A stretch of DNA of 64,000 nucleotides from Kineosporia mesophila (lineage in GTDB: Bacteria; Actinomycetota; Actinomycetes; Actinomycetales; Kineosporiaceae): contig NZ_JAJOMA010000031.1 of the NCBI RefSeq assembly GCF_021129235.1, positions 1 to 64,000 on the forward strand, in the 5' to 3' direction. Numbering within the stretch: the first letter of the stretch is position 1; the number at the start of each line of letters is the position of its first letter. Shown piece after piece: positions 1-64,000 of the stretch. A program made the position numbers and the translations under genes. Below the pieces are notes generated by a model. The model did no database searches. It was given only the letters and a program-made list of their open reading frames with translations, and was not told the DNA's origin.

Positions 1-105
1 CCACGACGTCCTCGCGGGTCAGGTACTCGTTCCAGCACATCGATCAGGGATTTGGCGTGGTTTGCGCAGGCGTGGGTGTGATGGGGGAAGATGACATCGA
101 CGGGC
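1..105 (-). pseudogene. possible N-terminal fragment of a DDE transposase (ISAs1-like)
   Basis: Read leftwards, one frame gives a segment containing HAKSLIDVLERVPDPRGRR. This resembles the conserved N-terminus of ISAs1-type transposases, in which a leucine-rich helix is followed by VPDPR and a basic run. No start codon fits this frame, and the sequence leaves the window at base 1. It may therefore be a 5' piece of an insertion sequence whose remainder lies outside. The resemblance rests on about 20 residues, and the match could be accidental. It adds to the concentration of broken transposase genes in the first 4 kb. Confidence 0.35.
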
Positions 106-166
106 GTGGTCCTCGGCTGGCTGGTCAGGCGTGAGAAGCGCCATCCACACCGCAGCGGCCGCGTCC

Positions 167-193
167 TGAGGTTCCCCCGGGATGGTGGGCACC
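167..193. repeat. left terminal inverted repeat of the IS3 element
   Basis: Compared with the reverse complement of 1324-1350, 20 of 27 positions agree. Both ends start TGAGGTT and share the blocks CCCC and GGTGG. Confidence 0.8.
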
Positions 194-233
194 AATTGAG
201 CAGGACCGCAGTTCCTGCTGGAAGGATGCCCTC

Positions 234-557
234 ATGCCTCCTCGTAAGCGCCGGTCGTACTCGACCGAGTACAGGATCGAGGCTGCCCACCGCGTGATCG
301 ACTCCGGACGAACTATCTCTGAGGTCGCCCGGGAACTCGGGGTCGACCCAGGAATGCTGGGCGTCTGGGGCAAGGACGAACGCCGGCGCCTGACCGCCGC
401 CGAAGCCGTCCGGGACTAGTCGTTGGGTGCCGCCGAGCGGGCCGAGCTGTTGCGGCTACGCAGCCGGGTTTCGGAGCTGGAGAAGGACAATCAGTTCCTG
501 GCAAAAGCTTCGGCATACTTTGCAGTGAAGCAGCAGAACCCGCGCGGTTCGAACTGA
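234..557 (+). pseudogene. IS3-family OrfA, in-frame stop
   Basis: The first 61 codons encode a helix-turn-helix of the transposase-8 type (basic start, then RIEAAHRVIDSGRTISEVAR and a GVDPGMLGVWG recognition segment). A TAG at 417-419 interrupts the frame. Beyond it the same frame continues with a leucine-zipper-like stretch (LLRLRSRVSELEKDNQFLAK) to a TGA at 555-557. That zipper is what OrfA uses to dimerise, so the stop is a lesion in a formerly full-length gene of about 107 codons. The terminal TGA overlaps the ATG of orfB by one base. Confidence 0.85.
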
Positions 558-1320
558 TGGCAAAGTACGCCGGTCCCGAGCAAGACCCCGAAAACCCATC
601 TGAGAGCGACGTTATCGCTATCACGCAGGCGGCCCGGCAGGAGCAGGCCGGTTGGTTCTCGGTGCGGCGGATGGCCCGTCTGCTGAGCGTGTCCACGTCG
701 GGTTTCTACGCCTGGCGCAAACGCTGCAGCGCAACCGGGCCCACCGAACGACAGCAGCGCCGGGTAGATCTGACGGTGAAGATCCTCGACGTTCACGCCG
801 ATTCCGACGGAACCTACGGCTTCCCAAGGATCACCGACGAACTGCACGAACGCGGAGAGATCGTGAACGCCAAGACCGTCGCGGCGATCATGGCCGAGAT
901 CGGGATCGAGGGCATCAGCCCCCGAACATTCAAGTCCGCACCACCGTTCAGGACCCAACCGCATCGTTCCCGCCCGACCGCATCGCCCGGCAGTTTGACC
1001 TGGGCCGCCTGAACGCCGCGTGGTCCACCGACATCATCTACCTGACCTGCGGCGAAGGCGACATGTTTCTCTGCGCAATCCGGGACGGGCACTCCCGTCG
1101 CGTTCTCGGCTACGCCATCGACGACCACGTCGACGCGCCGATGGTCGCACGGACCATCGACGCCGCCGTCGCCACCCGCCTCGAACAGGGCCAGGTCGTG
1201 GCCGGGATCATCCTGACGTGGATCCGCTGGTTCAATCACGAACGTCGTCACCCAGGAGCAGAAGGGCTCAGCTCCATCCGCTACGAGCAGACCCTGACAA
1301 GCACAGCCCACGCTGCTTAA
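557..1320 (+). pseudogene. IS3-family OrfB (DDE transposase), frameshifted and deleted
   Basis: The N-terminal part (from ATG 557) has the typical SVRRMARLLSVSTSGFYAW segment and continues to TYGFPRITDELHERG. Near base 925 the reading frame changes. The next frame carries the first catalytic Asp region (NAAWSTDIIYL) and RDGHSRRVLGYAI. After VVAGIILT the sequence jumps directly to the C-terminal WFNHERRHPG motif. The segment that should contain the second Asp and the Glu of the DDE triad is absent. With one frameshift and a deletion of roughly 300 bp, this gene cannot encode active transposase. Confidence 0.85.
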
Positions 1321-1323
1321 CCA

Positions 1324-1350
1324 CCTGTCCACCGTTTCGGGGAAACCTCA
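1324..1350. repeat. right terminal inverted repeat of the IS3 element
   Basis: This is the partner of the repeat at 167-193. Its outermost TCA, read on the minus strand, supplies the TGA that now ends the truncated merR-type gene. Confidence 0.8.
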
Positions 1351-1482
1351 TTCGACGGCGTACTGGGTGTAGGTGCGTCGACCGCCGTCGTTCCGCTCCG
1401 GAGGCAGCAGCCCCTGCTCCTCGTAGTACCGCAGCGATCTGATCGACACGGCGGTGCGGTCCGCGAGTTCCCCGATCCGCAT
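1351..1482 (-). pseudogene. MerR-family regulator truncated by the IS
   Basis: About 44 residues remain: MRIGELADRTAVSIRSLRYYEEQGLL followed by PPERNDGGRRTY. This is the complete first helix-turn-helix and start of the wing of a MerR-family activator. ATG 1482 is chosen because family members start with exactly this M-R-I-G-E-L motif. The reading frame then runs into the right end of the IS3 element, whose TGA terminates it, so the second half of the DNA-binding domain and the dimerisation helix are lost. The sequence left of the IS does not continue the protein, so its distal part was deleted. It stands divergently from an SDR gene with a MerR-type promoter between them, suggesting it once controlled that gene. 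Confidence 0.85.
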
Positions 1483-1536
1483 TGCCCCCCTCTCTGCGCT
1501 CCTCATGAGCTTCCGTGCGCGCGTGCGCGCACGCAT

Positions 1537-1568
1537 TTGCACCTCACATTGGTGTGAGGTTGCAGTCT
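1537..1568 (+). promoter_or_regulatory. MerR/SoxR-type promoter with palindromic operator
   Basis: A perfect palindrome, ACCTCACA-TTGG-TGTGAGGT (1541-1560), lies between TTGCAC (1537-1542) and CAGTCT (1563-1568). The spacer is 20 bp. An over-long 19-20 bp spacer filled by a palindrome is the hallmark of MerR-family activated promoters, and the CCTCA arms resemble SoxR boxes. It drives the SDR gene that begins at 1575. Its regulator is the truncated gene on the other side. Confidence 0.75.
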
Positions 1569-1574
1569 AGGTCC

Positions 1575-2281
1575 ATGAACATCAACGAATCCATTGCACT
1601 GGTGACCGGCGCGAACCGCGGTCTCGGCCGCGCATCGCACAGGCGCTGCTCGAGCGGGGCGCGAGCAAGGTCTACGCCGCCGCCCGCAACCCGGAGGCCA
1701 TCGACCTCCCCGGCGTCGAACCACTCAAACTCGACATCACTGACCCCGAATAGGTGGAAGCCGCAGCACAGCGGGCCGCCGATACGACGCTTCTGGTCAA
1801 CAACGCCGGGATCATCACGGGCGGCCCGATCATGTCCGGCCCACTAGACGGTCTTCACGCCGAGCTCGGCACGCAGTTGTTCGGCACACTCGACATGATG
1901 CGTGCTTTCGCTCCCGTGCTCGGGCGCAACGGCGGCGGTGCCATCCTCAACGTGCTCTCGGCCATGGCGTGGTTCCCCTACGTCGGCGGCAACGCCTACC
2001 ACATCAGCAAGGCCGCAGCGTGGGCTGCTACCAACGGCGCGCGCGTGGAACTCGCTGAGCAGAACACCCTCGTGACGGGTCTGTTCCTCGGTCTCGCGGA
2101 CACCGACATGAGCGCATGGTCAGACGCACCCAAGCTGAGCCCTGCCCAGGTTGCGACCGCCGCTCTTGATGGCATCGAAGCCGGTGCCGCCGAAGTACTC
2201 GCTGACGAGTGGAGCCGCACCGTGAAGCGTCATCTCGCCGAGCCGCCGGAGGCATTCGCCTCGATCGTCATCCCCGACTGA
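1575..2281 (+). pseudogene. SDR-family oxidoreductase, frameshift plus in-frame stop
   Basis: Reading begins MNINESIALVTGANRGLGRA, the glycine-rich NAD(P)-binding turn of a classical SDR. One base is missing near 1632; restoring it gives the expected IAQALLERGASKVYAAARNP. A TAG at 1751-1753 then interrupts the corrected frame just before VEAAAQRAADTTLLVNNAG. The remainder is intact: NNAG, an active-site Tyr-x3-Lys (YHISK) and a normal C-terminus. Length after repair would be about 235 residues, usual for the family. Two independent lesions make sequencing error less likely. The substrate is unknown. A small monooxygenase gene follows 46 bases downstream. Confidence 0.8.
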
Positions 2282-2327
2282 GCGTCAACGCTTCGTACAT
2301 ACGATCCAATACAGAGGAAAAACACTC

Positions 2328-2627
2328 ATGCTCCTGATCGCTGGATACGTCTACGTCCCGCCCGCCGACATCGACGAGTTCATCGCCGACGCACAGGCCA
2401 CCTACCCGGTCGGTGCCGCCAACCCGGGGAACCACCTGCTGTCGTTCGCCCTTCACGATGCCACGGCAGGTGCCGTGACAGTGCTCGAGAAATGGGAGTC
2501 TCGCGAGGCGCTCGACCACCACCTCGCAACTCCCGAGGTCACCGGCATCTTCGCCAAATGGGCTCCCCGCATGCGCAACGAGGTGCGTCTCTACGACGCC
2601 CTCAACGAACGCGACCCGAGGGCCTGA
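2328..2627 (+). CDS. antibiotic biosynthesis monooxygenase-fold (YgiN/ABM-like) protein
   Basis: This is an intact 99-residue protein. It begins MLLIAGYVYVPPADIDEFIAD and contains the central H-x-hydrophobic strand followed by VLEKWESREALDHHLATPEV, the usual pattern of ABM-domain proteins. These form dimeric ferredoxin-like barrels and include quinol monooxygenases such as YgiN, heme-degrading enzymes and proteins of unknown role. GAGGAAAA precedes the ATG. It lies directly downstream of the broken SDR and was probably co-transcribed from the MerR-type promoter, so both may have belonged to a redox or electrophile response. The reaction cannot be read from sequence. Confidence 0.75.
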   Translation: MLLIAGYVYVPPADIDEFIADAQATYPVGAANPGNHLLSFALHDATAGAVTVLEKWESREALDHHLATPEVTGIFAKWAPRMRNEVRLYDALNERDPRA

Positions 2628-2783
2628 TCCCGGACGCCGTGCGGTCGTCCCCCGACGCAGGTGAACGTCCCAGACGAGCGTGCGGAAATAGGCTGAATCT
2701 CGGTTGGCGCGTCGGTGCCTGGGGCAGTGTCGAGGCCTCCCGAGTATGGAAGTTCTGACGCTCACCATCTGGAAGACCTCGAC

Positions 2784-4096
2784 GTGTCCGACGCTACCGT
2801 GCCGGCCGGGTTCGGCCGCCCTGACCTGACGACCTTCGCCAGGCTCGACGGCTCGGCCTGACCGTGATCGGCCAGCGCCTGAGCCCGACCGTGCTGTGCT
2901 GGCCTGTCGTGTCGTCGAGCCCGACCGCTGGTGCCGACGCTGCGGCAGCGAGGGCATTGCCCGCGACGCCGTCATCCGACGACTCGCGCACGAGCCCCAG
3001 GGCTGGCGACCGACCACGCTGCAAGTCGCGGTGCGTCGTTACTGGTGCCGCGAGTGTGGCCACGTGTGGCGACAAGACACCACGGCCGCGGCCTAGCCAA
3101 GAGCGAAGCTCTCGCGCACCGGGCTGGCCTGGGCGCTGGAAGGGATCGTGGTCCAGCACCTGACCGTGACCCGGGTCGCCGAGGCCCTCGGGGTCGCGTG
3201 GAACACCGCGAACAACGCGGTCCTGGCCGAAGGCAGGCGGGTCCTGATCGACGACCAGCACCGCTTGGACGGGGTCACCACGATCGGCGTCGATGATCAC
3301 GTGTGGCGCCACACTCGCCGCGGCGACAAGTACGTCACCGTCATCATCGACCTCACTCCCGTACGCGACGGCCGGGGTTCTGCACGGCTGCTCGACATGG
3401 TCGAAGGCCGCTCCAAGCAAGCGTTCAAGACCTGGCTCGTCGACCGCCCACAGGCCTGGCGCGACGCTGTGGAGGTGGTCGCGATGGACGGGTTCACCGG
3501 GTTCAAGACCGCTGCGGCCGAGGTAACCCCCGGTCGCGGTGATGGATCCCTTCCACGTGGTGCGACTGGCCGGCGACGCACTCGACCGGTGTCGACGTCG
3601 CGTACAGCTCGCGGTCCACGGACATCGTGGGTTCAAGGACGATCCGCTCTACAAGACCAAGCTTACTCTGCACACCGGGGCCGGGCTGCTCGCCGACCGC
3701 CAATGCGACCGCCTGCAGACCCTGTTTACCGATGACCGGCACGTCGAGGTCGAAGCCACCTGGGGCATCTATCAGCGGATGATCACCGCCTACCGCGAGC
3801 CCGATCGCGCTGTCGCTCGGAGCCGGATGAAGAAGCTCATCGCGGATATGAGCGCGGGCGTGCCGAAGTCGCTGGTCGAGCTCACCACGCTGGGCCGGAC
3901 CCTGAAGAAGCGAGCTGATGACGTACTGGCCCACTTCGACCACCCGCGAACCAGCAACGGCCCGACAGGGGCCCTGAACGGAAGACTCGAACACCTCCGC
4001 GGCTCCGCGCTCGGGTTCCGCAACCTGGAAAACTACATCGCTAGATCACTGCTCGAGACCGGCGGCTTCAGACCCCAACTACACCCCCGATTGTGA
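2784..4096 (+). pseudogene. ISL3-family transposase, multiply inactivated
   Basis: Joining three frames gives about 437 codons, the normal size for ISL3 transposases. The parts are an N-terminal zinc-binding section (DRWCRRCGSEG ... YWCRECGHVW), a helix-turn-helix (VTRVAEALGVAWNTANNAV), the first catalytic Asp (GVDDHVWRH), the second (VMDPFHVVRLAG) and a C-terminal LEHLRGSALGFRNLENYI segment. Lesions are frameshifts near 2853, 2885 and 3530 and an in-frame TAG at 3094-3096. GTG 2784 is the best ancestral start. The right end is probably GAAGAGCC at 4095-4102, the usual GGCTCTTC terminus of ISL3 elements read inwards. I could not find a convincing left end. Confidence 0.85.
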
Positions 4097-4195
4097 AGAG
4101 CCCGTTTAGATAGCGGATCAAAAGCACCGCACGACAATGACTCAGGACACAAATCAATCGCATCTCGTCAGGCCGCGGCTGGAACTATGACCGTT

Positions 4196-4543
4196 CTAAC
4201 GAGTGCTAGTAATGGGCCGGTCGAAGATGGCAAGAGTTTTGGTGGCGGCCTCACGGAGATCACGCCAGCCCTCCATAGTGTTCTGGTGCAATGACTTGTT
4301 AAGACAGCTGACGAAGCGGCTCAGAGAATCTACCTCATGCTCGTCGTAACAGATTTGTCCTAGCTGAATGGACGGTGATTCCAGGATTGCATAGAAATCA
4401 AAGATTTCAAGCATAGCCGCAAATCCTTCATCGCTCCGACCGTGCGCACCTTCTTCCCATTCGCCATTTTTCAGGTAGAGCAAGCTTTCGATCAACTTTT
4501 CCCGCACTCCAGGCATTTCCAGGCGCACGCTCTTACGGCGCAT
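4196..4543 (-). CDS. SCO4402-family protein, candidate immunity protein
   Basis: A 115-residue acidic protein starting MRRKSVRLEMPGVREKLIESL, the characteristic opening of the SCO4402 family. ATG 4543 is preferred over longer in-frame starts because family members begin at this motif and because it overlaps the upstream toxin-like frame by 11 bases. The body is helical and rich in Glu and Asp, with Trp and Tyr residues, as small cytosolic immunity proteins often are. Base composition is visibly lower in GC than the surrounding genes, a sign of transfer. The family's biochemical function is not established. The immunity role is inferred from the overlap with a toxin-tip-like sequence. Confidence 0.65.
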   Translation of the reverse strand: MRRKSVRLEMPGVREKLIESLLYLKNGEWEEGAHGRSDEGFAAMLEIFDFYAILESPSIQLGQICYDEHEVDSLSRFVSCLNKSLHQNTMEGWRDLREAATKTLAIFDRPITSTR

Positions 4544-4862
4544 CCCATGTCCTCCACTTCTGCCACTCCTTGAGCGGAATGTGGGCCGCAGCTTCCTTGC
4601 TTGGCTTGGCACTTTGAAGTTGCTTTCTATCCGATCCGACGATATGCCCTCTAGCATGCACAACGACGTGATCCACTTGCCGGCTTGGCAGTTCAGGTTC
4701 GGGGTTTCCTCGGTCAATACGAACGATGTTGCCCTTATTGTCAGCCCAGCGCCAGCCAATTTTTACTCCTGTTGGCGTTGTTCCCCGAGTGACTTTTGGG
4801 CCCGACCATTTGCCACCGCGAGGAATCTTATTTGTGTCGTATGGAAACCATCCAGGACCTTG
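4533..4862 (-). pseudogene. severed C-terminal toxin domain of a polymorphic toxin
   Basis: An open frame of 109 codons without an ATG reads from after a TAG (4863-4865) to TAA 4533-4535. It begins GPGWFPYDTNKIPRGGKW and includes GWRWADNKGNIVRIDRGNP, then PSRQVDHVVVHARGHIVG and ends AHIPLKEWQKWRTWDAP. A PRGGKW entry, the paired RIDRGNP and DHVVVH motifs, and a closing AHIP-x-x-EW-x-x-W resemble the C-terminal toxin tips carried by Rhs and other polymorphic toxins. The conserved His and Arg suggest a nuclease, but I cannot assign the class. It ends inside the start of the SCO4402-type gene. The delivery part is absent, so this is an orphan or remnant cassette. GC is low relative to neighbours. 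Confidence 0.55.
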
Positions 4863-5097
4863 CTAAAGACTAGATGTGGTACTTTAAAATGTAATGGCTA
4901 CCTCGCCGCCTGATGCGCGTGCTGCTCCAGTTCTGGAAATCGGTGCCCGTGCTGACCCAGCCCCGGCAATCAGAGAAGCCGCCTCACCGCTGGCATGGGT
5001 AGGGATCGCAACCGGAGTGAGAGCGGTCCCAGGGCATTGTCGATGCATGTTGCCCTGATCGTGTACGACGAATCGGCGCCCACGGTCCAGGCCAACT

Positions 5098-7089
5098 TCA
5101 TCGGTGCGCGGGTTTACCTGCAGCACTCAGCTTCCAGGCCGCAGCGCTGCCCTCGGCCGTCGCGGTGGTGATGTCCCGGGGTGCGAGCGCGTCCCCGATC
5201 ACCGTGGTCGCCGCGCCGGCTTGTTCCAGTTCGTCCTGGAGCGGGTTGAAGGACGACCACGGGTAGGCCGTGACGAGTTGGGTCACCTGGTCCAACGGGA
5301 TGCTCACGTCCGGGCCGCCCCCATCTGAGTAGACCGAGACTGCCACCAGGATGCCGTCCCGGACCTGCACGCGGGTGGCTGGCCTGATCGTGACGCCGGC
5401 TGTGACCAGGCGGGCGTGGGCCTGGCTGCGGACGGTCTCGTTCGCTCCTTCGCCGATCACGTTCATCTCGGTCAGCAGGGTCACCCGGGCACCGTGGGCG
5501 GCGAGGTACTCGGCCGCGGAAAGGGCGGGGCGCCGGCCGATCGCGTCGGCGATGACGATGTGGGCTCCTGTCTTGACGGGGCCGAAGGCATCGCGGACGT
5601 CGATCGTGGGGACGACCCTGAGGAGATGGGCGGGTGGCTCGGCTCGGGAGCCGGTCGCCAGGATGACGGCGTCGGGCTGCTCCTGCAGAACGGTCTCGGC
5701 AGTGGCCAGGACGCCGGTGCGTATCTCGACGTCCGCGAGGTTCAGTTCCTGTTCGAACCAGTGGACGACTTCGGTCACCTCGCCACGGTGCGGTGCCTTG
5801 GTGAGGGTGTTGAGAAGGCCACCGACCTGCTTGGCTTGTTCGATGAGGATGACGTGGTGACCGAGAACCGCTGCTTGGCGGGCTGCTTCGAGTCCGGCGG
5901 GGCCACCGCCGACCACGACGACCTTGCGGCGTTCGTTGCCGTGCGGGGCGATGCGCAGGTTTTGGAGGGAGGCTTCGGTGCCGGTCTCGGGGTTGAACGC
6001 GCAGCGCATTTCCAGGCCCACCGAAACTCGTCCCCAGCAGCCGTCCTGTAGTCCTACGCACGGGCGGGTGCGGTGTTCCTGCTGGGTGGCGGCCTTGATC
6101 GGCAGGAACGGGTCGGCGGCCAGGGGGCGGGCCATCGCCACTGCGTCGCAGGCCTTCTCGCGCACCAGTTCGGCGCCCAGTTCGGCCGTCGCGATCCGGC
6201 CGACCAGGAAGACCGGGGTGCTGGTGCGCAGCTTCACCGCCGTGCCGTAATCGCGCCAGGCGCCGCGCGGGAAGCTGGAGTCGGGCAGGTTCTGGGCGGT
6301 GGCCAGGGCCGAGGAGTAGTGCCCGACCGACACCGAAAGGTAGTCCAGGACGCCGAGGCCATCGAGGTCGTCGATGCGGTCCAGGCAGGCCTGGGATGCG
6401 TCCTCGTCGCCGGGGACACCGCCGGTGACTCGTGCCCCGACGATGAAGTCGTCGCCGACCCGGGAGCGGACCGAGCGCAGCACCTGGGCCGCGAACCGCA
6501 GGCGGGCCTCGCGCGAACCGCCCCACGCGTCCGTGCGCAGGTTGGTTGCGGGGTGGTGGAACTGCTCGATGAGATTTCCGTGAGCACAGTGAATCTCGAC
6601 GCCGTCCAGGCCGGCCGCCCGAGCGCGCTCGGCCGCGTCGGTGAACTGGCGGATGGCGCGTTGAATGTCGGTTTCGGTCATCGGCCGGGGGACGATGACC
6701 GGGCCGCCGAGGAAACGGATCGGGACCGGCGAGGGGGACAGCGTGGTGCCGGTTCCTGGTCCGGTGTAGACGCCCTGCGCGCCCGGGTGCTGCAGCTGGG
6801 CGATCGCCAGCGCGCCGTGTTCCTGGATGCGCTGGGCCAGCTGTTTCCATGGGGGGACGATGGAGTCGTCGCTCGCCGTGATGTCGCCGTAGTCGGGGGA
6901 GACGAAGTTGGCCTGGCTGATGACCATCGCCGCGCCGCCCCGGGCGCGCTCGGCCATGTAGGCCAGGAGCTGTTCGCTGTAGCCGCCGTGACCGAGACCG
7001 GTTCCGTGCCCGGCGTTGACGATCCGGTTGCGCAGAGTGCGTTGTCCCACCTGCAGGGGCGTGAAGAGCTCGGGGAAACGGGTGGTCAT
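5098..7089 (-). CDS. old-yellow-enzyme-type FMN/FAD oxidoreductase (2,4-dienoyl-CoA reductase-like)
   Basis: A 663-residue protein with an N-terminal FMN TIM barrel (to about 340), a cysteine segment, and a C-terminal FAD/NAD(P) domain starting GGGPAGLEAARQAA at about 394. This is the layout of FadH-type 2,4-dienoyl-CoA reductases and bile-acid or trimethylamine dehydrogenase relatives, which reduce activated C=C bonds. ATG 7089 is chosen because it overlaps the stop of the MmgE/PrpD gene (ATGA). Two departures stand out. The 4Fe-4S motif reads C344-x2-L347-x3-C351-x11-C363, so one Cys ligand is Leu. The barrel motif reads HCAHGNLIEQF, with Asn where FadH-like enzymes have the catalytic Tyr. 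It is the last gene of the nine-gene operon. Confidence 0.85.
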   Translation of the reverse strand: MTTRFPELFTPLQVGQRTLRNRIVNAGHGTGLGHGGYSEQLLAYMAERARGGAAMVISQANFVSPDYGDITASDDSIVPPWKQLAQRIQEHGALAIAQLQHPGAQGVYTGPGTGTTLSPSPVPIRFLGGPVIVPRPMTETDIQRAIRQFTDAAERARAAGLDGVEIHCAHGNLIEQFHHPATNLRTDAWGGSREARLRFAAQVLRSVRSRVGDDFIVGARVTGGVPGDEDASQACLDRIDDLDGLGVLDYLSVSVGHYSSALATAQNLPDSSFPRGAWRDYGTAVKLRTSTPVFLVGRIATAELGAELVREKACDAVAMARPLAADPFLPIKAATQQEHRTRPCVGLQDGCWGRVSVGLEMRCAFNPETGTEASLQNLRIAPHGNERRKVVVVGGGPAGLEAARQAAVLGHHVILIEQAKQVGGLLNTLTKAPHRGEVTEVVHWFEQELNLADVEIRTGVLATAETVLQEQPDAVILATGSRAEPPAHLLRVVPTIDVRDAFGPVKTGAHIVIADAIGRRPALSAAEYLAAHGARVTLLTEMNVIGEGANETVRSQAHARLVTAGVTIRPATRVQVRDGILVAVSVYSDGGGPDVSIPLDQVTQLVTAYPWSSFNPLQDELEQAGAATTVIGDALAPRDITTATAEGSAAAWKLSAAGKPAHR

Positions 7090-8360
7090 GGTGTGCCTTT
7101 CAGGCAGCGCCACAGGTCATCGACAGTCGCGGAGGGCTCGTCGAGCGTGGCGCGCAGATCGGTGATGTTTCGTGTGCTCAGGCGGGTGCTGAGCGCGGTG
7201 GTGTGCTTGCGTTGGAGTGTCTTCGGGGACAGGGGGCGGGCTGCGCTGCCGAGGTTGTCGCCGACGGCGTGCTCGAGGGTCGTTCCATCGTGACGACGCA
7301 GGCGAACCCGGGCCGGGTAGCCACCGCCCGGGGCGGTAGATTTGCCCGGGTGCAGTCGGACCCGTGAGGCCAGCCTCACCACATCGGGTGAGGCGAAGTC
7401 TTCGGCGCGAAGCTGAGCCGGCTCACCCCGCAGCAGGGTCACAGCCGCGAGCCAGGGCAGGGCGTACTGGGCCTCGCTCAGATTGGCTGGTTCGGCCACA
7501 TCAAGTGTGACGGCACCGGGAACCACGTCCACATCGATGGTCTCGACGGTCTCGGTGTCGAGGCAGAGCAGGCACTCGATCATGGCGTGAGCAGCACGGC
7601 AGGTGGGCCACGGCTTGACATACGTCTCTAGGCAAGCAAAGCCTGCTGAATGCATGGCGGTTTCGAAAGGGGTCGGCCCAGCCGGGGCTCGGTGCCGCCG
7701 GTCCTCGTCTTCGGCGCCGAACCCCGCGGACGCCAGCTCGGCCGTGGCCACGGCAGTGGCCGCAGCCCAGCCAATCGATTCCCGGGAGGCCGCGGACGTC
7801 ATGCGCGAGTGCGGCGCGTGCGCGAAGGCCGTGCGCACGGCGGAGGCAATCACGTCAGATGTGCCCCCTCGGACCGCCGTCAACGCGGCCGCGGCACCGA
7901 TGCAGGCGGCGTAACCGCTGGCCCGGTACGACTCGCCGGTGTGCTCGGGCGCGTTGAGGGCCCCGGCGCGGATCGCGACCTCGTACCCGGCGACAATGGC
8001 GTGCAGCAGCCTGGCGATGGTGATGTCACCGGCCCCGGCCAGAAGGACCGGGACGACGGTGGATCCGGCGTGAATGCCGCCCCCGCGATAGTGACCGTCG
8101 TCGAAATCCAGTGCGCTGGCGGCCACCGAGCCCAGATGCGCGGCCCAGAGTGCCGAGGTGCCGGCCGGAACGTCGAAGGCCGGCCGCGAACCCGGGTGGG
8201 CGGCTGCGGTGCGAACGACGGCCTGATACAGCGGGGTCTGGGTTCCGGCGACGAGAACCGCGAGCGTGTCCTCGAGCGCCTGGCGCGCCCAGGCCGTCAC
8301 CTCCTTCGGCAGAGACCCGTCGACGATGCGGAACACCTGCTGCCCGACCTCGAACGGCAT
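7086..8360 (-). CDS. MmgE/PrpD-family protein
   Basis: A 424-residue protein of the family that includes 2-methylcitrate dehydratase (PrpD), cis-aconitate decarboxylase and iminodisuccinate epimerase. Family landmarks are ASALDFDDGHY with a downstream IHAGSTVVP, a GYEVAIRAG helix, and KPWPTCRAAHAMIECLL, the counterpart of the KPYPSC-x2-H-x3-D active-site region. The length is normal for the family. ATG 8360 starts one base after the stop of the ABC ATPase gene, and the final TGA overlaps the next start, so the gene is translationally coupled on both sides. Its place behind an importer suggests a lyase or isomerase acting on the imported substrate. The substrate is not deducible. Confidence 0.85.
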   Translation of the reverse strand: MPFEVGQQVFRIVDGSLPKEVTAWARQALEDTLAVLVAGTQTPLYQAVVRTAAAHPGSRPAFDVPAGTSALWAAHLGSVAASALDFDDGHYRGGGIHAGSTVVPVLLAGAGDITIARLLHAIVAGYEVAIRAGALNAPEHTGESYRASGYAACIGAAAALTAVRGGTSDVIASAVRTAFAHAPHSRMTSAASRESIGWAAATAVATAELASAGFGAEDEDRRHRAPAGPTPFETAMHSAGFACLETYVKPWPTCRAAHAMIECLLCLDTETVETIDVDVVPGAVTLDVAEPANLSEAQYALPWLAAVTLLRGEPAQLRAEDFASPDVVRLASRVRLHPGKSTAPGGGYPARVRLRRHDGTTLEHAVGDNLGSAARPLSPKTLQRKHTTALSTRLSTRNITDLRATLDEPSATVDDLWRCLKGTP

Positions 8361-8361
8361 G

Positions 8362-9924
8362 TCAGGCACCCTCGGACAGAGCCGGAGGCAGGCTGGCCAG
8401 CAGCGACTTGGTGTAGGCGTGCTGCGGACGCTCGTAGACATCGTCCGCCGTTCCGCTTTCCACCACGTGCCCGTCCTTGAGCACGATCACCTCGTCGCTG
8501 ACCTGGCGCACCACGGCGAGGTCGTGCGAGACGAAGACCATGCTGATCCCTCGCTCGGCCCGGATCCGTTCCAGCAGAGCCAGAATCTGCGCCTGCACCA
8601 GTACGTCCAGGGCCGAGACGGCCTCGTCACACAGCAGCACCTCGGGCTCGGCGGCCAGGGCCCGGGCGATCGCCACGCGCTGACGCTGCCCGCCGGACAG
8701 CTCCAGAGGACGCCGCTGGAGTACGTCCACGGGCACGGCGACGGCTTCGAGCGCCTGTGCACACTCGGCCCGCCCGGCTTTTCCCGGTAGCGCCTCGGTC
8801 AGGATCTGGCGCACTGTCCAGCGTGGGTCGAAGGAGCTCAGCGGGTCCTGCGGCACCACCTGGATGCGTCGGCGCCGCTGGCGCCGGGCCTTCTCGGGCA
8901 GGTCACTCCACGGCTGCCCGTCCAGCAGGACCTGCCCGCTCTGCGGCTGCTGAGTGGCCAGCAGCACGCGCAGCAGCGTGCTCTTGCCCGAACCGGACTG
9001 GCCGACGACACCGACGGTCTGCCCGCGCTTGAGCGTCAGGGAGACATCGTCGAGGGCCGTCAGCGTGCGGTACTGCACCCGGATCGACTCGGCGTGGAGA
9101 ACGACCTCCGGGGCAGGGCTCTCAGCGGTCCGTTCGGTCCTGTCGGGGCGGTGGTGGAGTCGGGGAATGGCCTGGACCAGTTCGCGCGTATACGGGTGCC
9201 CGGGGGAGTGCAACAGTGCGGAGGGCGGACCCTGCTCGATCACCTTCCCGCCACGCAGCACGATGACGTGATCGGCGATGTCGGCGACAGCGGCCAGGTC
9301 GTGGCTGACCAGCAGAATCCCCAGGCCCTCGTCCCGCTTGCGGGCGAGCAGGTCGAGCACCTGCCGCTGCACCGACACATCGAGCGCGGTGGTCGGTTCG
9401 TCGGCGATCAGGAGCCGGGGCGATCCGCCCAGCGCCGAGGCGATCAGCGCGCGCTGCCGCAACCCGCCGGAGAGCTGGTGAGCGAACTGGCCGGAACGTT
9501 TTTCGGGATCGGGGAAACCGACGTCGCGCAGCAGGCCGAGTACCTTCTCGGGGGCCTCTTTCCGGGAGGCTCCGCCGGCCCGGACCGCTTCGGTGACCTC
9601 GCGCCGCACCGAGCGCAGCGGGTCCAGGGAGACCAGCGCGTCCTGAAGTACCAGTCCGGCGAACCGGCCGCGAACACGACGCCAGTCGCGTTCTGTCCAG
9701 CCCGAGGCGTCCACCCCGTCAATCAGCATCGTCGTCGATGACGTCCGGGCCGCCTGGTCGCCCAGTCCGAGGACGGCCCGGGCGATCGTGGACTTGCCCG
9801 AGCCGGACTCGCCGACCAGAGCCACACAGGTGCCGGCCCGGACGCTCAGGCTGACATTGGAGACCGCGGTGTGTTCGCCGAAACGGATCGACAGGTCGTG
9901 GATCTCGACCAGAGGCGCGTTCAT
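8362..9924 (-). CDS. dipeptide/oligopeptide-type ABC transporter ATP-binding protein, two fused ABC domains
   Basis: A 520-residue protein with two complete nucleotide-binding domains in tandem, a DppD-DppF type fusion. The first has Walker A GESGSGKST, signature LSGGLRQRALIASAL and Walker B LLIADEPTTALD. The second has GQSGSGKST, LSGGQRQRVAIARAL and LLCDEAVSALD. The second Walker B has DEA instead of the more usual DEP, with the catalytic Glu kept. ATG 9924 overlaps the stop of the preceding permease gene. It would sit on the inner face of the membrane and power the two permeases encoded just upstream. One fused ATPase gene in place of two is common in actinobacterial nickel/peptide-type importers. 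Confidence 0.92.
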   Translation of the reverse strand: MNAPLVEIHDLSIRFGEHTAVSNVSLSVRAGTCVALVGESGSGKSTIARAVLGLGDQAARTSSTTMLIDGVDASGWTERDWRRVRGRFAGLVLQDALVSLDPLRSVRREVTEAVRAGGASRKEAPEKVLGLLRDVGFPDPEKRSGQFAHQLSGGLRQRALIASALGGSPRLLIADEPTTALDVSVQRQVLDLLARKRDEGLGILLVSHDLAAVADIADHVIVLRGGKVIEQGPPSALLHSPGHPYTRELVQAIPRLHHRPDRTERTAESPAPEVVLHAESIRVQYRTLTALDDVSLTLKRGQTVGVVGQSGSGKSTLLRVLLATQQPQSGQVLLDGQPWSDLPEKARRQRRRRIQVVPQDPLSSFDPRWTVRQILTEALPGKAGRAECAQALEAVAVPVDVLQRRPLELSGGQRQRVAIARALAAEPEVLLCDEAVSALDVLVQAQILALLERIRAERGISMVFVSHDLAVVRQVSDEVIVLKDGHVVESGTADDVYERPQHAYTKSLLASLPPALSEGA

Positions 9925-10772
9925 GAGTGCCGTCCCTGGACACGCCGCTGCAGGTAGCGGCCGACGGTGGTGATGGCGAAGATCGTCACGACGATGGCCA
10001 GGCCGGGGAACACGGTGGGCCACCACGCGTAGGAGATGACGGCCTGACCGTCCGCGAGCAGCGATCCCCACTCCGGGGCCGGTTTACCCGGCCCGAGACC
10101 GACGAAACTCAGACCCGAGACGGTGAGGATCGACGTCCCCACTTCGATGGTCGCCAGGAGCAGGACCGGAGAGACCGCGTTGGGAAAGATGTGGCGGACC
10201 ACGATCGTCCACGGACGGTGTCCCAGGGTGCGGGAGGCGAGCACGTAGTCGGAACCGCGGATCGCGATGGCCTGACGCCGGATGATGCGGGCCAGGCTGG
10301 GGATCAGCGCCAGCCCGATGGCGGTGGTCAGGCTCACGGTCCCGGGGCCGAAGAAGGCCGAGAACAGCAGGGCCATCAGCACCGACGGGAAAGCTGAGAG
10401 CAGGTCGAACACCCGGGAGAGGCCCTCGTCGACCACCCGGCCCGACAGCGCCGCGGTGAGTCCCAGGACGACTCCGCCGAACAACCCGAGGGCGACCGCG
10501 AGGAAGGCGATCACCACCGAGTAGCGGGCGCCGTAGATCACCCGGGCGTACACGTCCCGGCCCAGTTCGTCGGTGCCGAACCAGTGATCCGCGCCGGGCG
10601 CCAGCAGGTTCGAGATCGGGTCGGTGTCGTTGGGCCCGCTCGCGGCGACCAGACCGGGGTGGATCAGCGCTGCGAGCACGATGAGCAGGTACAGGCCCGC
10701 GACGAGGACGCCTGCTGTCGGCCGGGAGGGCCGGGTTCTGGGTGCCTGACGGGCTGGTGCGATCTCGCTCAT
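9921..10772 (-). CDS. ABC transporter permease, DppC-type
   Basis: A 283-residue inner-membrane permease. It has an N-terminal membrane segment (VLVAGLYLLIVLAALIHP), the signature HWFGTDELGRDVYARVIYGAR of DppC/OppC proteins, and further membrane spans. The cytoplasmic coupling loop is clear: SDYVLASRTLGHRPWTIVVR, close to the EAA motif. ATG 10772 is taken because it overlaps the stop of the DppB-type gene by 4 bases. With its partner permease, the fused ATPase and the lipoprotein it forms a peptide/nickel/opine-type importer. The cargo need not be a peptide; this class also takes up plant and sugar conjugates. Confidence 0.92.
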   Translation of the reverse strand: MSEIAPARQAPRTRPSRPTAGVLVAGLYLLIVLAALIHPGLVAASGPNDTDPISNLLAPGADHWFGTDELGRDVYARVIYGARYSVVIAFLAVALGLFGGVVLGLTAALSGRVVDEGLSRVFDLLSAFPSVLMALLFSAFFGPGTVSLTTAIGLALIPSLARIIRRQAIAIRGSDYVLASRTLGHRPWTIVVRHIFPNAVSPVLLLATIEVGTSILTVSGLSFVGLGPGKPAPEWGSLLADGQAVISYAWWPTVFPGLAIVVTIFAITTVGRYLQRRVQGRHS

Positions 10773-11716
10773 CCGTGCGCCTCCTGCCGCAGTCGTGGGT
10801 CGATGATCAGGGCCGCCAGGTCGATGGCGGTGGTGATGAGGACGTAGGCGGTGGTGATGATCAGGACGACGGCGACGGTGACCGGGGCGTCGGAGTCGGT
10901 CACCGCGTCCAGGGCCACGCGGCCCAGTCCCGGCCGTCCGAAGACTGATTCGACGATCACCGCGCCACCGATCAGCAGGCCGAGTGTGTTCCCGGCCACG
11001 GTGAGGGTGGAGATCGCCACGTGCGGCATGAGATGTACCGAGCGCAGCCGGAAGCCGGACGCGCCCCGGCTGCGCACGGTCAGGACCCAGGGCTGGCGCA
11101 GGGTGAGCGCTATCTCCTCGCGCATGTACTGCGACAGCAGCCCGGCGATCGGCAGCGCGAGGGTGATCATCGGCAGCACCAGCGAGGAGAAACCGTCCGC
11201 GCCGACCGAGGGGAACCACTGCAGGTGGAACGAGAGGCCCAGCTGCAGCAGGGAACCTACCCAGAAGGTGGGGAGGCAGATGGCCAGCAGCTCGAGCACG
11301 TGCAGCACCCGCTCGGTGCCGGGCCCGGCCCCGGCGCTGAGCACGGCGATCAGCCAGGCCAGTGCCCCGGCCAGGACCACCGAGGCGGCGGCCAGGCCCA
11401 GCGTGGGCAGCAGCTGGGCACCGACCACATCGGTGACGTCGGCGTTGAGCACGTACGAGCGCCCGAAGTCACCACGCAGCAGGCCCAGCAGGTAGTCGCC
11501 GTACTGCACCAGGAACGGCCGGTCCAGGCCCAGGCTGGAGCGCACCTGCTCGGCCAGTCCCGGGTCGTTCAGGTGCACGCCCAGCACCACCGACTCGACC
11601 GAGCCGGGCAGCGCCCGTAACCCGACGAAGGTCAAGGTCGCGGCCGCCCAGAGCAGGAGAACGGCTCCTGCGAGGCGTCGGGCGACGCCTCGCAGGAGCT
11701 GCAGACCTGAGGTCAC
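10769..11716 (-). CDS. ABC transporter permease, DppB-type
   Basis: A 315-residue permease with the DppB/OppB organisation. It has a first membrane segment (LAGAVLLLWAAATLTFVGLR), then a periplasmic loop with LGLDRPFLVQYGDYLLGLLR and GDFGRSYV, and a cytoplasmic loop LRQPWVLTVRSRGASGFRL that docks on the ATPase. The start is the GTG at 11716, which overlaps the TGA of the binding-protein gene (GTGA). Longer in-frame starts would lie inside that gene. It partners the DppC-type permease immediately downstream. Confidence 0.9.
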   Translation of the reverse strand: MTSGLQLLRGVARRLAGAVLLLWAAATLTFVGLRALPGSVESVVLGVHLNDPGLAEQVRSSLGLDRPFLVQYGDYLLGLLRGDFGRSYVLNADVTDVVGAQLLPTLGLAAASVVLAGALAWLIAVLSAGAGPGTERVLHVLELLAICLPTFWVGSLLQLGLSFHLQWFPSVGADGFSSLVLPMITLALPIAGLLSQYMREEIALTLRQPWVLTVRSRGASGFRLRSVHLMPHVAISTLTVAGNTLGLLIGGAVIVESVFGRPGLGRVALDAVTDSDAPVTVAVVLIITTAYVLITTAIDLAALIIDPRLRQEAHG

Positions 11717-13374
11717 TTGCTGAGCCAGACGTTGTAGTTGCTGTCCGGGACACCGCTGGAGTAGTCGAACCCGGTGCCGTGCAGTGCGCTGCCGGCAGCG
11801 ATCTGGAAGGTGGACTCGACCAGGGGGATGAACAGCGCCTGGTCGTTCACCAGGTACTGCTGGATACCGTCCAGGGCCTTCGCGTACTGATCGGCGTCGG
11901 TGGTGGTGACGGCGTCCTGGGCGAGGTCGACAGCCTCGGTGGGCTTCCACTGGCTGGCGCCGTAGAAGTAGCCGGCCCAGGTGCCGATGACGCTGTTGGC
12001 GTAGTCGACCTTCCCGTAGCTGCCCGGGTAGACACTCCAGTTGCCGGCAGCGATGTCGGCCGAGAGCGCGGCCCAGGTCGGGGTGGTGAAGTCGACCTCG
12101 ATGCCGGTGTTCTGCTTGGCGGCGTCCTGGATCGCCTCGATCAGGGTGTCGCGCTGATCGCGCACCGAGTCCGCGTCATAGGTGACCTTCAGGCTGAGCC
12201 GCTGACCGTCCTTGGTACGAAAGCCCTCGGAGTCGCGGGTGCTCCAGCCGGCCGCGTCCAGGGCGGTGTTGGCCGCGTCGACGTGGTTGCCCCAGCTGCC
12301 TTTCAGCGTGGTGTCGAACTCGGCGCTGTCCTTACCGACCCAGCTCCAGGCCCGCGTCTTCTGGCCCTTGTAGATGGCCTTGACGATGGTGTCCAGGTCG
12401 AAGCTGTCGCGGAAGGCCTTGCGCAGCTCCACGTTGTCCCAGGGGGCGTTCTCGCTGGAGCCGTTGACGGTGAGGCCGAAGGTGCTGGAGCTGGCCGGGC
12501 CGTCGGTGTAGGTGATGTCGTCGGAGCGGGTCAGGCCGGCCACGCTCAGCGCCGGGACGCCCGAGATGGCCTGCACCTGGCCGGACTGCAGGGCGCCGGT
12601 GCGGGTCGAGTCCTCGGCGATGAACTTGTAGGTGACCTCGTCGAGGTAGGCCGGGCCGTCGTGCGAGAGCGACTGCGGGGCCCAGGCATAGTCGGTGTTC
12701 TGCTTGAACACCACCTGGCTGCCGCGGGTGTAGGAGTCCAGGACGAACGGTCCGGACCCGGCCAGCTTCTTGCCGGGGGTGCAGAGGTCCTTGCCGTCCT
12801 TGATGCTCGCGGGGTCGATGATGCCCAGCGCCACGCTGCTCAGCGAGCTCAGCAGTGAGCTGTCGGCCTGGCTGAGGGTGATCGTCAGGGTGCTGCCGTC
12901 GGCCTTGATGCTCTTGACCGACCCCAGCAGGCCCGCATAGCTGGAACCGTGTGCGCTGTCGCGGGTGTAGTCCAGGTTCGCCTTGACCGCGGCGGCGTCC
13001 AGAACGGCTCCGTTGCTGAACTTCACGTCGTTGCGCAGCGAGAAGGTGTAGGTGGCGCCGTCGTCGGAGGTCTGCCACTGGGAGGCCAGCCAGGGCGAGA
13101 ACGTGCCGTCCTGCTCCTGGTACACCAGCGAGTCGACGAAGTTGCGGGTGATCGCCCGGTCGGCCAGCACATCGTCGAAGGCGGGCGCGAAGCAGGAGGG
13201 TTCGGCCGCCACGGCCCAGGTGGCGCTGCCGCCGCTGACCGGAGTCGTGGAGGCGGCGTCCTGGGCGCCCGAGCCGGAGCCGGAGGAGCAGGCGGCCAGG
13301 GCCGCGACCGTGAGGAGGCTGGTGGTCGCAACGGTCAGTCTGCGAATGGTACGCATGGCAAGTCTCTTTCTCAT
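11713..13374 (-). CDS. extracellular solute-binding protein, family 5 (lipoprotein)
   Basis: A 553-residue peptide/nickel-type binding protein. The signal peptide MRKRLAMRTIRRLTVATTSL ends in a lipobox LAAC, so the mature protein is lipid-anchored outside the membrane, followed by a Gly/Ser linker. The body has the family-5 hallmark in the middle (YTFSLRNDVKFSNGAVLDAA). A later stretch with NAPWDNVELRKAFRDSFD corresponds to the RQAL-type helix of DppA/OppA relatives. ATG 13374 overlaps the stop of the upstream SnoaL gene. It decides what the importer carries. Family-5 proteins bind many non-peptide ligands, so the cargo is open. Confidence 0.92.
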   Translation of the reverse strand: MRKRLAMRTIRRLTVATTSLLTVAALAACSSGSGSGAQDAASTTPVSGGSATWAVAAEPSCFAPAFDDVLADRAITRNFVDSLVYQEQDGTFSPWLASQWQTSDDGATYTFSLRNDVKFSNGAVLDAAAVKANLDYTRDSAHGSSYAGLLGSVKSIKADGSTLTITLSQADSSLLSSLSSVALGIIDPASIKDGKDLCTPGKKLAGSGPFVLDSYTRGSQVVFKQNTDYAWAPQSLSHDGPAYLDEVTYKFIAEDSTRTGALQSGQVQAISGVPALSVAGLTRSDDITYTDGPASSSTFGLTVNGSSENAPWDNVELRKAFRDSFDLDTIVKAIYKGQKTRAWSWVGKDSAEFDTTLKGSWGNHVDAANTALDAAGWSTRDSEGFRTKDGQRLSLKVTYDADSVRDQRDTLIEAIQDAAKQNTGIEVDFTTPTWAALSADIAAGNWSVYPGSYGKVDYANSVIGTWAGYFYGASQWKPTEAVDLAQDAVTTTDADQYAKALDGIQQYLVNDQALFIPLVESTFQIAAGSALHGTGFDYSSGVPDSNYNVWLSK

Positions 13375-13874
13375 GATGTCTGGAACCAGTCCGTGGCCGT
13401 GCCGGCCTCGATCACAGCGATGAAATCGGCGTCGTACTCGACGACCCGCTCATCGAGATGCTTCTGGGTGACGACGCGGTGCGAGATCCGCCAGCCGGCG
13501 TCTGTTTTGAGCCAGGTGTCGGCATACAGGCTGCTGCCCTCGGAGAGCTTCAGCGTCGTCGGGTCGTCGGTGCGCTGCAGGGTGAAGTGCAGGACCTCGC
13601 TGACGCTGCGGGCGGTGGGTGAGGTCACCTCGATCAGCGTGTTGGCGATCAGGTGCTGCCCCGACAGCCGCGTGGAGTTGAAATCCCTTAAGAACTGCCC
13701 GAAAGCCTGGGCCGGGAGGGTGCCAGCCGGCAGCCCGACCAGGTCGACCTGTGCTTCGTCGGTGAAGACGTGGTCGAGCAGGTTCCAGGCGTTCTGGTCC
13801 TGCGCCTGGGCGTACCGGTGCAGGGCGTCCTCGATGCCGGCCCGGTCGAGCAGTTCGTCGATGCTGATACTCAT
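13371..13874 (-). CDS. SnoaL-like/NTF2-fold protein
   Basis: A 167-residue single-domain protein of the SnoaL-like group. It opens MSISIDELLDRAGIEDALHRYAQAQDQ and closes with DAGWRISHRVVTQKHLDERV, typical of the cone-shaped NTF2 fold that contains steroid isomerases, scytalone dehydratases and bile-acid 7-alpha dehydratases. Asp and His residues could form an acid/base pair, but I cannot identify the active site reliably. It resembles the next gene in the operon and is 12 bases from it. The pair could form a heteromer. A role in isomerisation or dehydration of the imported compound is inferred from context. Confidence 0.8.
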   Translation of the reverse strand: MSISIDELLDRAGIEDALHRYAQAQDQNAWNLLDHVFTDEAQVDLVGLPAGTLPAQAFGQFLRDFNSTRLSGQHLIANTLIEVTSPTARSVSEVLHFTLQRTDDPTTLKLSEGSSLYADTWLKTDAGWRISHRVVTQKHLDERVVEYDADFIAVIEAGTATDWFQTS

Positions 13875-13885
13875 CGGTGGTCCTC

Positions 13886-14383
13886 CTACAGGCCCGCGAC
13901 GGCGGGGTTACGGGCTGCGTTGCGGGTCAGCGCGGCGGTGCGCTGGTCGTAGTGGACGACCTTGCGGTTGTCGCTCTTGCGCACCAGGGTGCGGTGGGCG
14001 ATCAGCCATCCGCCCTCGGCCCGGACCAGGTCGTCGACGTAGAGCCCGGCCGAGCGCTGCACCGCGACGTCCTCGTCCTGCTGCTCGGTGGTGTACGCCA
14101 GGAACTCGGTGACCGTGCGGGCCCGGTCGCCGCGCAGGTCGAACAGGGTGTTGCCCAGTACGTGCTGTCCCGACAGCCGGTTGCGGTCGAACGTCCCGGA
14201 CAGGAATGTCACGAATTCCTTGGCCGAGATGCGCTTTTCCAGGTAGCCGGGAATCTCCACGGTGCCCTCGTCGGTGAAGGAACTCAGGTACAGGTCCCAC
14301 TGGCGCTGGTCCACGCCCTGGCTGTACCGGCGCAGGGTGCGCAGGATGGCCGCCCGGTCCAGCAGGTCCTCGGGCGTCGTCAT
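13886..14383 (-). CDS. SnoaL-like/NTF2-fold protein, second copy
   Basis: A 165-residue protein starting MTTPEDLLDRAAILRTLRRYSQGVDQRQWDLY and ending with AEGGWLIAHRTLVRKSDNRKVV, the same architecture as its neighbour. Shared landmarks are the D-R-A-I start, an RLSGQH segment in the middle and a W-x-I-x-H-R strand near the end. The similarity points to an old duplication followed by divergence. ATG 14383 overlaps the stop of the NAD(P)-binding gene upstream (ATGA). Confidence 0.8.
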   Translation of the reverse strand: MTTPEDLLDRAAILRTLRRYSQGVDQRQWDLYLSSFTDEGTVEIPGYLEKRISAKEFVTFLSGTFDRNRLSGQHVLGNTLFDLRGDRARTVTEFLAYTTEQQDEDVAVQRSAGLYVDDLVRAEGGWLIAHRTLVRKSDNRKVVHYDQRTAALTRNAARNPAVAGL

Positions 14384-15060
14384 CGGGCGGCGCTGCCGGT
14401 CAGCGGCTCGGTGATGGTGAGGAAGGTGTTCGGGTGCTGCGGTTGCAGGGCCTCACCGATCGCGAACGTGGCCAGGTCGGCGTAGGTGATCCGCGAGGTC
14501 TCGTCCAGCACGATCTTCTCGTGTACAGCGTGCGGCGTCCCGAGCGGCCCCTCGTAGATGTAGGGGTTGCGGATCACGGTCCAGGCGATCTCGGTGTCCG
14601 TGTCGAGCAGCTGCTGTTCCATCCGGTCCTTGTCGAAGACCCGGTTGCCCACCATGTCGCGCAGCTTCACCACGTACGGGCTGCCGTCGTTGCTGGAGCC
14701 GGCGCCGTGGGTGCTCATCAGCACGATCCGGCGCAGCCCCACCGACGAGCCCACGGTCAGCAGATGACGGGTGGAGACCTCACACACGTCGACCGGCTGG
14801 GAGTCATCGATCTCGTCCTTGGTCCGGCCCGACTCCGGGCGCCCCAGGGAGGCGATCACCGCGTCCTGGCCCTGCGCGATGCTGCGGATCGTGTCCTTGT
14901 CGCGGGCGTCACCGACCACCACGGTCAGCAGGGCGTCCCGCACGGGCAGCGCCTCGGGGCGCCGCACCAGCGCCGTGACGTCGTGCCCGGCCTCGATCGC
15001 CCGGCGCACGATCTCCTGCCCGGTGCGTCCTGTCGCTCCCAGTACTGCCAGCCGCGCCAC
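14380..15060 (-). CDS. NAD(P)-binding (NmrA/atypical SDR) protein
   Basis: The first gene of the minus-strand operon, 226 residues. It begins MARLAVLGATGRTGQEIVRRA, an atypical-SDR dinucleotide-binding turn (G-x-x-G-x-x-G), followed by HDVTALVRRPEAL, whose Arg pair usually binds the 2'-phosphate of NADP. A later VVGDARDKDTIRSIAQGQDAV and ASLGRP are characteristic of NmrA-like and flavin-reductase-like proteins. There is no classical Tyr-x3-Lys at the standard place. It could be a reductase of a small molecule or a redox sensor. Its start lies about 46 bases from the first of two palindromic operators. Confidence 0.8.
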   Translation of the reverse strand: MARLAVLGATGRTGQEIVRRAIEAGHDVTALVRRPEALPVRDALLTVVVGDARDKDTIRSIAQGQDAVIASLGRPESGRTKDEIDDSQPVDVCEVSTRHLLTVGSSVGLRRIVLMSTHGAGSSNDGSPYVVKLRDMVGNRVFDKDRMEQQLLDTDTEIAWTVIRNPYIYEGPLGTPHAVHEKIVLDETSRITYADLATFAIGEALQPQHPNTFLTITEPLTGSAAR

Positions 15061-15105
15061 GTGTATTCCTCAGTCTTTCGGTCGAGAAACTAGAGAAGTA
15101 CACTA

Positions 15106-15142
15106 GAACACAGTGTTCCAAAGATCCGGAACAACTTGTTCC
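15106..15142. promoter_or_regulatory. paired palindromic operators for the divergent TetR regulator
   Basis: Two palindromes of one design stand in the 140-base divergent gap: GAACACAGTGTTC (15106-15118) and GGAACAACTTGTTCC (15128-15142). Both fit GAACA-N3-TGTTC. Their centres are 23 bases apart, so they are about two helical turns apart. They lie between the start of the minus-strand operon and the TetR gene and could control both. Binding of this TetR to them is inference. Confidence 0.75.
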
Positions 15143-15197
15143 TGAACTTCGCTTGTTTGTGATGTACGTCATGCGATGACTCATGGAGGAGACCAGC

Positions 15198-15758
15198 GTG
15201 GATCCCCGTCTCGAGCGGACCCGGCGCTCGGCGCACAGCGCCGCCCTGACCCTGCTGTCCGAGGGCGGGATAGCGCACCTGACTCCCCAGAACCTCTCGC
15301 GGGCCTCCGGGCTGGGGCGCACCACGCTGTACCGGCACTGGCCGACCACCCCACACCTGGTGCTCGACCTGCTCAAGACCTTCCGGATGCCGGACTTCGA
15401 GATGGTCGAGGGCGATCTGCCGGCCCGATTGCGGCACAACATCGCCGCTCAGCACGCCCGGCTGCTCGACCCGGAGTACAGCGTCATCTACCTGACGATC
15501 CAGACCGTGGCGCTGGACGCGCAGGTGCGCGCCGCGCTGGTCGAGATCAACCGCGAGCGGGTGGAATCGGTGGCCCGGGTGCTGGCCCCGGAGTACGACC
15601 TGCACGGTCAGACCGACGCCGTCACCGACCTCTTCGCGCTGATCAACGGCCCGCTCCTGCAGCTGACCACATTCACCGGTGCGACCAGCCCCCGGCTGAT
15701 GCCGGCCATCGTCGAATCGGTGCTGGCCTACCTGCGGGCCAACGATCCGGCTGAGTAG
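15198..15758 (+). CDS. TetR-family transcriptional regulator
   Basis: A 186-residue regulator. GTG 15198 is preferred to ATG 15183 because GGAGGAG sits six bases before it. The N-terminal helix-turn-helix reads LTPQNLSRASGLGRTTLYRHW, the usual TetR recognition helix with a T-L-Y-R-H-W end. The C-terminal half is a helical ligand-binding and dimerisation domain with no diagnostic motif. It is transcribed away from the nine-gene import and catabolism operon, with two palindromes between. This suggests it represses the operon and itself until the imported compound or a derivative binds. Confidence 0.85.
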   Translation: MDPRLERTRRSAHSAALTLLSEGGIAHLTPQNLSRASGLGRTTLYRHWPTTPHLVLDLLKTFRMPDFEMVEGDLPARLRHNIAAQHARLLDPEYSVIYLTIQTVALDAQVRAALVEINRERVESVARVLAPEYDLHGQTDAVTDLFALINGPLLQLTTFTGATSPRLMPAIVESVLAYLRANDPAE

Positions 15759-15907
15759 CCCTGATCCTGCTGACTTGCCCGATCCCGCAGGGAGCCACCG
15801 ATCGGCAGCCGGCCAGGCAGGGCGTGGGCGAAACAGATCGAGTCTGGCTCAGCGGAGTTGTCAGTCGCTTAAACGCCGAACACTCGGGTGCAGCCCATCC
15901 GTAGCGA

Positions 15908-16825
15908 TCAAGGGCTGCTGAGCGATCGAGGGCTCGTGGATCCCAGGTCTCGGTAGCCCGCTTCGTAGGCGGCATCGGTCGACGGCCAGGGAGCGGCAGG
16001 AGGGACGGCCGGCTCAGCACCGGCGGCGATGAGCCAGCGAGTGCCGTCCCAGACCATGCGCTGGCAGTCGGCGATCGTGATCTGGGTGTTCTGGTTCCCG
16101 CGGACGATGTCGACGGTCATGTCGAGGCAGGGCACGGCCCAGTCTTCTCCCACGGCCTGAGCAGCAGCGTTTTTCAGTAGCCCCATGGACGGTTCGGCCG
16201 ACATCGCGACGTTGGCGGATCCGGTGGCGGGAGCGTCGAAGTCGGCCAGGAGTTCGGTCATGGTCGCTGTCCATGCCCAGGTGGATGCTGTCGGCCCGCC
16301 CGGTGCGGTCCACTGCGCGATGATCGCTCGGATGCCGGTGGTCGAAGCGGAACGGATGACCGCGATCTCGATGCTGGCCAGCTGCGCGAGTGCGCCTTCC
16401 TGGGTCGGGGGATATCCGGATTGCACGCCGGCGATGCTGGAACCGTCGTCAGCAGGTAACAGGAGCGGCGCCGGTGCGTACGTGGCTTCTTCGGGCCGGC
16501 CGTAGGGGCGGCCGCTGCCGGTGTCGGGGAGCGGACTCGCAGCAACACGGTCCCGGGCCGCCGCAACGGGTTGGGAAACCGCTCGAACCCGGTGCGCTGC
16601 TGTGAATCCCCGTTGGTCTGATGCGTCCTGAGACGACGAACGGGCCGTGATGGAGCCCAGGTTATTGATCCAGCCGCCCTTGCCGAACACGCATGCTCCT
16701 ACGAGGGACGCGGCTATCGCGGTGACGACGAGGACGCCGGCGATTTGGTGGTCACGCAAGACTCCCTTCACCGACGGCCACTCCGAACGAACGCGATGCG
16801 GTGGGCTGTCCGTGCGGTGAAGCAT
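15908..16825 (-). CDS. membrane-anchored protein of unknown function, integrative-element type
   Basis: A 305-residue protein with one membrane segment near residues 27-46 (IAGVLVVTAIAASLVGACVFG), then a long Ala/Pro/Ser-rich stretch and an extracytoplasmic domain ending in CQRMVWDGTRWLIAAGAEP. The Trp-rich end is typical of actinomycete transfer-region proteins that resemble VirB8/TrbL-associated factors. I recognise the style, not a named family. GAGGAGG precedes ATG 16825. A 48-base part of its coding sequence recurs 2.27 kb away at 18786. It marks the left side of what looks like a degraded integrative element. Confidence 0.6.
   Translation of the reverse strand: MLHRTDSPPHRVRSEWPSVKGVLRDHQIAGVLVVTAIAASLVGACVFGKGGWINNLGSITARSSSQDASDQRGFTAAHRVRAVSQPVAAARDRVAASPLPDTGSGRPYGRPEEATYAPAPLLLPADDGSSIAGVQSGYPPTQEGALAQLASIEIAVIRSASTTGIRAIIAQWTAPGGPTASTWAWTATMTELLADFDAPATGSANVAMSAEPSMGLLKNAAAQAVGEDWAVPCLDMTVDIVRGNQNTQITIADCQRMVWDGTRWLIAAGAEPAVPPAAPWPSTDAAYEAGYRDLGSTSPRSLSSP
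16514..16561. repeat. 48-bp direct repeat, copy 1 (inside the membrane-protein gene)
   Basis: It matches 18786-18834 in the same orientation at 46 of 49 aligned positions, differing by two substitutions and one inserted C. Shared core: CCGGTGTCGGGGAGCGGA. Confidence 0.85.
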
Positions 16826-17534
16826 CAGCTGCCTCCTCGAGAATGAATGCCAGTCCGCTCATTCAGTCGAAGAGACCGTCCATCCTTCGTTCCACCCAGC
16901 ACTCAGAACGACGTGCCGCTGGAGAGTTACCGGGCCAGGGACCGGCCTGACGCAACGAACGTGGGTGGTGGGGGAGAGCTCCTCGTTCGTCAGTGCCGGG
17001 TGCTGTCACAGCGGCGAACAGGTGCCGCAGTAGCGCTACCGCCACGGGCCTGCACTGCCCACGTGGTGGAACACCCAGGGCGCAAGCGTCCACAGGCGTC
17101 CCGGAATGGAACGAACCGCGGACGAGCACGTGGAACACATCGTGGACGGGTGCGGCCGTAGAGGATCCAGTCGCACCACCATGTCCGTGACGCGAGCTTC
17201 AGCGCAGGCCACTGCTGTAACTGCACCGGCAACGGACCAGCTATCGCACCACCATCCCGCCGCCGTCATCAACGCTCCTGCGAACCGTCGGCCACGAAAG
17301 CATCCCCGCCGCCCGCCGTGCCCTCATGCGCCCTTCGGTCGCCCTGCGTCTTATGAGCTCCTGGCATAAGGGGCAGCGACCCAGTGAGCCAGGGCTCTGC
17401 GCGACCCGCTCGGAAGCGCAGAAAGGACTAGGTATGGCCGCGCCGAGGTCCCACCTGTGACCACCCCCACGTTTGCGGCCGGGCAGGATGGCGCCTACGT
17501 TTGTTATTGGTCAATCACTAACCAGGGAGCGACG
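16826..17534. other. gene-poor stretch with a 24-bp repeat pair
   Basis: No frame here has a convincing start, ribosome site or recognisable product. The stretch contains two 24-bp tandem units at 17107-17154. TTGTTATTGGTCAATCACTAACC just before the SnoaL gene contains the imperfect inverted repeat TTGGT-N8-ACCA, a possible operator. Confidence 0.6.
17107..17154. repeat. 24-bp iteron-like repeats, two units
   Basis: The units begin TGGAACGAACCGCGGACG (17107-17130) and TGGAACACATCGTGGACG (17131-17154). They match the three-unit array at 19992-20063 closely, including the preceding GTCCCGGA. They are separate from any gene I can identify. Confidence 0.75.
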
Positions 17535-18005
17535 ATGAGTTCCACTGCAGTCCGCGAGCAGCTCACCCCGGCACAGCACGCCCTGACCCAGCACCTTCGC
17601 CTGGTGTCGTCCGGTCAGATCGACGAATGGATCAGCCTGTATGCCGTGGACGGCATCATCGAATTCCCCTTCGCCCCCGCCGGCGTGCCCACCCGGGTGC
17701 AGGGACGCGAGGCGTTGATCGCTCACATGCGCGGCTTTCCCCAGACTTTCGATGTGCAGTTCGTCGATGTGAAGTTCATCGAGACCGTCGACTCTCGAAC
17801 GGCGGTTGCCGAATACCGCTCTACGGGGCAGGCGGTCAGCACTGGCAAGCCGTACGAGCAGACGGTCATCTCGGTCATCCGCCTCGACAAGGAAGGCCTG
17901 GTCGAGCGTTTCGTCGACTACTGGAATCCTCTCGTGGCCATCGAAGCCATGACCCCTGACACGGCAACAAGCGACCACGACGTGTCGTGGCCATCCACGC
18001 ACTGA
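17535..18005 (+). CDS. SnoaL-like/NTF2-fold protein
   Basis: A 156-residue protein starting MSSTAVREQLTPAQHALTQHL. GGGAGC lies before ATG 17535, which is why this start is taken over an upstream GTG. Core motifs are the polar start of the NTF2 fold (SSGQIDEWISLYAVDGIIEFPFAP), VQGREALIAHMR and a C-terminal VERFVDYWNPL. Members of this branch are annotated as ketosteroid-isomerase-like or PhzA/PhzB-like; the reaction is unknown. A TetR gene follows in the same direction after a GC-rich hairpin. Confidence 0.75.
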   Translation: MSSTAVREQLTPAQHALTQHLRLVSSGQIDEWISLYAVDGIIEFPFAPAGVPTRVQGREALIAHMRGFPQTFDVQFVDVKFIETVDSRTAVAEYRSTGQAVSTGKPYEQTVISVIRLDKEGLVERFVDYWNPLVAIEAMTPDTATSDHDVSWPSTH

Positions 18006-18028
18006 TCCCGGTTCGAACGAGGCGAGGC

Positions 18029-18047
18029 GGGGCGGGGCGCCCGCCCC
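18029..18047 (+). terminator. GC-rich hairpin between SnoaL and TetR genes
   Basis: A perfect 8-bp stem, GGGGCGGG / CCCGCCCC, with a GCG loop, 24 bases after the SnoaL stop. There is no T run, so termination is uncertain. It might instead attenuate the downstream TetR gene. Confidence 0.45.
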
Positions 18048-18078
18048 GTCCCCCCGCGGGCGTGAAAGACTGCACGTC

Positions 18079-18627
18079 ATGCCTGCCCCTGGCTCGAGCG
18101 TGAAGAGCGATCAGCGCCGTCGAGTCGTACTGGACGCCGCGGTGGCCTGTTTCGCCCGCAAGGGTTTTTACGGCACGACGACGGGTGAGATCGCCGAACA
18201 GGCCGGGATCTCTCAACCCTACGTCTACCGTCTGTTCGCCAATAAGGAAGCGCTGTTTGCTGGTGCCGTCCTCCATGTGTCCGAGCTCATCTCGAATGCT
18301 CTGACCGGGGCCGGCGTCGATCAGGCCGGGGCGCCCCGACCGTCGGAGGCTGCCATGAGCGCAGTCCGGTCGGCCTACGGCACCCTGATCCAGGACAGGG
18401 ATGTCATGCGGTTCCTCATGCACGCCAACTGCGCAGCCGACGAACCGCTCGTCGCCGAGGCGGTGCGGGAGTGCTACGCCAGGCAGGTCCAACTCGTCAG
18501 TGAGATCCTGAACCACGACGACGAAGCAGTCCGGCACTGGTTCGGCGCAGGCATGCTCGAAAATGTCACATTGACCCTCGGTCTTGCCGACGTCGACGAG
18601 CCCTGGGCGCGGACCCTCAGCGGATGA
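18079..18627 (+). CDS. TetR-family transcriptional regulator
   Basis: A 182-residue protein with a textbook TetR DNA-binding region: VVLDAAVACFARKGFYGTTTGEIAEQ, then AGISQPYVYRLFANKEALF. The C-terminal half (from about residue 75) is helical with a SAVRSAYGTLIQDRDVMRF segment found in TetR proteins of the TetR_C group. It is close downstream of the SnoaL gene and reads in the same direction, so it may regulate that gene through the inverted repeat near 17505-17525. That link is inference. Confidence 0.85.
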   Translation: MPAPGSSVKSDQRRRVVLDAAVACFARKGFYGTTTGEIAEQAGISQPYVYRLFANKEALFAGAVLHVSELISNALTGAGVDQAGAPRPSEAAMSAVRSAYGTLIQDRDVMRFLMHANCAADEPLVAEAVRECYARQVQLVSEILNHDDEAVRHWFGAGMLENVTLTLGLADVDEPWARTLSG

Positions 18628-18863
18628 GCCTGGTGGTCAAAGGACTCACCACGACTACCGTCCCCGCCGGCGTAGCTGACTGAAACTACGCCTCACCGCA
18701 GGCATGCCGCACCTCCATGACCTCCCTGCCGTGTGCCTGTCAAAATCCCACTTCTGGCGACATGCCTTCTGCGCATATCCAGATCGCAGCCGGTGTCGGG
18801 GAGCGGACTCGCAGCAACGCGGTCCCCGGGCCGCGGGAGCGGCCTGGAACTGAGGGGCCTGCT
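18628..18863. other. short gene-free stretch with repeat copy 2
   Basis: No gene is evident. It contains the second copy of the 48-bp direct repeat (18786-18834) and may be the remnant of a duplicated membrane-protein gene. Confidence 0.5.
18786..18834. repeat. 48-bp direct repeat, copy 2
   Basis: The counterpart of 16514-16561, here outside any gene. The two copies bracket the SnoaL and TetR genes. Confidence 0.85.
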
Positions 18864-19231
18864 TTAGCGCAGGGGCAGGAGCCTGACCCGGAGAGCGTCT
18901 TTGCCGAAGGCAGCGATGGCGCCGGAGCGTAGCTGTTCTTCCCTGAGATCGAGGTGCCCGGCTACGGTGGAGGCGAGTTGGGCGGGGCGCTGGGTGATGA
19001 TGGCGCGGACCAGGATGACGGACAGAGCGGTGGCCCGGCTGCTGGCCAGGAGGGCGCCAAAATCAGTGTCGGCCGAGATGATGATGCGGGACTGGGAGAC
19101 GGTCAGAGCCATGATCCCGTCGTCCGGAACGCCCTGTGGGCCGAGCTCATCGACGTGGACGGCATCGTGACCCAATTCAACCAGAGTCTTTGCCGCTGCG
19201 GGCGAAAGGTCTCGTCGACAAGGAATTTCAC
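18864..19231 (-). pseudogene. PIN-like (DUF5615) toxin, frameshifted near its start
   Basis: The expected gene starts at GTG 19231, overlapping the antitoxin stop as GTGA, and reads VKFLVDE. One A is then missing near 19210, and the rest continues in another frame: LSPAAAKTLVELGHDAVHVDELG, IIISADTDFGALLA and VILVRAIITQRP. These are the conserved segments of DUF5615 proteins, PIN-fold ribonucleases whose acidic residues (DEN, then SADTDF) bind the metal. The total length of 368 bases, one short of 123 codons, confirms a single-base loss. The toxin is therefore probably inactive, unless the lesion is a sequencing error or is bypassed. Confidence 0.8.
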
Positions 19232-19458
19232 GCAGAATCTCGCAGCGGGTACACGTGCACATTGGAAGCGGCGGCCGCGTATTCGAGAGCTTGGGTGATG
19301 TCGTCGCGCTCAAGGTTCGGATAAGACTCGAGGATCTCCTCGAAGGACCACCCGGCAGCGACCAGGCGAACGACGCTCTCGACTAAGATACGTAGGTCAC
19401 GGATGCAGGGCTGACCTTCGAGCTTGTCTGGCTCGACCGTGATGCGGTCGAAGCGCAT
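19228..19458 (-). CDS. DUF433-family antitoxin
   Basis: A 76-residue protein starting MRFDRITVEPDKLEGQPCIRD, the standard opening of DUF433 proteins, followed by VRLVAAGWSFEEILESYPNLERDDI, a helix-turn-helix-like segment. ATG 19458 is chosen because the family begins at this motif. DUF433 proteins are commonly the antitoxin partner of a DUF5615 PIN-like toxin. Here the toxin gene starts inside the antitoxin stop codon, so translation was coupled. With the toxin frameshifted the pair may now be antitoxin-only. Confidence 0.85.
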   Translation of the reverse strand: MRFDRITVEPDKLEGQPCIRDLRILVESVVRLVAAGWSFEEILESYPNLERDDITQALEYAAAASNVHVYPLRDSA

Positions 19459-20298
19459 GGTCCACCCCCAACGCTCTGTTGCGGAACTACTACAAGAGCT
19501 CGGGAACCGTCTCCCGCTCATTGAATCGACAGGCTATCTGGCTGGCCGACTGGCGGCGAGCGGCCCCCACCGACCCTCGCGTGTCATGGGCTACTGGCCG
19601 TGGATCCGGCCGCTAGACCGAGCCGCCGTGTGCCGGTCTCAACCCCACGCCGCGAGCGCTCCGCGCGAACAGCGCGCTGGAGCACCAGGGCCGGGCATCG
19701 GACACCTGGCGAACGTAAGCAGGTTGGCCGGGTGCAAGGACGCCCGGACCGGTATCGCAACTGGATAGCGGGTGATCTCGCGGCTGGTGAGTCTGTGTTC
19801 GCGAGTAGGTGTCTCTGTGCGTGCACCCACCACGCCACGCCCGCTGGCCTTCCGGCACGGCACGGAGGTTCAGTCCGCGGCCAGCTCGCGCCGCAGGTGC
19901 TCCAGCCGGACAGGATCAGACCGCGGTCCTGGACCCACAGCGTCCGCTCGGCGAGACGAGCAGGAGGTCGGCGTCCCGAGAGGTCCCGGAGTGGAATGAA
20001 CCGCGGACGAGCGCGTGGAATGAACTGCGGACGAGCGCTTGGAACGAATCGTGGACGGGCGCGGGCGTGGGATGGGCGCACGAACGGCGCGCAGAGTGCA
20101 AGGAGCCCCGATGCGAGGTCACCATCCTCACCCCCACGACAACGGAGGGCATGGCAGCCACCAGCACGTCACCGGCCGTCGCGACCGCAGCCGGCCGAGA
20201 CTGATCAGCGAGGTGCACGGCCCGCTCGAGGTGCCATTTTTCCGGTTGCCCGGCACCCGGTCGATGCCCTGTGAAGCGTCGGCTACCGGGGGCCCGGA
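19459..20298. other. 840-bp gene-free stretch with iteron-like array
   Basis: Frames here are open only because of high GC, and none has a recognisable product. The stretch carries the three-unit 24-bp array at 19992-20063. As it lies immediately upstream of the element's LysM, DUF2637 and replication genes, it could be an origin, transfer or promoter region. Confidence 0.6.
19992..20063. repeat. 24-bp iteron-like repeats, three units
   Basis: Three adjacent units begin at 19992, 20016 and 20040. They share TGGAAYGAA at the start and GGACGRGCGC at the end. The first two differ at only two positions. The spacing is exactly 24 bases. Confidence 0.85.
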
Positions 20299-22914
20299 AT
20301 GATGCGCGCGCCGCAACGTCTTCGAGCATTGGTTCTGGCCGCTGCCGCCGCTGTTGCGCTGGTGGTGCTGCTGCTGGGGCCACCCGTAGTCCTCTACCTC
20401 GCAGCCGGAGCGCCGTGGGAGACCGTCCAGCGGTGTCTTCAGGCTGCGTACACCGCGGAGGTCACCTCAGCGCTGCTTCACCTGATGGTGCTGGCGGGAT
20501 GGTGCTGCTGGATCCGCCTTCTGGGACGGGCCGTTCAAGCCATCGGTGCTGTGCGCCGGATCCGCCGACAGCAGGGCAGCCTTACACCATCGCTTGCGCA
20601 GACTGCCCACCAGAGGACGATGCTGCCCAGTCGCGCCGGAGGCCTGATCGGTGGTCTCCTGCTGGCTTTCCTGGCCGTGCCTGCATCTGCGTCGACCCAC
20701 CTCCCGTCGACGCACGCCACGGCCACCGACTCCAAGAGCATTGCCGACCACGGACGTACGACCGTGCTGGCGGAGCCGGAACGCATAGCGGCCGCCGTCA
20801 CCAAAGCCCCACCCCTCTCCTCGGTGCAAGGCAAGGGCGGGCACCGCGAAGTACGGGTTCAGCCCTCCGGCCCGACCTCCACGTTGTGGGGGCTGGCAGA
20901 GGAGTACCTCGGCGACGGCACCCGGTGGCGGGAGATCTGGACCCTCAACGCCGGACGTCAGCAGGCAGACGGCACCGTCATGCACTCCCCGAACATGCTG
21001 ATCCCCGGCTGGACGGTCCTGGTCCCCACCAGCTCGCCCGTGCCCGCAGCCGATGCCTCCGCCGGCGAGAACGACGAAGCCACGCTGAGGTACACCGTTG
21101 TCGCCGGCGACCGGCTCGGCGACATCTCCGCCCGATTCCTGGGAGACCTGGACTACCAGCCCATCCAACGGGCCAACCACGCCACCGTCACCGATCCCGA
21201 CCACATCGAGACCGGCGACACCCTCACTCTGCCTGCCGGCGCGCACGACCGTGGAACCACCCGGCACGCCCACGGCTCGACGCACTCGCTCCGCGGCAAG
21301 AGACAAGGCCCGCCCGAGCCGACCTCCGCAGATCCCGACCGCGGCACACCCACGACAGCGCCCCGCCGCCCGCCCACCCCCAAGGATTCGTCCCCAACGC
21401 CCAGCGCGACGGCACCGACCGGACCCACGAGCACCCTGCAGCCCCAGAACGCACGACCCGGTCCGACGGGGGAGACCTCGGCCCCGGACAACCACACCAC
21501 CAGCCCGGGGCAGGACAACCCAGCGTGGATCGTCCCCTCTGCTCTGTCCGCGCTCATCGCTCTGGTGGCCCTGCACCTACGGCGCCGATCCCGACGACGA
21601 TCACGCCACTCCGACACCGCGATGCACGCGCAACCAGCCGCGCACGACGCCGGAGAAGACCTCCTCCCGCACGAGCAACCGCAACTGTCCGAAGCGGCGC
21701 TCCAGGACGGCCTGAGCTCTCCGCAGAAGGGCCCGTTCGAGCACACCGACGCCGCCGTCGACCGCGCACGTGCCCTCATCCATCGAACCGCACAAGACAT
21801 CAACGAACGAACCACCGCCTGTCACCAAGGGCCAACTGCACCGGCAGAACTCACTGCGCCCGAACGCCCCTCGACGCCAGCCCGGACAAACCGGCACCGC
21901 CCAGAGCGGACCGCCCAGCCCCACCCATCCGCTGTGGCTCTCCGGCCTGAACACCGGCCCGATCCGGTGCCGTCCACGCGCGAAAACTTCCGGCCGCCCG
22001 ATACCCAGCCTGCGCTCGCCACGTCAGCACCAGCCGTGGCGACTACCAGCAGGGGACGACACACGGCCCCGCCCACCACCACACCAGCCTCACCCGGTCG
22101 CCACGCACCCACGGATCCCTGGGCCGACCCTCGACCAGCCGACCCACTCGTCAACGACCACGACATCGAGCCCAACGCCGGACACCGTCACGTCCACCCA
22201 GCAGCCAATTCCGAAAAGATCAACTCCACCGCAACAACATTCACCACCGACACCCCTCAGAAACCGAACCCCGCGCTGCGCGTACGCGTCACTCTCTTCG
22301 CCGACCCCGCCGTCTGGGACCTCAACGGCAACCGCGTCCACGGACTACGCCGCAACGCCCTCCAGGTCCTGCTCTACCTCGCCCTGCACCCCGACGGCGC
22401 CCAACTCAACGCCCTGCGCGAACTCATCTGGCCCGACATCACCATGAGCAAAGCCGTCAAACGCCTCTCCACCGAAGTCGCCAACCTCCGCCGCACCATC
22501 CGCACCGCAACCGGAAACCCCGAAAACCTCGACATCAACGCCGTCATCAACACCGGAAGCCACTACAAGCTCGCCCCCTTCATCGACGTCGACACCCACG
22601 CCTTCGAACAAGCCCTCACCACCATCCAGAACGCCAACACCCCCAGCACTCGCGAAACCGCTCTGCGGCAGGGGCTCGCGCTGCACACCGGCCGTCTCGC
22701 CGACCGATCCAGCCTCGACTACCCCTGGCTGCAACCTCATCGACGTCGCCTGCTGCGAGCAGGCGCCAAGGTCCGCATCGCTCTGGCCGAGATCGTCCAC
22801 GACGAGGATCCCGACGAGGCCGCCGCCCTTCTGCATGAGGCCGCCCAGCTCGACACCACGGATCGCGCCATCCACGAGCGGGTCAGCAGCATCCGCGCCC
22901 AGATCACCGCCTAA
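20299..22914 (+). CDS. LysM and BTAD-domain transmembrane protein
   Basis: An 871-residue protein. Three hydrophobic segments lie near residues 9-36, 54-76 and 112-131. Two LysM-like modules follow (about 190-250, with TLWGLAEEYLGDGTRWREIW; about 265-320, with YTVVAGDRLGDISARFLGD). A fourth membrane span at about 407-428 ends in RRRSRRRSR. A long Pro/Thr-rich linker leads to a C-terminal winged-helix plus BTAD region (from about 655: GNRVHGLRRNALQVLLYLAL, then ELIWPD and a helical repeat). This topology puts LysM outside and the DNA-binding-like domain inside. LysM-BTAD proteins occur in actinomycete conjugative elements, and their function is unsettled. It is followed 20 bases later by the DUF2637 gene. 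The Pro-rich middle is low complexity. Confidence 0.8.
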   Translation: MMRAPQRLRALVLAAAAAVALVVLLLGPPVVLYLAAGAPWETVQRCLQAAYTAEVTSALLHLMVLAGWCCWIRLLGRAVQAIGAVRRIRRQQGSLTPSLAQTAHQRTMLPSRAGGLIGGLLLAFLAVPASASTHLPSTHATATDSKSIADHGRTTVLAEPERIAAAVTKAPPLSSVQGKGGHREVRVQPSGPTSTLWGLAEEYLGDGTRWREIWTLNAGRQQADGTVMHSPNMLIPGWTVLVPTSSPVPAADASAGENDEATLRYTVVAGDRLGDISARFLGDLDYQPIQRANHATVTDPDHIETGDTLTLPAGAHDRGTTRHAHGSTHSLRGKRQGPPEPTSADPDRGTPTTAPRRPPTPKDSSPTPSATAPTGPTSTLQPQNARPGPTGETSAPDNHTTSPGQDNPAWIVPSALSALIALVALHLRRRSRRRSRHSDTAMHAQPAAHDAGEDLLPHEQPQLSEAALQDGLSSPQKGPFEHTDAAVDRARALIHRTAQDINERTTACHQGPTAPAELTAPERPSTPARTNRHRPERTAQPHPSAVALRPEHRPDPVPSTRENFRPPDTQPALATSAPAVATTSRGRHTAPPTTTPASPGRHAPTDPWADPRPADPLVNDHDIEPNAGHRHVHPAANSEKINSTATTFTTDTPQKPNPALRVRVTLFADPAVWDLNGNRVHGLRRNALQVLLYLALHPDGAQLNALRELIWPDITMSKAVKRLSTEVANLRRTIRTATGNPENLDINAVINTGSHYKLAPFIDVDTHAFEQALTTIQNANTPSTRETALRQGLALHTGRLADRSSLDYPWLQPHRRRLLRAGAKVRIALAEIVHDEDPDEAAALLHEAAQLDTTDRAIHERVSSIRAQITA

Positions 22915-22934
22915 CCCCGCCGCACGCGTCCAGC

Positions 22935-23774
22935 ATGAGGATCTCCATGCCCAAAACTGAGCAGCAACAGTCACTACCCGCCATCATCGCCTGGATGCGC
23001 GCCGATCCGGACCGCACCGGCGCCGCCGTCGTCCTGGCCGGCCTGGGCCTCATCAACCTGGCCGGATCAGCCACCCACGTCCTGCACGTGGGCTCCTACC
23101 CCGACGTGGGCGTACGGGGCTGGATGGTCTGGACCGTCGCCGGGAGCCTGGAAGTCATGGCCGCCTATGCCGCCTGGGAGATGCGCCGGCGCACCGACTG
23201 GCGCCGGATCATCCCGGCCCTGGTCCTGCTCCTGACCGTGGCCTTCATCATCCTGGCCAACCTGGCCGCTGCCGACCCCCACAGCTGGGCCGCGCAACTG
23301 CCGTGGGCCGAGGCCTTCGCCGTCGCACCCCCGATCTCCTTCCTGTCCGTCGCCGCGATCGCCGAGACCCGCGGCTGGCAGCGCGCCAGCCGCCGCAGCC
23401 GCACGGCCAATGCCCACCAGCGACCAGCGGAGCGAAAGGCCACCACCGGACAGCGCCGACAGGCCAACCGCGGTGCCCCCACGGACGGTCGTCCAGCACT
23501 TCCGGCCAGAGACCGATCCCGTCGGACCGCCGGCGACCACGGGCCGGAACCGCTGAGAGTCGAACCCAGCGACCAGGACCGCACTCACACCATCTTGCGG
23601 TGGCTGTCCCAGGGCCACGACGAGAAGACGATTCGTTCCCGGGGACCGGCGATCCTCGGGGTGAGCGAATCAACGATCAAACGGGAACTGCGAGGCGTCT
23701 CAGCGCACGACACCGGTCACCGCGACGGGCCCTCCTCTCGACGACCGGAGCAGATCAACGCCCCCGCCGCCTAA
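22935..23774 (+). CDS. DUF2637/SpdB-like membrane protein
   Basis: A 279-residue protein with four predicted membrane segments in its first 150 residues (VVLAGLGLINLAGSATHVLH; WTVAGSLEVMAAYAAW; IIPALVLLLTVAFIILANLA; FAVAPPISFLSVAAIA). This is the arrangement of DUF2637 proteins encoded by actinomycete plasmids and integrative elements. A charged tail follows. It ends with a helix-turn-helix-like stretch (HTILRWLSQGHDEKTIRSRG ... GVSESTIKRELRG), so the tail may bind DNA. ATG 22935 or ATG 22947 could be the start. A role in conjugal spread is known for SpdB relatives and is inferred here. Confidence 0.75.
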   Translation: MRISMPKTEQQQSLPAIIAWMRADPDRTGAAVVLAGLGLINLAGSATHVLHVGSYPDVGVRGWMVWTVAGSLEVMAAYAAWEMRRRTDWRRIIPALVLLLTVAFIILANLAAADPHSWAAQLPWAEAFAVAPPISFLSVAAIAETRGWQRASRRSRTANAHQRPAERKATTGQRRQANRGAPTDGRPALPARDRSRRTAGDHGPEPLRVEPSDQDRTHTILRWLSQGHDEKTIRSRGPAILGVSESTIKRELRGVSAHDTGHRDGPSSRRPEQINAPAA

Positions 23775-23841
23775 AGGCAACGCTGCCGACATCTCGGCGA
23801 TCGAGCGATCACGCTACCCACATCTCACGAAAGACGCTGCC

Positions 23842-24663
23842 ATGGTCTGGTTCAGCATTGACGACGGGTTTCCCGAACATCCCAAAACTGTCGCCATCCA
23901 GCGAAGCCACCGCCTGAACGCAGTCGGCTTGTGGACGGTGTCAGGCATCTGGGTCTCACAGCAGCTGACCGACGGGCGCCTGCGCACCAGCCTGGTGACC
24001 GAGAAGGGCGGCCGGACCCTCCACATCCGCGCGCTGGTTGCGGCGGGACTGTGGCACGACAGCGACTCCGTATGCCGCCACGGTGCCAGTCACTGCCCCG
24101 GCATCCCGGACAAGGGCGGCCTGACCTTCCACGACTGGTTCGACTGGCAACGCAGCCGCCGCCAGATCCTGCGCGAACGAGAGCGCAAAGTGGCAGCCGG
24201 ACGCGCTGGTGGGAAGGCATCCGGAGCCAGTCGTCGCGAACGCAGCCCCAGCAAACCTGAAGCACCTGCTTCGCCGACCGTTGAACCCCCTGTCCCTTAC
24301 CTCAACCCTCAACTACTGACTTTGGTCTGTCGTCGTCTGTTTGGTGGGGCGCCCCTCGACGAGACGACGGTGAACGAACTGATGGCGGCTTGGGAGATGA
24401 CCGTCGGCGCCGGTGACCTCGAGACCGAGCTGCGCAGCTTCCTGATGCACAACGTCGATACCGACCTGCGCAACCCCGCCGCAGCTCTGAAAGGGTGGCT
24501 GGCCGAAGCGGCCGAACGCGCCCGCAAGCCGGGCCTCAAGCCCGTGCTCGGCTGCGCGAACTGCCGTTCCGGGTGGCTGCCCGACGACGTCGAAACGGGG
24601 ATGCCGGTGCCCTGCCCGGTGTGCAAACCCCATCGCTATGTGGCCCGTGCCGACGCCCAATGA
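23842..24663 (+). CDS. phage/element replication-initiation-like protein
   Basis: A 273-residue protein. It starts MVWFSIDDGFPEHPKTVAIQRSHRLNAVGLW, the winged-helix-like N-terminus seen in replisome-organiser proteins of actinophages and integrative elements. The middle is basic (RERERKVAAGRAGGKASGA). The C-terminus has a zinc-ribbon-like CANCRSGWLPDDVETGMPV followed by CPVC. Family members are usually annotated as hypothetical or replication proteins. It lies third in the row after the LysM and DUF2637 genes. DNA replication of the element is the likely role, but no catalytic motif proves it. Confidence 0.65.
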   Translation: MVWFSIDDGFPEHPKTVAIQRSHRLNAVGLWTVSGIWVSQQLTDGRLRTSLVTEKGGRTLHIRALVAAGLWHDSDSVCRHGASHCPGIPDKGGLTFHDWFDWQRSRRQILRERERKVAAGRAGGKASGASRRERSPSKPEAPASPTVEPPVPYLNPQLLTLVCRRLFGGAPLDETTVNELMAAWEMTVGAGDLETELRSFLMHNVDTDLRNPAAALKGWLAEAAERARKPGLKPVLGCANCRSGWLPDDVETGMPVPCPVCKPHRYVARADAQ

Positions 24664-24789
24664 CACCTCATCAAGACGAGGCAATGGTTCGCCAGGACAA
24701 CGAGCCGACTGGCCTCACCGTCCGCGTCGAAGGTGGCCGGCGGCAATACGGAGGCGCTCGGGCCCCATAGGCAAAACGGTCTCCACGAT

Positions 24790-25081
24790 GGGACTGTCTG
24801 ATCAAGGCTGGAACACAGCCCAGCTCGGCCGCGGCCGTGGAGATGGGTCCAAGATCCTTGGCGGGCTTGTCCCAGACCTGACGCGGTGCCTATCGAAAGG
24901 TTTCACTCAGCAAGTAGACGACGTGGCTCGGGACGATCGTCTTCGGCCACACGTTGCGGCCCGAGGCCGGTCGGCCCTTCAACCCGTCACAGACGAGCAT
25001 GAGGACGTCCTCAACGCCCCAGTTCTTGACCTCTGTCACGAGGGGCGAGCCATTCTGTGTCCGGTCGGCGCCAAGGATGAG
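24790..25081 (-). pseudogene. IS256 (Mutator)-family transposase remnant
   Basis: Read on the minus strand one frame gives TEVKNWGVEDVLMLVCDGLKG, close to the TELKNRGV-x-DV-x3-VDGLKGFP catalytic core of IS256 transposases. After it comes NVWPKTIVPSHVVYLLSE, a degenerate form of the AVWP-x3-VQTCVVHL motif. A TAG then interrupts FR-APRQVWDKPAKDLGPIST, the counterpart of RYAS-x2-YWDEIAKDLRPVYTA. The rest of the gene is missing. The fragment lies in an otherwise gene-free 424 bases at the right side of the integrative-element tract and may mark where the element was broken. Confidence 0.7.
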
Positions 25082-25087
25082 CGTGAG

Positions 25088-25390
25088 TCAGAGCGGTCGC
25101 AGCATCCAACCCTTGACGCTCTGGTATATCCACAGATGGAACTGCTCCTTCGGATCCTCCGGTATCCCGAAAGCAACCGATTCCTTCTCCAGGTGAGCCA
25201 GGGAGCCGAGCAAGCCGGCGCGATCCTCGAGGCTGGCCCTCACCCAGGCTTGCGCGGTCTCGACGAAAGCCACACAGGCAGGCGGTAGTTCCTCTGCATC
25301 AGAGGCGTCAATGCCGTACCGCGCGTACTTCTCGCGCTGGTCCTCGGCCAGATCGGTCCACCAGGTCAAGCCAGTCACATCCACGTCCAT
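25088..25390 (-). CDS. small acidic protein of unknown function
   Basis: A 100-residue frame with ATG 25390 (MDVDVTGLTWWTDLAEDQREKYARYGIDASDAEE). The sequence is acidic, rich in Trp and Glu, and has non-random codon use. No family is recognised. It ends only a few bases from the IS256 relic, so its C-terminus may have been replaced by the insertion. It may encode a small soluble protein or be a remnant of one. Confidence 0.35.
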   Translation of the reverse strand: MDVDVTGLTWWTDLAEDQREKYARYGIDASDAEELPPACVAFVETAQAWVRASLEDRAGLLGSLAHLEKESVAFGIPEDPKEQFHLWIYQSVKGWMLRPL

Positions 25391-25677
25391 GCCAGGCACC
25401 GTAGTTGCCTACCGGCCAGTCTTCCGGTCCCGACACCTCGAAGCGAGAGGTTCGAAGAGGCTCTGTGCGGTGAGCAAGTCGATCGCGCCGAGATAGCTGA
25501 TCAAAATCGACGGGAAAGGCGGTAATCGGGCCAGTCTGCGACCGACCTCGCCGATGGTGCCCCGGACCCGTCCTTCGCCAAGGAGAAGCCCGTTGCGGAT
25601 CCGGTCCGCGACGAGCAACCTGGCCTTGCACTGCGCAACCTTCGGAGGTGGTGTGTGTCGCCGGCTCGCGAGACACA

Positions 25678-26049
25678 TCAGAGCAGCGCGGGGTCCAGCG
25701 AGCTGAACTGCAGCGCAACCAGCCGCCAGCCCACCCCGGGCACCTCCACCCACACCGCGCCCACCCGGGTGACCAGCGTCATCGAAGTCCCACCCCAGAC
25801 CGACGAACTGCGCTGGACACCCCGCAGGATCGCCGTCGACCCGTAGCGGCGCACGTCCACGTCAGAGACCTCCAGCACCGTGTACGACAGATCGGAGAAC
25901 TTACCGATCCACTGCCGCTTGTCCAGCACATACCCGCGCTCGCCGATGGACGCGAAGTCCACGGCCAGCAGGTCGTCCAGTCGGGTGGTATCGGCCCGTA
26001 GCTCTGCCTCGACGAAGTCCTGGTGCAGTGCGCGGATGTCCGGTGTCAT
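25678..26049 (-). CDS. DUF4440/SnoaL-like NTF2-fold protein
   Basis: A 123-residue single-domain protein starting MTPDIRALHQDFVEAELRADTTRLDDLLAVDF, followed by IGERGYVLDKRQWIGKF and a C-terminal WRLVALQFSSLD. These are features of DUF4440 proteins in the NTF2 superfamily. No catalytic residues are evident, and members include isomerases and purely binding proteins. It is 40 bases downstream of the MmyB-type regulator gene on the same strand. The 25391-25677 gap next to it shows no gene I trust. Confidence 0.75.
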   Translation of the reverse strand: MTPDIRALHQDFVEAELRADTTRLDDLLAVDFASIGERGYVLDKRQWIGKFSDLSYTVLEVSDVDVRRYGSTAILRGVQRSSSVWGGTSMTLVTRVGAVWVEVPGVGWRLVALQFSSLDPALL

Positions 26050-26091
26050 GACCTCACCCTGCCACGCCCATCCATCGGATCGGATCCACCC

Positions 26092-27030
26092 CTACTGCGC
26101 GGGGTTCCCGAACTCCGAGGTCTGTGAGTTCGCCGGATCCGGGGCGCTGGTTTCCGCTGCGTGCGGCTGCCCCGTCCAGCTGGCCAGGAAGGAGAGCGCC
26201 TGCTTGGAGGCGCTGTTCGGTTCCACCGTGTAGGTGATGATGACCAGGCCGGGGTCGCCGGGGAGGGTGAGCGCCTCGCCGGTGAGCTCGATCTCGCCGA
26301 CGGCCGGGTGGTGCATCTTCTTGGTCGAGCGGGTGTGCAGCTTGACGTGGTGGGCGGCCCACCAGGTACGGAATTCCTCACTGCGGGTGGAGAGTTCGCC
26401 GACCAAGTCGGTGAGGGCGCGGTCGTAGGGGTTCTTTCCGGCCTCGACCCGCAGGGCAGCCACCAGATCCCGCGCCACCTTCTCCCAGCGGATGTAGAAG
26501 TCGCGTGAGCGAGGGTCCAGGAACAGGAAGCGGGCCATGTTGAACCCGTCGGCGTCATCGGAGTAGGCCGGGCTGAACAGCGCCCGGCACAGCGCGTTGG
26601 CGTACAGGATGTCCCCGCGGGTGTTCCGGACGTAGGCCGGGGCGGACATGCTGTCGATGATGCGCTTGATGCCTTCCCGCACGCGGGGCTGCCCGGCCGG
26701 GCGGGGCGATCGCGACGGGGCAGAGGCACCGACGGTGCGCCCGGCGCCGTTGGCGACCGCAGCCAGGTCGAAAAGGTGGATCCGTTCCGACTCGTCCAGT
26801 TGCAGGGCCCGGGCCAGCGCATCGAGGACGGACTGTGAGGCACCGGAGAGGTTCCCCCGCTCCAGACGGGTGTAGTAGTCGGTGCTCATCCCCGCCAGCA
26901 TCGCGACCTCCTCACGACGCAAGCCTTTGACGCGTCGTCGACCGTTGTGCATCGCCACCCCCGCCTGGTCGGGAGTCAGCCGGTCGCGGCGGGTGGTGAG
27001 GAAGGTGCGGACCTCGCCCTGGTTGTCCAT
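26092..27030 (-). CDS. helix-turn-helix regulator with MmyB-like ligand domain
   Basis: A 312-residue regulator. ATG 27030 is taken because MmyB-type proteins start close to this motif (MDNQGEVRTFLTTRRDRLTPDQAG). The N-terminal XRE-type helix-turn-helix reads VKGLRREEVAMLAGMSTDYYTRLERG. The C-terminal MmyB-like domain begins near residue 105 (SMSAPAYVRNTRGDILYAN) and has PAYSDDADGFNMARFLFLDP and TYTVEPNSASKQAL, typical of this fatty-acid-binding PAS-like fold. Such regulators usually control an adjacent reductase or dehydrogenase gene. An SDR and an aldo-keto reductase lie nearby. A TTACC-G-GGTAA palindrome lies about 50 bases before the start. Confidence 0.88.
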   Translation of the reverse strand: MDNQGEVRTFLTTRRDRLTPDQAGVAMHNGRRRVKGLRREEVAMLAGMSTDYYTRLERGNLSGASQSVLDALARALQLDESERIHLFDLAAVANGAGRTVGASAPSRSPRPAGQPRVREGIKRIIDSMSAPAYVRNTRGDILYANALCRALFSPAYSDDADGFNMARFLFLDPRSRDFYIRWEKVARDLVAALRVEAGKNPYDRALTDLVGELSTRSEEFRTWWAAHHVKLHTRSTKKMHHPAVGEIELTGEALTLPGDPGLVIITYTVEPNSASKQALSFLASWTGQPHAAETSAPDPANSQTSEFGNPAQ

Positions 27031-27076
27031 GCCATCGACGGTAGAGGCCGGCCGAAGGGCCAGGGAGGGTCTGGCA

Positions 27077-27087
27077 TTACCGGGTAA
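27077..27087. promoter_or_regulatory. palindrome upstream of the MmyB-type regulator gene
   Basis: TTACC-G-GGTAA has perfect arms and lies 47-57 bases before ATG 27030. It is a plausible autoregulatory operator. Half-sites of the same kind appear near the aldo-keto reductase start (30010). Confidence 0.45.
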
Positions 27088-27146
27088 CGGCGTCACTGGT
27101 AGGCGCCGCCGAACCGGGGTTCCTTGGTACCGGCGCGACGGCGCGA

Positions 27147-27326
27147 TGACCGTGCCCCCACTGACCTCCCTGACCCTGGATGCGGTCCCGACCGCGCAGG
27201 CAGGAACCACCGGCGCGGGTGCTCAACACGGCCCGCCAGGTCGGCGGCTCCCTGGGGGTGGCGGTCATCGCCGCAGCCCTCAGCAAGGGCATATCTTCCC
27301 GACCACCCCAAGGAGAGCGTGCATGA
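27147..27326 (+). pseudogene. C-terminal fragment of an EmrB/QacA-type MFS transporter
   Basis: Two frames joined by a shift near 27215 read MTVPPLTSLTLDAVPTAQAG and then VLNTARQVGGSLGVAVIAAAL. The latter is the well-known VLNTARQVGGALGVAV segment of 14-TM drug exporters. The remainder of the transporter is absent. The fragment ends with a TGA that overlaps the ATG of the flavodoxin gene as ATGA. It is too short to function. Confidence 0.7.
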
Positions 27327-27997
27327 CATCCTTCATCTCCCGAAGACTCCTGCTACAGAACGGCCTCATCGGCGCGGCGCTCACCGCCACCATGACCGGC
27401 TGCTCCAGCGACGAGCCGGTGTCAACCACCCCCGAAGCGACGCGAGCCAGCACCGATCCGGCCCCGTCGGTGCCCGGCGCCGGCGTCCTGCTCGTGTACT
27501 TCTCCCGGGCCGGCGAGAACTACTTCAACGGAGGCAGAAGGGTTCTGGAGGTGGGGAACACCGAGGTTCTGGCCGACATGATCACCGAACGCATCAAGTG
27601 CGACGTCTACCGGATCGAGGCGGCTGACTCCTACCCCGAAGCGTACGAACCCACGGTGCAGCGCAATTCACAAGAGCAGGAGGACGACGCCCGGCCGAAG
27701 ATCGCCGAACCGCTCCCGGACCTCAACACCTACGACACGGTACTGATCGGCAGTCCGGTGTGGGGCACCCAGGCACCCATGATCATGCGGACCTTCATCG
27801 AGAACGCCGGCCTGGCCGGCAAGACCGTCCTGCCGTTCGTCACCTACGCGGTGAGCGGGATGAGCGGTGTCGACGCCGACTACCGCGAGGCGCTGCCGGA
27901 CACGCGAGTGGGCCAGGGCCTGGCCGTGCGCGGCGAGACCGTGTCCGACGCAGCCGAGGAACTCGAAGCCTGGCTCACCGCAGCTGGACTCAACTGA
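27323..27997 (+). CDS. secreted flavodoxin-like protein
   Basis: A 224-residue protein. The N-terminus has a twin-arginine-like signal SRRLLLQ followed by a hydrophobic stretch and MTGCSS, which fits a lipoprotein or Tat substrate. The mature part begins VLLVYFSRAGENYF, the flavodoxin phosphate-binding turn in the form S-R-x-G-x-N. Later comes DTVLIGSPVWGTQAPMIMRTF, the usual loop over the isoalloxazine ring, and an Asp-rich YEPTVQRNSQEQEDDARP. Flavodoxins carry electrons for reductases. Exported versions occur in Gram-positive bacteria, but their partner is unknown. AGGAGAG precedes ATG 27323. Confidence 0.8.
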   Translation: MTSFISRRLLLQNGLIGAALTATMTGCSSDEPVSTTPEATRASTDPAPSVPGAGVLLVYFSRAGENYFNGGRRVLEVGNTEVLADMITERIKCDVYRIEAADSYPEAYEPTVQRNSQEQEDDARPKIAEPLPDLNTYDTVLIGSPVWGTQAPMIMRTFIENAGLAGKTVLPFVTYAVSGMSGVDADYREALPDTRVGQGLAVRGETVSDAAEELEAWLTAAGLN

Positions 27998-28034
27998 TGG
28001 CCGACAAGCCATGACAACCGCGCAAGGAAACATC

Positions 28035-28247
28035 ATGAGTGCCACGAACGCTGGCGTCGCGGTCATCACCGGAGCCTCCTGCGGGATCGGCGCGGCCACC
28101 GCCCGAGCCCTGATCGCCGAGGGCTACCAGGACGTGGCCAGGGGCAGCCCCGCGGAAGTGGCCGAGCTCACTGCTTTCATCCTGGCCCGTCCCCGTCATC
28201 TGGTGATCAACGAGGTGCTCCAGCGTCCCGCCGACCAGCTCGGCTGA
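28035..28247 (+). pseudogene. SDR-family oxidoreductase with a large internal deletion
   Basis: The 70-residue frame joins the first 25 residues of an SDR (VAVITGASCGIGAATARALI) directly to its last 40 (GSPAEVAELTAFILARPRHLVIN). About 130 residues, including NNAG and the catalytic Tyr-x3-Lys, are missing. The Gly-rich turn is GASCGIG, with Cys in place of the usual Ser/Arg. AAGGAA lies before ATG 28035. It follows the flavodoxin gene by 37 bases. The product would be inactive as an enzyme. Confidence 0.75.
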
Positions 28248-28297
28248 GCAGCCATCCGGTTCCGGCCCGCCGGCGCGGGGGACCGGAACCGGGAGGT

Positions 28298-29128
28298 TCA
28301 TGCGTCGAAGTCTGTGCTCCGGCTGACCGTTTCCCAGGAATCCACCTCGGTACGCAGGTCGTCGAGGGCGGCCCGGAACGCGTCGGAGGCGTCGTTGCCG
28401 AGCAGCAGCATGTACGGCGGCCGCGAGGACTCCACCGCATCGATCAGGGCGGCGGCGGCCCTGGCCGGGTCGCCCTTCTGCGTGCCGTGGACAGTGTCGT
28501 GTTCCTTGCGGCGCCGGCCGGCAGTCTGGGCGTAATCCGCGATCGCCACGTCTGCCTGGGTGAGCGAGCGGCCTGCGAAGTCGGTCCGGAAACCACCAGG
28601 TTCGACGACCATGGCGGTGATCCCCAGAGGCGCAACCTCTTTACGCAAGGACAGGGTCAGTGCCTCGACCGCGGCCTTGACGGCTGCGTAATAGCCGGAA
28701 CCCTCCGGCGAGATGCGCGCACCGATCGACGAAATATTCACGATTGTTCCCGAACGGCGGGCGCGCATACCCGGCAGGACGGCCTTGACGGTTCGGGCCG
28801 CCCCGAAGACATGAGTCTCGAAAAGCTGCCGGACAGCTTCGTCCTCACCTTCCTCGACGGCCGCCCGGTAGCCGTATCCGGCGTTGTTCACCAGCACGTC
28901 GATGCCGCCGAAACGTTCCACCCCGGCCGTAACCGCAGCCGAAACCTGCTGCTGATCGGTCACATCGAGGGGAAGAGCCAGGGCGGCGTCTGGGTAGCGA
29001 TCCGCCAGGTCCTGCACCGTGGTGACATCTCGGGCGGTGACGACCGCGTGGTGGCCGCGGGCCAGCACCGCTTCGGCGAATGCGCGTCCCAGGCCGGTCG
29101 AGCAGCCGGTGATCAGCCAGGTGGTCAT
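28298..29128 (-). CDS. SDR-family oxidoreductase
   Basis: A 276-residue classical SDR. The cofactor site reads WLITGCSTGLGRAFAEAVL, then NNAGYGYRAAVEEGEDEAV, with catalytic Ser in NISSIGARISPEGSGYY and the active-site YAAVK. The N-terminal TARDVTT and charged positions suggest NADP preference. The 276 residues and a long C-terminal tail fit the branch of oxidoreductases resembling retinol or 17-beta-hydroxysteroid dehydrogenases. GAAGGAAGG precedes ATG 29128. It lies 13 bases from the aldo-keto reductase gene and was probably co-transcribed with it. Confidence 0.9.
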   Translation of the reverse strand: MTTWLITGCSTGLGRAFAEAVLARGHHAVVTARDVTTVQDLADRYPDAALALPLDVTDQQQVSAAVTAGVERFGGIDVLVNNAGYGYRAAVEEGEDEAVRQLFETHVFGAARTVKAVLPGMRARRSGTIVNISSIGARISPEGSGYYAAVKAAVEALTLSLRKEVAPLGITAMVVEPGGFRTDFAGRSLTQADVAIADYAQTAGRRRKEHDTVHGTQKGDPARAAAALIDAVESSRPPYMLLLGNDASDAFRAALDDLRTEVDSWETVSRSTDFDA

Positions 29129-29141
29129 GGATTTCCTTCCT

Positions 29142-30029
29142 TCAGGACTCGGGGATCTCGCGGCCGAAGGTCTCCAGTGTGATGACGTCCGGTTCCGGGC
29201 CCCCGCGACGGCCGGTGTCGAGCTTGTCGATCGAGGCGAGCTGGTCGTCGGTGAGATCGAAGTCGAAGACGTCGAGGTTCTCGGCGATGCGCTCGGGACG
29301 GGTCGACTTCGGGATCGCGGAACGTCCCTGCTGCACGTGCCAGCGCAGCATGACCTGGGCCGGGGTCTTGCCGTGGGCCTGGGCGATCTCGCCGATCAGC
29401 GGGTCCTGCAGGGTACTGGTGTGCTCGCCGTCGCGGTAGAAGGTGATGCCGCCGATCGGGGACCAGGCCTGGGTCAGGATGCCGTGCTGGGCGTTGAACG
29501 CCTGGACCTGCGGCTGGGTGAAGTAGGGGTGGACCTCGATCTGGTTGACCGCCGGCACGACGCTCGCGTGCTCGAGCAGGGTGGTCAGGTGCTGCACCAT
29601 GAAGTTGCTGACGCCGATGGCGCGGACCCGGCCGTCGGCGAGCAGCGTCTCCAGCGCGCGGTAGGCGTCCAGGGTCTTGGTGAAGTCCGAGGGCAGGGCC
29701 TGGTGCAGGATCAGCAGGTCGATCTGCTCCAGGCCGAGCTTGCCCACGCTCTTGCCGAACCCGTGCAGCGTCTGCTCGTAGCCGTAGTCGCTGATCCAGA
29801 TCTTGGTCTCGATGAAGACCTCGGACCGGTCGAGACCGGACTGCCCGATCGCCTCGCCGACCTGACGCTCGTTGCCGTAGGCCGCGGCCGTGTCGATGTG
29901 CCGGTAGCCGGCCTGCAGGGCCGATGCGACGGACGAGCGGGTCTCCTCGGGCGGGGTCTGGAAGACTCCGAACCCGATTGCGGGGATCTGGACACCGCTG
30001 TTCAGGTTCAGGTGGGTAACGGGCGACAT
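29142..30029 (-). CDS. aldo-keto reductase
   Basis: A 295-residue (alpha/beta)8-barrel reductase. The catalytic tetrad is in place: Asp and Tyr in GYRHIDTAAAYGNERQVGEAI, Lys in EVFIETKIWISDYGYEQ, His in QIDLLILHQALPS. The C-terminal IPKSTRPERIAENLDVFDF carries the KS-x-x-x-x-R site for the NADP 2'-phosphate. The relatives are small 2,5-diketo-gluconate reductase-type AKRs. GGAGG precedes ATG 30029. It is the first gene of the pair with the SDR. It is probably regulated by the MmyB-type regulator or through the inverted repeat at 30062-30082. Confidence 0.92.
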   Translation of the reverse strand: MSPVTHLNLNSGVQIPAIGFGVFQTPPEETRSSVASALQAGYRHIDTAAAYGNERQVGEAIGQSGLDRSEVFIETKIWISDYGYEQTLHGFGKSVGKLGLEQIDLLILHQALPSDFTKTLDAYRALETLLADGRVRAIGVSNFMVQHLTTLLEHASVVPAVNQIEVHPYFTQPQVQAFNAQHGILTQAWSPIGGITFYRDGEHTSTLQDPLIGEIAQAHGKTPAQVMLRWHVQQGRSAIPKSTRPERIAENLDVFDFDLTDDQLASIDKLDTGRRGGPEPDVITLETFGREIPES

Positions 30030-30061
30030 GAGCGAAAACCTCCGGTGGCGGGAACGCTGGC

Positions 30062-30082
30062 GTAGCCACGTGAATCGGCTAC
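30062..30082. promoter_or_regulatory. inverted repeat in the aldo-keto reductase promoter region
   Basis: GTAGCC (30062-30067) and GGCTAC (30077-30082) are perfect arms separated by 9 bases and lie about 33 bases before the start. Regulator unknown. Confidence 0.45.
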
Positions 30083-30359
30083 CTTCGCGAGGTTATGACG
30101 GCCATCCCGTAAATACCTGCCGGATAAGGCTCTTAAGGGGTGCCTGTCATTACCCCCTTGTCCGCGGCGCCCCCCAAAAATGCTGTCTTACGGTGCGTTC
30201 GGGCCGCGGCCGACGGGACTCCCTGACAGACCCACGATCGGCCGCGACCCTTCGATCCTATGCAGTCCGACACCGAAAAGTCACACGCCGGACACGTAGA
30301 GTGCCCTTTTTTGCACCTATGGACACCCGTGGGCGCCCTCGCTGCCTGCTGATCGGACG
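30083..30359. other. gene-free stretch
   Basis: I see no gene. An inverted repeat AAGGGG/CCCCTT spans 30134-30161. Confidence 0.5.
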
Positions 30360-31166
30360 TCAGCCGCCGAACTCCGCGTCGGAGATCACCCGGTCGAAGC
30401 GGCCCTGTCCCAGGTCGGTCCGCCGGATCATGAACCGGGCGTTGGTGTCGGGGTAGTCGTCGTCCAGCAGCCCGAACTGAGCCAAGGGGAGCCATTCCCG
30501 CTGCACCTGGGCATGGGCCCGGTGGAAGTCTTCCCAGCTGTCCACAGAGGGAAGTAGCCCCTGGGTACCGAGCTCGTACATCACGGTCTGTTCCGGGCTG
30601 TTGTGGGCGACGTCCCCGTATCCGCCGATGCGCATCCGGTCGCGGCCGGGCTGATCGACCTCCGGCCAGTAGGTGCGGGCCAGTTCCGTCAGCTGGTCGA
30701 AGTGCCGGGTCGTGCTGGGATCCGGGGTGGTGTCGCGGCTGAACCGGACCGACGGATAGAGGTCGACCCGTTCATAGTGCGGAAGGTGGCTCTGCTCCGG
30801 CCCGAGGGCGGGAACGTGGAGCACCTGTTCCGGCAGTCCCGGCCCGTCGGTGTCCCAGGGCTCGTCGTGACTCTGGAAGAACAGGAGATGGCCCTGCTGG
30901 GGGAGGGCGAGGTCCGAGGCGGCCGGCCGAGGCAGCAGGGCGCAATGGATGGCGGCCAGGAAACCCAGCGGCTGGCCTTGCGGGTCCACGGGCCACGACA
31001 CATCGGTGGGCAGCGTCGGCCAGCCATCGATCTGAGCGGCGGGCGGACCCTCGCCCGTGACGTCCAGTTGCCAGCAGAACCGGGTCCCGGCCAGCCATGC
31101 GTCCACCTGGGTGGTACTCGCGCCCTGCTGCCGGGCATCCGCCCGGAACGCTTCCAGCTCATCCAT
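30360..31166 (-). CDS. DUF1963 (YwqG-like) protein
   Basis: A 268-residue protein starting MDELEAFRADARQQGASTTQVDAWL. ATG 31166 is preferred over an earlier in-frame ATG because the family starts here. Motifs include GWPTLPTDVSWPVDPQGQPLGFLAAI, a signature GxPxLPxxxxWP form, then GHLLFFQSHDE and QFGLLDDD. DUF1963 proteins are soluble, widespread and of unknown biochemical role; some are linked to polymorphic-toxin immunity. A divergent I36 inhibitor lies beyond. No operon partner is clear. Confidence 0.8.
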   Translation of the reverse strand: MDELEAFRADARQQGASTTQVDAWLAGTRFCWQLDVTGEGPPAAQIDGWPTLPTDVSWPVDPQGQPLGFLAAIHCALLPRPAASDLALPQQGHLLFFQSHDEPWDTDGPGLPEQVLHVPALGPEQSHLPHYERVDLYPSVRFSRDTTPDPSTTRHFDQLTELARTYWPEVDQPGRDRMRIGGYGDVAHNSPEQTVMYELGTQGLLPSVDSWEDFHRAHAQVQREWLPLAQFGLLDDDYPDTNARFMIRRTDLGQGRFDRVISDAEFGG

Positions 31167-31426
31167 ACCGGTATTCAACCAAAAGAGGTACGGGGCGAGG
31201 GCGCTCACACGTGGCCGCGGCAACCGTCGGGGTGGGCCATCCGAGGAGATTGAGGACGAGGATGCAGGTTTCGTTGCCGAGATCGACTGCTGGTTCGTCA
31301 GTCAGGAAGGGGGAAGAGCTCTTGGCCTTCTGGCTGCAGGAGTGAACTGGCCTTCTGGACATGGGTCTTCGAAGCCAGGGCCGGTGGCCCGGTCCGGGTC
31401 ACCGGCCCCGTATCGTTCAGGGGCGA

Positions 31427-31798
31427 TCAGCTGGCCGAGAGTTTGACAGAATTGTAAGGCGTGTAGTCGTAGTCGTAGTAGGTCCCGGCCCTCTGAATAC
31501 CAGCGCAGTTCGTGCCGTTGGTGCCGTAGCAGTTACGGACGACAGCCCCGCCGGTCTGATTGTTGAAAAGGCGGTGGGTGCCGTACTGGTTCGTGAGATT
31601 GTGCCCGCCGTAGGTGTACCACTTGTACGACGGCACATCGTTGTTCCAGCCGGCGCTCTGCGGGTACAGACAGACGTATCCCGAAGGGCAACCGTGAGAA
31701 GTGGCGGCCTGAGCCGTCGCCGACGTCGCGATGCTCAGCGACACCGCGGAACCGGCCACCATCAGGGCCGTGGCGAACTTCTTCGTCAACCGATGCAT
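31427..31798 (-). CDS. secreted peptidase inhibitor, family I36 (SMPI-like)
   Basis: A 123-residue protein with a signal peptide (MHRLTKKFATALMVAGSAVS, cleavage after AQA). The mature part begins ATSHGCPSGYVCLYPQSAGW, with further Cys in NCYGTNGTNC. Two disulphides and a CPSGYVCLY start are typical of the SMPI/I36 family, compact secreted inhibitors of metalloproteases and relatives of beta/gamma-crystallins. CAGGAG precedes ATG 31798. It probably acts outside the cell. The protease target is unknown. Confidence 0.85.
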   Translation of the reverse strand: MHRLTKKFATALMVAGSAVSLSIATSATAQAATSHGCPSGYVCLYPQSAGWNNDVPSYKWYTYGGHNLTNQYGTHRLFNNQTGGAVVRNCYGTNGTNCAGIQRAGTYYDYDYTPYNSVKLSAS

Positions 31799-32243
31799 GT
31801 CGTCTCCTGGATCGTGGGTGACTTCCTCGCACGGAACCCGCCGCTGCGGAACGTGTCCTGGGCCGGTCAGCCCGACCGACGGCGTGTACGGACGATCGTG
31901 CTGGCGTCACAGCCCCCACACCAGGAGTTTCCCATTGCCCATGGCGGTAGCGTCGATCGTCAGGGCCGCCGACCACGACATGGTGCACTCCATCATCGCC
32001 GACGAGAGCCGCCACGAGTATCTGCTCGGCCTCATCCTGCGCGGCATCCGGCGGATTTTCGACGCGGAGTAGGTCATGGTTCGGGTGATCGACGAGACGC
32101 CGAGGACTTCCGTGGCACGAACCCCGAACGTCCAGCTGCCCGGTGCCCGTCCCGGCCAACGGGACGGGCACCGGAACGCCGCAGGTGGCGGGGCGATCCT
32201 GGGCAGCCAGTAGCGCTGCCGCAGCGTACGGATCGAGGCCCAC
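31799..32243. other. gene-poor stretch with a strong hairpin
   Basis: A 43-codon frame (31941-32072; MAVASIVRAADHDMVHSIIA) is possible but unrecognised. The main feature is the 15-bp stem at 32140-32174. Confidence 0.4.
32140..32174. terminator. 15-bp perfect hairpin
   Basis: CCGGTGCCCGTCCCG (32140-32154) and CGGGACGGGCACCGG (32160-32174) are perfectly complementary around a GCCAA loop. There is no T run. It may terminate transcripts entering from the left, or it may be a leader structure, since it sits 70 bases before the Nramp gene. Confidence 0.6.
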
Positions 32244-33488
32244 ATGAGCTCATCACCCGCGCCCGACATGGCCAGGACCGTACAGGCCGCGCCCATCAGC
32301 CGACGCGCGGTCGGCACGACCATGGGATCTGCCCTGATCGCCGCCGTGGCCTACATCGACCCGGGAAACTTCGCCACGAACGTGACCGCAGGCGCCCGGT
32401 TCGGGCCCATGCTGGTCTGGGTCGTCGTCGCGGCGAGCGCCGTCGGCCTGCTCGTGCAGTACCTGGCGTCCAAGCTGGGACTGGTCACCGGGCGCAGCCT
32501 GCCCGAACACTGCCGCGAGAGGATGCCGTCCTGGGCGCGGGTCGGGATGTGGTTACAGGCCGAACTGGTCGTCATCATGACCGACCTGGCCGAGGTGGTC
32601 GGCGGCGCGATCGCCCTGCACCTGCTGTTCGGTGTTCCGATGCTCGCCGGGGCTACGGCCATGGTCCTGACGTCTCTGGCCGTTCTCGGCCTGAAGGTCA
32701 ACGGCTACAGCCTCTTCCGCCCAGTGGTGTACGCAGGCCTGGCAACGGTGGCCGCGGCGTTCGGATACCAGGTCCTTCACGCGGACCTGGGCGCGGGGGA
32801 GTTGGCCTCCGGCCTGATACCCCGGCTGCAGGGGATCGACAGCGCCTACCTGGCCGCGGGTGTGGTCGGGGCGACGGTGATGCCGCACGTGGTCTACCTG
32901 CACTCGGACATGACCAAGACCGAGCTCGCGGTGTCGGGCCGCGCGGTGCCGGAGCTTCTGCGCCGTTCCCGCCGCGAGATCTCGGCCGCCATGCTGGTCG
33001 CGGCCTCCATCAACGTCTGCATCATGCTCGCCGCCACCACGCTCGGAGCGCAGCAGGCCGGTTCGCTGGCCGACGCGCACGCAGGGTTCGCCTCCGTGAT
33101 GGGGGCCGCCGCCGGCTGGGCCTTCGCGCTCGCCCTGCTGGCCTCGAGCCTCGCCTCCACCTGTGTAGGCGTCTATAGCGGCCAGGCCATCATGGCGGGC
33201 TTCCTGCGCCGTCATGTGTCTGCATGGTTGTTACGCTGCGTGTCTGCCGTTCCGGCCCTGGCTGTCCTGGCCGCCGGGGTCGACCCGACGGCCGCGCTCG
33301 TCCTGAGCCAGGTGGCGCTGTCCTTCGGCATTCCGCTGGCCCTCGCGCCGCTGCTCTGGCTCACCAGCAGCAGCACGGTGATGGGGTCGGCGGCGAACAC
33401 ATCGTTGACGGTCGGTGCCATCGGAACGGTGCTCGGCCTCGTCATCGGGCTGAACGTGTTTCTCACCGGCAGCCTACTGATCGGCTGA
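32244..33488 (+). CDS. Nramp-family divalent metal (Mn2+/Fe2+) transporter
   Basis: A 414-residue polytopic protein with about eleven membrane spans. The two ion-site motifs are visible: DPGN in span 1 (AAVAYIDPGNFATN) and MPH in span 6 (GATVMPHVVYLHSDM). Between them are VIMTDLAEVVGGAIALHLL and the EL-x-R-x-R cytoplasmic segment typical of MntH. Such proteins import Mn2+ or Fe2+ with protons. No MntR gene is nearby. The hairpin upstream could affect expression. ATG 32244 or 32268 are possible starts, and no strong ribosome site separates them. Confidence 0.92.
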   Translation: MSSSPAPDMARTVQAAPISRRAVGTTMGSALIAAVAYIDPGNFATNVTAGARFGPMLVWVVVAASAVGLLVQYLASKLGLVTGRSLPEHCRERMPSWARVGMWLQAELVVIMTDLAEVVGGAIALHLLFGVPMLAGATAMVLTSLAVLGLKVNGYSLFRPVVYAGLATVAAAFGYQVLHADLGAGELASGLIPRLQGIDSAYLAAGVVGATVMPHVVYLHSDMTKTELAVSGRAVPELLRRSRREISAAMLVAASINVCIMLAATTLGAQQAGSLADAHAGFASVMGAAAGWAFALALLASSLASTCVGVYSGQAIMAGFLRRHVSAWLLRCVSAVPALAVLAAGVDPTAALVLSQVALSFGIPLALAPLLWLTSSSTVMGSAANTSLTVGAIGTVLGLVIGLNVFLTGSLLIG

Positions 33489-33662
33489 CACCGGTGCTCC
33501 CGCGCAGGACGAGATCGCATTCCTAGGAGGATCCGTGGCTCCGGTGAGTCAAGGTCTGTGCGCCGATCCAGACACGGTACGGCACGGGGACGGTGCTGGG
33601 ACCGGGCCACGTCGGGTCCCGGCCGCGTGTCCGTGATCCGGGCAGGACGGCCGGGATACCAG

Positions 33663-35099
33663 TCAGTGGCCCGGCTGCTTCGCGGCCGGGATGTTGGGGA
33701 TGGCCAGCGCGATGGCTGCGGCCAGGACCGAGGCGACGGCGCAGATGGCGAACAACTGCCGGTAGGCGTCGAGGCTCGGGATCTCCGCGCCGCCGAGGGC
33801 GATCGTGCTGGCGGCCATGATCGCCCCGCCGACCGCGCTGGCCAGGGAACTGCCGACCGAGCGCACCAGGGTGTTGAGGCCGTTGGCCGCCGCCAGTTCG
33901 TTCGTGGCGGTGTGGGCGTTGATGATGGCAGGCATGGCTGCGTAGCCGATCCCTGTGCCGGCGCCGACGACGGTCGTACCGACGATGACCTGCCACAGCG
34001 AGTCCGTGGCCACGATCCGCGCGGCCCAGCCGACCGCCACGATGACCGCACCGATGGCCAGGGTGCGGGGGGCTCCGATCCGCTGGGCCACCTTCGCCGA
34101 GACCGGCGCCAGGATCAGCATCGCCAGGCCGCTCGGGAGCATGGCCAGCCCGCCGGTCAGCACCGACGACCCGAAGCCGTAACCGGTGGCCGCCGGGGCC
34201 TGGACGTAGGAAGCCGTACCGATCAGTGAGGCGAACAGGGCGAACCCGAAAAAGATCGAGGCGATGTTCGTCAGCAGGATCGGACGGCGCCGCAACGTCG
34301 CCAGATCGACCAGCGGCTGGGCGATCCTGGTCTGAGCGACCGCGAAGACCACGAACAGCGCGGCGGACAGCCCCAGCAGACCGACGACCTCGACCGAGCC
34401 CCAGCCCCACTTGGTGGCCTGCGACAGGGGGAAGAGCAGCGACACCAGCGCGCCTCCCAGAAGAACCGTGCCCACGAAGTCGATCCGCCCGCCGGTGCGG
34501 GAGGCGTCCTCCGGGACCAGGGCCCAGATACCGGCCAGGGCGAGAAGACCGGCCGCGGCGGTGATCCAGAACAGGACGTGGAAATCGGCATGCTCGGCGA
34601 TCAGAGCGGCGAGGGGCAGGCCGAGGGCACCGCCGACCCCGAGCATCGCGCTGACGGTGGCGATGGCCGTGCCCGCCTTCTCCCGCGGGACGAGTGCGCT
34701 CAGCAGGCTCACCCCCAGAGGGATGGCCGCGGCGGACAGACCCTGGATGGCGCGACCGACGATCAGCAGCGTGATGTTGCTGGTCAAAGCGGTGAGGAGT
34801 GATCCGGCGACAAGGGAGCCGACACTCACCAGCAGAAGGCGGCGCTTGCCGAACATGTCTCCCAGACGACCCATCAGCGGGACGGCGACCGCAGCGACCA
34901 GAAGTGTCGAGGTGAGAAGCCACTGCACGTTCGACACCGATGTGTCGAGTTTCTGCGGCAGTTCACCGAGGACCGGGATGAGGATCGACTGCGAGAGCGA
35001 CACGACCAGAGCAGCTGTGCCGACGAAGAAGAGCCACAGCCCGATGGGCTGGTCGGTCTTCGCTACTGGGGTGTCGGCCGCGGGAACAGTTGCGGGCAC
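33663..35099 (-). CDS. MFS transporter, DHA2 (14-TM) drug-exporter type
   Basis: A 478-residue polytopic protein. Motif A appears as GRLGDMFGKRRLLLVS between spans 2 and 3, and motif C as AMLGVGGALGLPLAALI in span 5, as in proton-driven exporters. The number and spacing of hydrophobic segments fit fourteen spans. The start is GTG 35099 with GGAGGGAG upstream. It is preceded by a small membrane-protein gene 27 bases away, likely in the same transcript. Substrate unknown. Its convergent neighbour is Nramp, with 174 bases between that hold only weak hairpins. Confidence 0.9.
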   Translation of the reverse strand: MPATVPAADTPVAKTDQPIGLWLFFVGTAALVVSLSQSILIPVLGELPQKLDTSVSNVQWLLTSTLLVAAVAVPLMGRLGDMFGKRRLLLVSVGSLVAGSLLTALTSNITLLIVGRAIQGLSAAAIPLGVSLLSALVPREKAGTAIATVSAMLGVGGALGLPLAALIAEHADFHVLFWITAAAGLLALAGIWALVPEDASRTGGRIDFVGTVLLGGALVSLLFPLSQATKWGWGSVEVVGLLGLSAALFVVFAVAQTRIAQPLVDLATLRRRPILLTNIASIFFGFALFASLIGTASYVQAPAATGYGFGSSVLTGGLAMLPSGLAMLILAPVSAKVAQRIGAPRTLAIGAVIVAVGWAARIVATDSLWQVIVGTTVVGAGTGIGYAAMPAIINAHTATNELAAANGLNTLVRSVGSSLASAVGGAIMAASTIALGGAEIPSLDAYRQLFAICAVASVLAAAIALAIPNIPAAKQPGH

Positions 35100-35126
35100 G
35101 GGTTTCTCCCTCCATTAGGTTCAGAT

Positions 35127-35309
35127 TCAGGCGGATTCGGGTGTGTCACGCAGCAGGGCGACCCCGGCACCGAGGGCGACCACTCCCATGCCGGCCGCGG
35201 TCATGACGGCCTGGGCGCCGTCCAGCGCGAGCGGCGCCACGACCGCGACCCCCAGGTTGAAGAGGAAGAGGAACCACAGGACGGCACGACTGGGCAGGAA
35301 GCGCTTCAT
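35127..35309 (-). CDS. small two-span membrane protein
   Basis: A 60-residue protein with two hydrophobic segments (LWFLFLFNLGVAVVAPLAL and VMTAAGMGVVALGAGVALL) and AAGGAG before ATG 35309. No family is recognised. It lies 27 bases before the MFS gene and may assist or stabilise it. Confidence 0.6.
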   Translation of the reverse strand: MKRFLPSRAVLWFLFLFNLGVAVVAPLALDGAQAVMTAAGMGVVALGAGVALLRDTPESA

Positions 35310-35612
35310 GACGGGGTGTCTCCTTGGTGGACGGTGGCCGGGATCGGCATGACACGAGTGTCGGAGCCGGGGCCGGCCCGGTCGTCAGCCCACCGGTGCG
35401 GTCGGGGTACCGCTTTCGTGGGAGGCCCGGTCGTTGGGACGGCGCCCGCCCCAACGCCTACCGTGATCGCGGTAGGCGCGGTACAGCCACCGACCGACGA
35501 TTTACGGTGCCCGGGTGGCCAGGCTCGTCGAGGCATACAGGTCACCGCAGGCTCATGTGCACCGCGGTCCGACCACGCTGCTGTCGCCTCGACATATCGA
35601 TCTGGAGTCCTG
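35310..35612. other. divergent intergenic region with palindrome
   Basis: No gene is seen. The palindrome at 35455-35478 lies near the middle. Confidence 0.5.
35455..35478. promoter_or_regulatory. perfect 9-bp inverted repeat, candidate operator
   Basis: CGCCTACCG-TGATCG-CGGTAGGCG, with perfect arms around six bases, lies between the divergent membrane-protein/MFS unit and the lipoprotein gene. It could be an operator acting on either. Confidence 0.55.
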
Positions 35613-36056
35613 ATGAAGCGCCTCGAACTTGGTTCACGCACCCCTCGTGCCCTGGGCATCTGCGCGGTCCTGGCAGCAGTCGTCGTACTGTCCGGGTGCG
35701 ACGACGCCACGGACGGCATCGGCTACACCTCGGGTCTTTCCGGCACCGAGACGGCCGGGCCGGGTACGGCTCCGGACAGCACCCCCGGTACCCGGGACGC
35801 CGGTGACGAGGCCCCGGTCACCAGTGCCTCGTTCTGTGCCTTTCTCGAGGATGAGGCCACGAAGGTCGACGGGATGAGCACGGTGACGGTGCGCCGGACC
35901 CTGGTCGACGACATCTCCGACCTCTACGCATCGGCCGGGACCGCACAGGTCGACGAGAGCGACAGGCTGGAGATGGATGCCCTGGCGAAATCCTGCCCGG
36001 GCGACGCCGCCGCGGTCATGCTGGAGGCCCGGATCATTTCGTTCGCGCAGTTGTGA
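35613..36056 (+). CDS. lipoprotein of unknown function
   Basis: A 147-residue protein with signal MKRLELGSRTPRALGICAVL and lipobox LSGC, then a Gly/Thr-rich linker and a small domain starting ASFCAFLEDEATKVDGMS, which contains two Cys (F-C-A and KSCPGD) that could pair. TGGAG precedes ATG 35613. No named family is recognised. It is likely anchored outside the membrane. Confidence 0.7.
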   Translation: MKRLELGSRTPRALGICAVLAAVVVLSGCDDATDGIGYTSGLSGTETAGPGTAPDSTPGTRDAGDEAPVTSASFCAFLEDEATKVDGMSTVTVRRTLVDDISDLYASAGTAQVDESDRLEMDALAKSCPGDAAAVMLEARIISFAQL

Positions 36057-36178
36057 CGGCCAAGGGCAGCGTCGCTCGCACCCCTGCTGTGGTTCGCCGG
36101 CCGGCTCGTGTCCCTGACCGGCAGCCTGATCCTGGGCTACCGTCCCGTCTCGGGAGGTCCTGACCGGACGTCGCCGCC

Positions 36179-36355
36179 ATGATCGCCCAGCTGTCCCGGA
36201 CCCGGCCGGTCACCGGTTCGCTCGGTGCTGACCTCCTCGGCGACCCGGCCCAGGACCTGGGGCCCGTCCTGGTGTTCCTGGCCGGAACGGGCTCCCGCTT
36301 CATGACCGGTCAGCTGCTCCCGGTGACCGGTGGTTCCCTGATGCTGGGAGCGTGA
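36179..36355 (+). pseudogene. C-terminal fragment of an SDR-family oxidoreductase
   Basis: A 58-codon frame reads GDPAQDLGPVLVFLAGTGSR and then FMTGQLLPVTGGSLMLGA. This is the standard C-terminus of SDRs, where the last strand and G-Q-x-L-x-V-x-G-G form the dimer core. The N-terminal Rossmann half is missing. It is too short to be a working enzyme. Confidence 0.6.
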
Positions 36356-36555
36356 TCCCCGGCTGGGACCACGCGGGTCTCGGCGCCGTCGGAAGTCCAG
36401 GCCCGGGGCGGTGGCCGCCGGCGCGGTACCGCAGCAGACGTACGGCAGATGCTTCCGGGAGGTGATGTCCGGACCCCTGGGGTGCGAGATCGTCCTTGTA
36501 CGCCCGATCGACCGGGGAGAAGCCCGGCCGACGGGCGGGATGAGGAAGGACCGCC

Positions 36556-37230
36556 ATGACCGACTCCGAGAACGACCCAGGGGTCTACGAGTACACGAGG
36601 ACGCAGGTCCCTCGGCGTCTGGAATGGGTGTACCGGGATGCCTACCGTCATTTCGGCTGGAACCTGGAGACCCAGGGGACCGGGCGCCGGATCGGCAGCA
36701 CGGTGACCATGAGTCTTCGGCGCGACCGGTCACTGGTAGAGCAGCAGCCGGCGCTGCGGGAACTGGAGACCGAGTGCCGTCGGGAACTGGCGGTACTCGG
36801 CGCCAAGGAGACTCTGCGAGCGGCTGTTCCCGCCTCGGCTGCTCTGCTGTCCTTGGTCGTGGGTTCCGGACTCGTCATCAGTTCTCTGCTGTCCCTGCGG
36901 GCCGGGGACGACATGCTGACGACGGCAGGCCTGGGTGCTCTTGGTCTCATGGCCTGGTTGGTGGGGGCCGTGGGGTACCGGATCGTGCGTCGCAGCGTGA
37001 ACGAGCACTATGCCGTCAGCGTCGCGGACCAGTACGCCGCGATCGACGAACTCGGTGAGCAGGCGGTCTCATGGGTCCGGCCGGGGAAGGCGCAGGACCC
37101 GAACGGTCCCGCGCGCTTCCCGGCTGCGGAGGTGCGGGTCAGGCCGCCGTCACCGCGACGGCCGGTGCATCACCCCGCGCCTCACGTTCTTCGGATCCCA
37201 CGGCCCGCAACAGCGCCCAGATCATCATGA
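36556..37230 (+). CDS. two-span membrane protein of unknown function
   Basis: A 224-residue protein. The first 90 residues are soluble and charged (VYEYTRTQVPRRLEWVYRDA). Two hydrophobic spans follow (VPASAALLSLVVGSGLVISSL; MLTTAGLGALGLMAWLVGAVG), then a soluble tail. The last 30 residues overlap the convergent membrane-protein gene by 92 bases and are Pro/Arg-rich, so the original protein may have ended earlier and the tail be read-through. No family is recognised. Confidence 0.5.
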   Translation: MTDSENDPGVYEYTRTQVPRRLEWVYRDAYRHFGWNLETQGTGRRIGSTVTMSLRRDRSLVEQQPALRELETECRRELAVLGAKETLRAAVPASAALLSLVVGSGLVISSLLSLRAGDDMLTTAGLGALGLMAWLVGAVGYRIVRRSVNEHYAVSVADQYAAIDELGEQAVSWVRPGKAQDPNGPARFPAAEVRVRPPSPRRPVHHPAPHVLRIPRPATAPRSS

Positions 37231-37873
37231 TCTTCCAGATCAGGAAGCAGATCGACGGGATCACCATGGCGAAGAGGCCGTTCCAGGCGAACGGACCGTC
37301 GAAGTCGACATAGACGAAGACACCGGGGAAGAACCCGGCGGCCAGGACGAGGTTGGCCCACCCGAACCAGCGCGGGAACACCGGGTTCTCGCGTCGGTCC
37401 ACCAGTGCCGAGATCCCGATCACGGCCACGTTCAGCACGAAGATGACGGCGACCCCCACGTACGTGAGCCAGTACTGGTCGCTGAGCATCTGGATGATCT
37501 CCGGCGGCCGCTGCCGGTAGGTCGCGGTGGCCACCAGGGCCAAAGGGTAGATCCAGCCGGTCGGTGCGACGATCGCGGTGGTCAGCTGGACCATGGACAG
37601 CAGGCCCCAGCCGCCCTCGATCCGGTTCATCTGCAGGCTCGTGACCACGGCGAACGGATAGAACAGCGGGGCGAAGATCCCCATCAGGACGACGGCCCAG
37701 AGGATGCCGTCGTGGTGCTCCTGGAAGAAGGCGACCAGGGAGTCGGTGCTGGCGCCGGGCGAGGGTGGGGCGAGCTGGCCCACCACGTAGTAGGACACGG
37801 TGGCGGCGATCGCCACGACCGCGCCGCACCACACCGACCATCGGTACAGTCTGAACTTCACTTTCTCGTCCAC
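37139..37873 (-). CDS. multi-span membrane protein adjacent to the KstD-like gene
   Basis: A 244-residue protein with six or seven hydrophobic spans (for example WCGAVVAIAATVSYYVVGQL and LTYVGVAVIFVLNVAVIGIS). GTG 37873 is chosen because AAAGGAG stands six bases before it; an ATG at 37921 lacks a ribosome site. No named family is recognised. It lies downstream of the KstD-like gene on the same strand, with a gap of about 50 bases, and similar proteins accompany ketosteroid genes in other actinobacteria. It could carry a substrate or associate with the dehydrogenase, but there is no direct evidence. Confidence 0.65.
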   Translation of the reverse strand: MDEKVKFRLYRWSVWCGAVVAIAATVSYYVVGQLAPPSPGASTDSLVAFFQEHHDGILWAVVLMGIFAPLFYPFAVVTSLQMNRIEGGWGLLSMVQLTTAIVAPTGWIYPLALVATATYRQRPPEIIQMLSDQYWLTYVGVAVIFVLNVAVIGISALVDRRENPVFPRWFGWANLVLAAGFFPGVFVYVDFDGPFAWNGLFAMVIPSICFLIWKIMMIWALLRAVGSEEREARGDAPAVAVTAA

Positions 37874-37927
37874 ACAAATCTCCTTTGATTCGCCGTCGGG
37901 TGGGAAAGTGTTGTGAGACATTGAATC

Positions 37928-39535
37928 TCAGTTTCCGGCAAGGTCCAGCACGGCCTGGTAGGCGAAGGCGACGGACGAGCCGATCGGGGTGCCCGCGCCG
38001 GGGTAGACATGGCCGGACATCGCCGCCATCGTGTTTCCGGTCGCGTACAGACCGGGTATCGCCCGGCCGTCGGTCCCGAGCACGCGGGCGTCCACGTCGG
38101 TCTTCAGGCCGCCCTTGGTGCCGATGTCCGAGAGCAACACGGTGGCGACGTAATAGGGAGGGCTGTCCAACGGCGGCAGGAGAGGGTTCTTCAGGCTCTC
38201 GTCGGGCATCGCCAGATAGTTCAGGGAAGCCGGCGGCCCGGCCGGGTAGCCGACGATGTAAGACATCGTCCGGTCCCAGGTGCTCTCGCCGCGGTGGAAC
38301 TTCTCGTCGACGCCGGTATCGGAGAAGTGGTTGTACTCCTCCACCGTCGCCTTCAGGTTCGCGTGCGGCACCCCGATGAGTTCGGCCACTCCCTCGAGGG
38401 TTTCGGCCTTACGCAAGGCACCGGAGGCGAACCACTCCGGTGCGGTCGGCTCCCCGGGTGGGCCGCCGATGTTGAAAGTGTCCAGGTGTCGCTGGTCGAA
38501 CACCCAGGAGATCGGCAGGTGCGAGGTCGCCGTCGTGGTGTGGGCCCGGTAGATGGCGTGGCCGGACTGGTCGTAGGGAGCCGTCTCGTTGCAGAAGCGG
38601 CGGCCCTCGCCGTTGACCCAGACACCGCCCCGGGTGCCGGTGTGGAACAGTGGTTTTCCGTAGGGCTGGAGCACGCCGGGGATGAACCAGGCCTCGTCGA
38701 GCAGTTCGGTGTCGGCGCCGACGGCCACACCGGCCAGCAGCGCGTCACCGGTGTTGCCGGGTGCGCCGTTCGACCATGCGCCGGTCAGGTCCGACGACTG
38801 GTAGCGGGCCCTGAGTTCGGCATTCCGCTCGAAACCCCCGGCGGCCAGCAGCACGCCCCGGGTGGCGCGAAGGGTCACGTCGCCGTCCTCGACCGCGGCG
38901 ACCAGCCCGACGACCCTGCCCTCCTCCACGACCAGGCTCTTCAGTGCGGTCCCGGTCCGGACCTCACCGTTGCCCGTCTCCAGGAACGCCTTCAGGGCCC
39001 GGCCGATCAGGGAACGCCCGCCCACCCAGACCGGCCCCTCGTCGATGCCGCGCTGCTCGGTGTAGATCGGACGGCGGACCAGGGCCGCCTCCTTGCCGAG
39101 CTTCGCGACCGCGAGGGCCGGTGGGAAGATCGTGCGTCCGGTCGGGCTGGCTCCCGGCAGCGCCGAGTAGTAGTCCGGCACGGGCTGGAACTCGAAGCTC
39201 TGGAACCAGGGGTTGCGCTCCAGTTCGTCGATGACGGCAATGCCGGCCCGCAGATAGGCATCCTGCAGATCGGCCCGGGAGTCGTCGGCCACGGCCGCGC
39301 GCAGGTACGTACGACCGGCCTCCACATCGTCGTCGGCCCCGGCCCGGGTGATCGGTGCCGAGCCCGGGTACCAGATACCGGCCCCGGAGTAAGCGGTCGT
39401 CCCGCCGACCTGATCGGTCTTCTCGATCAGCAGGGTCCGCAGCCCACGGGACGCGGCCAGATAGGCGCCCACCAGGCCACCCGCCCCGGACCCGACCACG
39501 ACGACGTCGTACGTGGTCGCATCTTCAGATGTCAC
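37928..39535 (-). CDS. kstD: FAD-dependent 3-ketosteroid 1-dehydrogenase-like protein
   Basis: A 535-residue flavoprotein. The N-terminal dinucleotide turn reads VVVVGSGAGGLVGAYLAASR, with IEKTDQVGGTTAYSGAGIWYP. Near residue 511 the active-site segment HVYPGAGTPIGSS carries Tyr and Gly matching the catalytic Tyr487/Gly491 of the studied KstD1. SDIGTKGGLKTD precedes it. KstD enzymes introduce the 1,2-double bond into ring A of 3-ketosteroids, which with 9-hydroxylation opens ring B. The start is GTG 39535 behind GAGGAGAG. It is followed upstream by the HsaB/HsaA-like genes on the same strand, which favours this role over the related fumarate-reductase-like dehydrogenases. Confidence 0.78.
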   Translation of the reverse strand: MTSEDATTYDVVVVGSGAGGLVGAYLAASRGLRTLLIEKTDQVGGTTAYSGAGIWYPGSAPITRAGADDDVEAGRTYLRAAVADDSRADLQDAYLRAGIAVIDELERNPWFQSFEFQPVPDYYSALPGASPTGRTIFPPALAVAKLGKEAALVRRPIYTEQRGIDEGPVWVGGRSLIGRALKAFLETGNGEVRTGTALKSLVVEEGRVVGLVAAVEDGDVTLRATRGVLLAAGGFERNAELRARYQSSDLTGAWSNGAPGNTGDALLAGVAVGADTELLDEAWFIPGVLQPYGKPLFHTGTRGGVWVNGEGRRFCNETAPYDQSGHAIYRAHTTTATSHLPISWVFDQRHLDTFNIGGPPGEPTAPEWFASGALRKAETLEGVAELIGVPHANLKATVEEYNHFSDTGVDEKFHRGESTWDRTMSYIVGYPAGPPASLNYLAMPDESLKNPLLPPLDSPPYYVATVLLSDIGTKGGLKTDVDARVLGTDGRAIPGLYATGNTMAAMSGHVYPGAGTPIGSSVAFAYQAVLDLAGN

Positions 39536-39581
39536 GATCTCTCCTCATCCGTGAGCCACATGGTTCTCGCGACAACAGCGT

Positions 39582-40148
39582 TCATCCCCATCCGAGGGAC
39601 CAGTCGGGCAGGGCGGAGGCGTGCGGGCCGAAGGCGCCGTACTCGCCGCGGAAGAACAGCAGGGGCAGCTTGCTCGAGACCACCCGGAGGTCCTGCACGG
39701 CCCCGAGGGCCAGGAAGTGGTCACCGGCCTCCACCACCTGATCCATCGTGCAGTCGACCCGGGCCACGATGCCGTCCAGGACCGGTGCCCCGGTGGAGGA
39801 GGGTGACCAGGTCACTCCCCGGAACCGGTCCGGCCCGCGGCCCGCCATCGAGCGGCAGAGGCCGACCTGGTCGGCGGCCAGCACGTTGACGGTGAAATGC
39901 CCGGCGTCGCGGATCTTGGGGAAGGTACTGGATGCCCGGTCGGCCAGGAACATGACCATCGGCGGGTCGAGGGAGACCGAGGAGAACGAGCCGACGACCA
40001 TGGCCAGCGGCTCGCCCTCGCGGCCCGGCGCCGTCACCACGACCACACCGGTCGGGAAGTTGCCCAGTACGTCGCGGAAGTACCGGGCCGGGGTAGCGCC
40101 CTCGGGAACACTGGGGAAGCCCCAGCCGGCGTCCGTCACCTCGGCCAT
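39582..40148 (-). CDS. hsaB: flavin reductase component of a two-component hydroxylase (HsaB-like)
   Basis: A 188-residue flavin reductase domain. Motifs: RYFRDVLGNFPTGVVVVTA, the usual opening, then PLAMVVGSFSSVSLDPPMVMFLAD and VNVLAADQ. HsaB supplies reduced FMN/FAD to HsaA for hydroxylation of 3-HSA in steroid degraders. The stop of the oxygenase gene is 4 bases upstream, so the two are coupled. ATG 40148 fits the family start. Reductases of this kind also serve other two-component hydroxylases, so the steroid role depends on context. Confidence 0.8.
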   Translation of the reverse strand: MAEVTDAGWGFPSVPEGATPARYFRDVLGNFPTGVVVVTAPGREGEPLAMVVGSFSSVSLDPPMVMFLADRASSTFPKIRDAGHFTVNVLAADQVGLCRSMAGRGPDRFRGVTWSPSSTGAPVLDGIVARVDCTMDQVVEAGDHFLALGAVQDLRVVSSKLPLLFFRGEYGAFGPHASALPDWSLGWG

Positions 40149-40152
40149 CCGA

Positions 40153-41400
40153 TCAGATCACCCCGCGCAGGTGGTCCGGCAGGTCGACACCCATCTCCAG
40201 GACGGCGCCGGCGTGGTAAACCGGGCCCGGCATGTGGATGAAGTGCTGCAGTCCCATGTGCGCATCGCGCCAGAAGCGCTGCAGCGGATTGTCGCGGCGT
40301 CCCGCGTTGCCACCGGAGCGGGCGAAGATCTCGTCGACCGCGTTCACCGCTCGCCAGGCACAGCGGATCTGGTTGCGCCGGATCTGCCCGGCCTGCTTCG
40401 TGGTGATCGGATGGCCGGCCTCGAGCTGGGCGTAGGCCCCGGTCACGCCGTCGAGCAGCTGGGATCGGGAGGCCGCGATGTCGGCCGCTGCCTCGGAGAT
40501 CGCGTAGAGCGAGTACGGGTCGTCCTTCATCCGCCCGCCCGCGGCGTTGACCCGGTTGCGCTGATAGGCCAGGTGCTGACCGAGCGCGCCCTCGGCGATA
40601 CCGACCACCGCCGAGGTGATGCCCAGCGGGAACAGCACCGCGAACGGCAGCCTGAACAGCGTCCCGGTACGCCCCACCCGTTCGGCCGCGATCCCCTGGG
40701 CCACGTCCAGGTGCGAGACCGTCCGGTAGGCGGGCACGAACGCGTTCTTGACCACCACGTCCTTGCTGCCCGTTCCCTGCAGGCCGATCACGTTCCAGGA
40801 GTCCTGGAGGATCTCGTAGTCCTGGCGGGGGATCAGCACGTGCAGATAGGTCGGTGAGGCCGCCGGCCGCCCCGAGCCGTCCCCGGTGAGCGCTCCGAGG
40901 AACACCCAGTCGGCGTGATCGGTCCCCGAGGAGAATTGCCAGTGGCCGGTGACGACGTAGCCGCCGTCGACGGGTTCGGCAATACCGCTGGGGGTGTAGG
41001 GCGAGGACACCCAGGTATCCTGGTTCTGGCCCCAGACCTCTTCGCCCACACGGGGATCCAGCATGGCGATCTCCCACGGATGAACGCCGACGACGCCGGC
41101 CACCCACCCGCTGGCACCGCACCGCCGGGCGGTGGCCATGACCGCCTCGCCGAATTCCCGGGGGTGGACCTGATACCCCCCGTGTTCCTCCGGGGCCAGC
41201 AGACGCATCAGACCGGCGTCCTTGATGGCCTGGACGCTCCGGTCGGACAACCGGCCGAGTCGCTCCGTCTCCTCCGCTGCGGCCTCGAACTCGTCGGCCA
41301 CCTTCTCGACGCGACGGACGGCGTCGCTCCCGGCGGTATCCGTACTAGCTGGCGTGGGCACGGTGGCACCTCCAACTGCTGGTCGGTTCACGGCCTTCAT
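40153..41400 (-). CDS. hsaA: acyl-CoA dehydrogenase-fold flavin monooxygenase (HsaA-like)
   Basis: A 415-residue oxygenase with the acyl-CoA dehydrogenase fold. ATG 41400 (MKAVNRPAVGGATV) is the best start; longer frames run into the divergent promoter. It has an N-terminal helical domain with MRLLAPEEHGGYQVHPREFG, the middle GYVVTGHWQFSSGTDHADWV strand typical of this class, and a C-terminal helical bundle with the four-helix FARSGGNAGRRDNPLQRFWRDA. There is no acyl-CoA dehydrogenase catalytic Glu near the end, consistent with a hydroxylase. In steroid catabolism HsaA ortho-hydroxylates 3-HSA to a catechol. The HsaB-like partner follows. Confidence 0.8.
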   Translation of the reverse strand: MKAVNRPAVGGATVPTPASTDTAGSDAVRRVEKVADEFEAAAEETERLGRLSDRSVQAIKDAGLMRLLAPEEHGGYQVHPREFGEAVMATARRCGASGWVAGVVGVHPWEIAMLDPRVGEEVWGQNQDTWVSSPYTPSGIAEPVDGGYVVTGHWQFSSGTDHADWVFLGALTGDGSGRPAASPTYLHVLIPRQDYEILQDSWNVIGLQGTGSKDVVVKNAFVPAYRTVSHLDVAQGIAAERVGRTGTLFRLPFAVLFPLGITSAVVGIAEGALGQHLAYQRNRVNAAGGRMKDDPYSLYAISEAAADIAASRSQLLDGVTGAYAQLEAGHPITTKQAGQIRRNQIRCAWRAVNAVDEIFARSGGNAGRRDNPLQRFWRDAHMGLQHFIHMPGPVYHAGAVLEMGVDLPDHLRGVI

Positions 41401-41406
41401 CGGCTG

Positions 41407-41421
41407 CGATGCGCAACATCG
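41407..41421. promoter_or_regulatory. palindrome in the divergent hsaA/hsaD-like promoter region
   Basis: CGATG-CGCAA-CATCG has perfect 5-base arms just upstream of the HsaA-like start. TTCCCG/CGGGAA arms at 41437-41469 surround the same region. Either could be a site for the nearby IclR protein. Confidence 0.35.
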
Positions 41422-41531
41422 TGCGGGCCGGTTGTTTTCCCGGAGAAGGGTCATCCCACTGATCGGGAATCGCCGTGCTGGCGAGCGCCGAACGTCTGCT
41501 TGAGTCGAGGTGGAGAGCGGAGGTTCGAGCC

Positions 41532-42428
41532 ATGACCGAGACACCTGTGGCACCGGAATTGCTGACCCACGAGAGCACCCTGCGGGAGCTGACCACCGAC
41601 AAGGGCGTGCTGCGCTACCACGAGGCCGGGCAGGGGCCACCTCTGGTGCTGCTGCACGGCTCGGGTCCGGGCGTCAGCGGCTGGCGCAACTTCAGCGGCA
41701 GCCTCGGCCTGTTCGCCGGGCACTTCCGTACCCTGATCCTGGAGTTCCCCGGGTTCGGGATCAGCGATCCCACCGATGAGCACGCGATGCTCGGCGCCCC
41801 GGCGACCGTGCTGCGGTTCCTGGACGGTCTCGGCCTGGACCGCGTGGACCTGATCGGCAACTCGATGGGCGGGCAGGTCGCCACGAAACTGGCCCTCACC
41901 CGCCCGGAGCGGGTGCGGCGCCTGGTCACCATCGGGGGCATCGGGCGCAATCTGTACGCGCCGATGCCCAGTGAGGGCCTGCGGCTGCTGACCGACTTCG
42001 TCGACGACCCGACCCGCCCGAACCTGGTGCGCTGGCTGCGCGGGATGGTCTTCGACCAGTCGCTGATCACCGAGGAACTGATCGAGGACCGCCTGAGCAC
42101 CGGCACCGAGGCACAGACCCTGGCCACGGCCCGGTCCATGTTCGGCAGTGAGGCGCTGAAGTTCCTGATCGCGGCCGCCCAGGCCGGCGGTGTCCCGGAA
42201 TGGGCGCAGCTGGGGAACATCACCGCGCCGACCCTGCTCACCTGGGGCCGGGACGACCGCGTCACCCCGCTGGACTCGTCCATCATCCCGATGCGCGCCA
42301 TTCCCAACGGTGAGCTGCACGTGTTCCCGAACAGCGGGCACTGGGTGATGATCGAGGCGAAAGAAGCCTGGGAGAGCGTGGTCCTGGCCTTCCTGACCCG
42401 GCCCGACGCCTGCTCAGACGCGTCGTGA
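41532..42428 (+). CDS. hsaD: alpha/beta hydrolase, meta-cleavage product hydrolase (HsaD-like)
   Basis: A 298-residue hydrolase with the C-C bond hydrolase pattern. The nucleophile is Ser111 in GNSMGG, Asp about 241 in TWGRDDRVTP, His about 270 in NSGHW. An early LHGSGPGVSGWRNF is the oxyanion strand typical of BphD/HsaD/MhpC. These enzymes cleave the ring-opened product of extradiol dioxygenases into a dienoate and an acid. ATG 41532 is preferred over ATG 41475. The next gene begins at GTG inside its stop (GTGA), so this is the head of a coupled four-gene operon. Confidence 0.88.
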   Translation: MTETPVAPELLTHESTLRELTTDKGVLRYHEAGQGPPLVLLHGSGPGVSGWRNFSGSLGLFAGHFRTLILEFPGFGISDPTDEHAMLGAPATVLRFLDGLGLDRVDLIGNSMGGQVATKLALTRPERVRRLVTIGGIGRNLYAPMPSEGLRLLTDFVDDPTRPNLVRWLRGMVFDQSLITEELIEDRLSTGTEAQTLATARSMFGSEALKFLIAAAQAGGVPEWAQLGNITAPTLLTWGRDDRVTPLDSSIIPMRAIPNGELHVFPNSGHWVMIEAKEAWESVVLAFLTRPDACSDAS

Positions 42429-43237
42429 CGACCGATCTCACTCTGCCGGGCCGTGTCCAGCAGGCCGCCGACCGACTGCTGACCGCGCAGCGGGAGCGCC
42501 GCCCCGGCGCGCCGGTCCGTGACCTGATCGGCAGCACCGACATCACCGCCGCCTATGCGGTCCAGCAGCGGGTCGTCGACTCCCGGCTGGCGGCCGGTGC
42601 TCGCCGGGTGGGCCGCAAGATCGGCCTCACCTCCGCGGCCGTGCAGCAGCAGGTCGGTGTCGACCGGCCGGACTTCGGGGTCCTGCTCGACGACATGCTC
42701 TTCCACCACGGCGACCAGATCCCGGCCGGACGGCTGCTCCAGCCCCGGGCCGAGGGGGAGATCGCTTTCGTGCTCGCGACCGACCTCGAGGACCCTGACC
42801 TGCCGCGCGAGCGGCTGCCACAGGCCGTCTCCCACGCCGTCGCCGCGATCGAGGTGGTGGACAGCCGGGTGCGTGAGTGGGACATCGCCATCACCGACAC
42901 TGTCGCCGACAACGCTTCCAGCGGCGCCTTCGTCCTCGGGCGGGAGCAGGTGCCGCTCGACGCGTTCGTGCCCCGTGACGTCACCATGCGGATGACCGTC
43001 AACGGCACCGAGATGTCCACCGGCACCGGACAAGCCTGCCTCGGCGACCCGCTGGACGCGTTGTGGTGGCTGGCCCGCACGTCCATCGAATTCGGCGCCC
43101 CCCTGCGCGCGGGCGAGATCATTCTCTCCGGTGCCCTCGGGCCGCTGGTCCCGGTCCGGGCCGGGGATGCCCTGGACCTCGAGGTCAGCGGCCTGGGCCG
43201 TGTCTTCGTCACTTTTACGCGAGGTGAGTACTCATGA
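42425..43237 (+). CDS. hsaE: 2-hydroxypenta-2,4-dienoate hydratase (HsaE/MhpD-like)
   Basis: A 270-residue enzyme of the MhpD/HpcG fold. It has [32 protein letters not shown] and [15 protein letters not shown], whose Glu residues bind the metal, plus [14 protein letters not shown]. The reaction adds water to the dienoate released by the hydrolase, giving 4-hydroxy-2-oxo acid. The GTG start overlaps the preceding stop, and the stop overlaps the next ATG. Confidence 0.88.
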
Positions 43238-44172
43238 CCACGAAGGTCGCCGTGATCGGTTCCGGAAACATCGGGACCGACCTGATGTTCAAGATCATCC
43301 GAAGGTCCACGGTCCTGGAAATGGCGGCCATGGTCGGCATCGACCCGCAGTCCGACGGCCTGGCCCGTGCCTCCCGGCTGAGCATCCCGGTCACCTCCGA
43401 CGGGGTCAAAGGCCTGATCGCAATGCCGGGCTTCGACGAGATCGGGATCGTCTTCGACGCCACCTCGGCCCGCGGGCACCTGGAGAACGCGCAGGCCCTG
43501 GCGCCGTTCGGCAAGCGGCTCATCGATCTCACACCGGCCGCGAGCGGACCGTTCGTGGTGCCCCCGGTGAATCTGACCCAGCACCTGGACGCACCGGACA
43601 TCAACATGGTGACGTGCGGGGGCCAGGCCACGATCCCGATCGTGGCGGCGGTCTCCCGGGTCACCCCGGTGCCCTACGCCGAGATCGTGGCCTCGGTGTC
43701 GTCGCGCTCGGCCGGTCCCGGTACCCGGGCGAACATCGACGAGTTCACCGAGACCACCGCCCACGCGGTCGAGAACGTCGGCGGAGCGGTACGGGGCAAG
43801 GCGATCATCATCCTCAACCCCGCGGACCCGCCACTGATCATGCGCGACACCGTCTACTGCCTGACCGGGGACGTCGATCACGACGCGGTCCGGGAGTCCA
43901 TCACCCGGATGGTCGCCGACGTCGCCCAGTACGTCCCCGGGTACCGGCTGAAGCAGAAGGTCCAGTTCGCCGCAGTGGATCCCGCAGCCCTGACACCCCT
44001 GCTGGGTGACGCCGCTGCGGGCGTGCGCTGGAAGATCAGTACCTTCCTCGAAGTCGAGGGTGCAGCCGATTATCTGCCGCCCTACGCGGGCAATCTCGAC
44101 ATCATGACCGCAGCTGCCCTGCGCGTGGGTGAGCTCGTCGCCACCGGTACGACGTCAGGAGCCCGTCCGTGA
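43234..44172 (+). CDS. hsaG: acetaldehyde/propionaldehyde dehydrogenase, acylating (HsaG/MhpF-like)
   Basis: A 312-residue CoA-acylating dehydrogenase. The Rossmann turn [15 protein letters not shown] opens the protein, and the nucleophile is Cys128 in [12 protein letters not shown]. Further motifs [16 protein letters not shown] and [12 protein letters not shown] are standard. It converts the aldehyde formed by the adjacent aldolase into acyl-CoA using NAD. In this family it forms a channelled heterotetramer with the aldolase encoded next. Both junctions are stop/start overlaps. Confidence 0.9.
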
Positions 44173-45170
44173 ACATCTACCTGCAGGACGTCACCCTTCG
44201 CGACGGCATGCACGCCATGCGGCACCGGATCGGCCTGCGCCCCCTGGCCGCCGTCGTCGCAGCTCTCGACCGTGCCGGGGTGAACGCGATCGAGGTGACG
44301 CACGGAGACGGGCTGTCAGGCTCCAGCCTGAACTACGGCATCGGCAGTCATTCGGACTGGGAGTGGATCGAGGCCGCGGTGGCGCAGATGCAGCAGGCCG
44401 TACCGACCAGCCTCCTGCTGCCCGGTGTCGGCACCATCGAGGACCTGCGCCGGGCTGCCGGGCTGGGCATCCGATCGGTCCGGATCGCGACCCACTGCAC
44501 CGAGGCGGACATCTCGGCCCAGCACATCTCCGCCGCCCGTGAACTGGGCCTGGATGTCTCCGGTTTCCTGATGATGGCCCATCTGGCCCCGCCGCCGGAA
44601 CTGGCCCGGCAGGCAAAACTGATGGAGTCGTACGGCGCCCACTGTGTCTACGTGACCGACTCCGCCGGCGCCCTGACCATGGCCGGCGTCCGGGACCGGA
44701 TCCGCGCCTACCGGGAGGTGCTCGACGACGCCACTCAGATCGGGATCCACGCCCACCAGAATCTGTCGCTGTCGGTGGCCAACTCGGTGGTCGCGGTCGA
44801 GGAGGGCGCTCACCGGGTGGACGCGTCGCTGGCCGGTCACGGGGCCGGCGCGGGCAACACCCCGATCGAGGCGTTCGTCGCGGTCGCCGATCGTCTGGGC
44901 TGGGAGACCGGCTGCTCGGTGTTCGAGTTGCAGGATGCCGCCGACGATCTCGTGCGCCCCCGGCAGGAGCGGCCGGTGCAGGTCGACCGGGAGACCCTGA
45001 CCCTGGGCTACGCCGGGGTCTACTCCAGCTTCCTGCTCCACGCCGAGGACGCGGCGAAGACCTACGGCCCGGACGCGCGGCGGCTACTCACGGTGGCGGG
45101 GGAGCGGGCCCTGGTGGGAGGCCAGGAGGACATGCTGGTGGACATCGCACTCGACATCGTCGACAAGTGA
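44169..45170 (+). CDS. hsaF: 4-hydroxy-2-oxovalerate aldolase (HsaF/MhpE-like)
   Basis: A 333-residue aldolase. TLRDGMHA at the start carries the Arg11-Asp12 pair, GIHAHQNL the metal ligands His194 and His196, and [13 protein letters not shown] the closing loop. It splits the hydrated dienoate product to pyruvate and an aldehyde, which passes to the dehydrogenase. The start is GTG 44169 overlapping the previous stop. It is the last gene of the coupled HsaD-E-G-F-like unit, in the order seen in several actinobacteria. Confidence 0.9.
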
Positions 45171-45281
45171 TTCGCGACGGTTCGGAAAGACCCACAAACG
45201 CAGCCATTCCCATCCGTGAATCAGGCGTTATAGTCAACTGATTATCTGTTCGCCGACAAAGATGTCAGTGGGTCGATAGAG

Positions 45282-46172
45282 ATGAGCGTCAGATCCTCGA
45301 ACGGTCCGAAGGACGCTAACCCCTCTTCCGGGACTGAACCTCCGTCGATGGTGGAGCGAATCACCCAGATCATGGATGTTTTCGCCTTGCCGATGGCCAC
45401 GCTGTCCCTGGATGAGGTCACCCGCCGGTCCGGGTTACCCCGCTCCACCACGCACCGGATTCTCACCAAACTCGTCCAGTTCGGCTGGGTCAGCTACATC
45501 GATGCTCAGTACAGCCTGGGCCAGCGGGCTCTCGGTCTCGGTGCCCGGGAACTGGTGTACAACCAGCTTCGCTCCGCCGCACACAGCCGGCTGCACGATC
45601 TGTCCTGCCAGACCGGGCTGACGGTGCACCTGGCCGCCCTGGACGGCCCGAACATCTACTATGTAGACAAATTTGGAGGCCAGGGGTCTGTGCGCGTGCC
45701 CTCCGAGGTCGGAGGCCGGGCCCCGGCTCACTGCACGGCGCTCGGCAAGGCCATCCTGGCGCAGTTGCCGCCCGAAGCCGTGCACGAGCAGTATGCCGAC
45801 GTGCTCGGCTCGGCCCGGCACACGAACCGCACGATCGTCACCATGTCCGCCCTGCACCGTGAACTCGCGCGCATCCGCGGACGCCATGGCCTGGCCTTCG
45901 AGCGCGGAGAATGCTTCTCGGACATCGCCTGCGTGGGGATGCCGGTGAGCGACAGCCGCGGCCCGGTCGCAGCCGTGTCGGTGGTAGCCGATTTCCGTTC
46001 CAACATCGAACGTTTTGCGCCGCTGGTGGTGGAGGTGGCCCATGCGGTGTCACGCGACCTGATCCAGAAGGAGTCCGTGAGCACCGGTCAGCCGGCGCCC
46101 AATGCCTCGCGGGTCAGTCGCTGGGAATCGTCCTGGCTACTGGGGGATGGATCTCAGGTCAGCTCGGCCTGA
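45282..46172 (+). CDS. IclR-family transcriptional regulator
   Basis: A 296-residue regulator. The N-terminal winged helix reads VERITQIMDVFALPMATLSLDEVTRRSGLPRSTTHRILTKL. The C-terminal effector domain has HLAALDGPNIYYVDKFGGQG, APAHCTALGKAILAQLP and ECFSDIACVGMPV, all standard for IclR proteins that sense small carboxylates. It sits between the HsaD-E-G-F-like unit and the HsaC-like gene, so it probably regulates the ring-cleavage genes. A 110-base gap precedes it. The gap contains TTATAGTCAACTGATTATC, a likely AT-rich promoter. Confidence 0.9.
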   Translation: MSVRSSNGPKDANPSSGTEPPSMVERITQIMDVFALPMATLSLDEVTRRSGLPRSTTHRILTKLVQFGWVSYIDAQYSLGQRALGLGARELVYNQLRSAAHSRLHDLSCQTGLTVHLAALDGPNIYYVDKFGGQGSVRVPSEVGGRAPAHCTALGKAILAQLPPEAVHEQYADVLGSARHTNRTIVTMSALHRELARIRGRHGLAFERGECFSDIACVGMPVSDSRGPVAAVSVVADFRSNIERFAPLVVEVAHAVSRDLIQKESVSTGQPAPNASRVSRWESSWLLGDGSQVSSA

Positions 46173-46236
46173 ACCGGAACGGTGGAAGCGGTGGGGAAGG
46201 CATCCAGGCCCTCTCCACCGCTTCGGTTCGACCGCT

Positions 46237-47256
46237 TCAGGACTTGGCGGTCCCCTTCTCCAGAACCGAGGCCAGGGGCGAAGAATTGGTTGACGACATC
46301 ATCGAGCTGTCCGGACCGATCTCCAGCGGGTCGCCGTACCAGGTGGCTCCCCACTCCATGGCCGGAGTCCACTCCAGCGCTTTCCAGTCCGGGTCGAAAA
46401 TGTGGTAACTGCCGGCGTACAGCTCGACCCGGTGACCCGAACCCGGATCCCGCAGGTACAGGTACATGGCCTGGGATACACCATGTTTGCCCGGGCCGAG
46501 GTCGAACGTGACGTCGTGGTCCCTCAGCACGTCCGCGGCCACCAGTACATCGCTGTGGTTCTCCAGGTTGAACGCCACGTGATGCATCTGGGCGTTCTTG
46601 CCGTCCGCGCTGACCGCGATGGCCAGGTCGTGCACCTGCGGTGTGACCGAGAGCCAGGAAGCCACGAGCATGTTGTTCGCCTCCGGAACATGGACGAATT
46701 CACGGCGTTTGAATCCGAACGATTCCCGCAGCCAGCCTTCTGCAGCACCGAGATGCTCGGGGGCAGCCTGCACGTTGAAGTGGTCAATGCGGCGCACCCC
46801 CAGGCCACGCCGACGGGAGCTGTTGCTCGGGAGTTTGGAACGGATCTCCTCGGGTGCCTGTGGGGCGTCGATGTCGTAGTACAGCTCGAAAGGGTGCTCG
46901 GAGTGCGGCAGCAGGAACCGTGTGGCCGTGCCGCGCCCCGCCTGGTGACCGGACGGTAGTTCGACCGCCTCGACCTCCTGCGCGATCAGCTGCTGGTGGA
47001 ACAGCTCGACGTCCTGCGGTCGCGCCACCCGGAAGCTGTACGAGTCCACCACCGCCTCAGCGCTACTGAACAGCACCAGGGAATGATGTTTGAGTTCCTG
47101 GTACCCGCGCAGGTAAGAGGTATCGCCGATCCGTTCGACTTCTTCCATACCCAGCAGATCGCGGAAGAAGTGCAGTGACTTCTCCAGATCGGGCGTTCCC
47201 AGCGAGACGGCGCCCACCTGGGCGATTCTCGGGCCACCGGGTGGTGTCGTCGTCAT
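46237..47256 (-). CDS. hsaC: extradiol ring-cleavage dioxygenase (HsaC-like, type I VOC)
   Basis: A 339-residue two-domain VOC dioxygenase. The iron ligands are recognisable in the C-terminal half: His159 in RRIDHFN, His225/226 in AQMHHVAFNL and Glu278 in HRVELYAG. The N-terminal domain has a parallel fold without the ligands (GAVSLGTPDLEKSLHFFRDLLG). The class opens catechols beside the hydroxyls; HsaC acts on the catechol made by HsaA. It is convergent with the IclR gene, with 64 bases between. The 180-base gap before it has no gene. The C-terminal 40 residues are rich in Ser and look species-specific. Confidence 0.85.
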   Translation of the reverse strand: MTTTPPGGPRIAQVGAVSLGTPDLEKSLHFFRDLLGMEEVERIGDTSYLRGYQELKHHSLVLFSSAEAVVDSYSFRVARPQDVELFHQQLIAQEVEAVELPSGHQAGRGTATRFLLPHSEHPFELYYDIDAPQAPEEIRSKLPSNSSRRRGLGVRRIDHFNVQAAPEHLGAAEGWLRESFGFKRREFVHVPEANNMLVASWLSVTPQVHDLAIAVSADGKNAQMHHVAFNLENHSDVLVAADVLRDHDVTFDLGPGKHGVSQAMYLYLRDPGSGHRVELYAGSYHIFDPDWKALEWTPAMEWGATWYGDPLEIGPDSSMMSSTNSSPLASVLEKGTAKS

Positions 47257-47436
47257 GGAGTGCTCCTTCGGGAAGTCGTCGACGCACCGGGCTGATCGGT
47301 GCTTCTCAGCTCACCACGATTCTATTTTTCTGCTGGGCAACGACTTCCGAAACAGTCCCAGTGGCCGGGATGAGGCGCCGATGCGCCGCACAGCACACAG
47401 AACCTTGCTCGCAGGCTTCTGGCCGGATCCGGACCC

Positions 47437-48213
47437 TCAGGGCAGGTAGCGCCCGCCGTTGGGGCCCAGCGTCTGCCCGGTGACGTAGGAGGCCTCCTCC
47501 GAGACCAGGTACGCCACCGCGTAGGCGATGTCCTCGGGACGTCCCGCCCGCTTCATCGGCATCGTGGCGGCGACCTTCTCCACGTCGATCGGCCCCTCCC
47601 GCACGAGCGGTGTGTCGACGAACCCCGGGGGCACGTGGTTCACGGTGATGCCCGAACCGATGTACTCCACGGCCAGGGCCTTGGTCAGGCCGATGACACC
47701 CCCCTTGGACGCCACGTAGTGGGCCATCGCCGGGGCACCGGTCTGGGCGGAGGACGAGGAGATGTTGACGATCCGGCCCCAGCCGGCCCCCAGCATGTCG
47801 CCGATCAGGACCTGGGTGACCAGGAAGGGGCCCTTGAGATTGATCCGGATCATCCGGTCCCACTCGTCCTCGGTGAGGTCGGTGAAAGGGATGTAGTTCG
47901 TGGTCCCGGCGTTGTTCACCAGGATCGTCACCGGCCCGAGCTCGGCCCGGGTCTGCTCGGACGCTGCCACCACGGACGTGCGGTCGGCTGCGTCACCACC
48001 CACGGCCACGGCACGTCCGCCGGCTTTCTCAATCAGGGCGGCCGTCTCCTGGGCGCCTTCGAGGTTCAGGTCCCAGACGGCCACCGCGGCACCCCGGGCG
48101 GCCAGTTCGACGGCGATCCCCCGGCCGATGCCGCGGGCCCCGCCGGTCACGACAGCGTTCTTCCCGTCCAGGGACACGATTGCTCCTTTGCCTGCGCGTA
48201 CTGATTCCGTCAC
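47437..48213 (-). CDS. SDR-family oxidoreductase
   Basis: A 258-residue classical SDR. It has AVVTGGARGIGRGIAVEL, DLNLEG, ILVNNAGTTNYIPF, SSSSAQTGAPAMAHYVASKGG with the catalytic Tyr-x3-Lys, and TGQTLGPNGGRYLP at the end. An Asp-like residue after the second strand suggests NAD(H). ATG 48213 overlaps the stop of the carboxymuconolactone decarboxylase-like gene (ATGA). It is placed between HsaC-like and the BVMO unit, and the substrate is likely a hydroxyacyl or steroid intermediate. Confidence 0.88.
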   Translation of the reverse strand: MTESVRAGKGAIVSLDGKNAVVTGGARGIGRGIAVELAARGAAVAVWDLNLEGAQETAALIEKAGGRAVAVGGDAADRTSVVAASEQTRAELGPVTILVNNAGTTNYIPFTDLTEDEWDRMIRINLKGPFLVTQVLIGDMLGAGWGRIVNISSSSAQTGAPAMAHYVASKGGVIGLTKALAVEYIGSGITVNHVPPGFVDTPLVREGPIDVEKVAATMPMKRAGRPEDIAYAVAYLVSEEASYVTGQTLGPNGGRYLP

Positions 48214-48617
48214 TCGCCCAATGCCTCTCGGGTGGCCGTGCGTGCGGCTACCGCTCGCGGGAAACCGGCGTACCCGGCGGAGTGATAGATGACCTCGGCG
48301 ATGTCCTCGCGGGTGAGGCCATTGGTGAGACCGATGCGTACGTGGGTCTTCAGCTCGGTCTCGGCGCCCAGCGCGATCAGCATGGCGATCGTGATCAGGC
48401 TGCGGTCACGGGGGGCCAGCTGCTCGCGGGCCCAGAGCGAGCCCCAGACGCTGGTCGTGCCGATGTCGACGAGTTCCTCCCCGAGCTTGCCGTCACGCAG
48501 GCTGATGGGCCCGTCGGGGAAGACGCCGGGCATCGCGGCCCGCATCGCATTCTCGCCGGCTGTTCGCAGGTCCGGGCCGGGGGCCGGGGACGCCGCACTG
48601 CGTTCCTCCGTCGTCAT
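48210..48617 (-). CDS. carboxymuconolactone decarboxylase-family protein
   Basis: A 135-residue small helical protein. It has the CMD signature ELKTHVRIGLTNGLTREDIAEVIYHSAGYAGFPRA, with the Glu and His in the expected helices. The pattern lacks the C-x-x-C of AhpD, so it is not a peroxidase of that type. Members catalyse decarboxylation or lactone changes, and many remain uncharacterised. ATG 48617 is chosen because the family starts here. A copy of the 20-bp operator lies only 12 bases upstream. Confidence 0.8.
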   Translation of the reverse strand: MTTEERSAASPAPGPDLRTAGENAMRAAMPGVFPDGPISLRDGKLGEELVDIGTTSVWGSLWAREQLAPRDRSLITIAMLIALGAETELKTHVRIGLTNGLTREDIAEVIYHSAGYAGFPRAVAARTATREALGE

Positions 48618-48628
48618 GCTGGAAAAAT

Positions 48629-48648
48629 TAGACCAAGCGGTCGGTACA
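48629..48648. promoter_or_regulatory. TetR-type operator, site 1 (CMD/SDR unit)
   Basis: TAGACCAAGCGGTCGGTACA. The reverse complement aligns with the consensus TGTACCGACCGGTCGAAA, weakest in the right half. It lies 12 bases before ATG 48617. Confidence 0.65.
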
Positions 48649-48767
48649 GACAAGAGGCAAGGACCGGTCCTGCGCGAGGCGGTCCCCGTAGGCGTTGTGC
48701 CGGAGGTGATCCGAACCCCCTGGCCGTTGTCGGCGTCCACCGGCTGTTCTACGCTCACTCTGATTCG

Positions 48768-48787
48768 TAGACCGACCGGTCGAAACA
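48768..48787. promoter_or_regulatory. TetR-type operator, site 2 (BVMO)
   Basis: TAGACCGACCGGTCGAAACA contains the palindromic core GACCGACCGGTC. It stands 37 bases before the Baeyer-Villiger monooxygenase ATG. Confidence 0.85.
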
Positions 48788-48823
48788 ACACGGTCGCGTG
48801 AGTGACCGTGGTCTGGAGAAAAG

Positions 48824-50470
48824 ATGAGCGAACCGTCGAAGGTGCCGGCCGCGCAGGTGCGCGAGGAGGTCGAGGTCCTGATCATCGGGGCCGGGGTGAC
48901 CGGGCTCTACCAGTTGCAGCAGGCGCTCGAGGCAGGCCTGTCGGTGCGGCTTCTCGAGGCCGGGGGCGGCGTCGGTGGCACCTGGTACTGGAACCGTTAC
49001 CCCGAGGCCCGTTTCGACTCTGAGAGTTACTCGTACGGCTTCCTGTTCTCGGAGGAGCTGTGGCGGGAGTGGGAGTGGAGCGAGAAGTACGCCGCCCAGC
49101 CCGAGGTGGAGCGTTACTTCAACCATGTGGTCGACCGGTTCGGCCTGCGGCAGTACATCACCTTCGGCTCGAAGGTGATCTCGGCCGTGTTCGACGAGGC
49201 GAGCGGCACGTACACGGTTGGGACGCAGGGCGGTGACTTCTACCGCACCCGGTTCCTGGTTGCGGCCAGCGGAAACCTCTCGGTGCCGTTCATCCCGGCG
49301 ATCGCGGGGCGAGAGTCGTTCCGCGGCGGCCAGTACCACACCGGTCGCTGGCCTGAGGAGGGCGTGGACCTCACCGGTCAGCGGGTGGCCCAGATCGGGA
49401 CCGGCTCCAGCGGGGTGCAGATCGTGCCCGCGATCGCCGGCCAGGTGGAGCAGCTGACGGTGTACCAGATGAAGGCCGACTGGGTCACCCCGCTGAACAA
49501 CGGCCCCCTGACCGAGGACGAGAAGACCTGGATCCGGGAGAATTTCGAGGAGATCCGGCAGACGCTGAATACCTCGCCGAGCGGGTTCGCCCACGATATG
49601 AGGGGAGGAATGTCCACCGACGCCACCCCGGAGGAACATCAGGCGATGTTCGAGAAGATGTGGGCCAGCGAGGGGTTCCGCAAGCTGACCGAGACCTACT
49701 GGGACCTCCTCCTGAATTCCGAGATCAACGGCAAGTGGTGCGCGTACCTGGCCGGGAAGATCCGGTCGATCGTCAAGGACCCGGTGACCGCCGAGCGGCT
49801 GATACCGAAGGACAGCGGTTACGGCGGTCGCCGGCCCCCGTTCGGCACCGGGTACTTCGAGGCGTACAACAACCCGAACGTCGAGCTGGTGTCGCTGCCG
49901 GAGACCCCGATCCTGCGGATCACCGAGACCGGTATCGAGACCACCGAGGGCCTGCGTGAGGTCGACCTCATCATCTGGGGAACCGGCTGGGACTTCGGCA
50001 CCGGAGCGCTGAACCGGCTGGGTCTGCGCGGGCGCGAAGGGCTGGCACTGGAGGAGTACTGGTCGGCCGGCCCGCAGACCTACCTGGGGATCATGACGGC
50101 GGGCTTCCCGAACTTCTTCTTCCCCGGCGGGCCGCACGGGGCCACCGGCAACAACCCGCGGTACGCCGGCGATCAGGTGGAGTACACCACCGAGGTGATC
50201 AGGGCGGCGAAGGAGCGGGGGAGCGACGTGGTCGAGGTCGAGCCGGGAGCGCAGGATCAGTGGACGACCATGGTCAACGACCAGTCGCACCTGTCGTCGT
50301 TCCTGGACAGCAGCTACTTCTCCGGCGGCAACATCCCCGGTAAGCCGGTGAAGCAGCTGCTCAACCCGACCGGACGGCCGACGCTGCAGAAGATGATCGC
50401 GGATGACACCTCAGCGGGGCATCCGGCGCTGCGGTTCTCGAGGGCGAGCCGGTCCGGGCCGGTTTCCTGA
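48824..50470 (+). CDS. Baeyer-Villiger monooxygenase, class B flavoprotein
   Basis: A 548-residue flavoprotein. The FAD site is GAGVTG at 22-27, with GGTWYWNRYPEARFDSES following. The type I BVMO fingerprint FRGGQYHTGRWP is at about 166-177 and the NADPH-binding turn GTGSSG at 192-197. Enzymes of this group insert oxygen next to a ketone, making an ester or lactone. In steroid degraders they attack ring or side-chain ketones. Operator site 2 stands just upstream. A hairpin follows the stop, so it is probably a single-gene transcript. The precise ketone is unknown. Confidence 0.92.
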   Translation: MSEPSKVPAAQVREEVEVLIIGAGVTGLYQLQQALEAGLSVRLLEAGGGVGGTWYWNRYPEARFDSESYSYGFLFSEELWREWEWSEKYAAQPEVERYFNHVVDRFGLRQYITFGSKVISAVFDEASGTYTVGTQGGDFYRTRFLVAASGNLSVPFIPAIAGRESFRGGQYHTGRWPEEGVDLTGQRVAQIGTGSSGVQIVPAIAGQVEQLTVYQMKADWVTPLNNGPLTEDEKTWIRENFEEIRQTLNTSPSGFAHDMRGGMSTDATPEEHQAMFEKMWASEGFRKLTETYWDLLLNSEINGKWCAYLAGKIRSIVKDPVTAERLIPKDSGYGGRRPPFGTGYFEAYNNPNVELVSLPETPILRITETGIETTEGLREVDLIIWGTGWDFGTGALNRLGLRGREGLALEEYWSAGPQTYLGIMTAGFPNFFFPGGPHGATGNNPRYAGDQVEYTTEVIRAAKERGSDVVEVEPGAQDQWTTMVNDQSHLSSFLDSSYFSGGNIPGKPVKQLLNPTGRPTLQKMIADDTSAGHPALRFSRASRSGPVS

Positions 50471-50490
50471 CCGGAGCGCCTCATCCGGTG

Positions 50491-50538
50491 CCCGGGGGGC
50501 CGGCGGGCCTGACGCACAGGCCGCACCGACCCCCCGGG
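50491..50538. terminator. bidirectional hairpin between convergent genes
   Basis: CCCGGGGGG (50491-50499) pairs with CCCCCCGGG (50530-50538). Inside it a second stem, GGCCTG/CAGGCC, surrounds ACGCA. It lies between the BVMO stop and the SnoaL stop and could terminate both. Confidence 0.7.
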
Positions 50539-50553
50539 GGGGCTCCGGCCCGG

Positions 50554-50961
50554 TCAGCGGAACTGCAGCACGCGGCGGCTGAATCGCCACACGCCGTCGT
50601 CGAGCCGGAGGGTGTCCTCGTAACGGCCCACGAACGCAACGGCGAAACCGGCTTCACCGCGAGTGGTGAGGGCCAGGTCGCTGCGGGCCGAGGCGGTGTT
50701 CTCGTCCCAGTCGGTGATCAGTGTGTTGGTCACCAGGTGGACCTGTGGGGAGGCGGGCGGCCAGGCGGCGTAGGCGGCCTCGATCGCGGACCGGCCCTCG
50801 AAGGTGCCCTGGCCGGCGATCTCGGAGACACCGTCGGCGACGAACAGGCCGGCGACGTCGGCCGGGCGGTTCTCGTCGAGGGCCTGGGCGTAGGCGGCGA
50901 TGGCGGCCAGGACGCCGCTGGCAACTGCGGCCGGAACGGGGGTGCCGGGGGTCTTGGGCAT
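50554..50961 (-). CDS. SnoaL-like/NTF2-fold protein
   Basis: A 135-residue protein starting MPKTPGTPVPAAVASGVLAAI and ending with GRYEDTLRLDDGVWRFSRRVLQF. The middle has VADGVSEIAGQGTFEGRSAIEAAYAAW, typical of the SnoaL-like group. The ribosome site before ATG 50961 is AGGAG. It follows another SnoaL-like gene after 44 bases, and both are read away from operator site 3. Function may be ketosteroid-isomerase-like, but no catalytic pair is proved. Confidence 0.78.
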   Translation of the reverse strand: MPKTPGTPVPAAVASGVLAAIAAYAQALDENRPADVAGLFVADGVSEIAGQGTFEGRSAIEAAYAAWPPASPQVHLVTNTLITDWDENTASARSDLALTTRGEAGFAVAFVGRYEDTLRLDDGVWRFSRRVLQFR

Positions 50962-51005
50962 GAGGTCTCCTGCTGGTGGGCTCGGGCGGGCGATTCGGGT
51001 GGGGA

Positions 51006-51392
51006 TCAGGACTCGAAGCTGGTGACGCGGCTGCGGATCTTCCAATGGCCCTCGTCCAGTGCGTACTCGTCCTGGTACCGCCCGCGGACCTGCGGGACCC
51101 ATCCGCTGTCGGTGCGCTGGAGGAAGAGGACGTCGGCCCGGGCGGTGGCCCGGGTGTCGCTGAGGACGGTGACGTGGATGTTGGCGCCCAGGTGCAGCTG
51201 CGGCTGGGTCGGCGTCCACTGGCCGTAGGCGGCGAGCAGGGCGTCGTGGCCCTCGACGGGTTCGGCGCCGGGCAGTTTCAGGACGGCGTCCTTGGTGTAG
51301 AGCGCCACGATGTCACCGGCGCGGCCCTCGTCCTGGGCCTGGATGTGGGCGGCGATCAGGTTGCGTACAGAGGCCTCGGGGGAATCGGCCAT
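51006..51392 (-). CDS. SnoaL-like/NTF2-fold protein
   Basis: A 128-residue protein. ATG 51392 is chosen because AGGAG precedes it. It has MADSPEASVRNLIAAHIQAQD, GEPVEGHDALLAAYGQW-like centre and RGRYQDEYALDEGHWKIRSR, matching its neighbour in layout. The two genes form a pair under operator site 3. This mirrors the pair at 13.4-14.4 kb in the other catabolic operon. Confidence 0.78.
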   Translation of the reverse strand: MADSPEASVRNLIAAHIQAQDEGRAGDIVALYTKDAVLKLPGAEPVEGHDALLAAYGQWTPTQPQLHLGANIHVTVLSDTRATARADVLFLQRTDSGWVPQVRGRYQDEYALDEGHWKIRSRVTSFES

Positions 51393-51433
51393 GTCTTCTC
51401 TCCTGGGTCGGCCCTGACTCACGGAACAAACTA

Positions 51434-51453
51434 TGTTTCGACCGGTCAGTCTA
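51434..51453. promoter_or_regulatory. TetR-type operator, site 3 (SnoaL pair)
   Basis: TGTTTCGACCGGTCAGTCTA, read in reverse as TAGACTGACCGGTCGAAACA. It lies 41 bases before ATG 51392. Confidence 0.85.
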
Positions 51454-51496
51454 GAAGTCGAAAGAAGTACGACGGAAGAGGTCTGCCTCCCTTGAA

Positions 51497-51516
51497 CTTT
51501 TCGATCGGTCGGTACA
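51497..51516. promoter_or_regulatory. TetR-type operator, site 4 (cyclase)
   Basis: CTTTTCGATCGGTCGGTACA, reverse TGTACCGACCGATCGAAAAG. It lies 60 bases before GTG 51576 and 63 bases, centre to centre, from site 3. Confidence 0.85.
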
Positions 51517-51575
51517 AGAATTCACTCACGCCCGGCGCCGTCGACGACGACGGTGACCATGAAGGAGGAGCGACC

Positions 51576-52619
51576 GTGACGAAGCGGTGGAAGAAACGCC
51601 CGCCCGACTCGACCTGGGGCGACTGGGGCGAGGACGACGAGCTGGGCCGGATCAACCTCATCACTCCGGAGAAAGTGCTCCAGGGCGTCCAGGAAGTGAA
51701 GGCCGGCAAGGCTTTCGGTCTCAGCATTCCCCTGGACTACCCGGGCGGGTCCGCGCTGAACCAGCGCCGGTACCCCCCGATCACCCACCCCACCGAGGAC
51801 CTGCAGCACAAGCCCGACACGTTCTACAACGTCGTGGCCAAGGAGTCGATCGACCCCTCGTTCGTCGACGTCTGGTCGGACGACCAGGTCACCCTCTGGC
51901 TCCAGTACTCCACCCAGTGGGACGCCCTGGCCCACCAGGGGGCGCTCTTCGACGCCGACGACGACGGCGAGGCGGAACCGGTCTACTACAACGGCTTCCG
52001 GGCCCACGAGGACATCGTCGGCCCCAAGGAGGACGCCAAGGGTGACGGCAGCGGCAGCACCAGTTTCGCCCGTCACCTCGGGCTGGAGCACATGGCGGCG
52101 CACGGAGTGCAGGGCCGGGGTGTGCTGATCGACCTGGAGCACCACGTCGGCAGCGACTGGACCCCGGTGAACTACGCCACCCTGCGCGAGATCATGGCGG
52201 CCGACAAGGTCGTGGTCGAGCCCGGGGACATGGTCGTCCTGCACACCGGGTTCACCCGTCAGGTGATGGCCTGGGAGAAGAACCCGGACCCACAGAAGAT
52301 CATGGCGATGCACCCCTATCTCGACGCCTCGGACCCCGAGATCCTGCAGTGGATCATCGATTCCCAGCTGTCGGCGCTGATTGCGGACAACTACGCCGTC
52401 GAGGGGTTCCAGGCGCCCACGCCCGAGCCGCACACGCTGCTGCCGATCCATCACCTCTGCCTGTTCAAACTCGGTGTGCCGCTGGGTGAACTGTGGTGGA
52501 CCCAGGACCTGGCCGACTGGCTGCGGGCCCATCAACGCAACCGTTTCCTGCTCACGGCGCCGCCGCTGCGCCTGCCCGGCACCCAGGGCAGCCCGCTGAC
52601 CCCGGTCGCCACCGTCTGA
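51576..52619 (+). CDS. cyclase-family (kynurenine formamidase-like) hydrolase
   Basis: A 347-residue protein of the metal-dependent cyclase/formamidase family. GTG 51576 is chosen, with AAGGAGGAG before it. The family metal motif appears as QYSTQWDALAHQG, a variant of H-x-G-T-H-x-D-x-P-x-H, followed by GLEHMAAHGVQGRGVLIDLEHH and GDMVVLHTGFTR. Such enzymes hydrolyse amides or lactones; here a lactone made by the Baeyer-Villiger enzyme is a plausible substrate. Operator site 4 lies before it. The TetR gene follows after a 9-bp repeat array. Confidence 0.85.
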   Translation: MTKRWKKRPPDSTWGDWGEDDELGRINLITPEKVLQGVQEVKAGKAFGLSIPLDYPGGSALNQRRYPPITHPTEDLQHKPDTFYNVVAKESIDPSFVDVWSDDQVTLWLQYSTQWDALAHQGALFDADDDGEAEPVYYNGFRAHEDIVGPKEDAKGDGSGSTSFARHLGLEHMAAHGVQGRGVLIDLEHHVGSDWTPVNYATLREIMAADKVVVEPGDMVVLHTGFTRQVMAWEKNPDPQKIMAMHPYLDASDPEILQWIIDSQLSALIADNYAVEGFQAPTPEPHTLLPIHHLCLFKLGVPLGELWWTQDLADWLRAHQRNRFLLTAPPLRLPGTQGSPLTPVATV

Positions 52620-52667
52620 CTCGCCCGCCCGTGGCCAGGTGTGGTCCCCCGGGGAGGCCGTGCCTGA

Positions 52668-52730
52668 TCACGGGAGTCACGGGAGTCACGGGAGTCACGG
52701 GAGTCACGGGAGTCACGGGAGTCACGGGAG
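52668..52730 (+). repeat. seven tandem copies of a 9-bp unit
   Basis: TCACGGGAG is repeated seven times without error between the cyclase stop and the TetR start. The frames across it code Gly-Val-Thr runs, but the array is outside recognised genes. It is likely a slippage microsatellite. A regulatory role is possible since it lies 131 bases before the TetR start. Confidence 0.95.
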
Positions 52731-52860
52731 GTGCTCCAGCCGTCCCTGCTGACCCGATCGTGTACGGTGACCACCGAAGTTTGCTGGTATCGCTCGACCA
52801 CGCAGGACGCACCCTCCTGACGTCCGGGTGGCGGTGGACCCGGACATCAGGAGAGGTGAC

Positions 52861-53550
52861 ATGCCCGCAGCAGGCGCCGAACGGGGTAAGACCGAGCGCT
52901 ACTACCGCCAGCGCGAGAGAGTCATCGACGTCGCCGTCGAGCTGTTCTCCAAGAACGGTTACGCCAGTACCGGGGTGGCCGACATCGGCGAGGCCGCGGG
53001 CCTGGCCCGCGGTGCCCTCTACTACTACATCGGCTCGAAGGAAGCGCTGCTGGCGGAGATCCACGACCGGGTCATGGATCCGCTGCTCAGCGAGGCCGCG
53101 GCGATCGCCGAGCTGGACGTGAGCTTCGAGGTGCGGCTGCGGCTGCTGTCGGAGTCGCTCCTGTGGCAGATCATCAACCGGCACGATCACGTCTGGGTGT
53201 TCCTGCACGAGTATCACCAGATGCAGGGGGAGTACCGGGAACTGTTCCGGGACAAGCGCTCGAGGTTCGAGCAGCACATCCACGTCACGATCGCCCAGGG
53301 GCGCAAGCAGGGGCTCGTCCACGTCAAGGACATGGAACTGACCACCCTCGCCTTTTTGAACCTGCACAACTACACCTACCAGTGGCTCAGCGGCCGCCGA
53401 CCGCTGAAGGTGGAGGAACTCTCGCAGTTCTACTGCCACATCTTCCTGACCGGCATCACGAACGCCTGGCAGCAGCCGGCCGGGGCCACCAAGGAACTGC
53501 GGCTCGGGCGGACCCGGCTGCAGGCGGTCCGCAAGGCCGCCGGCAGCTGA
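52861..53550 (+). CDS. TetR-family regulator, likely controller of the 48.6-56.4 kb regulon
   Basis: A 229-residue regulator with AGGAGAGG before ATG 52861. The helix-turn-helix region reads RVIDVAVELFSKNGYASTGV and ADIGEAAGLARGALYYYIGSKEALL. The C-terminal domain (LLWQIINRHDHVWVFLHEYHQMQGE) resembles that of KstR2-like and fatty-acid-type TetR proteins that respond to CoA thioesters. It is the only TetR gene within the block bearing seven near-identical operators. I infer it binds them. CGGT-N4-ACCG upstream of itself is a weaker, unproven site. Confidence 0.85.
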   Translation: MPAAGAERGKTERYYRQRERVIDVAVELFSKNGYASTGVADIGEAAGLARGALYYYIGSKEALLAEIHDRVMDPLLSEAAAIAELDVSFEVRLRLLSESLLWQIINRHDHVWVFLHEYHQMQGEYRELFRDKRSRFEQHIHVTIAQGRKQGLVHVKDMELTTLAFLNLHNYTYQWLSGRRPLKVEELSQFYCHIFLTGITNAWQQPAGATKELRLGRTRLQAVRKAAGS

Positions 53551-53564
53551 GGACCGCACCGGCT

Positions 53565-53597
53565 GCGGGAGGACGGGTGCAGGGCCTGTCCTCCCGC
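53565..53597. terminator. bidirectional hairpin between TetR and SDR genes
   Basis: GCGGGAGGAC (53565-53574) and GTCCTCCCGC (53588-53597) form a perfect 10-bp stem with a 13-base loop in the 51-base gap between convergent genes. Confidence 0.75.
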
Positions 53598-53601
53598 CCT
53601 C

Positions 53602-54528
53602 TCACCCGCCGAACTGGTGTTTCAGGAAGGATCCGGACCAGGCCATCAGGCCGTCCGGGACGTAGTAGCCCTTCTCGTCGTTGATCGTCTCCCAGGCGCC
53701 GGCGACGTCCTCGACCGTCGCATCCCCGTCCGTGTGCACATATCCCTCGGTGGCGGCGATGAACAGGCGGGCGAAACGCCCTCCACCCGCGATGTACACC
53801 TCGCCGCTCACCGGGCAGTCCTCGTGGGCGAGGTAGGCCACCATCGGCGCGACGGCCCGGGCGGGCAGGTGCGGCTCGCCCGGTCGGGCCGGGGCGTCGT
53901 CACCGCCGAGCGGGTCGCCGCCGCCCATCCGGGTCATGGCCGCGGGTGCGATCAGGTTGACCTTGATGTTGTGTGGTTCACCGGCGATCCGGGCGCTGCG
54001 GGCCAGGCCGATGGTGCCGGCCTTGGCCGCTGCGTAGGCCTGGTTGTTGTCCAGGCCCAGGAGCCCGGTGGAGGTGGTGTGCACGATCCGCCCGTATCGC
54101 TGGCGCCGGAGGTGCGGCCAGGCGGCGCGAGTCGTGTTGTAGGTGCCGTAGAGGTGTACGGCGATATGCCGTTCCAGGTTTTCCAGAGGCATGTCGGGAA
54201 GCGATCCGTACCGCACGATGCCGGCGTTGTTCACCAGGATGTCGACGCGCCCGAAGGTGTCCAGAGCGGTCCCGACGATGGCTTCGCCCCCTTCCGGGGT
54301 GGACACGTCATGGGTGTCGGCGACTGCCTCGCCACCGGCTGCGACGATCTCGTCGGCCACGACCTGGGCGGGCCCGGTGTCCTGGCCGTCGCCCTCGATG
54401 CTGCCGCCGAGGTCGTTCACGACGACCCGGGCGCCCCGGGCGGCCAGCAGGTGCGCGTAGGCCCGGCCCAGTCCCCGGCCCGCACCGGTGACGACCGCGA
54501 CCCGGTCGTCGAAGCGGAACTCGCTCAT
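53602..54528 (-). CDS. SDR-family oxidoreductase (17-beta-HSD type 4-like)
   Basis: A 308-residue SDR. It begins MSEFRFDDRVAVVTGAGRGLGRAYAHLL, then VVVNDLGGSIEGDGQD, which is the pattern of the dehydrogenase domain of multifunctional peroxisomal-type enzymes and mycobacterial Hsd4A. NNAGIVRYGSL and YAAAKAGTIGLA carry the active site. These act on 3-hydroxyacyl-CoAs or 17-hydroxysteroids. Operator site 5 lies 47 bases upstream. The enoyl-CoA hydratase gene beyond suggests beta-oxidation of a side chain. Confidence 0.88.
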   Translation of the reverse strand: MSEFRFDDRVAVVTGAGRGLGRAYAHLLAARGARVVVNDLGGSIEGDGQDTGPAQVVADEIVAAGGEAVADTHDVSTPEGGEAIVGTALDTFGRVDILVNNAGIVRYGSLPDMPLENLERHIAVHLYGTYNTTRAAWPHLRRQRYGRIVHTTSTGLLGLDNNQAYAAAKAGTIGLARSARIAGEPHNIKVNLIAPAAMTRMGGGDPLGGDDAPARPGEPHLPARAVAPMVAYLAHEDCPVSGEVYIAGGGRFARLFIAATEGYVHTDGDATVEDVAGAWETINDEKGYYVPDGLMAWSGSFLKHQFGG

Positions 54529-54575
54529 CCTTTACTCCTGTCGTACATCATTGTGACTCAGGGTTGGGCACACGT

Positions 54576-54595
54576 TAGACCGATCGGTCAATACA
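54576..54595. promoter_or_regulatory. TetR-type operator, site 5 (SDR)
   Basis: TAGACCGATCGGTCAATACA. Core GACCGATCGGTC is a perfect palindrome. Confidence 0.85.
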
Positions 54596-54616
54596 ATCAA
54601 TACGTCCGACGGTGGT

Positions 54617-55411
54617 TCAGTCATGGCCGAAAGCGGCCTGGCCAGGTCCGTTACGGAGGAAACTGGACAGTCCCTCCTGACCGTCCCGGCTGCTGAAACA
54701 CCACTCGATCGCCTCGGCCTCCAGAGCCAGGCCGTCCTCGATCGGAAGGTCCAGCCCGGCCTGCACAGCCCGTTTGGCGTGGCGAAGGGAGAGGGGGCCC
54801 CGGGCGAACGTCAGCGCCAGGTCGAGGGCGGTCTCGAACGGGTCGGGGGCTATCCGGTCGACCAGGCCCATCTGCAAGGCCTCCTGCGCCTCCACGTGGC
54901 GTCCGGACAGGATCAGATCCTTGGCCCGGGTCAGGCCGACCACCTGGGGCAGGCGCTGGGTGCCCCCGGACCCGGGCATGATGCCCAGGGTCACCTCCGG
55001 AAGCCCGAGAACCGCATCCGGCCCGCCGATCCGGAAGTCGGCGGCCAGGGCCAGTTCGAAGCCGCCGCCGAGGGCGTACCCGCTGATGGCCGCGACGCAG
55101 ATCTGCGGCGCCGTGGCAATCAGGTGGAAGGCTCTCTGCAGGATCCGGTTGCGTCGGCCGAACTGATCGGGGGTGAGTCCGATCATCTGCTGGATGTCCG
55201 CACCGGCCGCGAAATGATGCTTCCCGCCGGTGATCACGACGGCCCGGTACCGATCGTCGGCGTGCAGGGCGAGACCGGCCTCGAGCAGTGCGTCCCACAT
55301 TCCCTGGTCCAGGGCGTTGACCGGTGGGCGGCTCAGGCTGAGCACCGCAAGTCGTTCGCTCGCGGGATGGGGTTCGAGGAGAACAGTTCCTGGTTCGGGC
55401 GTTTTCGTCAC
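54617..55411 (-). CDS. enoyl-CoA hydratase/isomerase-family protein
   Basis: A 264-residue crotonase-fold protein. The CoA-binding and oxyanion segment is HHFAAGADIQQM, and CVAAISGYALGGGFELALAADFRIG carries the first Gly-rich oxyanion strand. The Glu in GLPEVTLGIMPGSGGTQRLP corresponds to one catalytic Glu of enoyl-CoA hydratase. Such enzymes hydrate trans-2-enoyl-CoAs. Operator site 6 stands between it and the divergent SDR gene. Together with the HSD4-like SDR and the acyl-CoA dehydrogenase it makes a near-complete beta-oxidation set. Confidence 0.92.
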   Translation of the reverse strand: MTKTPEPGTVLLEPHPASERLAVLSLSRPPVNALDQGMWDALLEAGLALHADDRYRAVVITGGKHHFAAGADIQQMIGLTPDQFGRRNRILQRAFHLIATAPQICVAAISGYALGGGFELALAADFRIGGPDAVLGLPEVTLGIMPGSGGTQRLPQVVGLTRAKDLILSGRHVEAQEALQMGLVDRIAPDPFETALDLALTFARGPLSLRHAKRAVQAGLDLPIEDGLALEAEAIEWCFSSRDGQEGLSSFLRNGPGQAAFGHD

Positions 55412-55454
55412 AGCAGGACCTCCGTTTCTGCCACGGCAGCTGGCAGGATGTTAA

Positions 55455-55474
55455 TGTACCGACCGGTCGAAAAG
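55455..55474. promoter_or_regulatory. TetR-type operator, site 6 (divergent hydratase/SDR)
   Basis: TGTACCGACCGGTCGAAAAG. It could serve both directions, as it lies 44 bases from each start. Confidence 0.85.
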
Positions 55475-55517
55475 CTGACCATCGCCCGCGGCTCGCTGCC
55501 TGTACTGATGGAGAGTG

Positions 55518-56276
55518 ATGCGCATGAACGGCCGCTACGGCGATCTTGCCGGCCGCCGGGTCGTGATCACCGGCGCCGGACGCGGTCTGGGGCGCATCCT
55601 GGCCTCGGCGTTCGACGAGAACGGGGCCCGGCTGGGGCTGGTGGCCCGTTCCGCCGGGGCCCTGCAGGACGTGGCCGACGGCCTGTCCGGGGAGGCCCTG
55701 GTGCTCCCGGGCGATGTGCGTGACGCCGAGTTCAACGAGGCCGTGGCCAAGGCGATGGTGGACCGGTTCGGTGGCGTCGACGTGTGGATCTGCAACGCCG
55801 CTGTCTCGCCGGAGGTCTCGCCTGTCGTGGAGATGGAACCGGAGTCCTGGCGCCAGATCGTCGACGTGAATCTGACCGGGGCCTTCCTCGGTGCCCGGGC
55901 CGGGGCGGCGGTGATGGGGACCGGCGGCCGGATCATCGTCACCGGATCGGTGCTCGGGTCCCGGCCCCGCGCGGGCCTGTCGGCCTACGCCGCATCCAAG
56001 AGTGGGATCGAGGCCCTGGTCAAGGCTTTGGCACAGGAGGTGGGACCTCGCGCAATCACGGCCAATGCGGTGGCCCTGGGCTGGTTCGACACAGGTCTGG
56101 GGGCGCACTGGCATCGTGACGCCGAGCTCGAGGGCGACATCGTCCGGCACACCGCCCTGGGCCGGTGGGGGCACTCGGGCGACCTGGCCGGGGCCTTCCT
56201 GTTCCTGGCCTCCGAGGCGTCGGCCTACGTCACCGGAACCACGCTCACCGTCGACGGCGGCTACTCGCTGATGTGA
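55518..56276 (+). CDS. SDR-family oxidoreductase
   Basis: A 252-residue SDR. GGAG is six bases before ATG 55518. It has RVVITGAGRGLGRILASAF, ICNAAVSPEVSPVVEM in the NNAG position (here CNAA) and YAASKSGIEALVKAL with the catalytic pair. TGTTLTVDGGYSLM ends the protein. The changed NNAG segment is tolerated in some SDRs. Substrate unknown. It is the first gene after operator site 6 on the plus strand. Confidence 0.88.
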   Translation: MRMNGRYGDLAGRRVVITGAGRGLGRILASAFDENGARLGLVARSAGALQDVADGLSGEALVLPGDVRDAEFNEAVAKAMVDRFGGVDVWICNAAVSPEVSPVVEMEPESWRQIVDVNLTGAFLGARAGAAVMGTGGRIIVTGSVLGSRPRAGLSAYAASKSGIEALVKALAQEVGPRAITANAVALGWFDTGLGAHWHRDAELEGDIVRHTALGRWGHSGDLAGAFLFLASEASAYVTGTTLTVDGGYSLM

Positions 56277-56318
56277 TCCCGCCGGGGTATTGCGGTTCCA
56301 TCCATCAGCCGACACAGT

Positions 56319-56338
56319 TGTACCGATCGGTCGAAATA
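56319..56338. promoter_or_regulatory. TetR-type operator, site 7 (ADH operon)
   Basis: TGTACCGATCGGTCGAAATA. It lies 28 bases before ATG 56366 and probably controls the six genes up to 62.8 kb. Confidence 0.85.
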
Positions 56339-56365
56339 ATTGCGCAAGGGAGCGTGAGGACCGCG

Positions 56366-57418
56366 ATGAGGGCTCTGCGCTGGCACGCCGCCCGCGACGT
56401 GCGACTCGAGGAGATCGACCGCCCGGTGCTGCTGCCGGGAACGGCGATCGTCGAGGTGTCCCACGTCGGGCTGTGCGGGACCGACGTCCACGAGTACGCT
56501 CACGGCCCGGTCATGATCAGGTCCGGGCCGCATCCATTGGGCGGTCAGGCCCCGCCGGTCACACTGGGGCACGAGTTCAGCGGGCGGATCGCCGAGATCG
56601 ACATCGGCGAGAAGAACCTCGCGGTCGGTACGCGCGTCGTCACCGACCCGTGCCTGCGCTGCAACAACTGCCGGTGGTGCCTGCGGGGCGACTACCACGT
56701 GTGCGCCAAGGGCGGATCTCTCGGTCTGGCCGCGGACGGCGGGCTGGCCCGCTACGTGCGGGTCCCACTGATCCAGCTGCACGTCGTGCCGGACGGTGTC
56801 CCGGACCAGCACGCGGCCCTGGCCGAACCACTCGCGGTCGGCCTGCACGCCGCGGGGCGGGCCGGAGTCGAGCCCGGCGACAATGTTCTCGTCCTGGGAG
56901 CGGGCCCGATCGGCCTCGCCGCGCTCATCGGAGCACGGCTGCGCGGCGCCGGGCAGGTGTTCGTCAGCGAACCCCATCCCGCGCGGGCGAAAGTCGCTCT
57001 GGGACTGGGGGCCACCGGCGTCCTCGATCCGACCGGGACCGACGTGCGGCGTGAGTTGTTCGCCGCGACCGGCCGGATCGGGCCGGACACGGTCATCGAC
57101 GGCACCGGGCGCCCGGAGGCGATCGAGCTGGGACTGCGCAGTCTTCGCCGGGGCGGCACGCTCGCGATCGCGGGCATCTCTCCCGCCGAACTCCGCCTCG
57201 ATCTGCGACAGCTCGTGCTGTTCGAGCGGACCGTCACCGGATCACTCGGCTACAACTTCGACATCCCCCGGGTGCTGGCCCTGATGGCCGCCGGGCAGAT
57301 CGACCCCTCGCCACTGATCAGCGACACCCGTCCCCTGTCGGCGGGCGTGCAGACGCTCGAAGAACTCGCTGAGCCCAACCAGCACATCAAGGTGCTGATC
57401 ACCCCGCAGGAGCTGTGA
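56366..57418 (+). CDS. zinc-dependent alcohol dehydrogenase (2,3-butanediol/sorbitol DH-like)
   Basis: A 350-residue medium-chain dehydrogenase. The catalytic zinc site uses Cys37 in GLCGTD and His69-Glu70 in LGHEF. The structural zinc cluster is Cys99, Cys102, Cys105 and Cys113 in LRCNNCRWCLRGDYHVC. GAGPIGLAALIGARLRG is the NAD-binding turn. GTGAGGA precedes ATG 56366. Its TGA overlaps the ATG of the acyl-CoA dehydrogenase gene. The enzyme would oxidise a secondary alcohol. The start of this operon with an alcohol oxidation suggests side-chain or polyol-like substrates. Confidence 0.92.
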   Translation: MRALRWHAARDVRLEEIDRPVLLPGTAIVEVSHVGLCGTDVHEYAHGPVMIRSGPHPLGGQAPPVTLGHEFSGRIAEIDIGEKNLAVGTRVVTDPCLRCNNCRWCLRGDYHVCAKGGSLGLAADGGLARYVRVPLIQLHVVPDGVPDQHAALAEPLAVGLHAAGRAGVEPGDNVLVLGAGPIGLAALIGARLRGAGQVFVSEPHPARAKVALGLGATGVLDPTGTDVRRELFAATGRIGPDTVIDGTGRPEAIELGLRSLRRGGTLAIAGISPAELRLDLRQLVLFERTVTGSLGYNFDIPRVLALMAAGQIDPSPLISDTRPLSAGVQTLEELAEPNQHIKVLITPQEL

Positions 57419-58578
57419 TGGACTTCTCGCTCGACCCCGAGATCGTCTCCCTGAAGAAGATGGTGCGGGACTTCGCCGACCGGGAGATCGCCCCGCACGC
57501 CGCCGGCTGGTCCGAGCGGCACGAGTTCCCGGTCGAGGTATTCCACCAGCTCGGCCGGCTCGGGCTGATGGGAATGCTGCTACCCGAGCGCTGGGGCGGC
57601 GCCGAGGCCGGGCACGTGGCCTACGTGGCGGTGATGGAGGAACTGGGCCGGGCCGACCAGTCGGTGGCGGCCGCCTGGAACGCCCACTCCACCATCGCTT
57701 CTCTGCCGCTGGCGTTGTTCGGGACCGACGAGCAGAAGGAACGGTGGCTGCGGCCTCTGGCCGAGGGCCAGAAGCTGGCGGCCTTCGGTCTCACCGAACC
57801 GGACGCCGGCTCCGATGCCGCCGGCATCATCACCCGGGCGCGCAGGGCGGACGGCGGCTGGATCCTGAACGGGGCCAAGCTGTTCATCAGCAACGCCGGC
57901 ACCGCGATGACGCTCGGCGTGACCGTCCTGGCCCAGACGGGCGTGTCCGAGGCCGGGCGCAAGGAGTTCGGCGCCTTCTTCGTGCCGACGGGCACTGCTG
58001 GGTACGGACTGGGGGAGCCGCTGAAGAAACTCGGCTGGGGGGCGCTCGACACCCGCGAACTCTCCTTCACCGACTGCTTCGTCGGCGACGACCACGTGAT
58101 CGGTGACCCCCGGGCCGGGCTGACCCACTTTCTGTCGGCCCTGGATCCCGGCCGGATCAGCGTGGCCGCCCTGTCTCTCTCCCTGGCCCAGGCGGCGCTG
58201 GAGATGGGCCTGGAGTATTCCAAGGAACGGCACCAGTTCGGCCGCCCGATCAGCTCCTTTCAGGCGATCGGGCACAAGCTCGCCGACATGGCCACCGAGG
58301 TGGAGGCCGCCCGCTGGCTGGTCTACCGGGCCGCCTGGCTGGCCGACGAGGGCCTGCCGCATCGCAAGGAGGCGGCCATGGCCAAACTCTACGCCTCGGA
58401 GGTGGCCAACCGGGTGGCCAGCGCCAGCGTCCAGATCCACGGCGGGTACGGCTGGATGCGGGAGTCCCGGATCGCCCGGTTCTACTCCGACGCCAAGATT
58501 CTCGAGATCGGCGAGGGCACCAGCGAGATCCAGCGCAACATCATTTCCCGCCTGATCCTCGACGCCCCGACCCGCTGA
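57418..58578 (+). CDS. acyl-CoA dehydrogenase
   Basis: A 386-residue flavoenzyme. It has the standard EPDAGSDAAGIITRARRADGG-like middle, the C-terminal QIHGGYGWMRESRIARFYSDAKILEIGEGTSEIQ and the expected catalytic Glu region (ILEIGEGTSE). ATG 57418 overlaps the TGA of the preceding gene. It oxidises an acyl-CoA to the trans-2-enoyl-CoA, feeding the enoyl-CoA hydratase at 54.6 kb. Chain specificity cannot be read. Confidence 0.9.
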   Translation: MDFSLDPEIVSLKKMVRDFADREIAPHAAGWSERHEFPVEVFHQLGRLGLMGMLLPERWGGAEAGHVAYVAVMEELGRADQSVAAAWNAHSTIASLPLALFGTDEQKERWLRPLAEGQKLAAFGLTEPDAGSDAAGIITRARRADGGWILNGAKLFISNAGTAMTLGVTVLAQTGVSEAGRKEFGAFFVPTGTAGYGLGEPLKKLGWGALDTRELSFTDCFVGDDHVIGDPRAGLTHFLSALDPGRISVAALSLSLAQAALEMGLEYSKERHQFGRPISSFQAIGHKLADMATEVEAARWLVYRAAWLADEGLPHRKEAAMAKLYASEVANRVASASVQIHGGYGWMRESRIARFYSDAKILEIGEGTSEIQRNIISRLILDAPTR

Positions 58579-58615
58579 CCCGCTGCTCACCCGGCCATCC
58601 GACGAAGGACCAGCT

Positions 58616-60163
58616 GTGGAGAATTTCGCGTCCACCCTCGACCACCACGCCGACCGCCGGCCCGACAAGGTGGTGCTCACCCACGGTGCGACCACCCGCA
58701 CGAACACTGAGCTCCTGGCCCGCGTGAACGCCCTGGCAGCAGCCCTGCGCGGCGCCGGCGTGGGGCGCGGCGACGTCGTGGCCCTGCTGCTCGCCAACGG
58801 CGTCGAGTTCCTCGAGACGCTCTATGCCGTCAACCGTCTGGGTGCCGCCTTCCTGCCGCTGAACGTGCGCCTGGCCCCGGCCGAGTGGGAGTACATCCTG
58901 GGCAACAGCGAGGCGGTGGCCTTGATCGCCGGTGCCGAGTATGTGCCCCTGGCCCCGGACCTCCCGGCGATCCGCACCCGGATTGTGGTGGGTGAGCCGG
59001 CCCCGCCCGGGTGGGAGCCCTACGAGCAGGTGCTCGGTGCCCACCACGGACGCGAGGTTCCGGTCGAGGACGTCCCCGGGTCGGCTCTGCAGCGGCTGAT
59101 GTACACGTCGGGCACGACGTCACGTCCCAAGGGCGTATGCATCACTCACGCCAACCTGCTCGCCAAGAACCTCGGTCTGATCATCGAGTTCGGGCTCACG
59201 CACCAGGACGTGACCGCGGTGGCCGGCCCGCTCTACCACGTCGGTGCCCTGGACATGGGCGGCCTGACCACCCTGCACGTGGGCGGGAGCCTGTTGCTGC
59301 AGAAGAGGTTCGACGCCCCGGGGCTGATCTGCCTGATCCAGCGGCACCGGGCCACGACCGTGTGGCTGGCCCCGGCCATGGTCAACGCGCTGCTCCAGGA
59401 TGCGTCGCTCGCCGGGGCCGACCTGAGTTCGCTGCGGGTGATCATGTCCGGCGGGGAGAAGATGCCCGAGGCCCGTCTCAAACAGATCCTCGACATCCTG
59501 CCCGGGGTCTGGTTCGCCGACGCCTACGGGCTCACCGAGACCGTCTCCAGCGACACCTTCCTGCCCCGCGAGTACATGCACGCCAAGCTCGGATCGGTCG
59601 GCAAACCCCTGGCCCAGCACCGGGTACGGGTTGCCGACGACCGCGGCGACGAACTGCCGCCGGGTTCGGTGGGGGAGATCCTGGTGCGTGGCCCGAAGGT
59701 CTTCTCCAGGTACTGGCGGGACCCGGCGGCCACGGAGAACGCTTTCGTCGGCGGCTGGTTCCGCACCGGGGACATCGGCCGGCTCGACGAGGACGGGTTC
59801 CTCTACATCGAGGACCGCAAGAAGGACATGATCGTCTCGGGTGGGGAGAACATCGCCACACCGGAGGTCGAGCGGGTGCTGTACGAGCACCCGGACATCG
59901 TCGAGGTCGCCGTCGTCGGGCACCCGGACGAGCGCTGGGGAGAGGTACCGCACGCCTTCGTCGCCCTGCGCCCCGGAGCTGTGCTGACCCCCGCCGACGT
60001 CACGGCGTTCTGCACCGGCCGGCTGGCCCGGTTCAAGATCCCGGCCTACGTCACGATCGTCGAGGCGCTCCCACGCACCGCCTCGGGCAAGGTCGTGAAG
60101 AGGGAGTTGCGCTCGATGCCACAGACCGGAACCGACCCGGGGAACGGGGAGACGCGCGCATGA
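58616..60163 (+). CDS. acyl-CoA ligase (ANL superfamily)
   Basis: A 515-residue adenylate-forming enzyme. The start is GTG 58616 after GAAGGACC. The P-loop reads YTSGTTSRPKGVCITHANL, the AMP motif is DAYGLTETVSSD, and the C-terminal catalytic Lys is in PRTASGKVVKREL. Such enzymes activate carboxylic acids to CoA thioesters; FadD-like steroid-acid ligases belong here. The stop overlaps the next ATG (ATGA). It lies between the acyl-CoA dehydrogenase and the E1 gene, so it may activate the acid that the operon degrades. Confidence 0.92.
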   Translation: MENFASTLDHHADRRPDKVVLTHGATTRTNTELLARVNALAAALRGAGVGRGDVVALLLANGVEFLETLYAVNRLGAAFLPLNVRLAPAEWEYILGNSEAVALIAGAEYVPLAPDLPAIRTRIVVGEPAPPGWEPYEQVLGAHHGREVPVEDVPGSALQRLMYTSGTTSRPKGVCITHANLLAKNLGLIIEFGLTHQDVTAVAGPLYHVGALDMGGLTTLHVGGSLLLQKRFDAPGLICLIQRHRATTVWLAPAMVNALLQDASLAGADLSSLRVIMSGGEKMPEARLKQILDILPGVWFADAYGLTETVSSDTFLPREYMHAKLGSVGKPLAQHRVRVADDRGDELPPGSVGEILVRGPKVFSRYWRDPAATENAFVGGWFRTGDIGRLDEDGFLYIEDRKKDMIVSGGENIATPEVERVLYEHPDIVEVAVVGHPDERWGEVPHAFVALRPGAVLTPADVTAFCTGRLARFKIPAYVTIVEALPRTASGKVVKRELRSMPQTGTDPGNGETRA

Positions 60164-62166
60164 GCACTCTGGAACACCCGGCCGGGCCGGCGGCCGCCGC
60201 CGTGAGTGCCGAGGACCTGCTCGAGATGTACCGCCGCATGGTCACGATCCGCCTCTTCGAGCAATCGGCGTCGAGACTGTACGCACAGAGCGAGGTCCCG
60301 GGCTTCCTGCACCTGTCGATCGGGCAGGAGGCCACCGCCGTCGGGGCGTGCTGGAACCTGCGCCGCAGCGACGGCATCACCTCCACCCACCGCGGCCACG
60401 GACACTGCCTGGCCAAGGGCCTGGACCTCACCTCGATGTTCGCCGAGCTGATGGGCCGCGAGGGCGGTACCTGCCAGGGGCGCGGCGGCTCCATGCACAT
60501 CGCCGACCCGGGTCTGGGCATCTTCGGTGCCAACGGCATCGTCGGGGCCGGCCTGCCCATCGTCACCGGTGCCGCCACCGCGGCGAAACTGCGCGGCGAC
60601 GGGGGAGTGGCCGTCGGCTTCTTCGGTGACGGAGCCGTGGCCCAGGGCATGTTCCACGAGTCGGTCAACCTGGCGGCGGTCTGGGACCTGCCGGTGGTGT
60701 TCTTCTGCGAGAACAACCACTACTCGGAGTTCTCCCGGGAGCAGGACCAGCACCGGGCGGGCCTCGCCGCCCGGGCCGCGGGCTACGGGATCCGTTACGA
60801 AGCCGTCGACGGCAACGACGTCGTGGCCGTCGCCGAGCTGATGGGCGGCCTGGTGGAGGGCCTGCGCCGCGGTGAGGGCCCGGTGCTGGTCGAGGCGGAC
60901 ACCTACCGCTGGCACGGGCACTACGAGGGTGACCCGCTCCGTTACCGCACCAGCGACGAACTCGACGAGGCGAAGCTCCGGGACCCGCTCCTGATCGCCC
61001 GGGCCCGGCTCGCGGAACTGGGCACCCCGCCCGGGACGCTGGACGACGTGGACGCATCGGTCGCCGCCGACGTCGAGGCCGCGATCGAGGCGGCCCGCAG
61101 GTCGCCCCTGCCCGACCCGGCGACGATCTTCGATCACGTCTGGGTCGAGGAGGAGGACCCGGTGGAACCGGAACCCGAGCAGGGGGAACGGTTCCGGATG
61201 ATGGACGCCGTACGTGAGGCGCTCACCCTGGAGATGGAACGCGACGAGCGGGTCTACGCCGCCGGGATCGACGTCGGCGAGGGCGGGAACGTCTTCGCCC
61301 TGTTCCGGGGCATGACCGAGCAGTTCCCCGGCCGGATGCTCGACACCCCCATCTCGGAGTCGGCGATCGTCGGCAGCGCCGTCGGGGCCGCGATGGCGGG
61401 AATGCGGCCCGTCGTCGAGATCATGTACATGGACTTCATCGGGGTCTGCCTGGACGCCCTGATGAACCAGGCGGCCAAGCTGCGGTTCATGACCGGGGGC
61501 CGGGCCGCACTGCCCCTGGTCGTCCGCACCCAGTTCGGCGCCGGCCGCTCCTCCGGCAGCCAGCACTCCCAGAGCCTGGAGGCGATGCTGGCCCACATCC
61601 CCGGGCTGACCGTGGTGATGCCCTCCGGCCCGGTGGAGGCGTACGGGCTGCTGCGGGCCGCGATCCAGAGCCCCAACCCGGTCGTCTTCGTCGAGAACCG
61701 GCTCCAGTACGGTCTGAAGGACGCCCGTCCGCAGGCCGACTACATCATCCCGCTCGGCCGGGCCCGGATCGTGCGCCCGGGCCGGGACATCACCGTGGTC
61801 ACTTACTCCCGGATGCTCCAGGAGGTCGTCGCCGCGGCGGAAGAGGTCGCCGGTGACGGCATCGACGTCGAGGTCGTCGACCTGCGAACCATCTCGCCCC
61901 TGGACCGGGACACGATCCTGACCTCGCTGAAGAAGACCCGCAGGCTGATGGTCGCCCACGAGGGGGTGCAGGACTTCGGGGTCGGTGCGGAGATCGCGGC
62001 GCTGGCCGCCAACGAGGGTTTCTGGCACCTGGACGCCCCGGTGGTACGGATCGCCCCACCCGCCATGCCGGTGCCCTACTCGCCGTCGCTGGAGAAGGCC
62101 TGGCTGCCGGACCGGGTGGTCGTCGCGGATGCGCTGCGGCGCCTGGCGGAGGTCGGTCCCCGATGA
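60160..62166 (+). CDS. fused E1 alpha-beta 2-oxoacid/acetoin dehydrogenase (thiamine pyrophosphate)
   Basis: A 668-residue protein fusing the two E1 subunits. The alpha part (to about 330) has STHRGHGHCLAKG and the TPP motif GDG (156-158) ... NN (185-186). The beta part (from about 345) has MMDAVREALTLEMERDERVYA, DTPISESAIVGSAVGAA and PSGPVEAYGLLRAAI. Normally alpha and beta are separate and work with a lipoyl E2 and E3. E1 decarboxylates pyruvate, 2-oxoisovalerate or acetoin. ATG 60160 overlaps the ligase stop. The adjacent E2-like gene lacks a lipoyl domain, and no E3 is in the window. Confidence 0.88.
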   Translation: MSTLEHPAGPAAAAVSAEDLLEMYRRMVTIRLFEQSASRLYAQSEVPGFLHLSIGQEATAVGACWNLRRSDGITSTHRGHGHCLAKGLDLTSMFAELMGREGGTCQGRGGSMHIADPGLGIFGANGIVGAGLPIVTGAATAAKLRGDGGVAVGFFGDGAVAQGMFHESVNLAAVWDLPVVFFCENNHYSEFSREQDQHRAGLAARAAGYGIRYEAVDGNDVVAVAELMGGLVEGLRRGEGPVLVEADTYRWHGHYEGDPLRYRTSDELDEAKLRDPLLIARARLAELGTPPGTLDDVDASVAADVEAAIEAARRSPLPDPATIFDHVWVEEEDPVEPEPEQGERFRMMDAVREALTLEMERDERVYAAGIDVGEGGNVFALFRGMTEQFPGRMLDTPISESAIVGSAVGAAMAGMRPVVEIMYMDFIGVCLDALMNQAAKLRFMTGGRAALPLVVRTQFGAGRSSGSQHSQSLEAMLAHIPGLTVVMPSGPVEAYGLLRAAIQSPNPVVFVENRLQYGLKDARPQADYIIPLGRARIVRPGRDITVVTYSRMLQEVVAAAEEVAGDGIDVEVVDLRTISPLDRDTILTSLKKTRRLMVAHEGVQDFGVGAEIAALAANEGFWHLDAPVVRIAPPAMPVPYSPSLEKAWLPDRVVVADALRRLAEVGPR

Positions 62167-62834
62167 GGATCCAGCGGGCCCCCCTGGCCTCCGAGCAACC
62201 CCAGAGCCCGCCTGCCGGGTACATCCACCCCCACCCCCATGAGCAGGCGCAGGAGCAGGCGCTGTCCGGGCCGCGCACCGCACCGGCTCCAGGGTCTCGC
62301 GCGGCCGCGGTCACCCCCTTCCGGTGCGAGATCGATGTGGACGTGACCCGGTCGGCGGCCGGTTCACGCCGTGCGGCGCTGGTGGCCGACCTGGTCGTCG
62401 CCCTGCTGGCTGCCGGTCGCCGGGAGGGCCTGATCGGCGACCGGAACGGAGTGCGGCTGGCCCGCTGGTCGCACGACGGGCTCGTCGGGGAGCACCTGGA
62501 CGAGGTCTGGCTCAGGAACGGCTCGGCCGTGGCGGCGGCCCTCGACGCTCTCGGTCCCGGTCTTGAACCCGCGCTCGCCGGAACCCTGACCGTCGTGGAT
62601 CTGGGCGAGCGGGCTGTGCGCCCGGCCGGAGACTGGGGCGCGGGTGGCTGGGGGGTGGTGACGATCGGGCCGGCCGAGGCCGTGATCCGGCCCGGGGACA
62701 GCGACGACGGAATGGTCATCACCCGGCGCACTCTCGTGCGGCTGGCGTTCGAGGTGGCGGACGCCGCCGGTCAGGCCGGCGCCGTGGTGAGGGCACTGGA
62801 GTCGGCGGCGTCCGCGTTGTCCCGTCTCCGTTGA
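62163..62834 (+). CDS. degenerate E2 acyltransferase-like protein
   Basis: A 223-residue protein coupled to the E1 gene by ATGA overlap. After a His/Gln-rich N-terminal region (YIHPHPHEQAQEQ), the VTPFRCEIDVDVTRSA start and AGTLTVVDLGERAV segment resemble the catalytic domain of dihydrolipoyl acyltransferases (E2). The final catalytic motif D-H-R-x3-D-G is not present; the stretch there reads VRLAFEVADAAGQAGAV. No lipoyl domain precedes it. It may have kept only a scaffold or E1-binding role. The assignment is by pattern, not motif proof, and another fold is possible. Confidence 0.5.
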   Translation: MRIQRAPLASEQPQSPPAGYIHPHPHEQAQEQALSGPRTAPAPGSRAAAVTPFRCEIDVDVTRSAAGSRRAALVADLVVALLAAGRREGLIGDRNGVRLARWSHDGLVGEHLDEVWLRNGSAVAAALDALGPGLEPALAGTLTVVDLGERAVRPAGDWGAGGWGVVTIGPAEAVIRPGDSDDGMVITRRTLVRLAFEVADAAGQAGAVVRALESAASALSRLR

Positions 62835-63341
62835 CGGGACCTGGATCAGGAGTCGGCCCCGGCGGATGACCTCCGCCGGACCGCGCTGCTGCTGCAGCAC
62901 CCGGATCAGCTCGACCTGCTGCGGCGCCGTTCGGACGACGAGAAGTTCGTCGCCGGGGCGGTCGAGGAGTTGCTGCGGTACCTGTCGATCCCGCATCTGC
63001 TGGCCCGACGGGTGGCGATCGAGGACGTCGAGATCGAGGGGCAGCGAATCAGGGCCGGTGAGGGCGTCATCACCGCGCTGCCGGCGGCCAACGGGGATCC
63101 GGCCGTCTTCCCCGATCCGGGCCGGCTGGACCTGACGCGCAGGGCGTCGGGGCATCTGGCCTTCGGATGGGGACCTCACCAGTGTGTGGGTCAGCAACTG
63201 GCCCGGATCGAGCCGCAGGTCGTCTTCAGCACGTTGTTCCGGCGCCTCCCTGACCTGGCCCTGGCCTGCGATCCGCAGGATCTGCAGTTCACGGAGGACT
63301 CGCAGGCTTACGGCATTCACGAACTGCCGATCACCTGGTGA
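62835..63341 (+). pseudogene. cytochrome P450, 3' half only
   Basis: The frame opens directly after the stop of the E2-like gene and lacks the first 240 or so residues. It starts in the I/J-helix region (ALLLQHPDQLDLLRRRS), has the K-helix EELLRYLSIPHLLARRV and the heme site FGWGPHQCVGQQLAR, and ends HELPITW. It is closely related to the P450 encoded head-on at 63395. Without the N-terminal half it cannot fold as an enzyme. It may have arisen by an inverted partial duplication. Confidence 0.88.
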
Positions 63342-63345
63342 TGTC

Positions 63346-63377
63346 GGGGGGCAGTGGGCCCGGGCCCACTGCCCCCC
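63346..63377. terminator. perfect 32-bp palindrome between convergent P450 genes
   Basis: Two 16-base arms meet without a loop: GGGGGGCAGTGGGCCC and GGGCCCACTGCCCCCC. It follows the stop of the truncated P450 by 4 bases and precedes the stop of the other by 17. It is likely a bidirectional terminator, or a recombination scar. Confidence 0.8.
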
Positions 63378-63394
63378 CAGTGGATCCAGCAGGA

Positions 63395-64000
63395 TTACCA
63401 GGTCACGGGAAGCTCGTAGATTCCGTAGGCCTGGGAGTCTTCCTTGAACCTGAGCTCGCTCGGGTCGACGGCCAGGGCGAGGGTCGGGATCCGGCGGAAG
63501 ATGGTGCTGTACACCACCTGTAGCTCGATGCGGGCCAGCTGCTGACCCACGCACTGGTGCGGTCCCCAGCCGAAGGCGTGGTGATGAGCGGCCTTGCGGG
63601 TCAGTTCGAGGCGCTCGGGCTCGGGGAAGGCCGCCGGGTCCCAGTTGGCCGCCGGCAGCGGCAGGATCACCCCGTCGCCGGCCTTGATCTGCTGCCCCTC
63701 GATTTCGATGTCCTCGACCGCCACCCGGCGGGCCAGGAGATGGGGAATGGTGAGGTAGCGCAGCAGTTCCTCCACCGCCCCCATGACGAACTTGTCGTCG
63801 TCGGCGTGACGGCGCATCAGCTCGAGCTGATCCGGGTTCTGCAGGAGGAGCGCAACGCCCAGGGTGATCATGTTGGCGCTGGTGTCGTGACCGGCCACCA
63901 GCAGGATGTGCCCGAGGGTCTTGGCCTCGTCCAGCGTGAGCGACCCGGAGGCGACCTTCTCGCCCAGGTCGCTGAGAACGTCCTCACCCGGGTTCTTGAT
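63395..64000 (-). CDS. cytochrome P450, partial (5' end outside window)
   Basis: The C-terminal 202 residues of a P450. The I-helix reads LLVAGHDTSANMITLGVALL, with AG-x-DT oxygen-activation residues. The K-helix reads EELLRYLTIPHLLARR, and heme-binding FGWGPHQCVGQQLAR carries the cysteine ligand. The protein ends YELPVTW. It matches the truncated P450 at 62835 over nearly its full visible length. The gene begins beyond base 64000. It probably hydroxylates the substrate or an intermediate of the neighbouring pathway, using outside ferredoxin and reductase. Confidence 0.92.
   Translation of the reverse strand: MKNPGEDVLSDLGEKVASGSLTLDEAKTLGHILLVAGHDTSANMITLGVALLLQNPDQLELMRRHADDDKFVMGAVEELLRYLTIPHLLARRVAVEDIEIEGQQIKAGDGVILPLPAANWDPAAFPEPERLELTRKAAHHHAFGWGPHQCVGQQLARIELQVVYSTIFRRIPTLALAVDPSELRFKEDSQAYGIYELPVTW

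Follow-up and report, generated by a model that had tools for sequence, protein, structure and literature searches.

A candidate TetR-family regulon with a conserved operator in a catabolic gene cluster of Kineosporia mesophila and other actinobacteria

The window analysed here, a stretch of 64,000 nucleotides from Kineosporia mesophila (GCF_021129235.1, contig NZ_JAJOMA010000031.1, termed C25 in this analysis), contains a group of oxidoreductase and acyl-CoA genes that are preceded by near-identical sites and surround a gene for a TetR-family regulator at 52861 (Table 1). This raises the question of whether the sites are operators of a single regulator and, if so, which regulator reads them and which genes it controls. 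A first-pass annotation had described seven such sites, and all seven are present: a position weight matrix (PWM) built from 33 sites of related loci in other genera (L017-L025) scores them at 17.5-28.9, and nothing else in the window reaches 10. Accordingly, the Hsa-like units lack a match of at least 10 with this PWM, as the annotation had stated. Five of its site coordinates are as given and two are shifted by 2 bp (51436 and 51499 instead of 51434 and 51497), and the distances to the start codons, described as 12-60 bases, are read here as 11-59 bp. The seven sites, aligned on GACCGAYCGGTC, have a common extent of about 22 bp that consists of TNNACCGAYCGGTNNA and AT-rich edges.

Table 1. 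Candidate operators and genes of the proposed regulon (window positions unless a contig is named; gaps are from site to start codon)
Feature	Position	Strand	Remarks
Operator 1	48629..48646	-	before CMD/SDR unit, gap 11 bp; TTGTCT and TAATTT flank site (17-bp spacer)
Operator 2	48768..48785	+	before BVMO, gap 38 bp
Operator 3	51436..51453	-	before SnoaL-like pair, gap 43 bp
Operator 4	51499..51516	+	before cyclase, gap 59 bp; perhaps also TetR (next gene, same strand)
Operator 5	54576..54593	-	before HSD4-like SDR, gap 47 bp; TTGATT and TAACGT flank site (17-bp spacer)
Operator 6	55455..55472	.	gap of divergent ECH (-), 43 bp, and SDR (+), 42 bp
Operator 7	56319..56336	+	before ADH-ACAD-CoA ligase-E1 row, gap 29 bp
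Extra operator	C25:66165	+	PWM 21.9; about 2.2 kb beyond window end
Weaker extra operator	C25:66202	-	PWM 13.5; about 2.2 kb beyond window end
paaA-paaZ site	L054 2296-2317 = contig C8, about 19295-19316		off-cluster
SDR oxidoreductase	47437..48213	-
Carboxymuconolactone decarboxylase-like protein (CMD)	48210..48617	-
Baeyer-Villiger monooxygenase (BVMO)	48824..50470	+	nearest solved structures include phenylacetone and steroid monooxygenases
SnoaL/NTF2-like protein	50554..50961	-
SnoaL/NTF2-like protein	51006..51392	-
Cyclase-family protein	51576..52619	+	63-78% identical in related clusters
TetR-family regulator, proposed repressor	52861..53550	+	TetR_N and TetR_C_24
HSD4-like SDR	53602..54528	-
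Enoyl-CoA hydratase family protein (ECH)	54617..55411	-
SDR oxidoreductase	55515..56276	+
Zinc alcohol dehydrogenase (ADH)	56366..57418	+
Acyl-CoA dehydrogenase (ACAD)	57415..58578	+
Acyl-CoA ligase	58616..60163	+
Fused E1 alpha/beta 2-oxoacid dehydrogenase	60166..62166	+

The core GACCGNNCGGTC, which had been proposed as the defining element, did not hold as such: it is exact at only two of the seven sites and, with up to one mismatch, occurs 17 times in the window compared with 12.1 expected matches; being at background, it was not used as evidence. The longer pattern TGTACCGACCGGTCGAAA with up to three mismatches has five matches in the window versus 0.06 expected, and the significance resides in the site of 18-22 bp rather than in the bare core. 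A symmetric PWM derived from the seven sites scores these at 19.6-29.5; when each site is left out in turn, the site at 48629 is the most divergent (11.6), and the other six reach 19.2-25.9. Outside this set, the highest score that the window PWM gives to a non-overlapping position in the window is 8.9, and a first-order Markov null yields 0.27 matches per 64 kb at a score of at least 14.

The whole genome (7.78 Mb) was searched with patterns. TGTACCGAYCGGTCGAAA with up to three mismatches has nine matches, five of which lie in the cluster. The degenerate consensus TRKACYRABCGRTCRRWA has eight exact matches, all of them on the window's contig, namely the seven sites and C25:66165; four further matches have one mismatch, one of which is C25:66202, and up to two mismatches give 60 matches versus 22 for the reversed-pattern control. 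The 11-mer ACCGAYCGGTC is less selective (26 rows versus 12 for the reversed control, five on the window's contig). The pair at C25:66165 and C25:66202 is located between a ferredoxin-reductase/P450 pair, whose P450 has CYP105Q4 as its nearest solved relative, and a peptide-type ABC transporter operon. The set of candidate sites thus comprises nine on this contig and reaches past the window end; the regulon extent drawn in the first-pass annotation holds for the units of the window and is incomplete, since the P450/ferredoxin-reductase unit and the ABC uptake operon just outside also carry sites. At 62970-63341 (+), a 123-aa C-terminal P450 piece resembles the end of the adjoining full P450 on the minus strand and looks like a partial duplicate.

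In the genome scan that had been suggested as a check, exact consensus matches are confined to this contig. Among the loci scored, those off the cluster with at least 17 by the window PWM speak against full exclusivity: contig C8 has a strong site between paaA and paaZ, to which the window PWM gives 21.6 and that of the relatives 24.7, and three matches are internal to ORFs on C18, C3 and C2 (20.8, 19.0 and 17.9 with the window PWM). Nine of the 11 off-cluster sites whose gene position was checked fall within called ORFs, a count that leaves aside C12:171011, C20:52985 and other two-mismatch matches; the remaining two are the paaA-paaZ site and one on C38, which adjoins a gene whose translation reads as TetR-like and which has no NCBIfam match at 1e-20. 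The paaA-paaZ site points to an operator type in common with phenylacetate control.

The protein encoded at 52861 combines an N-terminal helix-turn-helix domain (PF00440, 57.5 bits, cut-off 24) with a TetR_C_24 ligand-binding core (PF17932, 69 bits, cut-off 26.4), and its predicted structure has a mean pLDDT of 89.4. The nearest solved homologue by sequence is PfmR (E 1.5e-18), which is also the best fold match (3vpr, rank 1, TMt 0.90, about 26% identical). An alignment of 26 homologues revealed that the recognition-helix residues G51, A52, L53, Y54, I57 and K60 are invariant. The protein scores below the cut-offs of two NCBIfam equivalogs, far below for KstR (23.9 bits against 280) and with 49.6 bits against 200 for FadR. 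The TetR gene starts 241 bp after the cyclase gene on the same strand, and no site directly precedes it in the window. The gap between the two genes contains a tandem 9-bp repeat, GGGAGTCAC, in six copies (window 52672-52725).

At an E-value of 1e-20, the 52861 TetR has no match in 57 other genomes, five of which are of the same genus. A scan of named genomes, covering close relatives only, gave 11 loci (L017-L027) from Paractinoplanes, Blastococcus, two Streptomyces, Trujillonella, three Nocardia, Amycolatopsis, Aeromicrobium and Pseudonocardia, two of which run into a contig end. BVMO, the SnoaL pair, cyclase, TetR, HSD4, ECH and SDR are kept together in most of the longer loci among these 11, and ADH, ACAD, ligase and E1 are also present in three (L017, L018 and L020); L026 and L027 are without the cluster. 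The window PWM has 33 matches of at least 18 in all nine loci whose TetR is 64-73% identical, with a null mean of 0.1. In these nine loci, 38 of 40 sites scoring at least 13 are located within about 250 bp upstream of matched genes, including those for ferredoxin reductase, P450 and ABC transporter; of the two exceptions, one is inside ECH and one follows a P450 gene. No site of at least 16 is present in L026, an Aeromicrobium metagenome-assembled genome with a 60% identical TetR, the same recognition helix and an adjoining HSD4 gene, or in L027 (TetR 39%). In Nocardia macrotermitis (L025, 18451-19092), a second TetR of 41% identity has its own nearby sites.

A class-wide survey of 394 genomes, including that of the window, at a TetR threshold of 1e-25 revealed matches in 15 other genomes, which are 33-42% identical in the survey and 34-43% in the alignment of homologues. 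The loci of these distant homologues contain 34 sites of at least 18 in 12 of 15 cases, compared with a null mean of 0.05, and lowering the threshold to 16 gives 38 sites in 14 of 15; three have no site of at least 18, and one of them, L115, none of at least 16. Nine of the 15 loci belong to a single family, within which seven share a genus, and the 15 therefore do not count as 15 independent cases. In seven loci (L106-L112), the cyclase and TetR genes are divergent and have a site in their common gap. The gene set is also found on the Streptomyces plasmid NZ_CP108236.1 (L117) together with a TetR of 47% identity and seven matches of at least 12, four of which reach at least 16 and one weak one of which is inside a gene. 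On this plasmid, the upper pathway adjoins a lower pathway (FAD-binding protein, DmpG, acetaldehyde dehydrogenase, VOC protein, IclR). That the sites are mere chance similarities in GC-rich intergenic DNA, for which the background frequency of the short core might speak, has a vanishingly small probability; the null means of 0.1 and 0.05 compare with 33 and 34 matches, which refutes this reading, and the independent motif of the relatives recovers only the seven.

Two control sets were used: 21 loci around lower-ranking HSD4 homologues, taken from genomes where the TetR has no match at 1e-25, and seven loci of the genome's own 14 TetR paralogues. None of either set has a site of at least 18, with control flanks that are shorter than those of the distant homologues (81 and 24 kb in all versus 253 kb). 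As the relatives' loci had been chosen by the TetR itself, HSD4 was used as query for a check: the eight best loci besides the window's own all have a site (16.3-26.9), and 21 lower loci have none of at least 13. Seven of the eight genomes with a site already belong to the 15 found with the TetR, making this test only partly independent. The joint recurrence of TetR, operator and gene set in other actinobacteria would mark a common breakdown pathway.

The operators could be real and belong to another regulator, either a different TetR of this genome or the IclR at 45282. Besides the 52861 protein, the genome encodes 14 TetR matches to it (E 1e-5 or better). Similar sequences are bound by related TetR proteins, PfmR among them, and an IclR gene adjoins the cluster in L023 and on the plasmid L117. 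We consider this unlikely: the best own paralogue is only 32% identical and the seven paralogue loci scanned, of 14, are devoid of sites, the sites track the clade of the 52861 TetR across genera and occupy the TetR-cyclase gap, and the IclR gene is matched in just one of the 11 loci L017-L027. The seven window sites and the two beyond very probably belong to the 52861 TetR, as judged from sequence comparison. The proposal of the first-pass annotation, one block under one regulator, probably this TetR, is supported by the co-occurrence of sites and homologues, the sites in the TetR-cyclase gap, the PfmR operator and the contig-confined exact matches.

How the TetR might act is suggested by the surroundings of the sites. 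Bacterial promoters of the hexamer type follow the consensus TTGNNN/TANNNT. The arrangement TTGNNN-N16..19-TANNNT spans the operator in 24 of 50 sites, whereas a flank-shuffled null gave 1.75 with a maximum of 6 in 300; the other 26, including five of the seven window sites, are without such a promoter. In 23 of the 24 cases, a matched gene lies downstream in that direction, and at L025 3743 there is only an unidentified ORF. Two layouts occur, with the operator either in the spacer (CMD, HSD4, FdR/P450) or over the -35 element (cyclase). Conservation falls beyond about 13 bp from the site centre, with small peaks at 16-17, and therefore does not reflect general DNA similarity. The hexamers spanning the operator argue for repression by occlusion. 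Alternatively, the 52861 TetR could be an activator, or the operators could be common to a PaaR-like regulator, resulting in cross-regulation with phenylacetate catabolism. The paaA-paaZ site is of similar strength and has a TetR gene 4-5 kb away, and the name of PfmR refers to phenylacetate and fatty-acid genes (PMC7022988). However, at the sites with promoter-like hexamers, the operator lies over these or between them, as is typical of repression, and the outer bases of the paa site deviate, so that we regard this alternative as rather improbable.

It is highly likely that the 52861 TetR is a pathway-specific repressor of the site-bearing units and is released by an intermediate of the pathway. 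The computed observations are the sites and how they are conserved, the link to the TetR clade and the promoter geometry at about half of the sites; binding by the 52861 protein and repression are inferred. A dimer of this TetR would bind TNNACCGAYCGGTNNA-like operators in or beside promoters, thereby excluding RNA polymerase from the CMD/SDR, BVMO, SnoaL, cyclase(-TetR), HSD4-like SDR, ECH and SDR units; the ADH-ACAD-ligase-E1 unit and, beyond the window, the P450/ferredoxin-reductase and ABC-transporter units would also be shut. As the window's TetR gene lacks a site of its own, autoregulation in this genome would run through the cyclase promoter. The intermediate that would then release the repressor is most likely a CoA thioester, produced by the 58616 ligase. 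This inducer class is proposed because the fold matches AibR and FadR bind acyl-CoA and KstR2 is near; by analogy, the inducer is probably an acyl-CoA. The widened reading stands, with one regulator, nine candidate sites on the contig and a regulon that is kept in several genera.

On balance, it seems probable that the genes form an undescribed catabolic regulon, present across several actinobacterial families and in a Streptomyces plasmid copy, for the breakdown of an alicyclic natural product by ABC uptake, P450, Baeyer-Villiger oxidation, CoA activation and beta-oxidation. A single regulator/operator pair, preserved down to about 35% protein identity, would hold it together and, at part of the promoters, form a composite operator-promoter cassette (by eye, TTGATTGTACCGACCGATTGGTCTAANNT). 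A literature search on the gene set and the operator found no paper on this cluster. A bicyclic terpenoid or steroid-like substrate would fit the adjoining KstD/Hsa-like ring genes. At 37928-47256, these genes stay under the cut-offs of the steroid-enzyme models in NCBIfam (HsaA 380.5 of 450, HsaC 34.6 of 450, KstD 443.8 of 789), and the ring substrate may therefore not be a classical sterol. Geosmin was considered as substrate and dropped as a guess that the literature search did not support. The Rhizobium plasmid NZ_CP050304.1 (L118) encodes a BVMO of 55% identity and a similar gene set (P450, ferredoxin, E1, ECH, ACAD, GH3 glycosidase). The stretch read contains neither an annotated TetR nor a site of at least 16; this plasmid may point to a plant glycoside as the substrate. 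The computed regulon provides a testable operator for an uncharacterised pathway: the site lets pathway genes be delimited in other genomes, not by distance alone, and operator release is a ready assay for the inducer and hence the substrate.

Among known systems, KstR2 (PDB 4w1u, 4w97), assigned by title to cholesterol metabolism, has the TetR fold and is among the top matches, but is only 23% identical to the 52861 TetR. The ligand of KstR2 is a CoA thioester, and its operator is of another type. AibR and Bacillus FadR are also fold matches, and their structures contain isovaleryl-CoA or stearoyl-CoA, which hints at the class of ligand; however, they are 20-22% identical and serve other pathways. 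Similar operators are those of PfmR (TTHB023) of Thermus thermophilus HB8, which is described as a repressor of several dispersed promoters, with sites including CTTACCGACCGGTTGG, CCTACCGACCGGTCGG and ATGACCGGTCAGTCAG bound in vitro with a KD of 0.3-7 nM and one site of the same shape bound weakly, at 836 nM (PMC7022988). The window sites agree with printed TTHB023 sites at 11-13 of 16 bases. Six of the seven are within two mismatches of the published consensus TACCGACCGNTNGGT, the site at 48629 exactly, and the window scan with it returned eight rows, one in coding DNA, where 1.8 would be expected; the 51436 site does not fit the published consensus TACCGACCGNTNGGTN. In Thermus, PfmR is tied to phenylacetate and fatty-acid genes and has sites before its own gene (PMC7022988), whereas here a P450/BVMO cluster is concerned and the window's TetR gene is without a site. 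An orthologue of PfmR was ruled out by the 26% identity and the differing gene set. The regulon nevertheless resembles the PfmR-like TetR type, and its kind is known, as that of a local TetR repressor.
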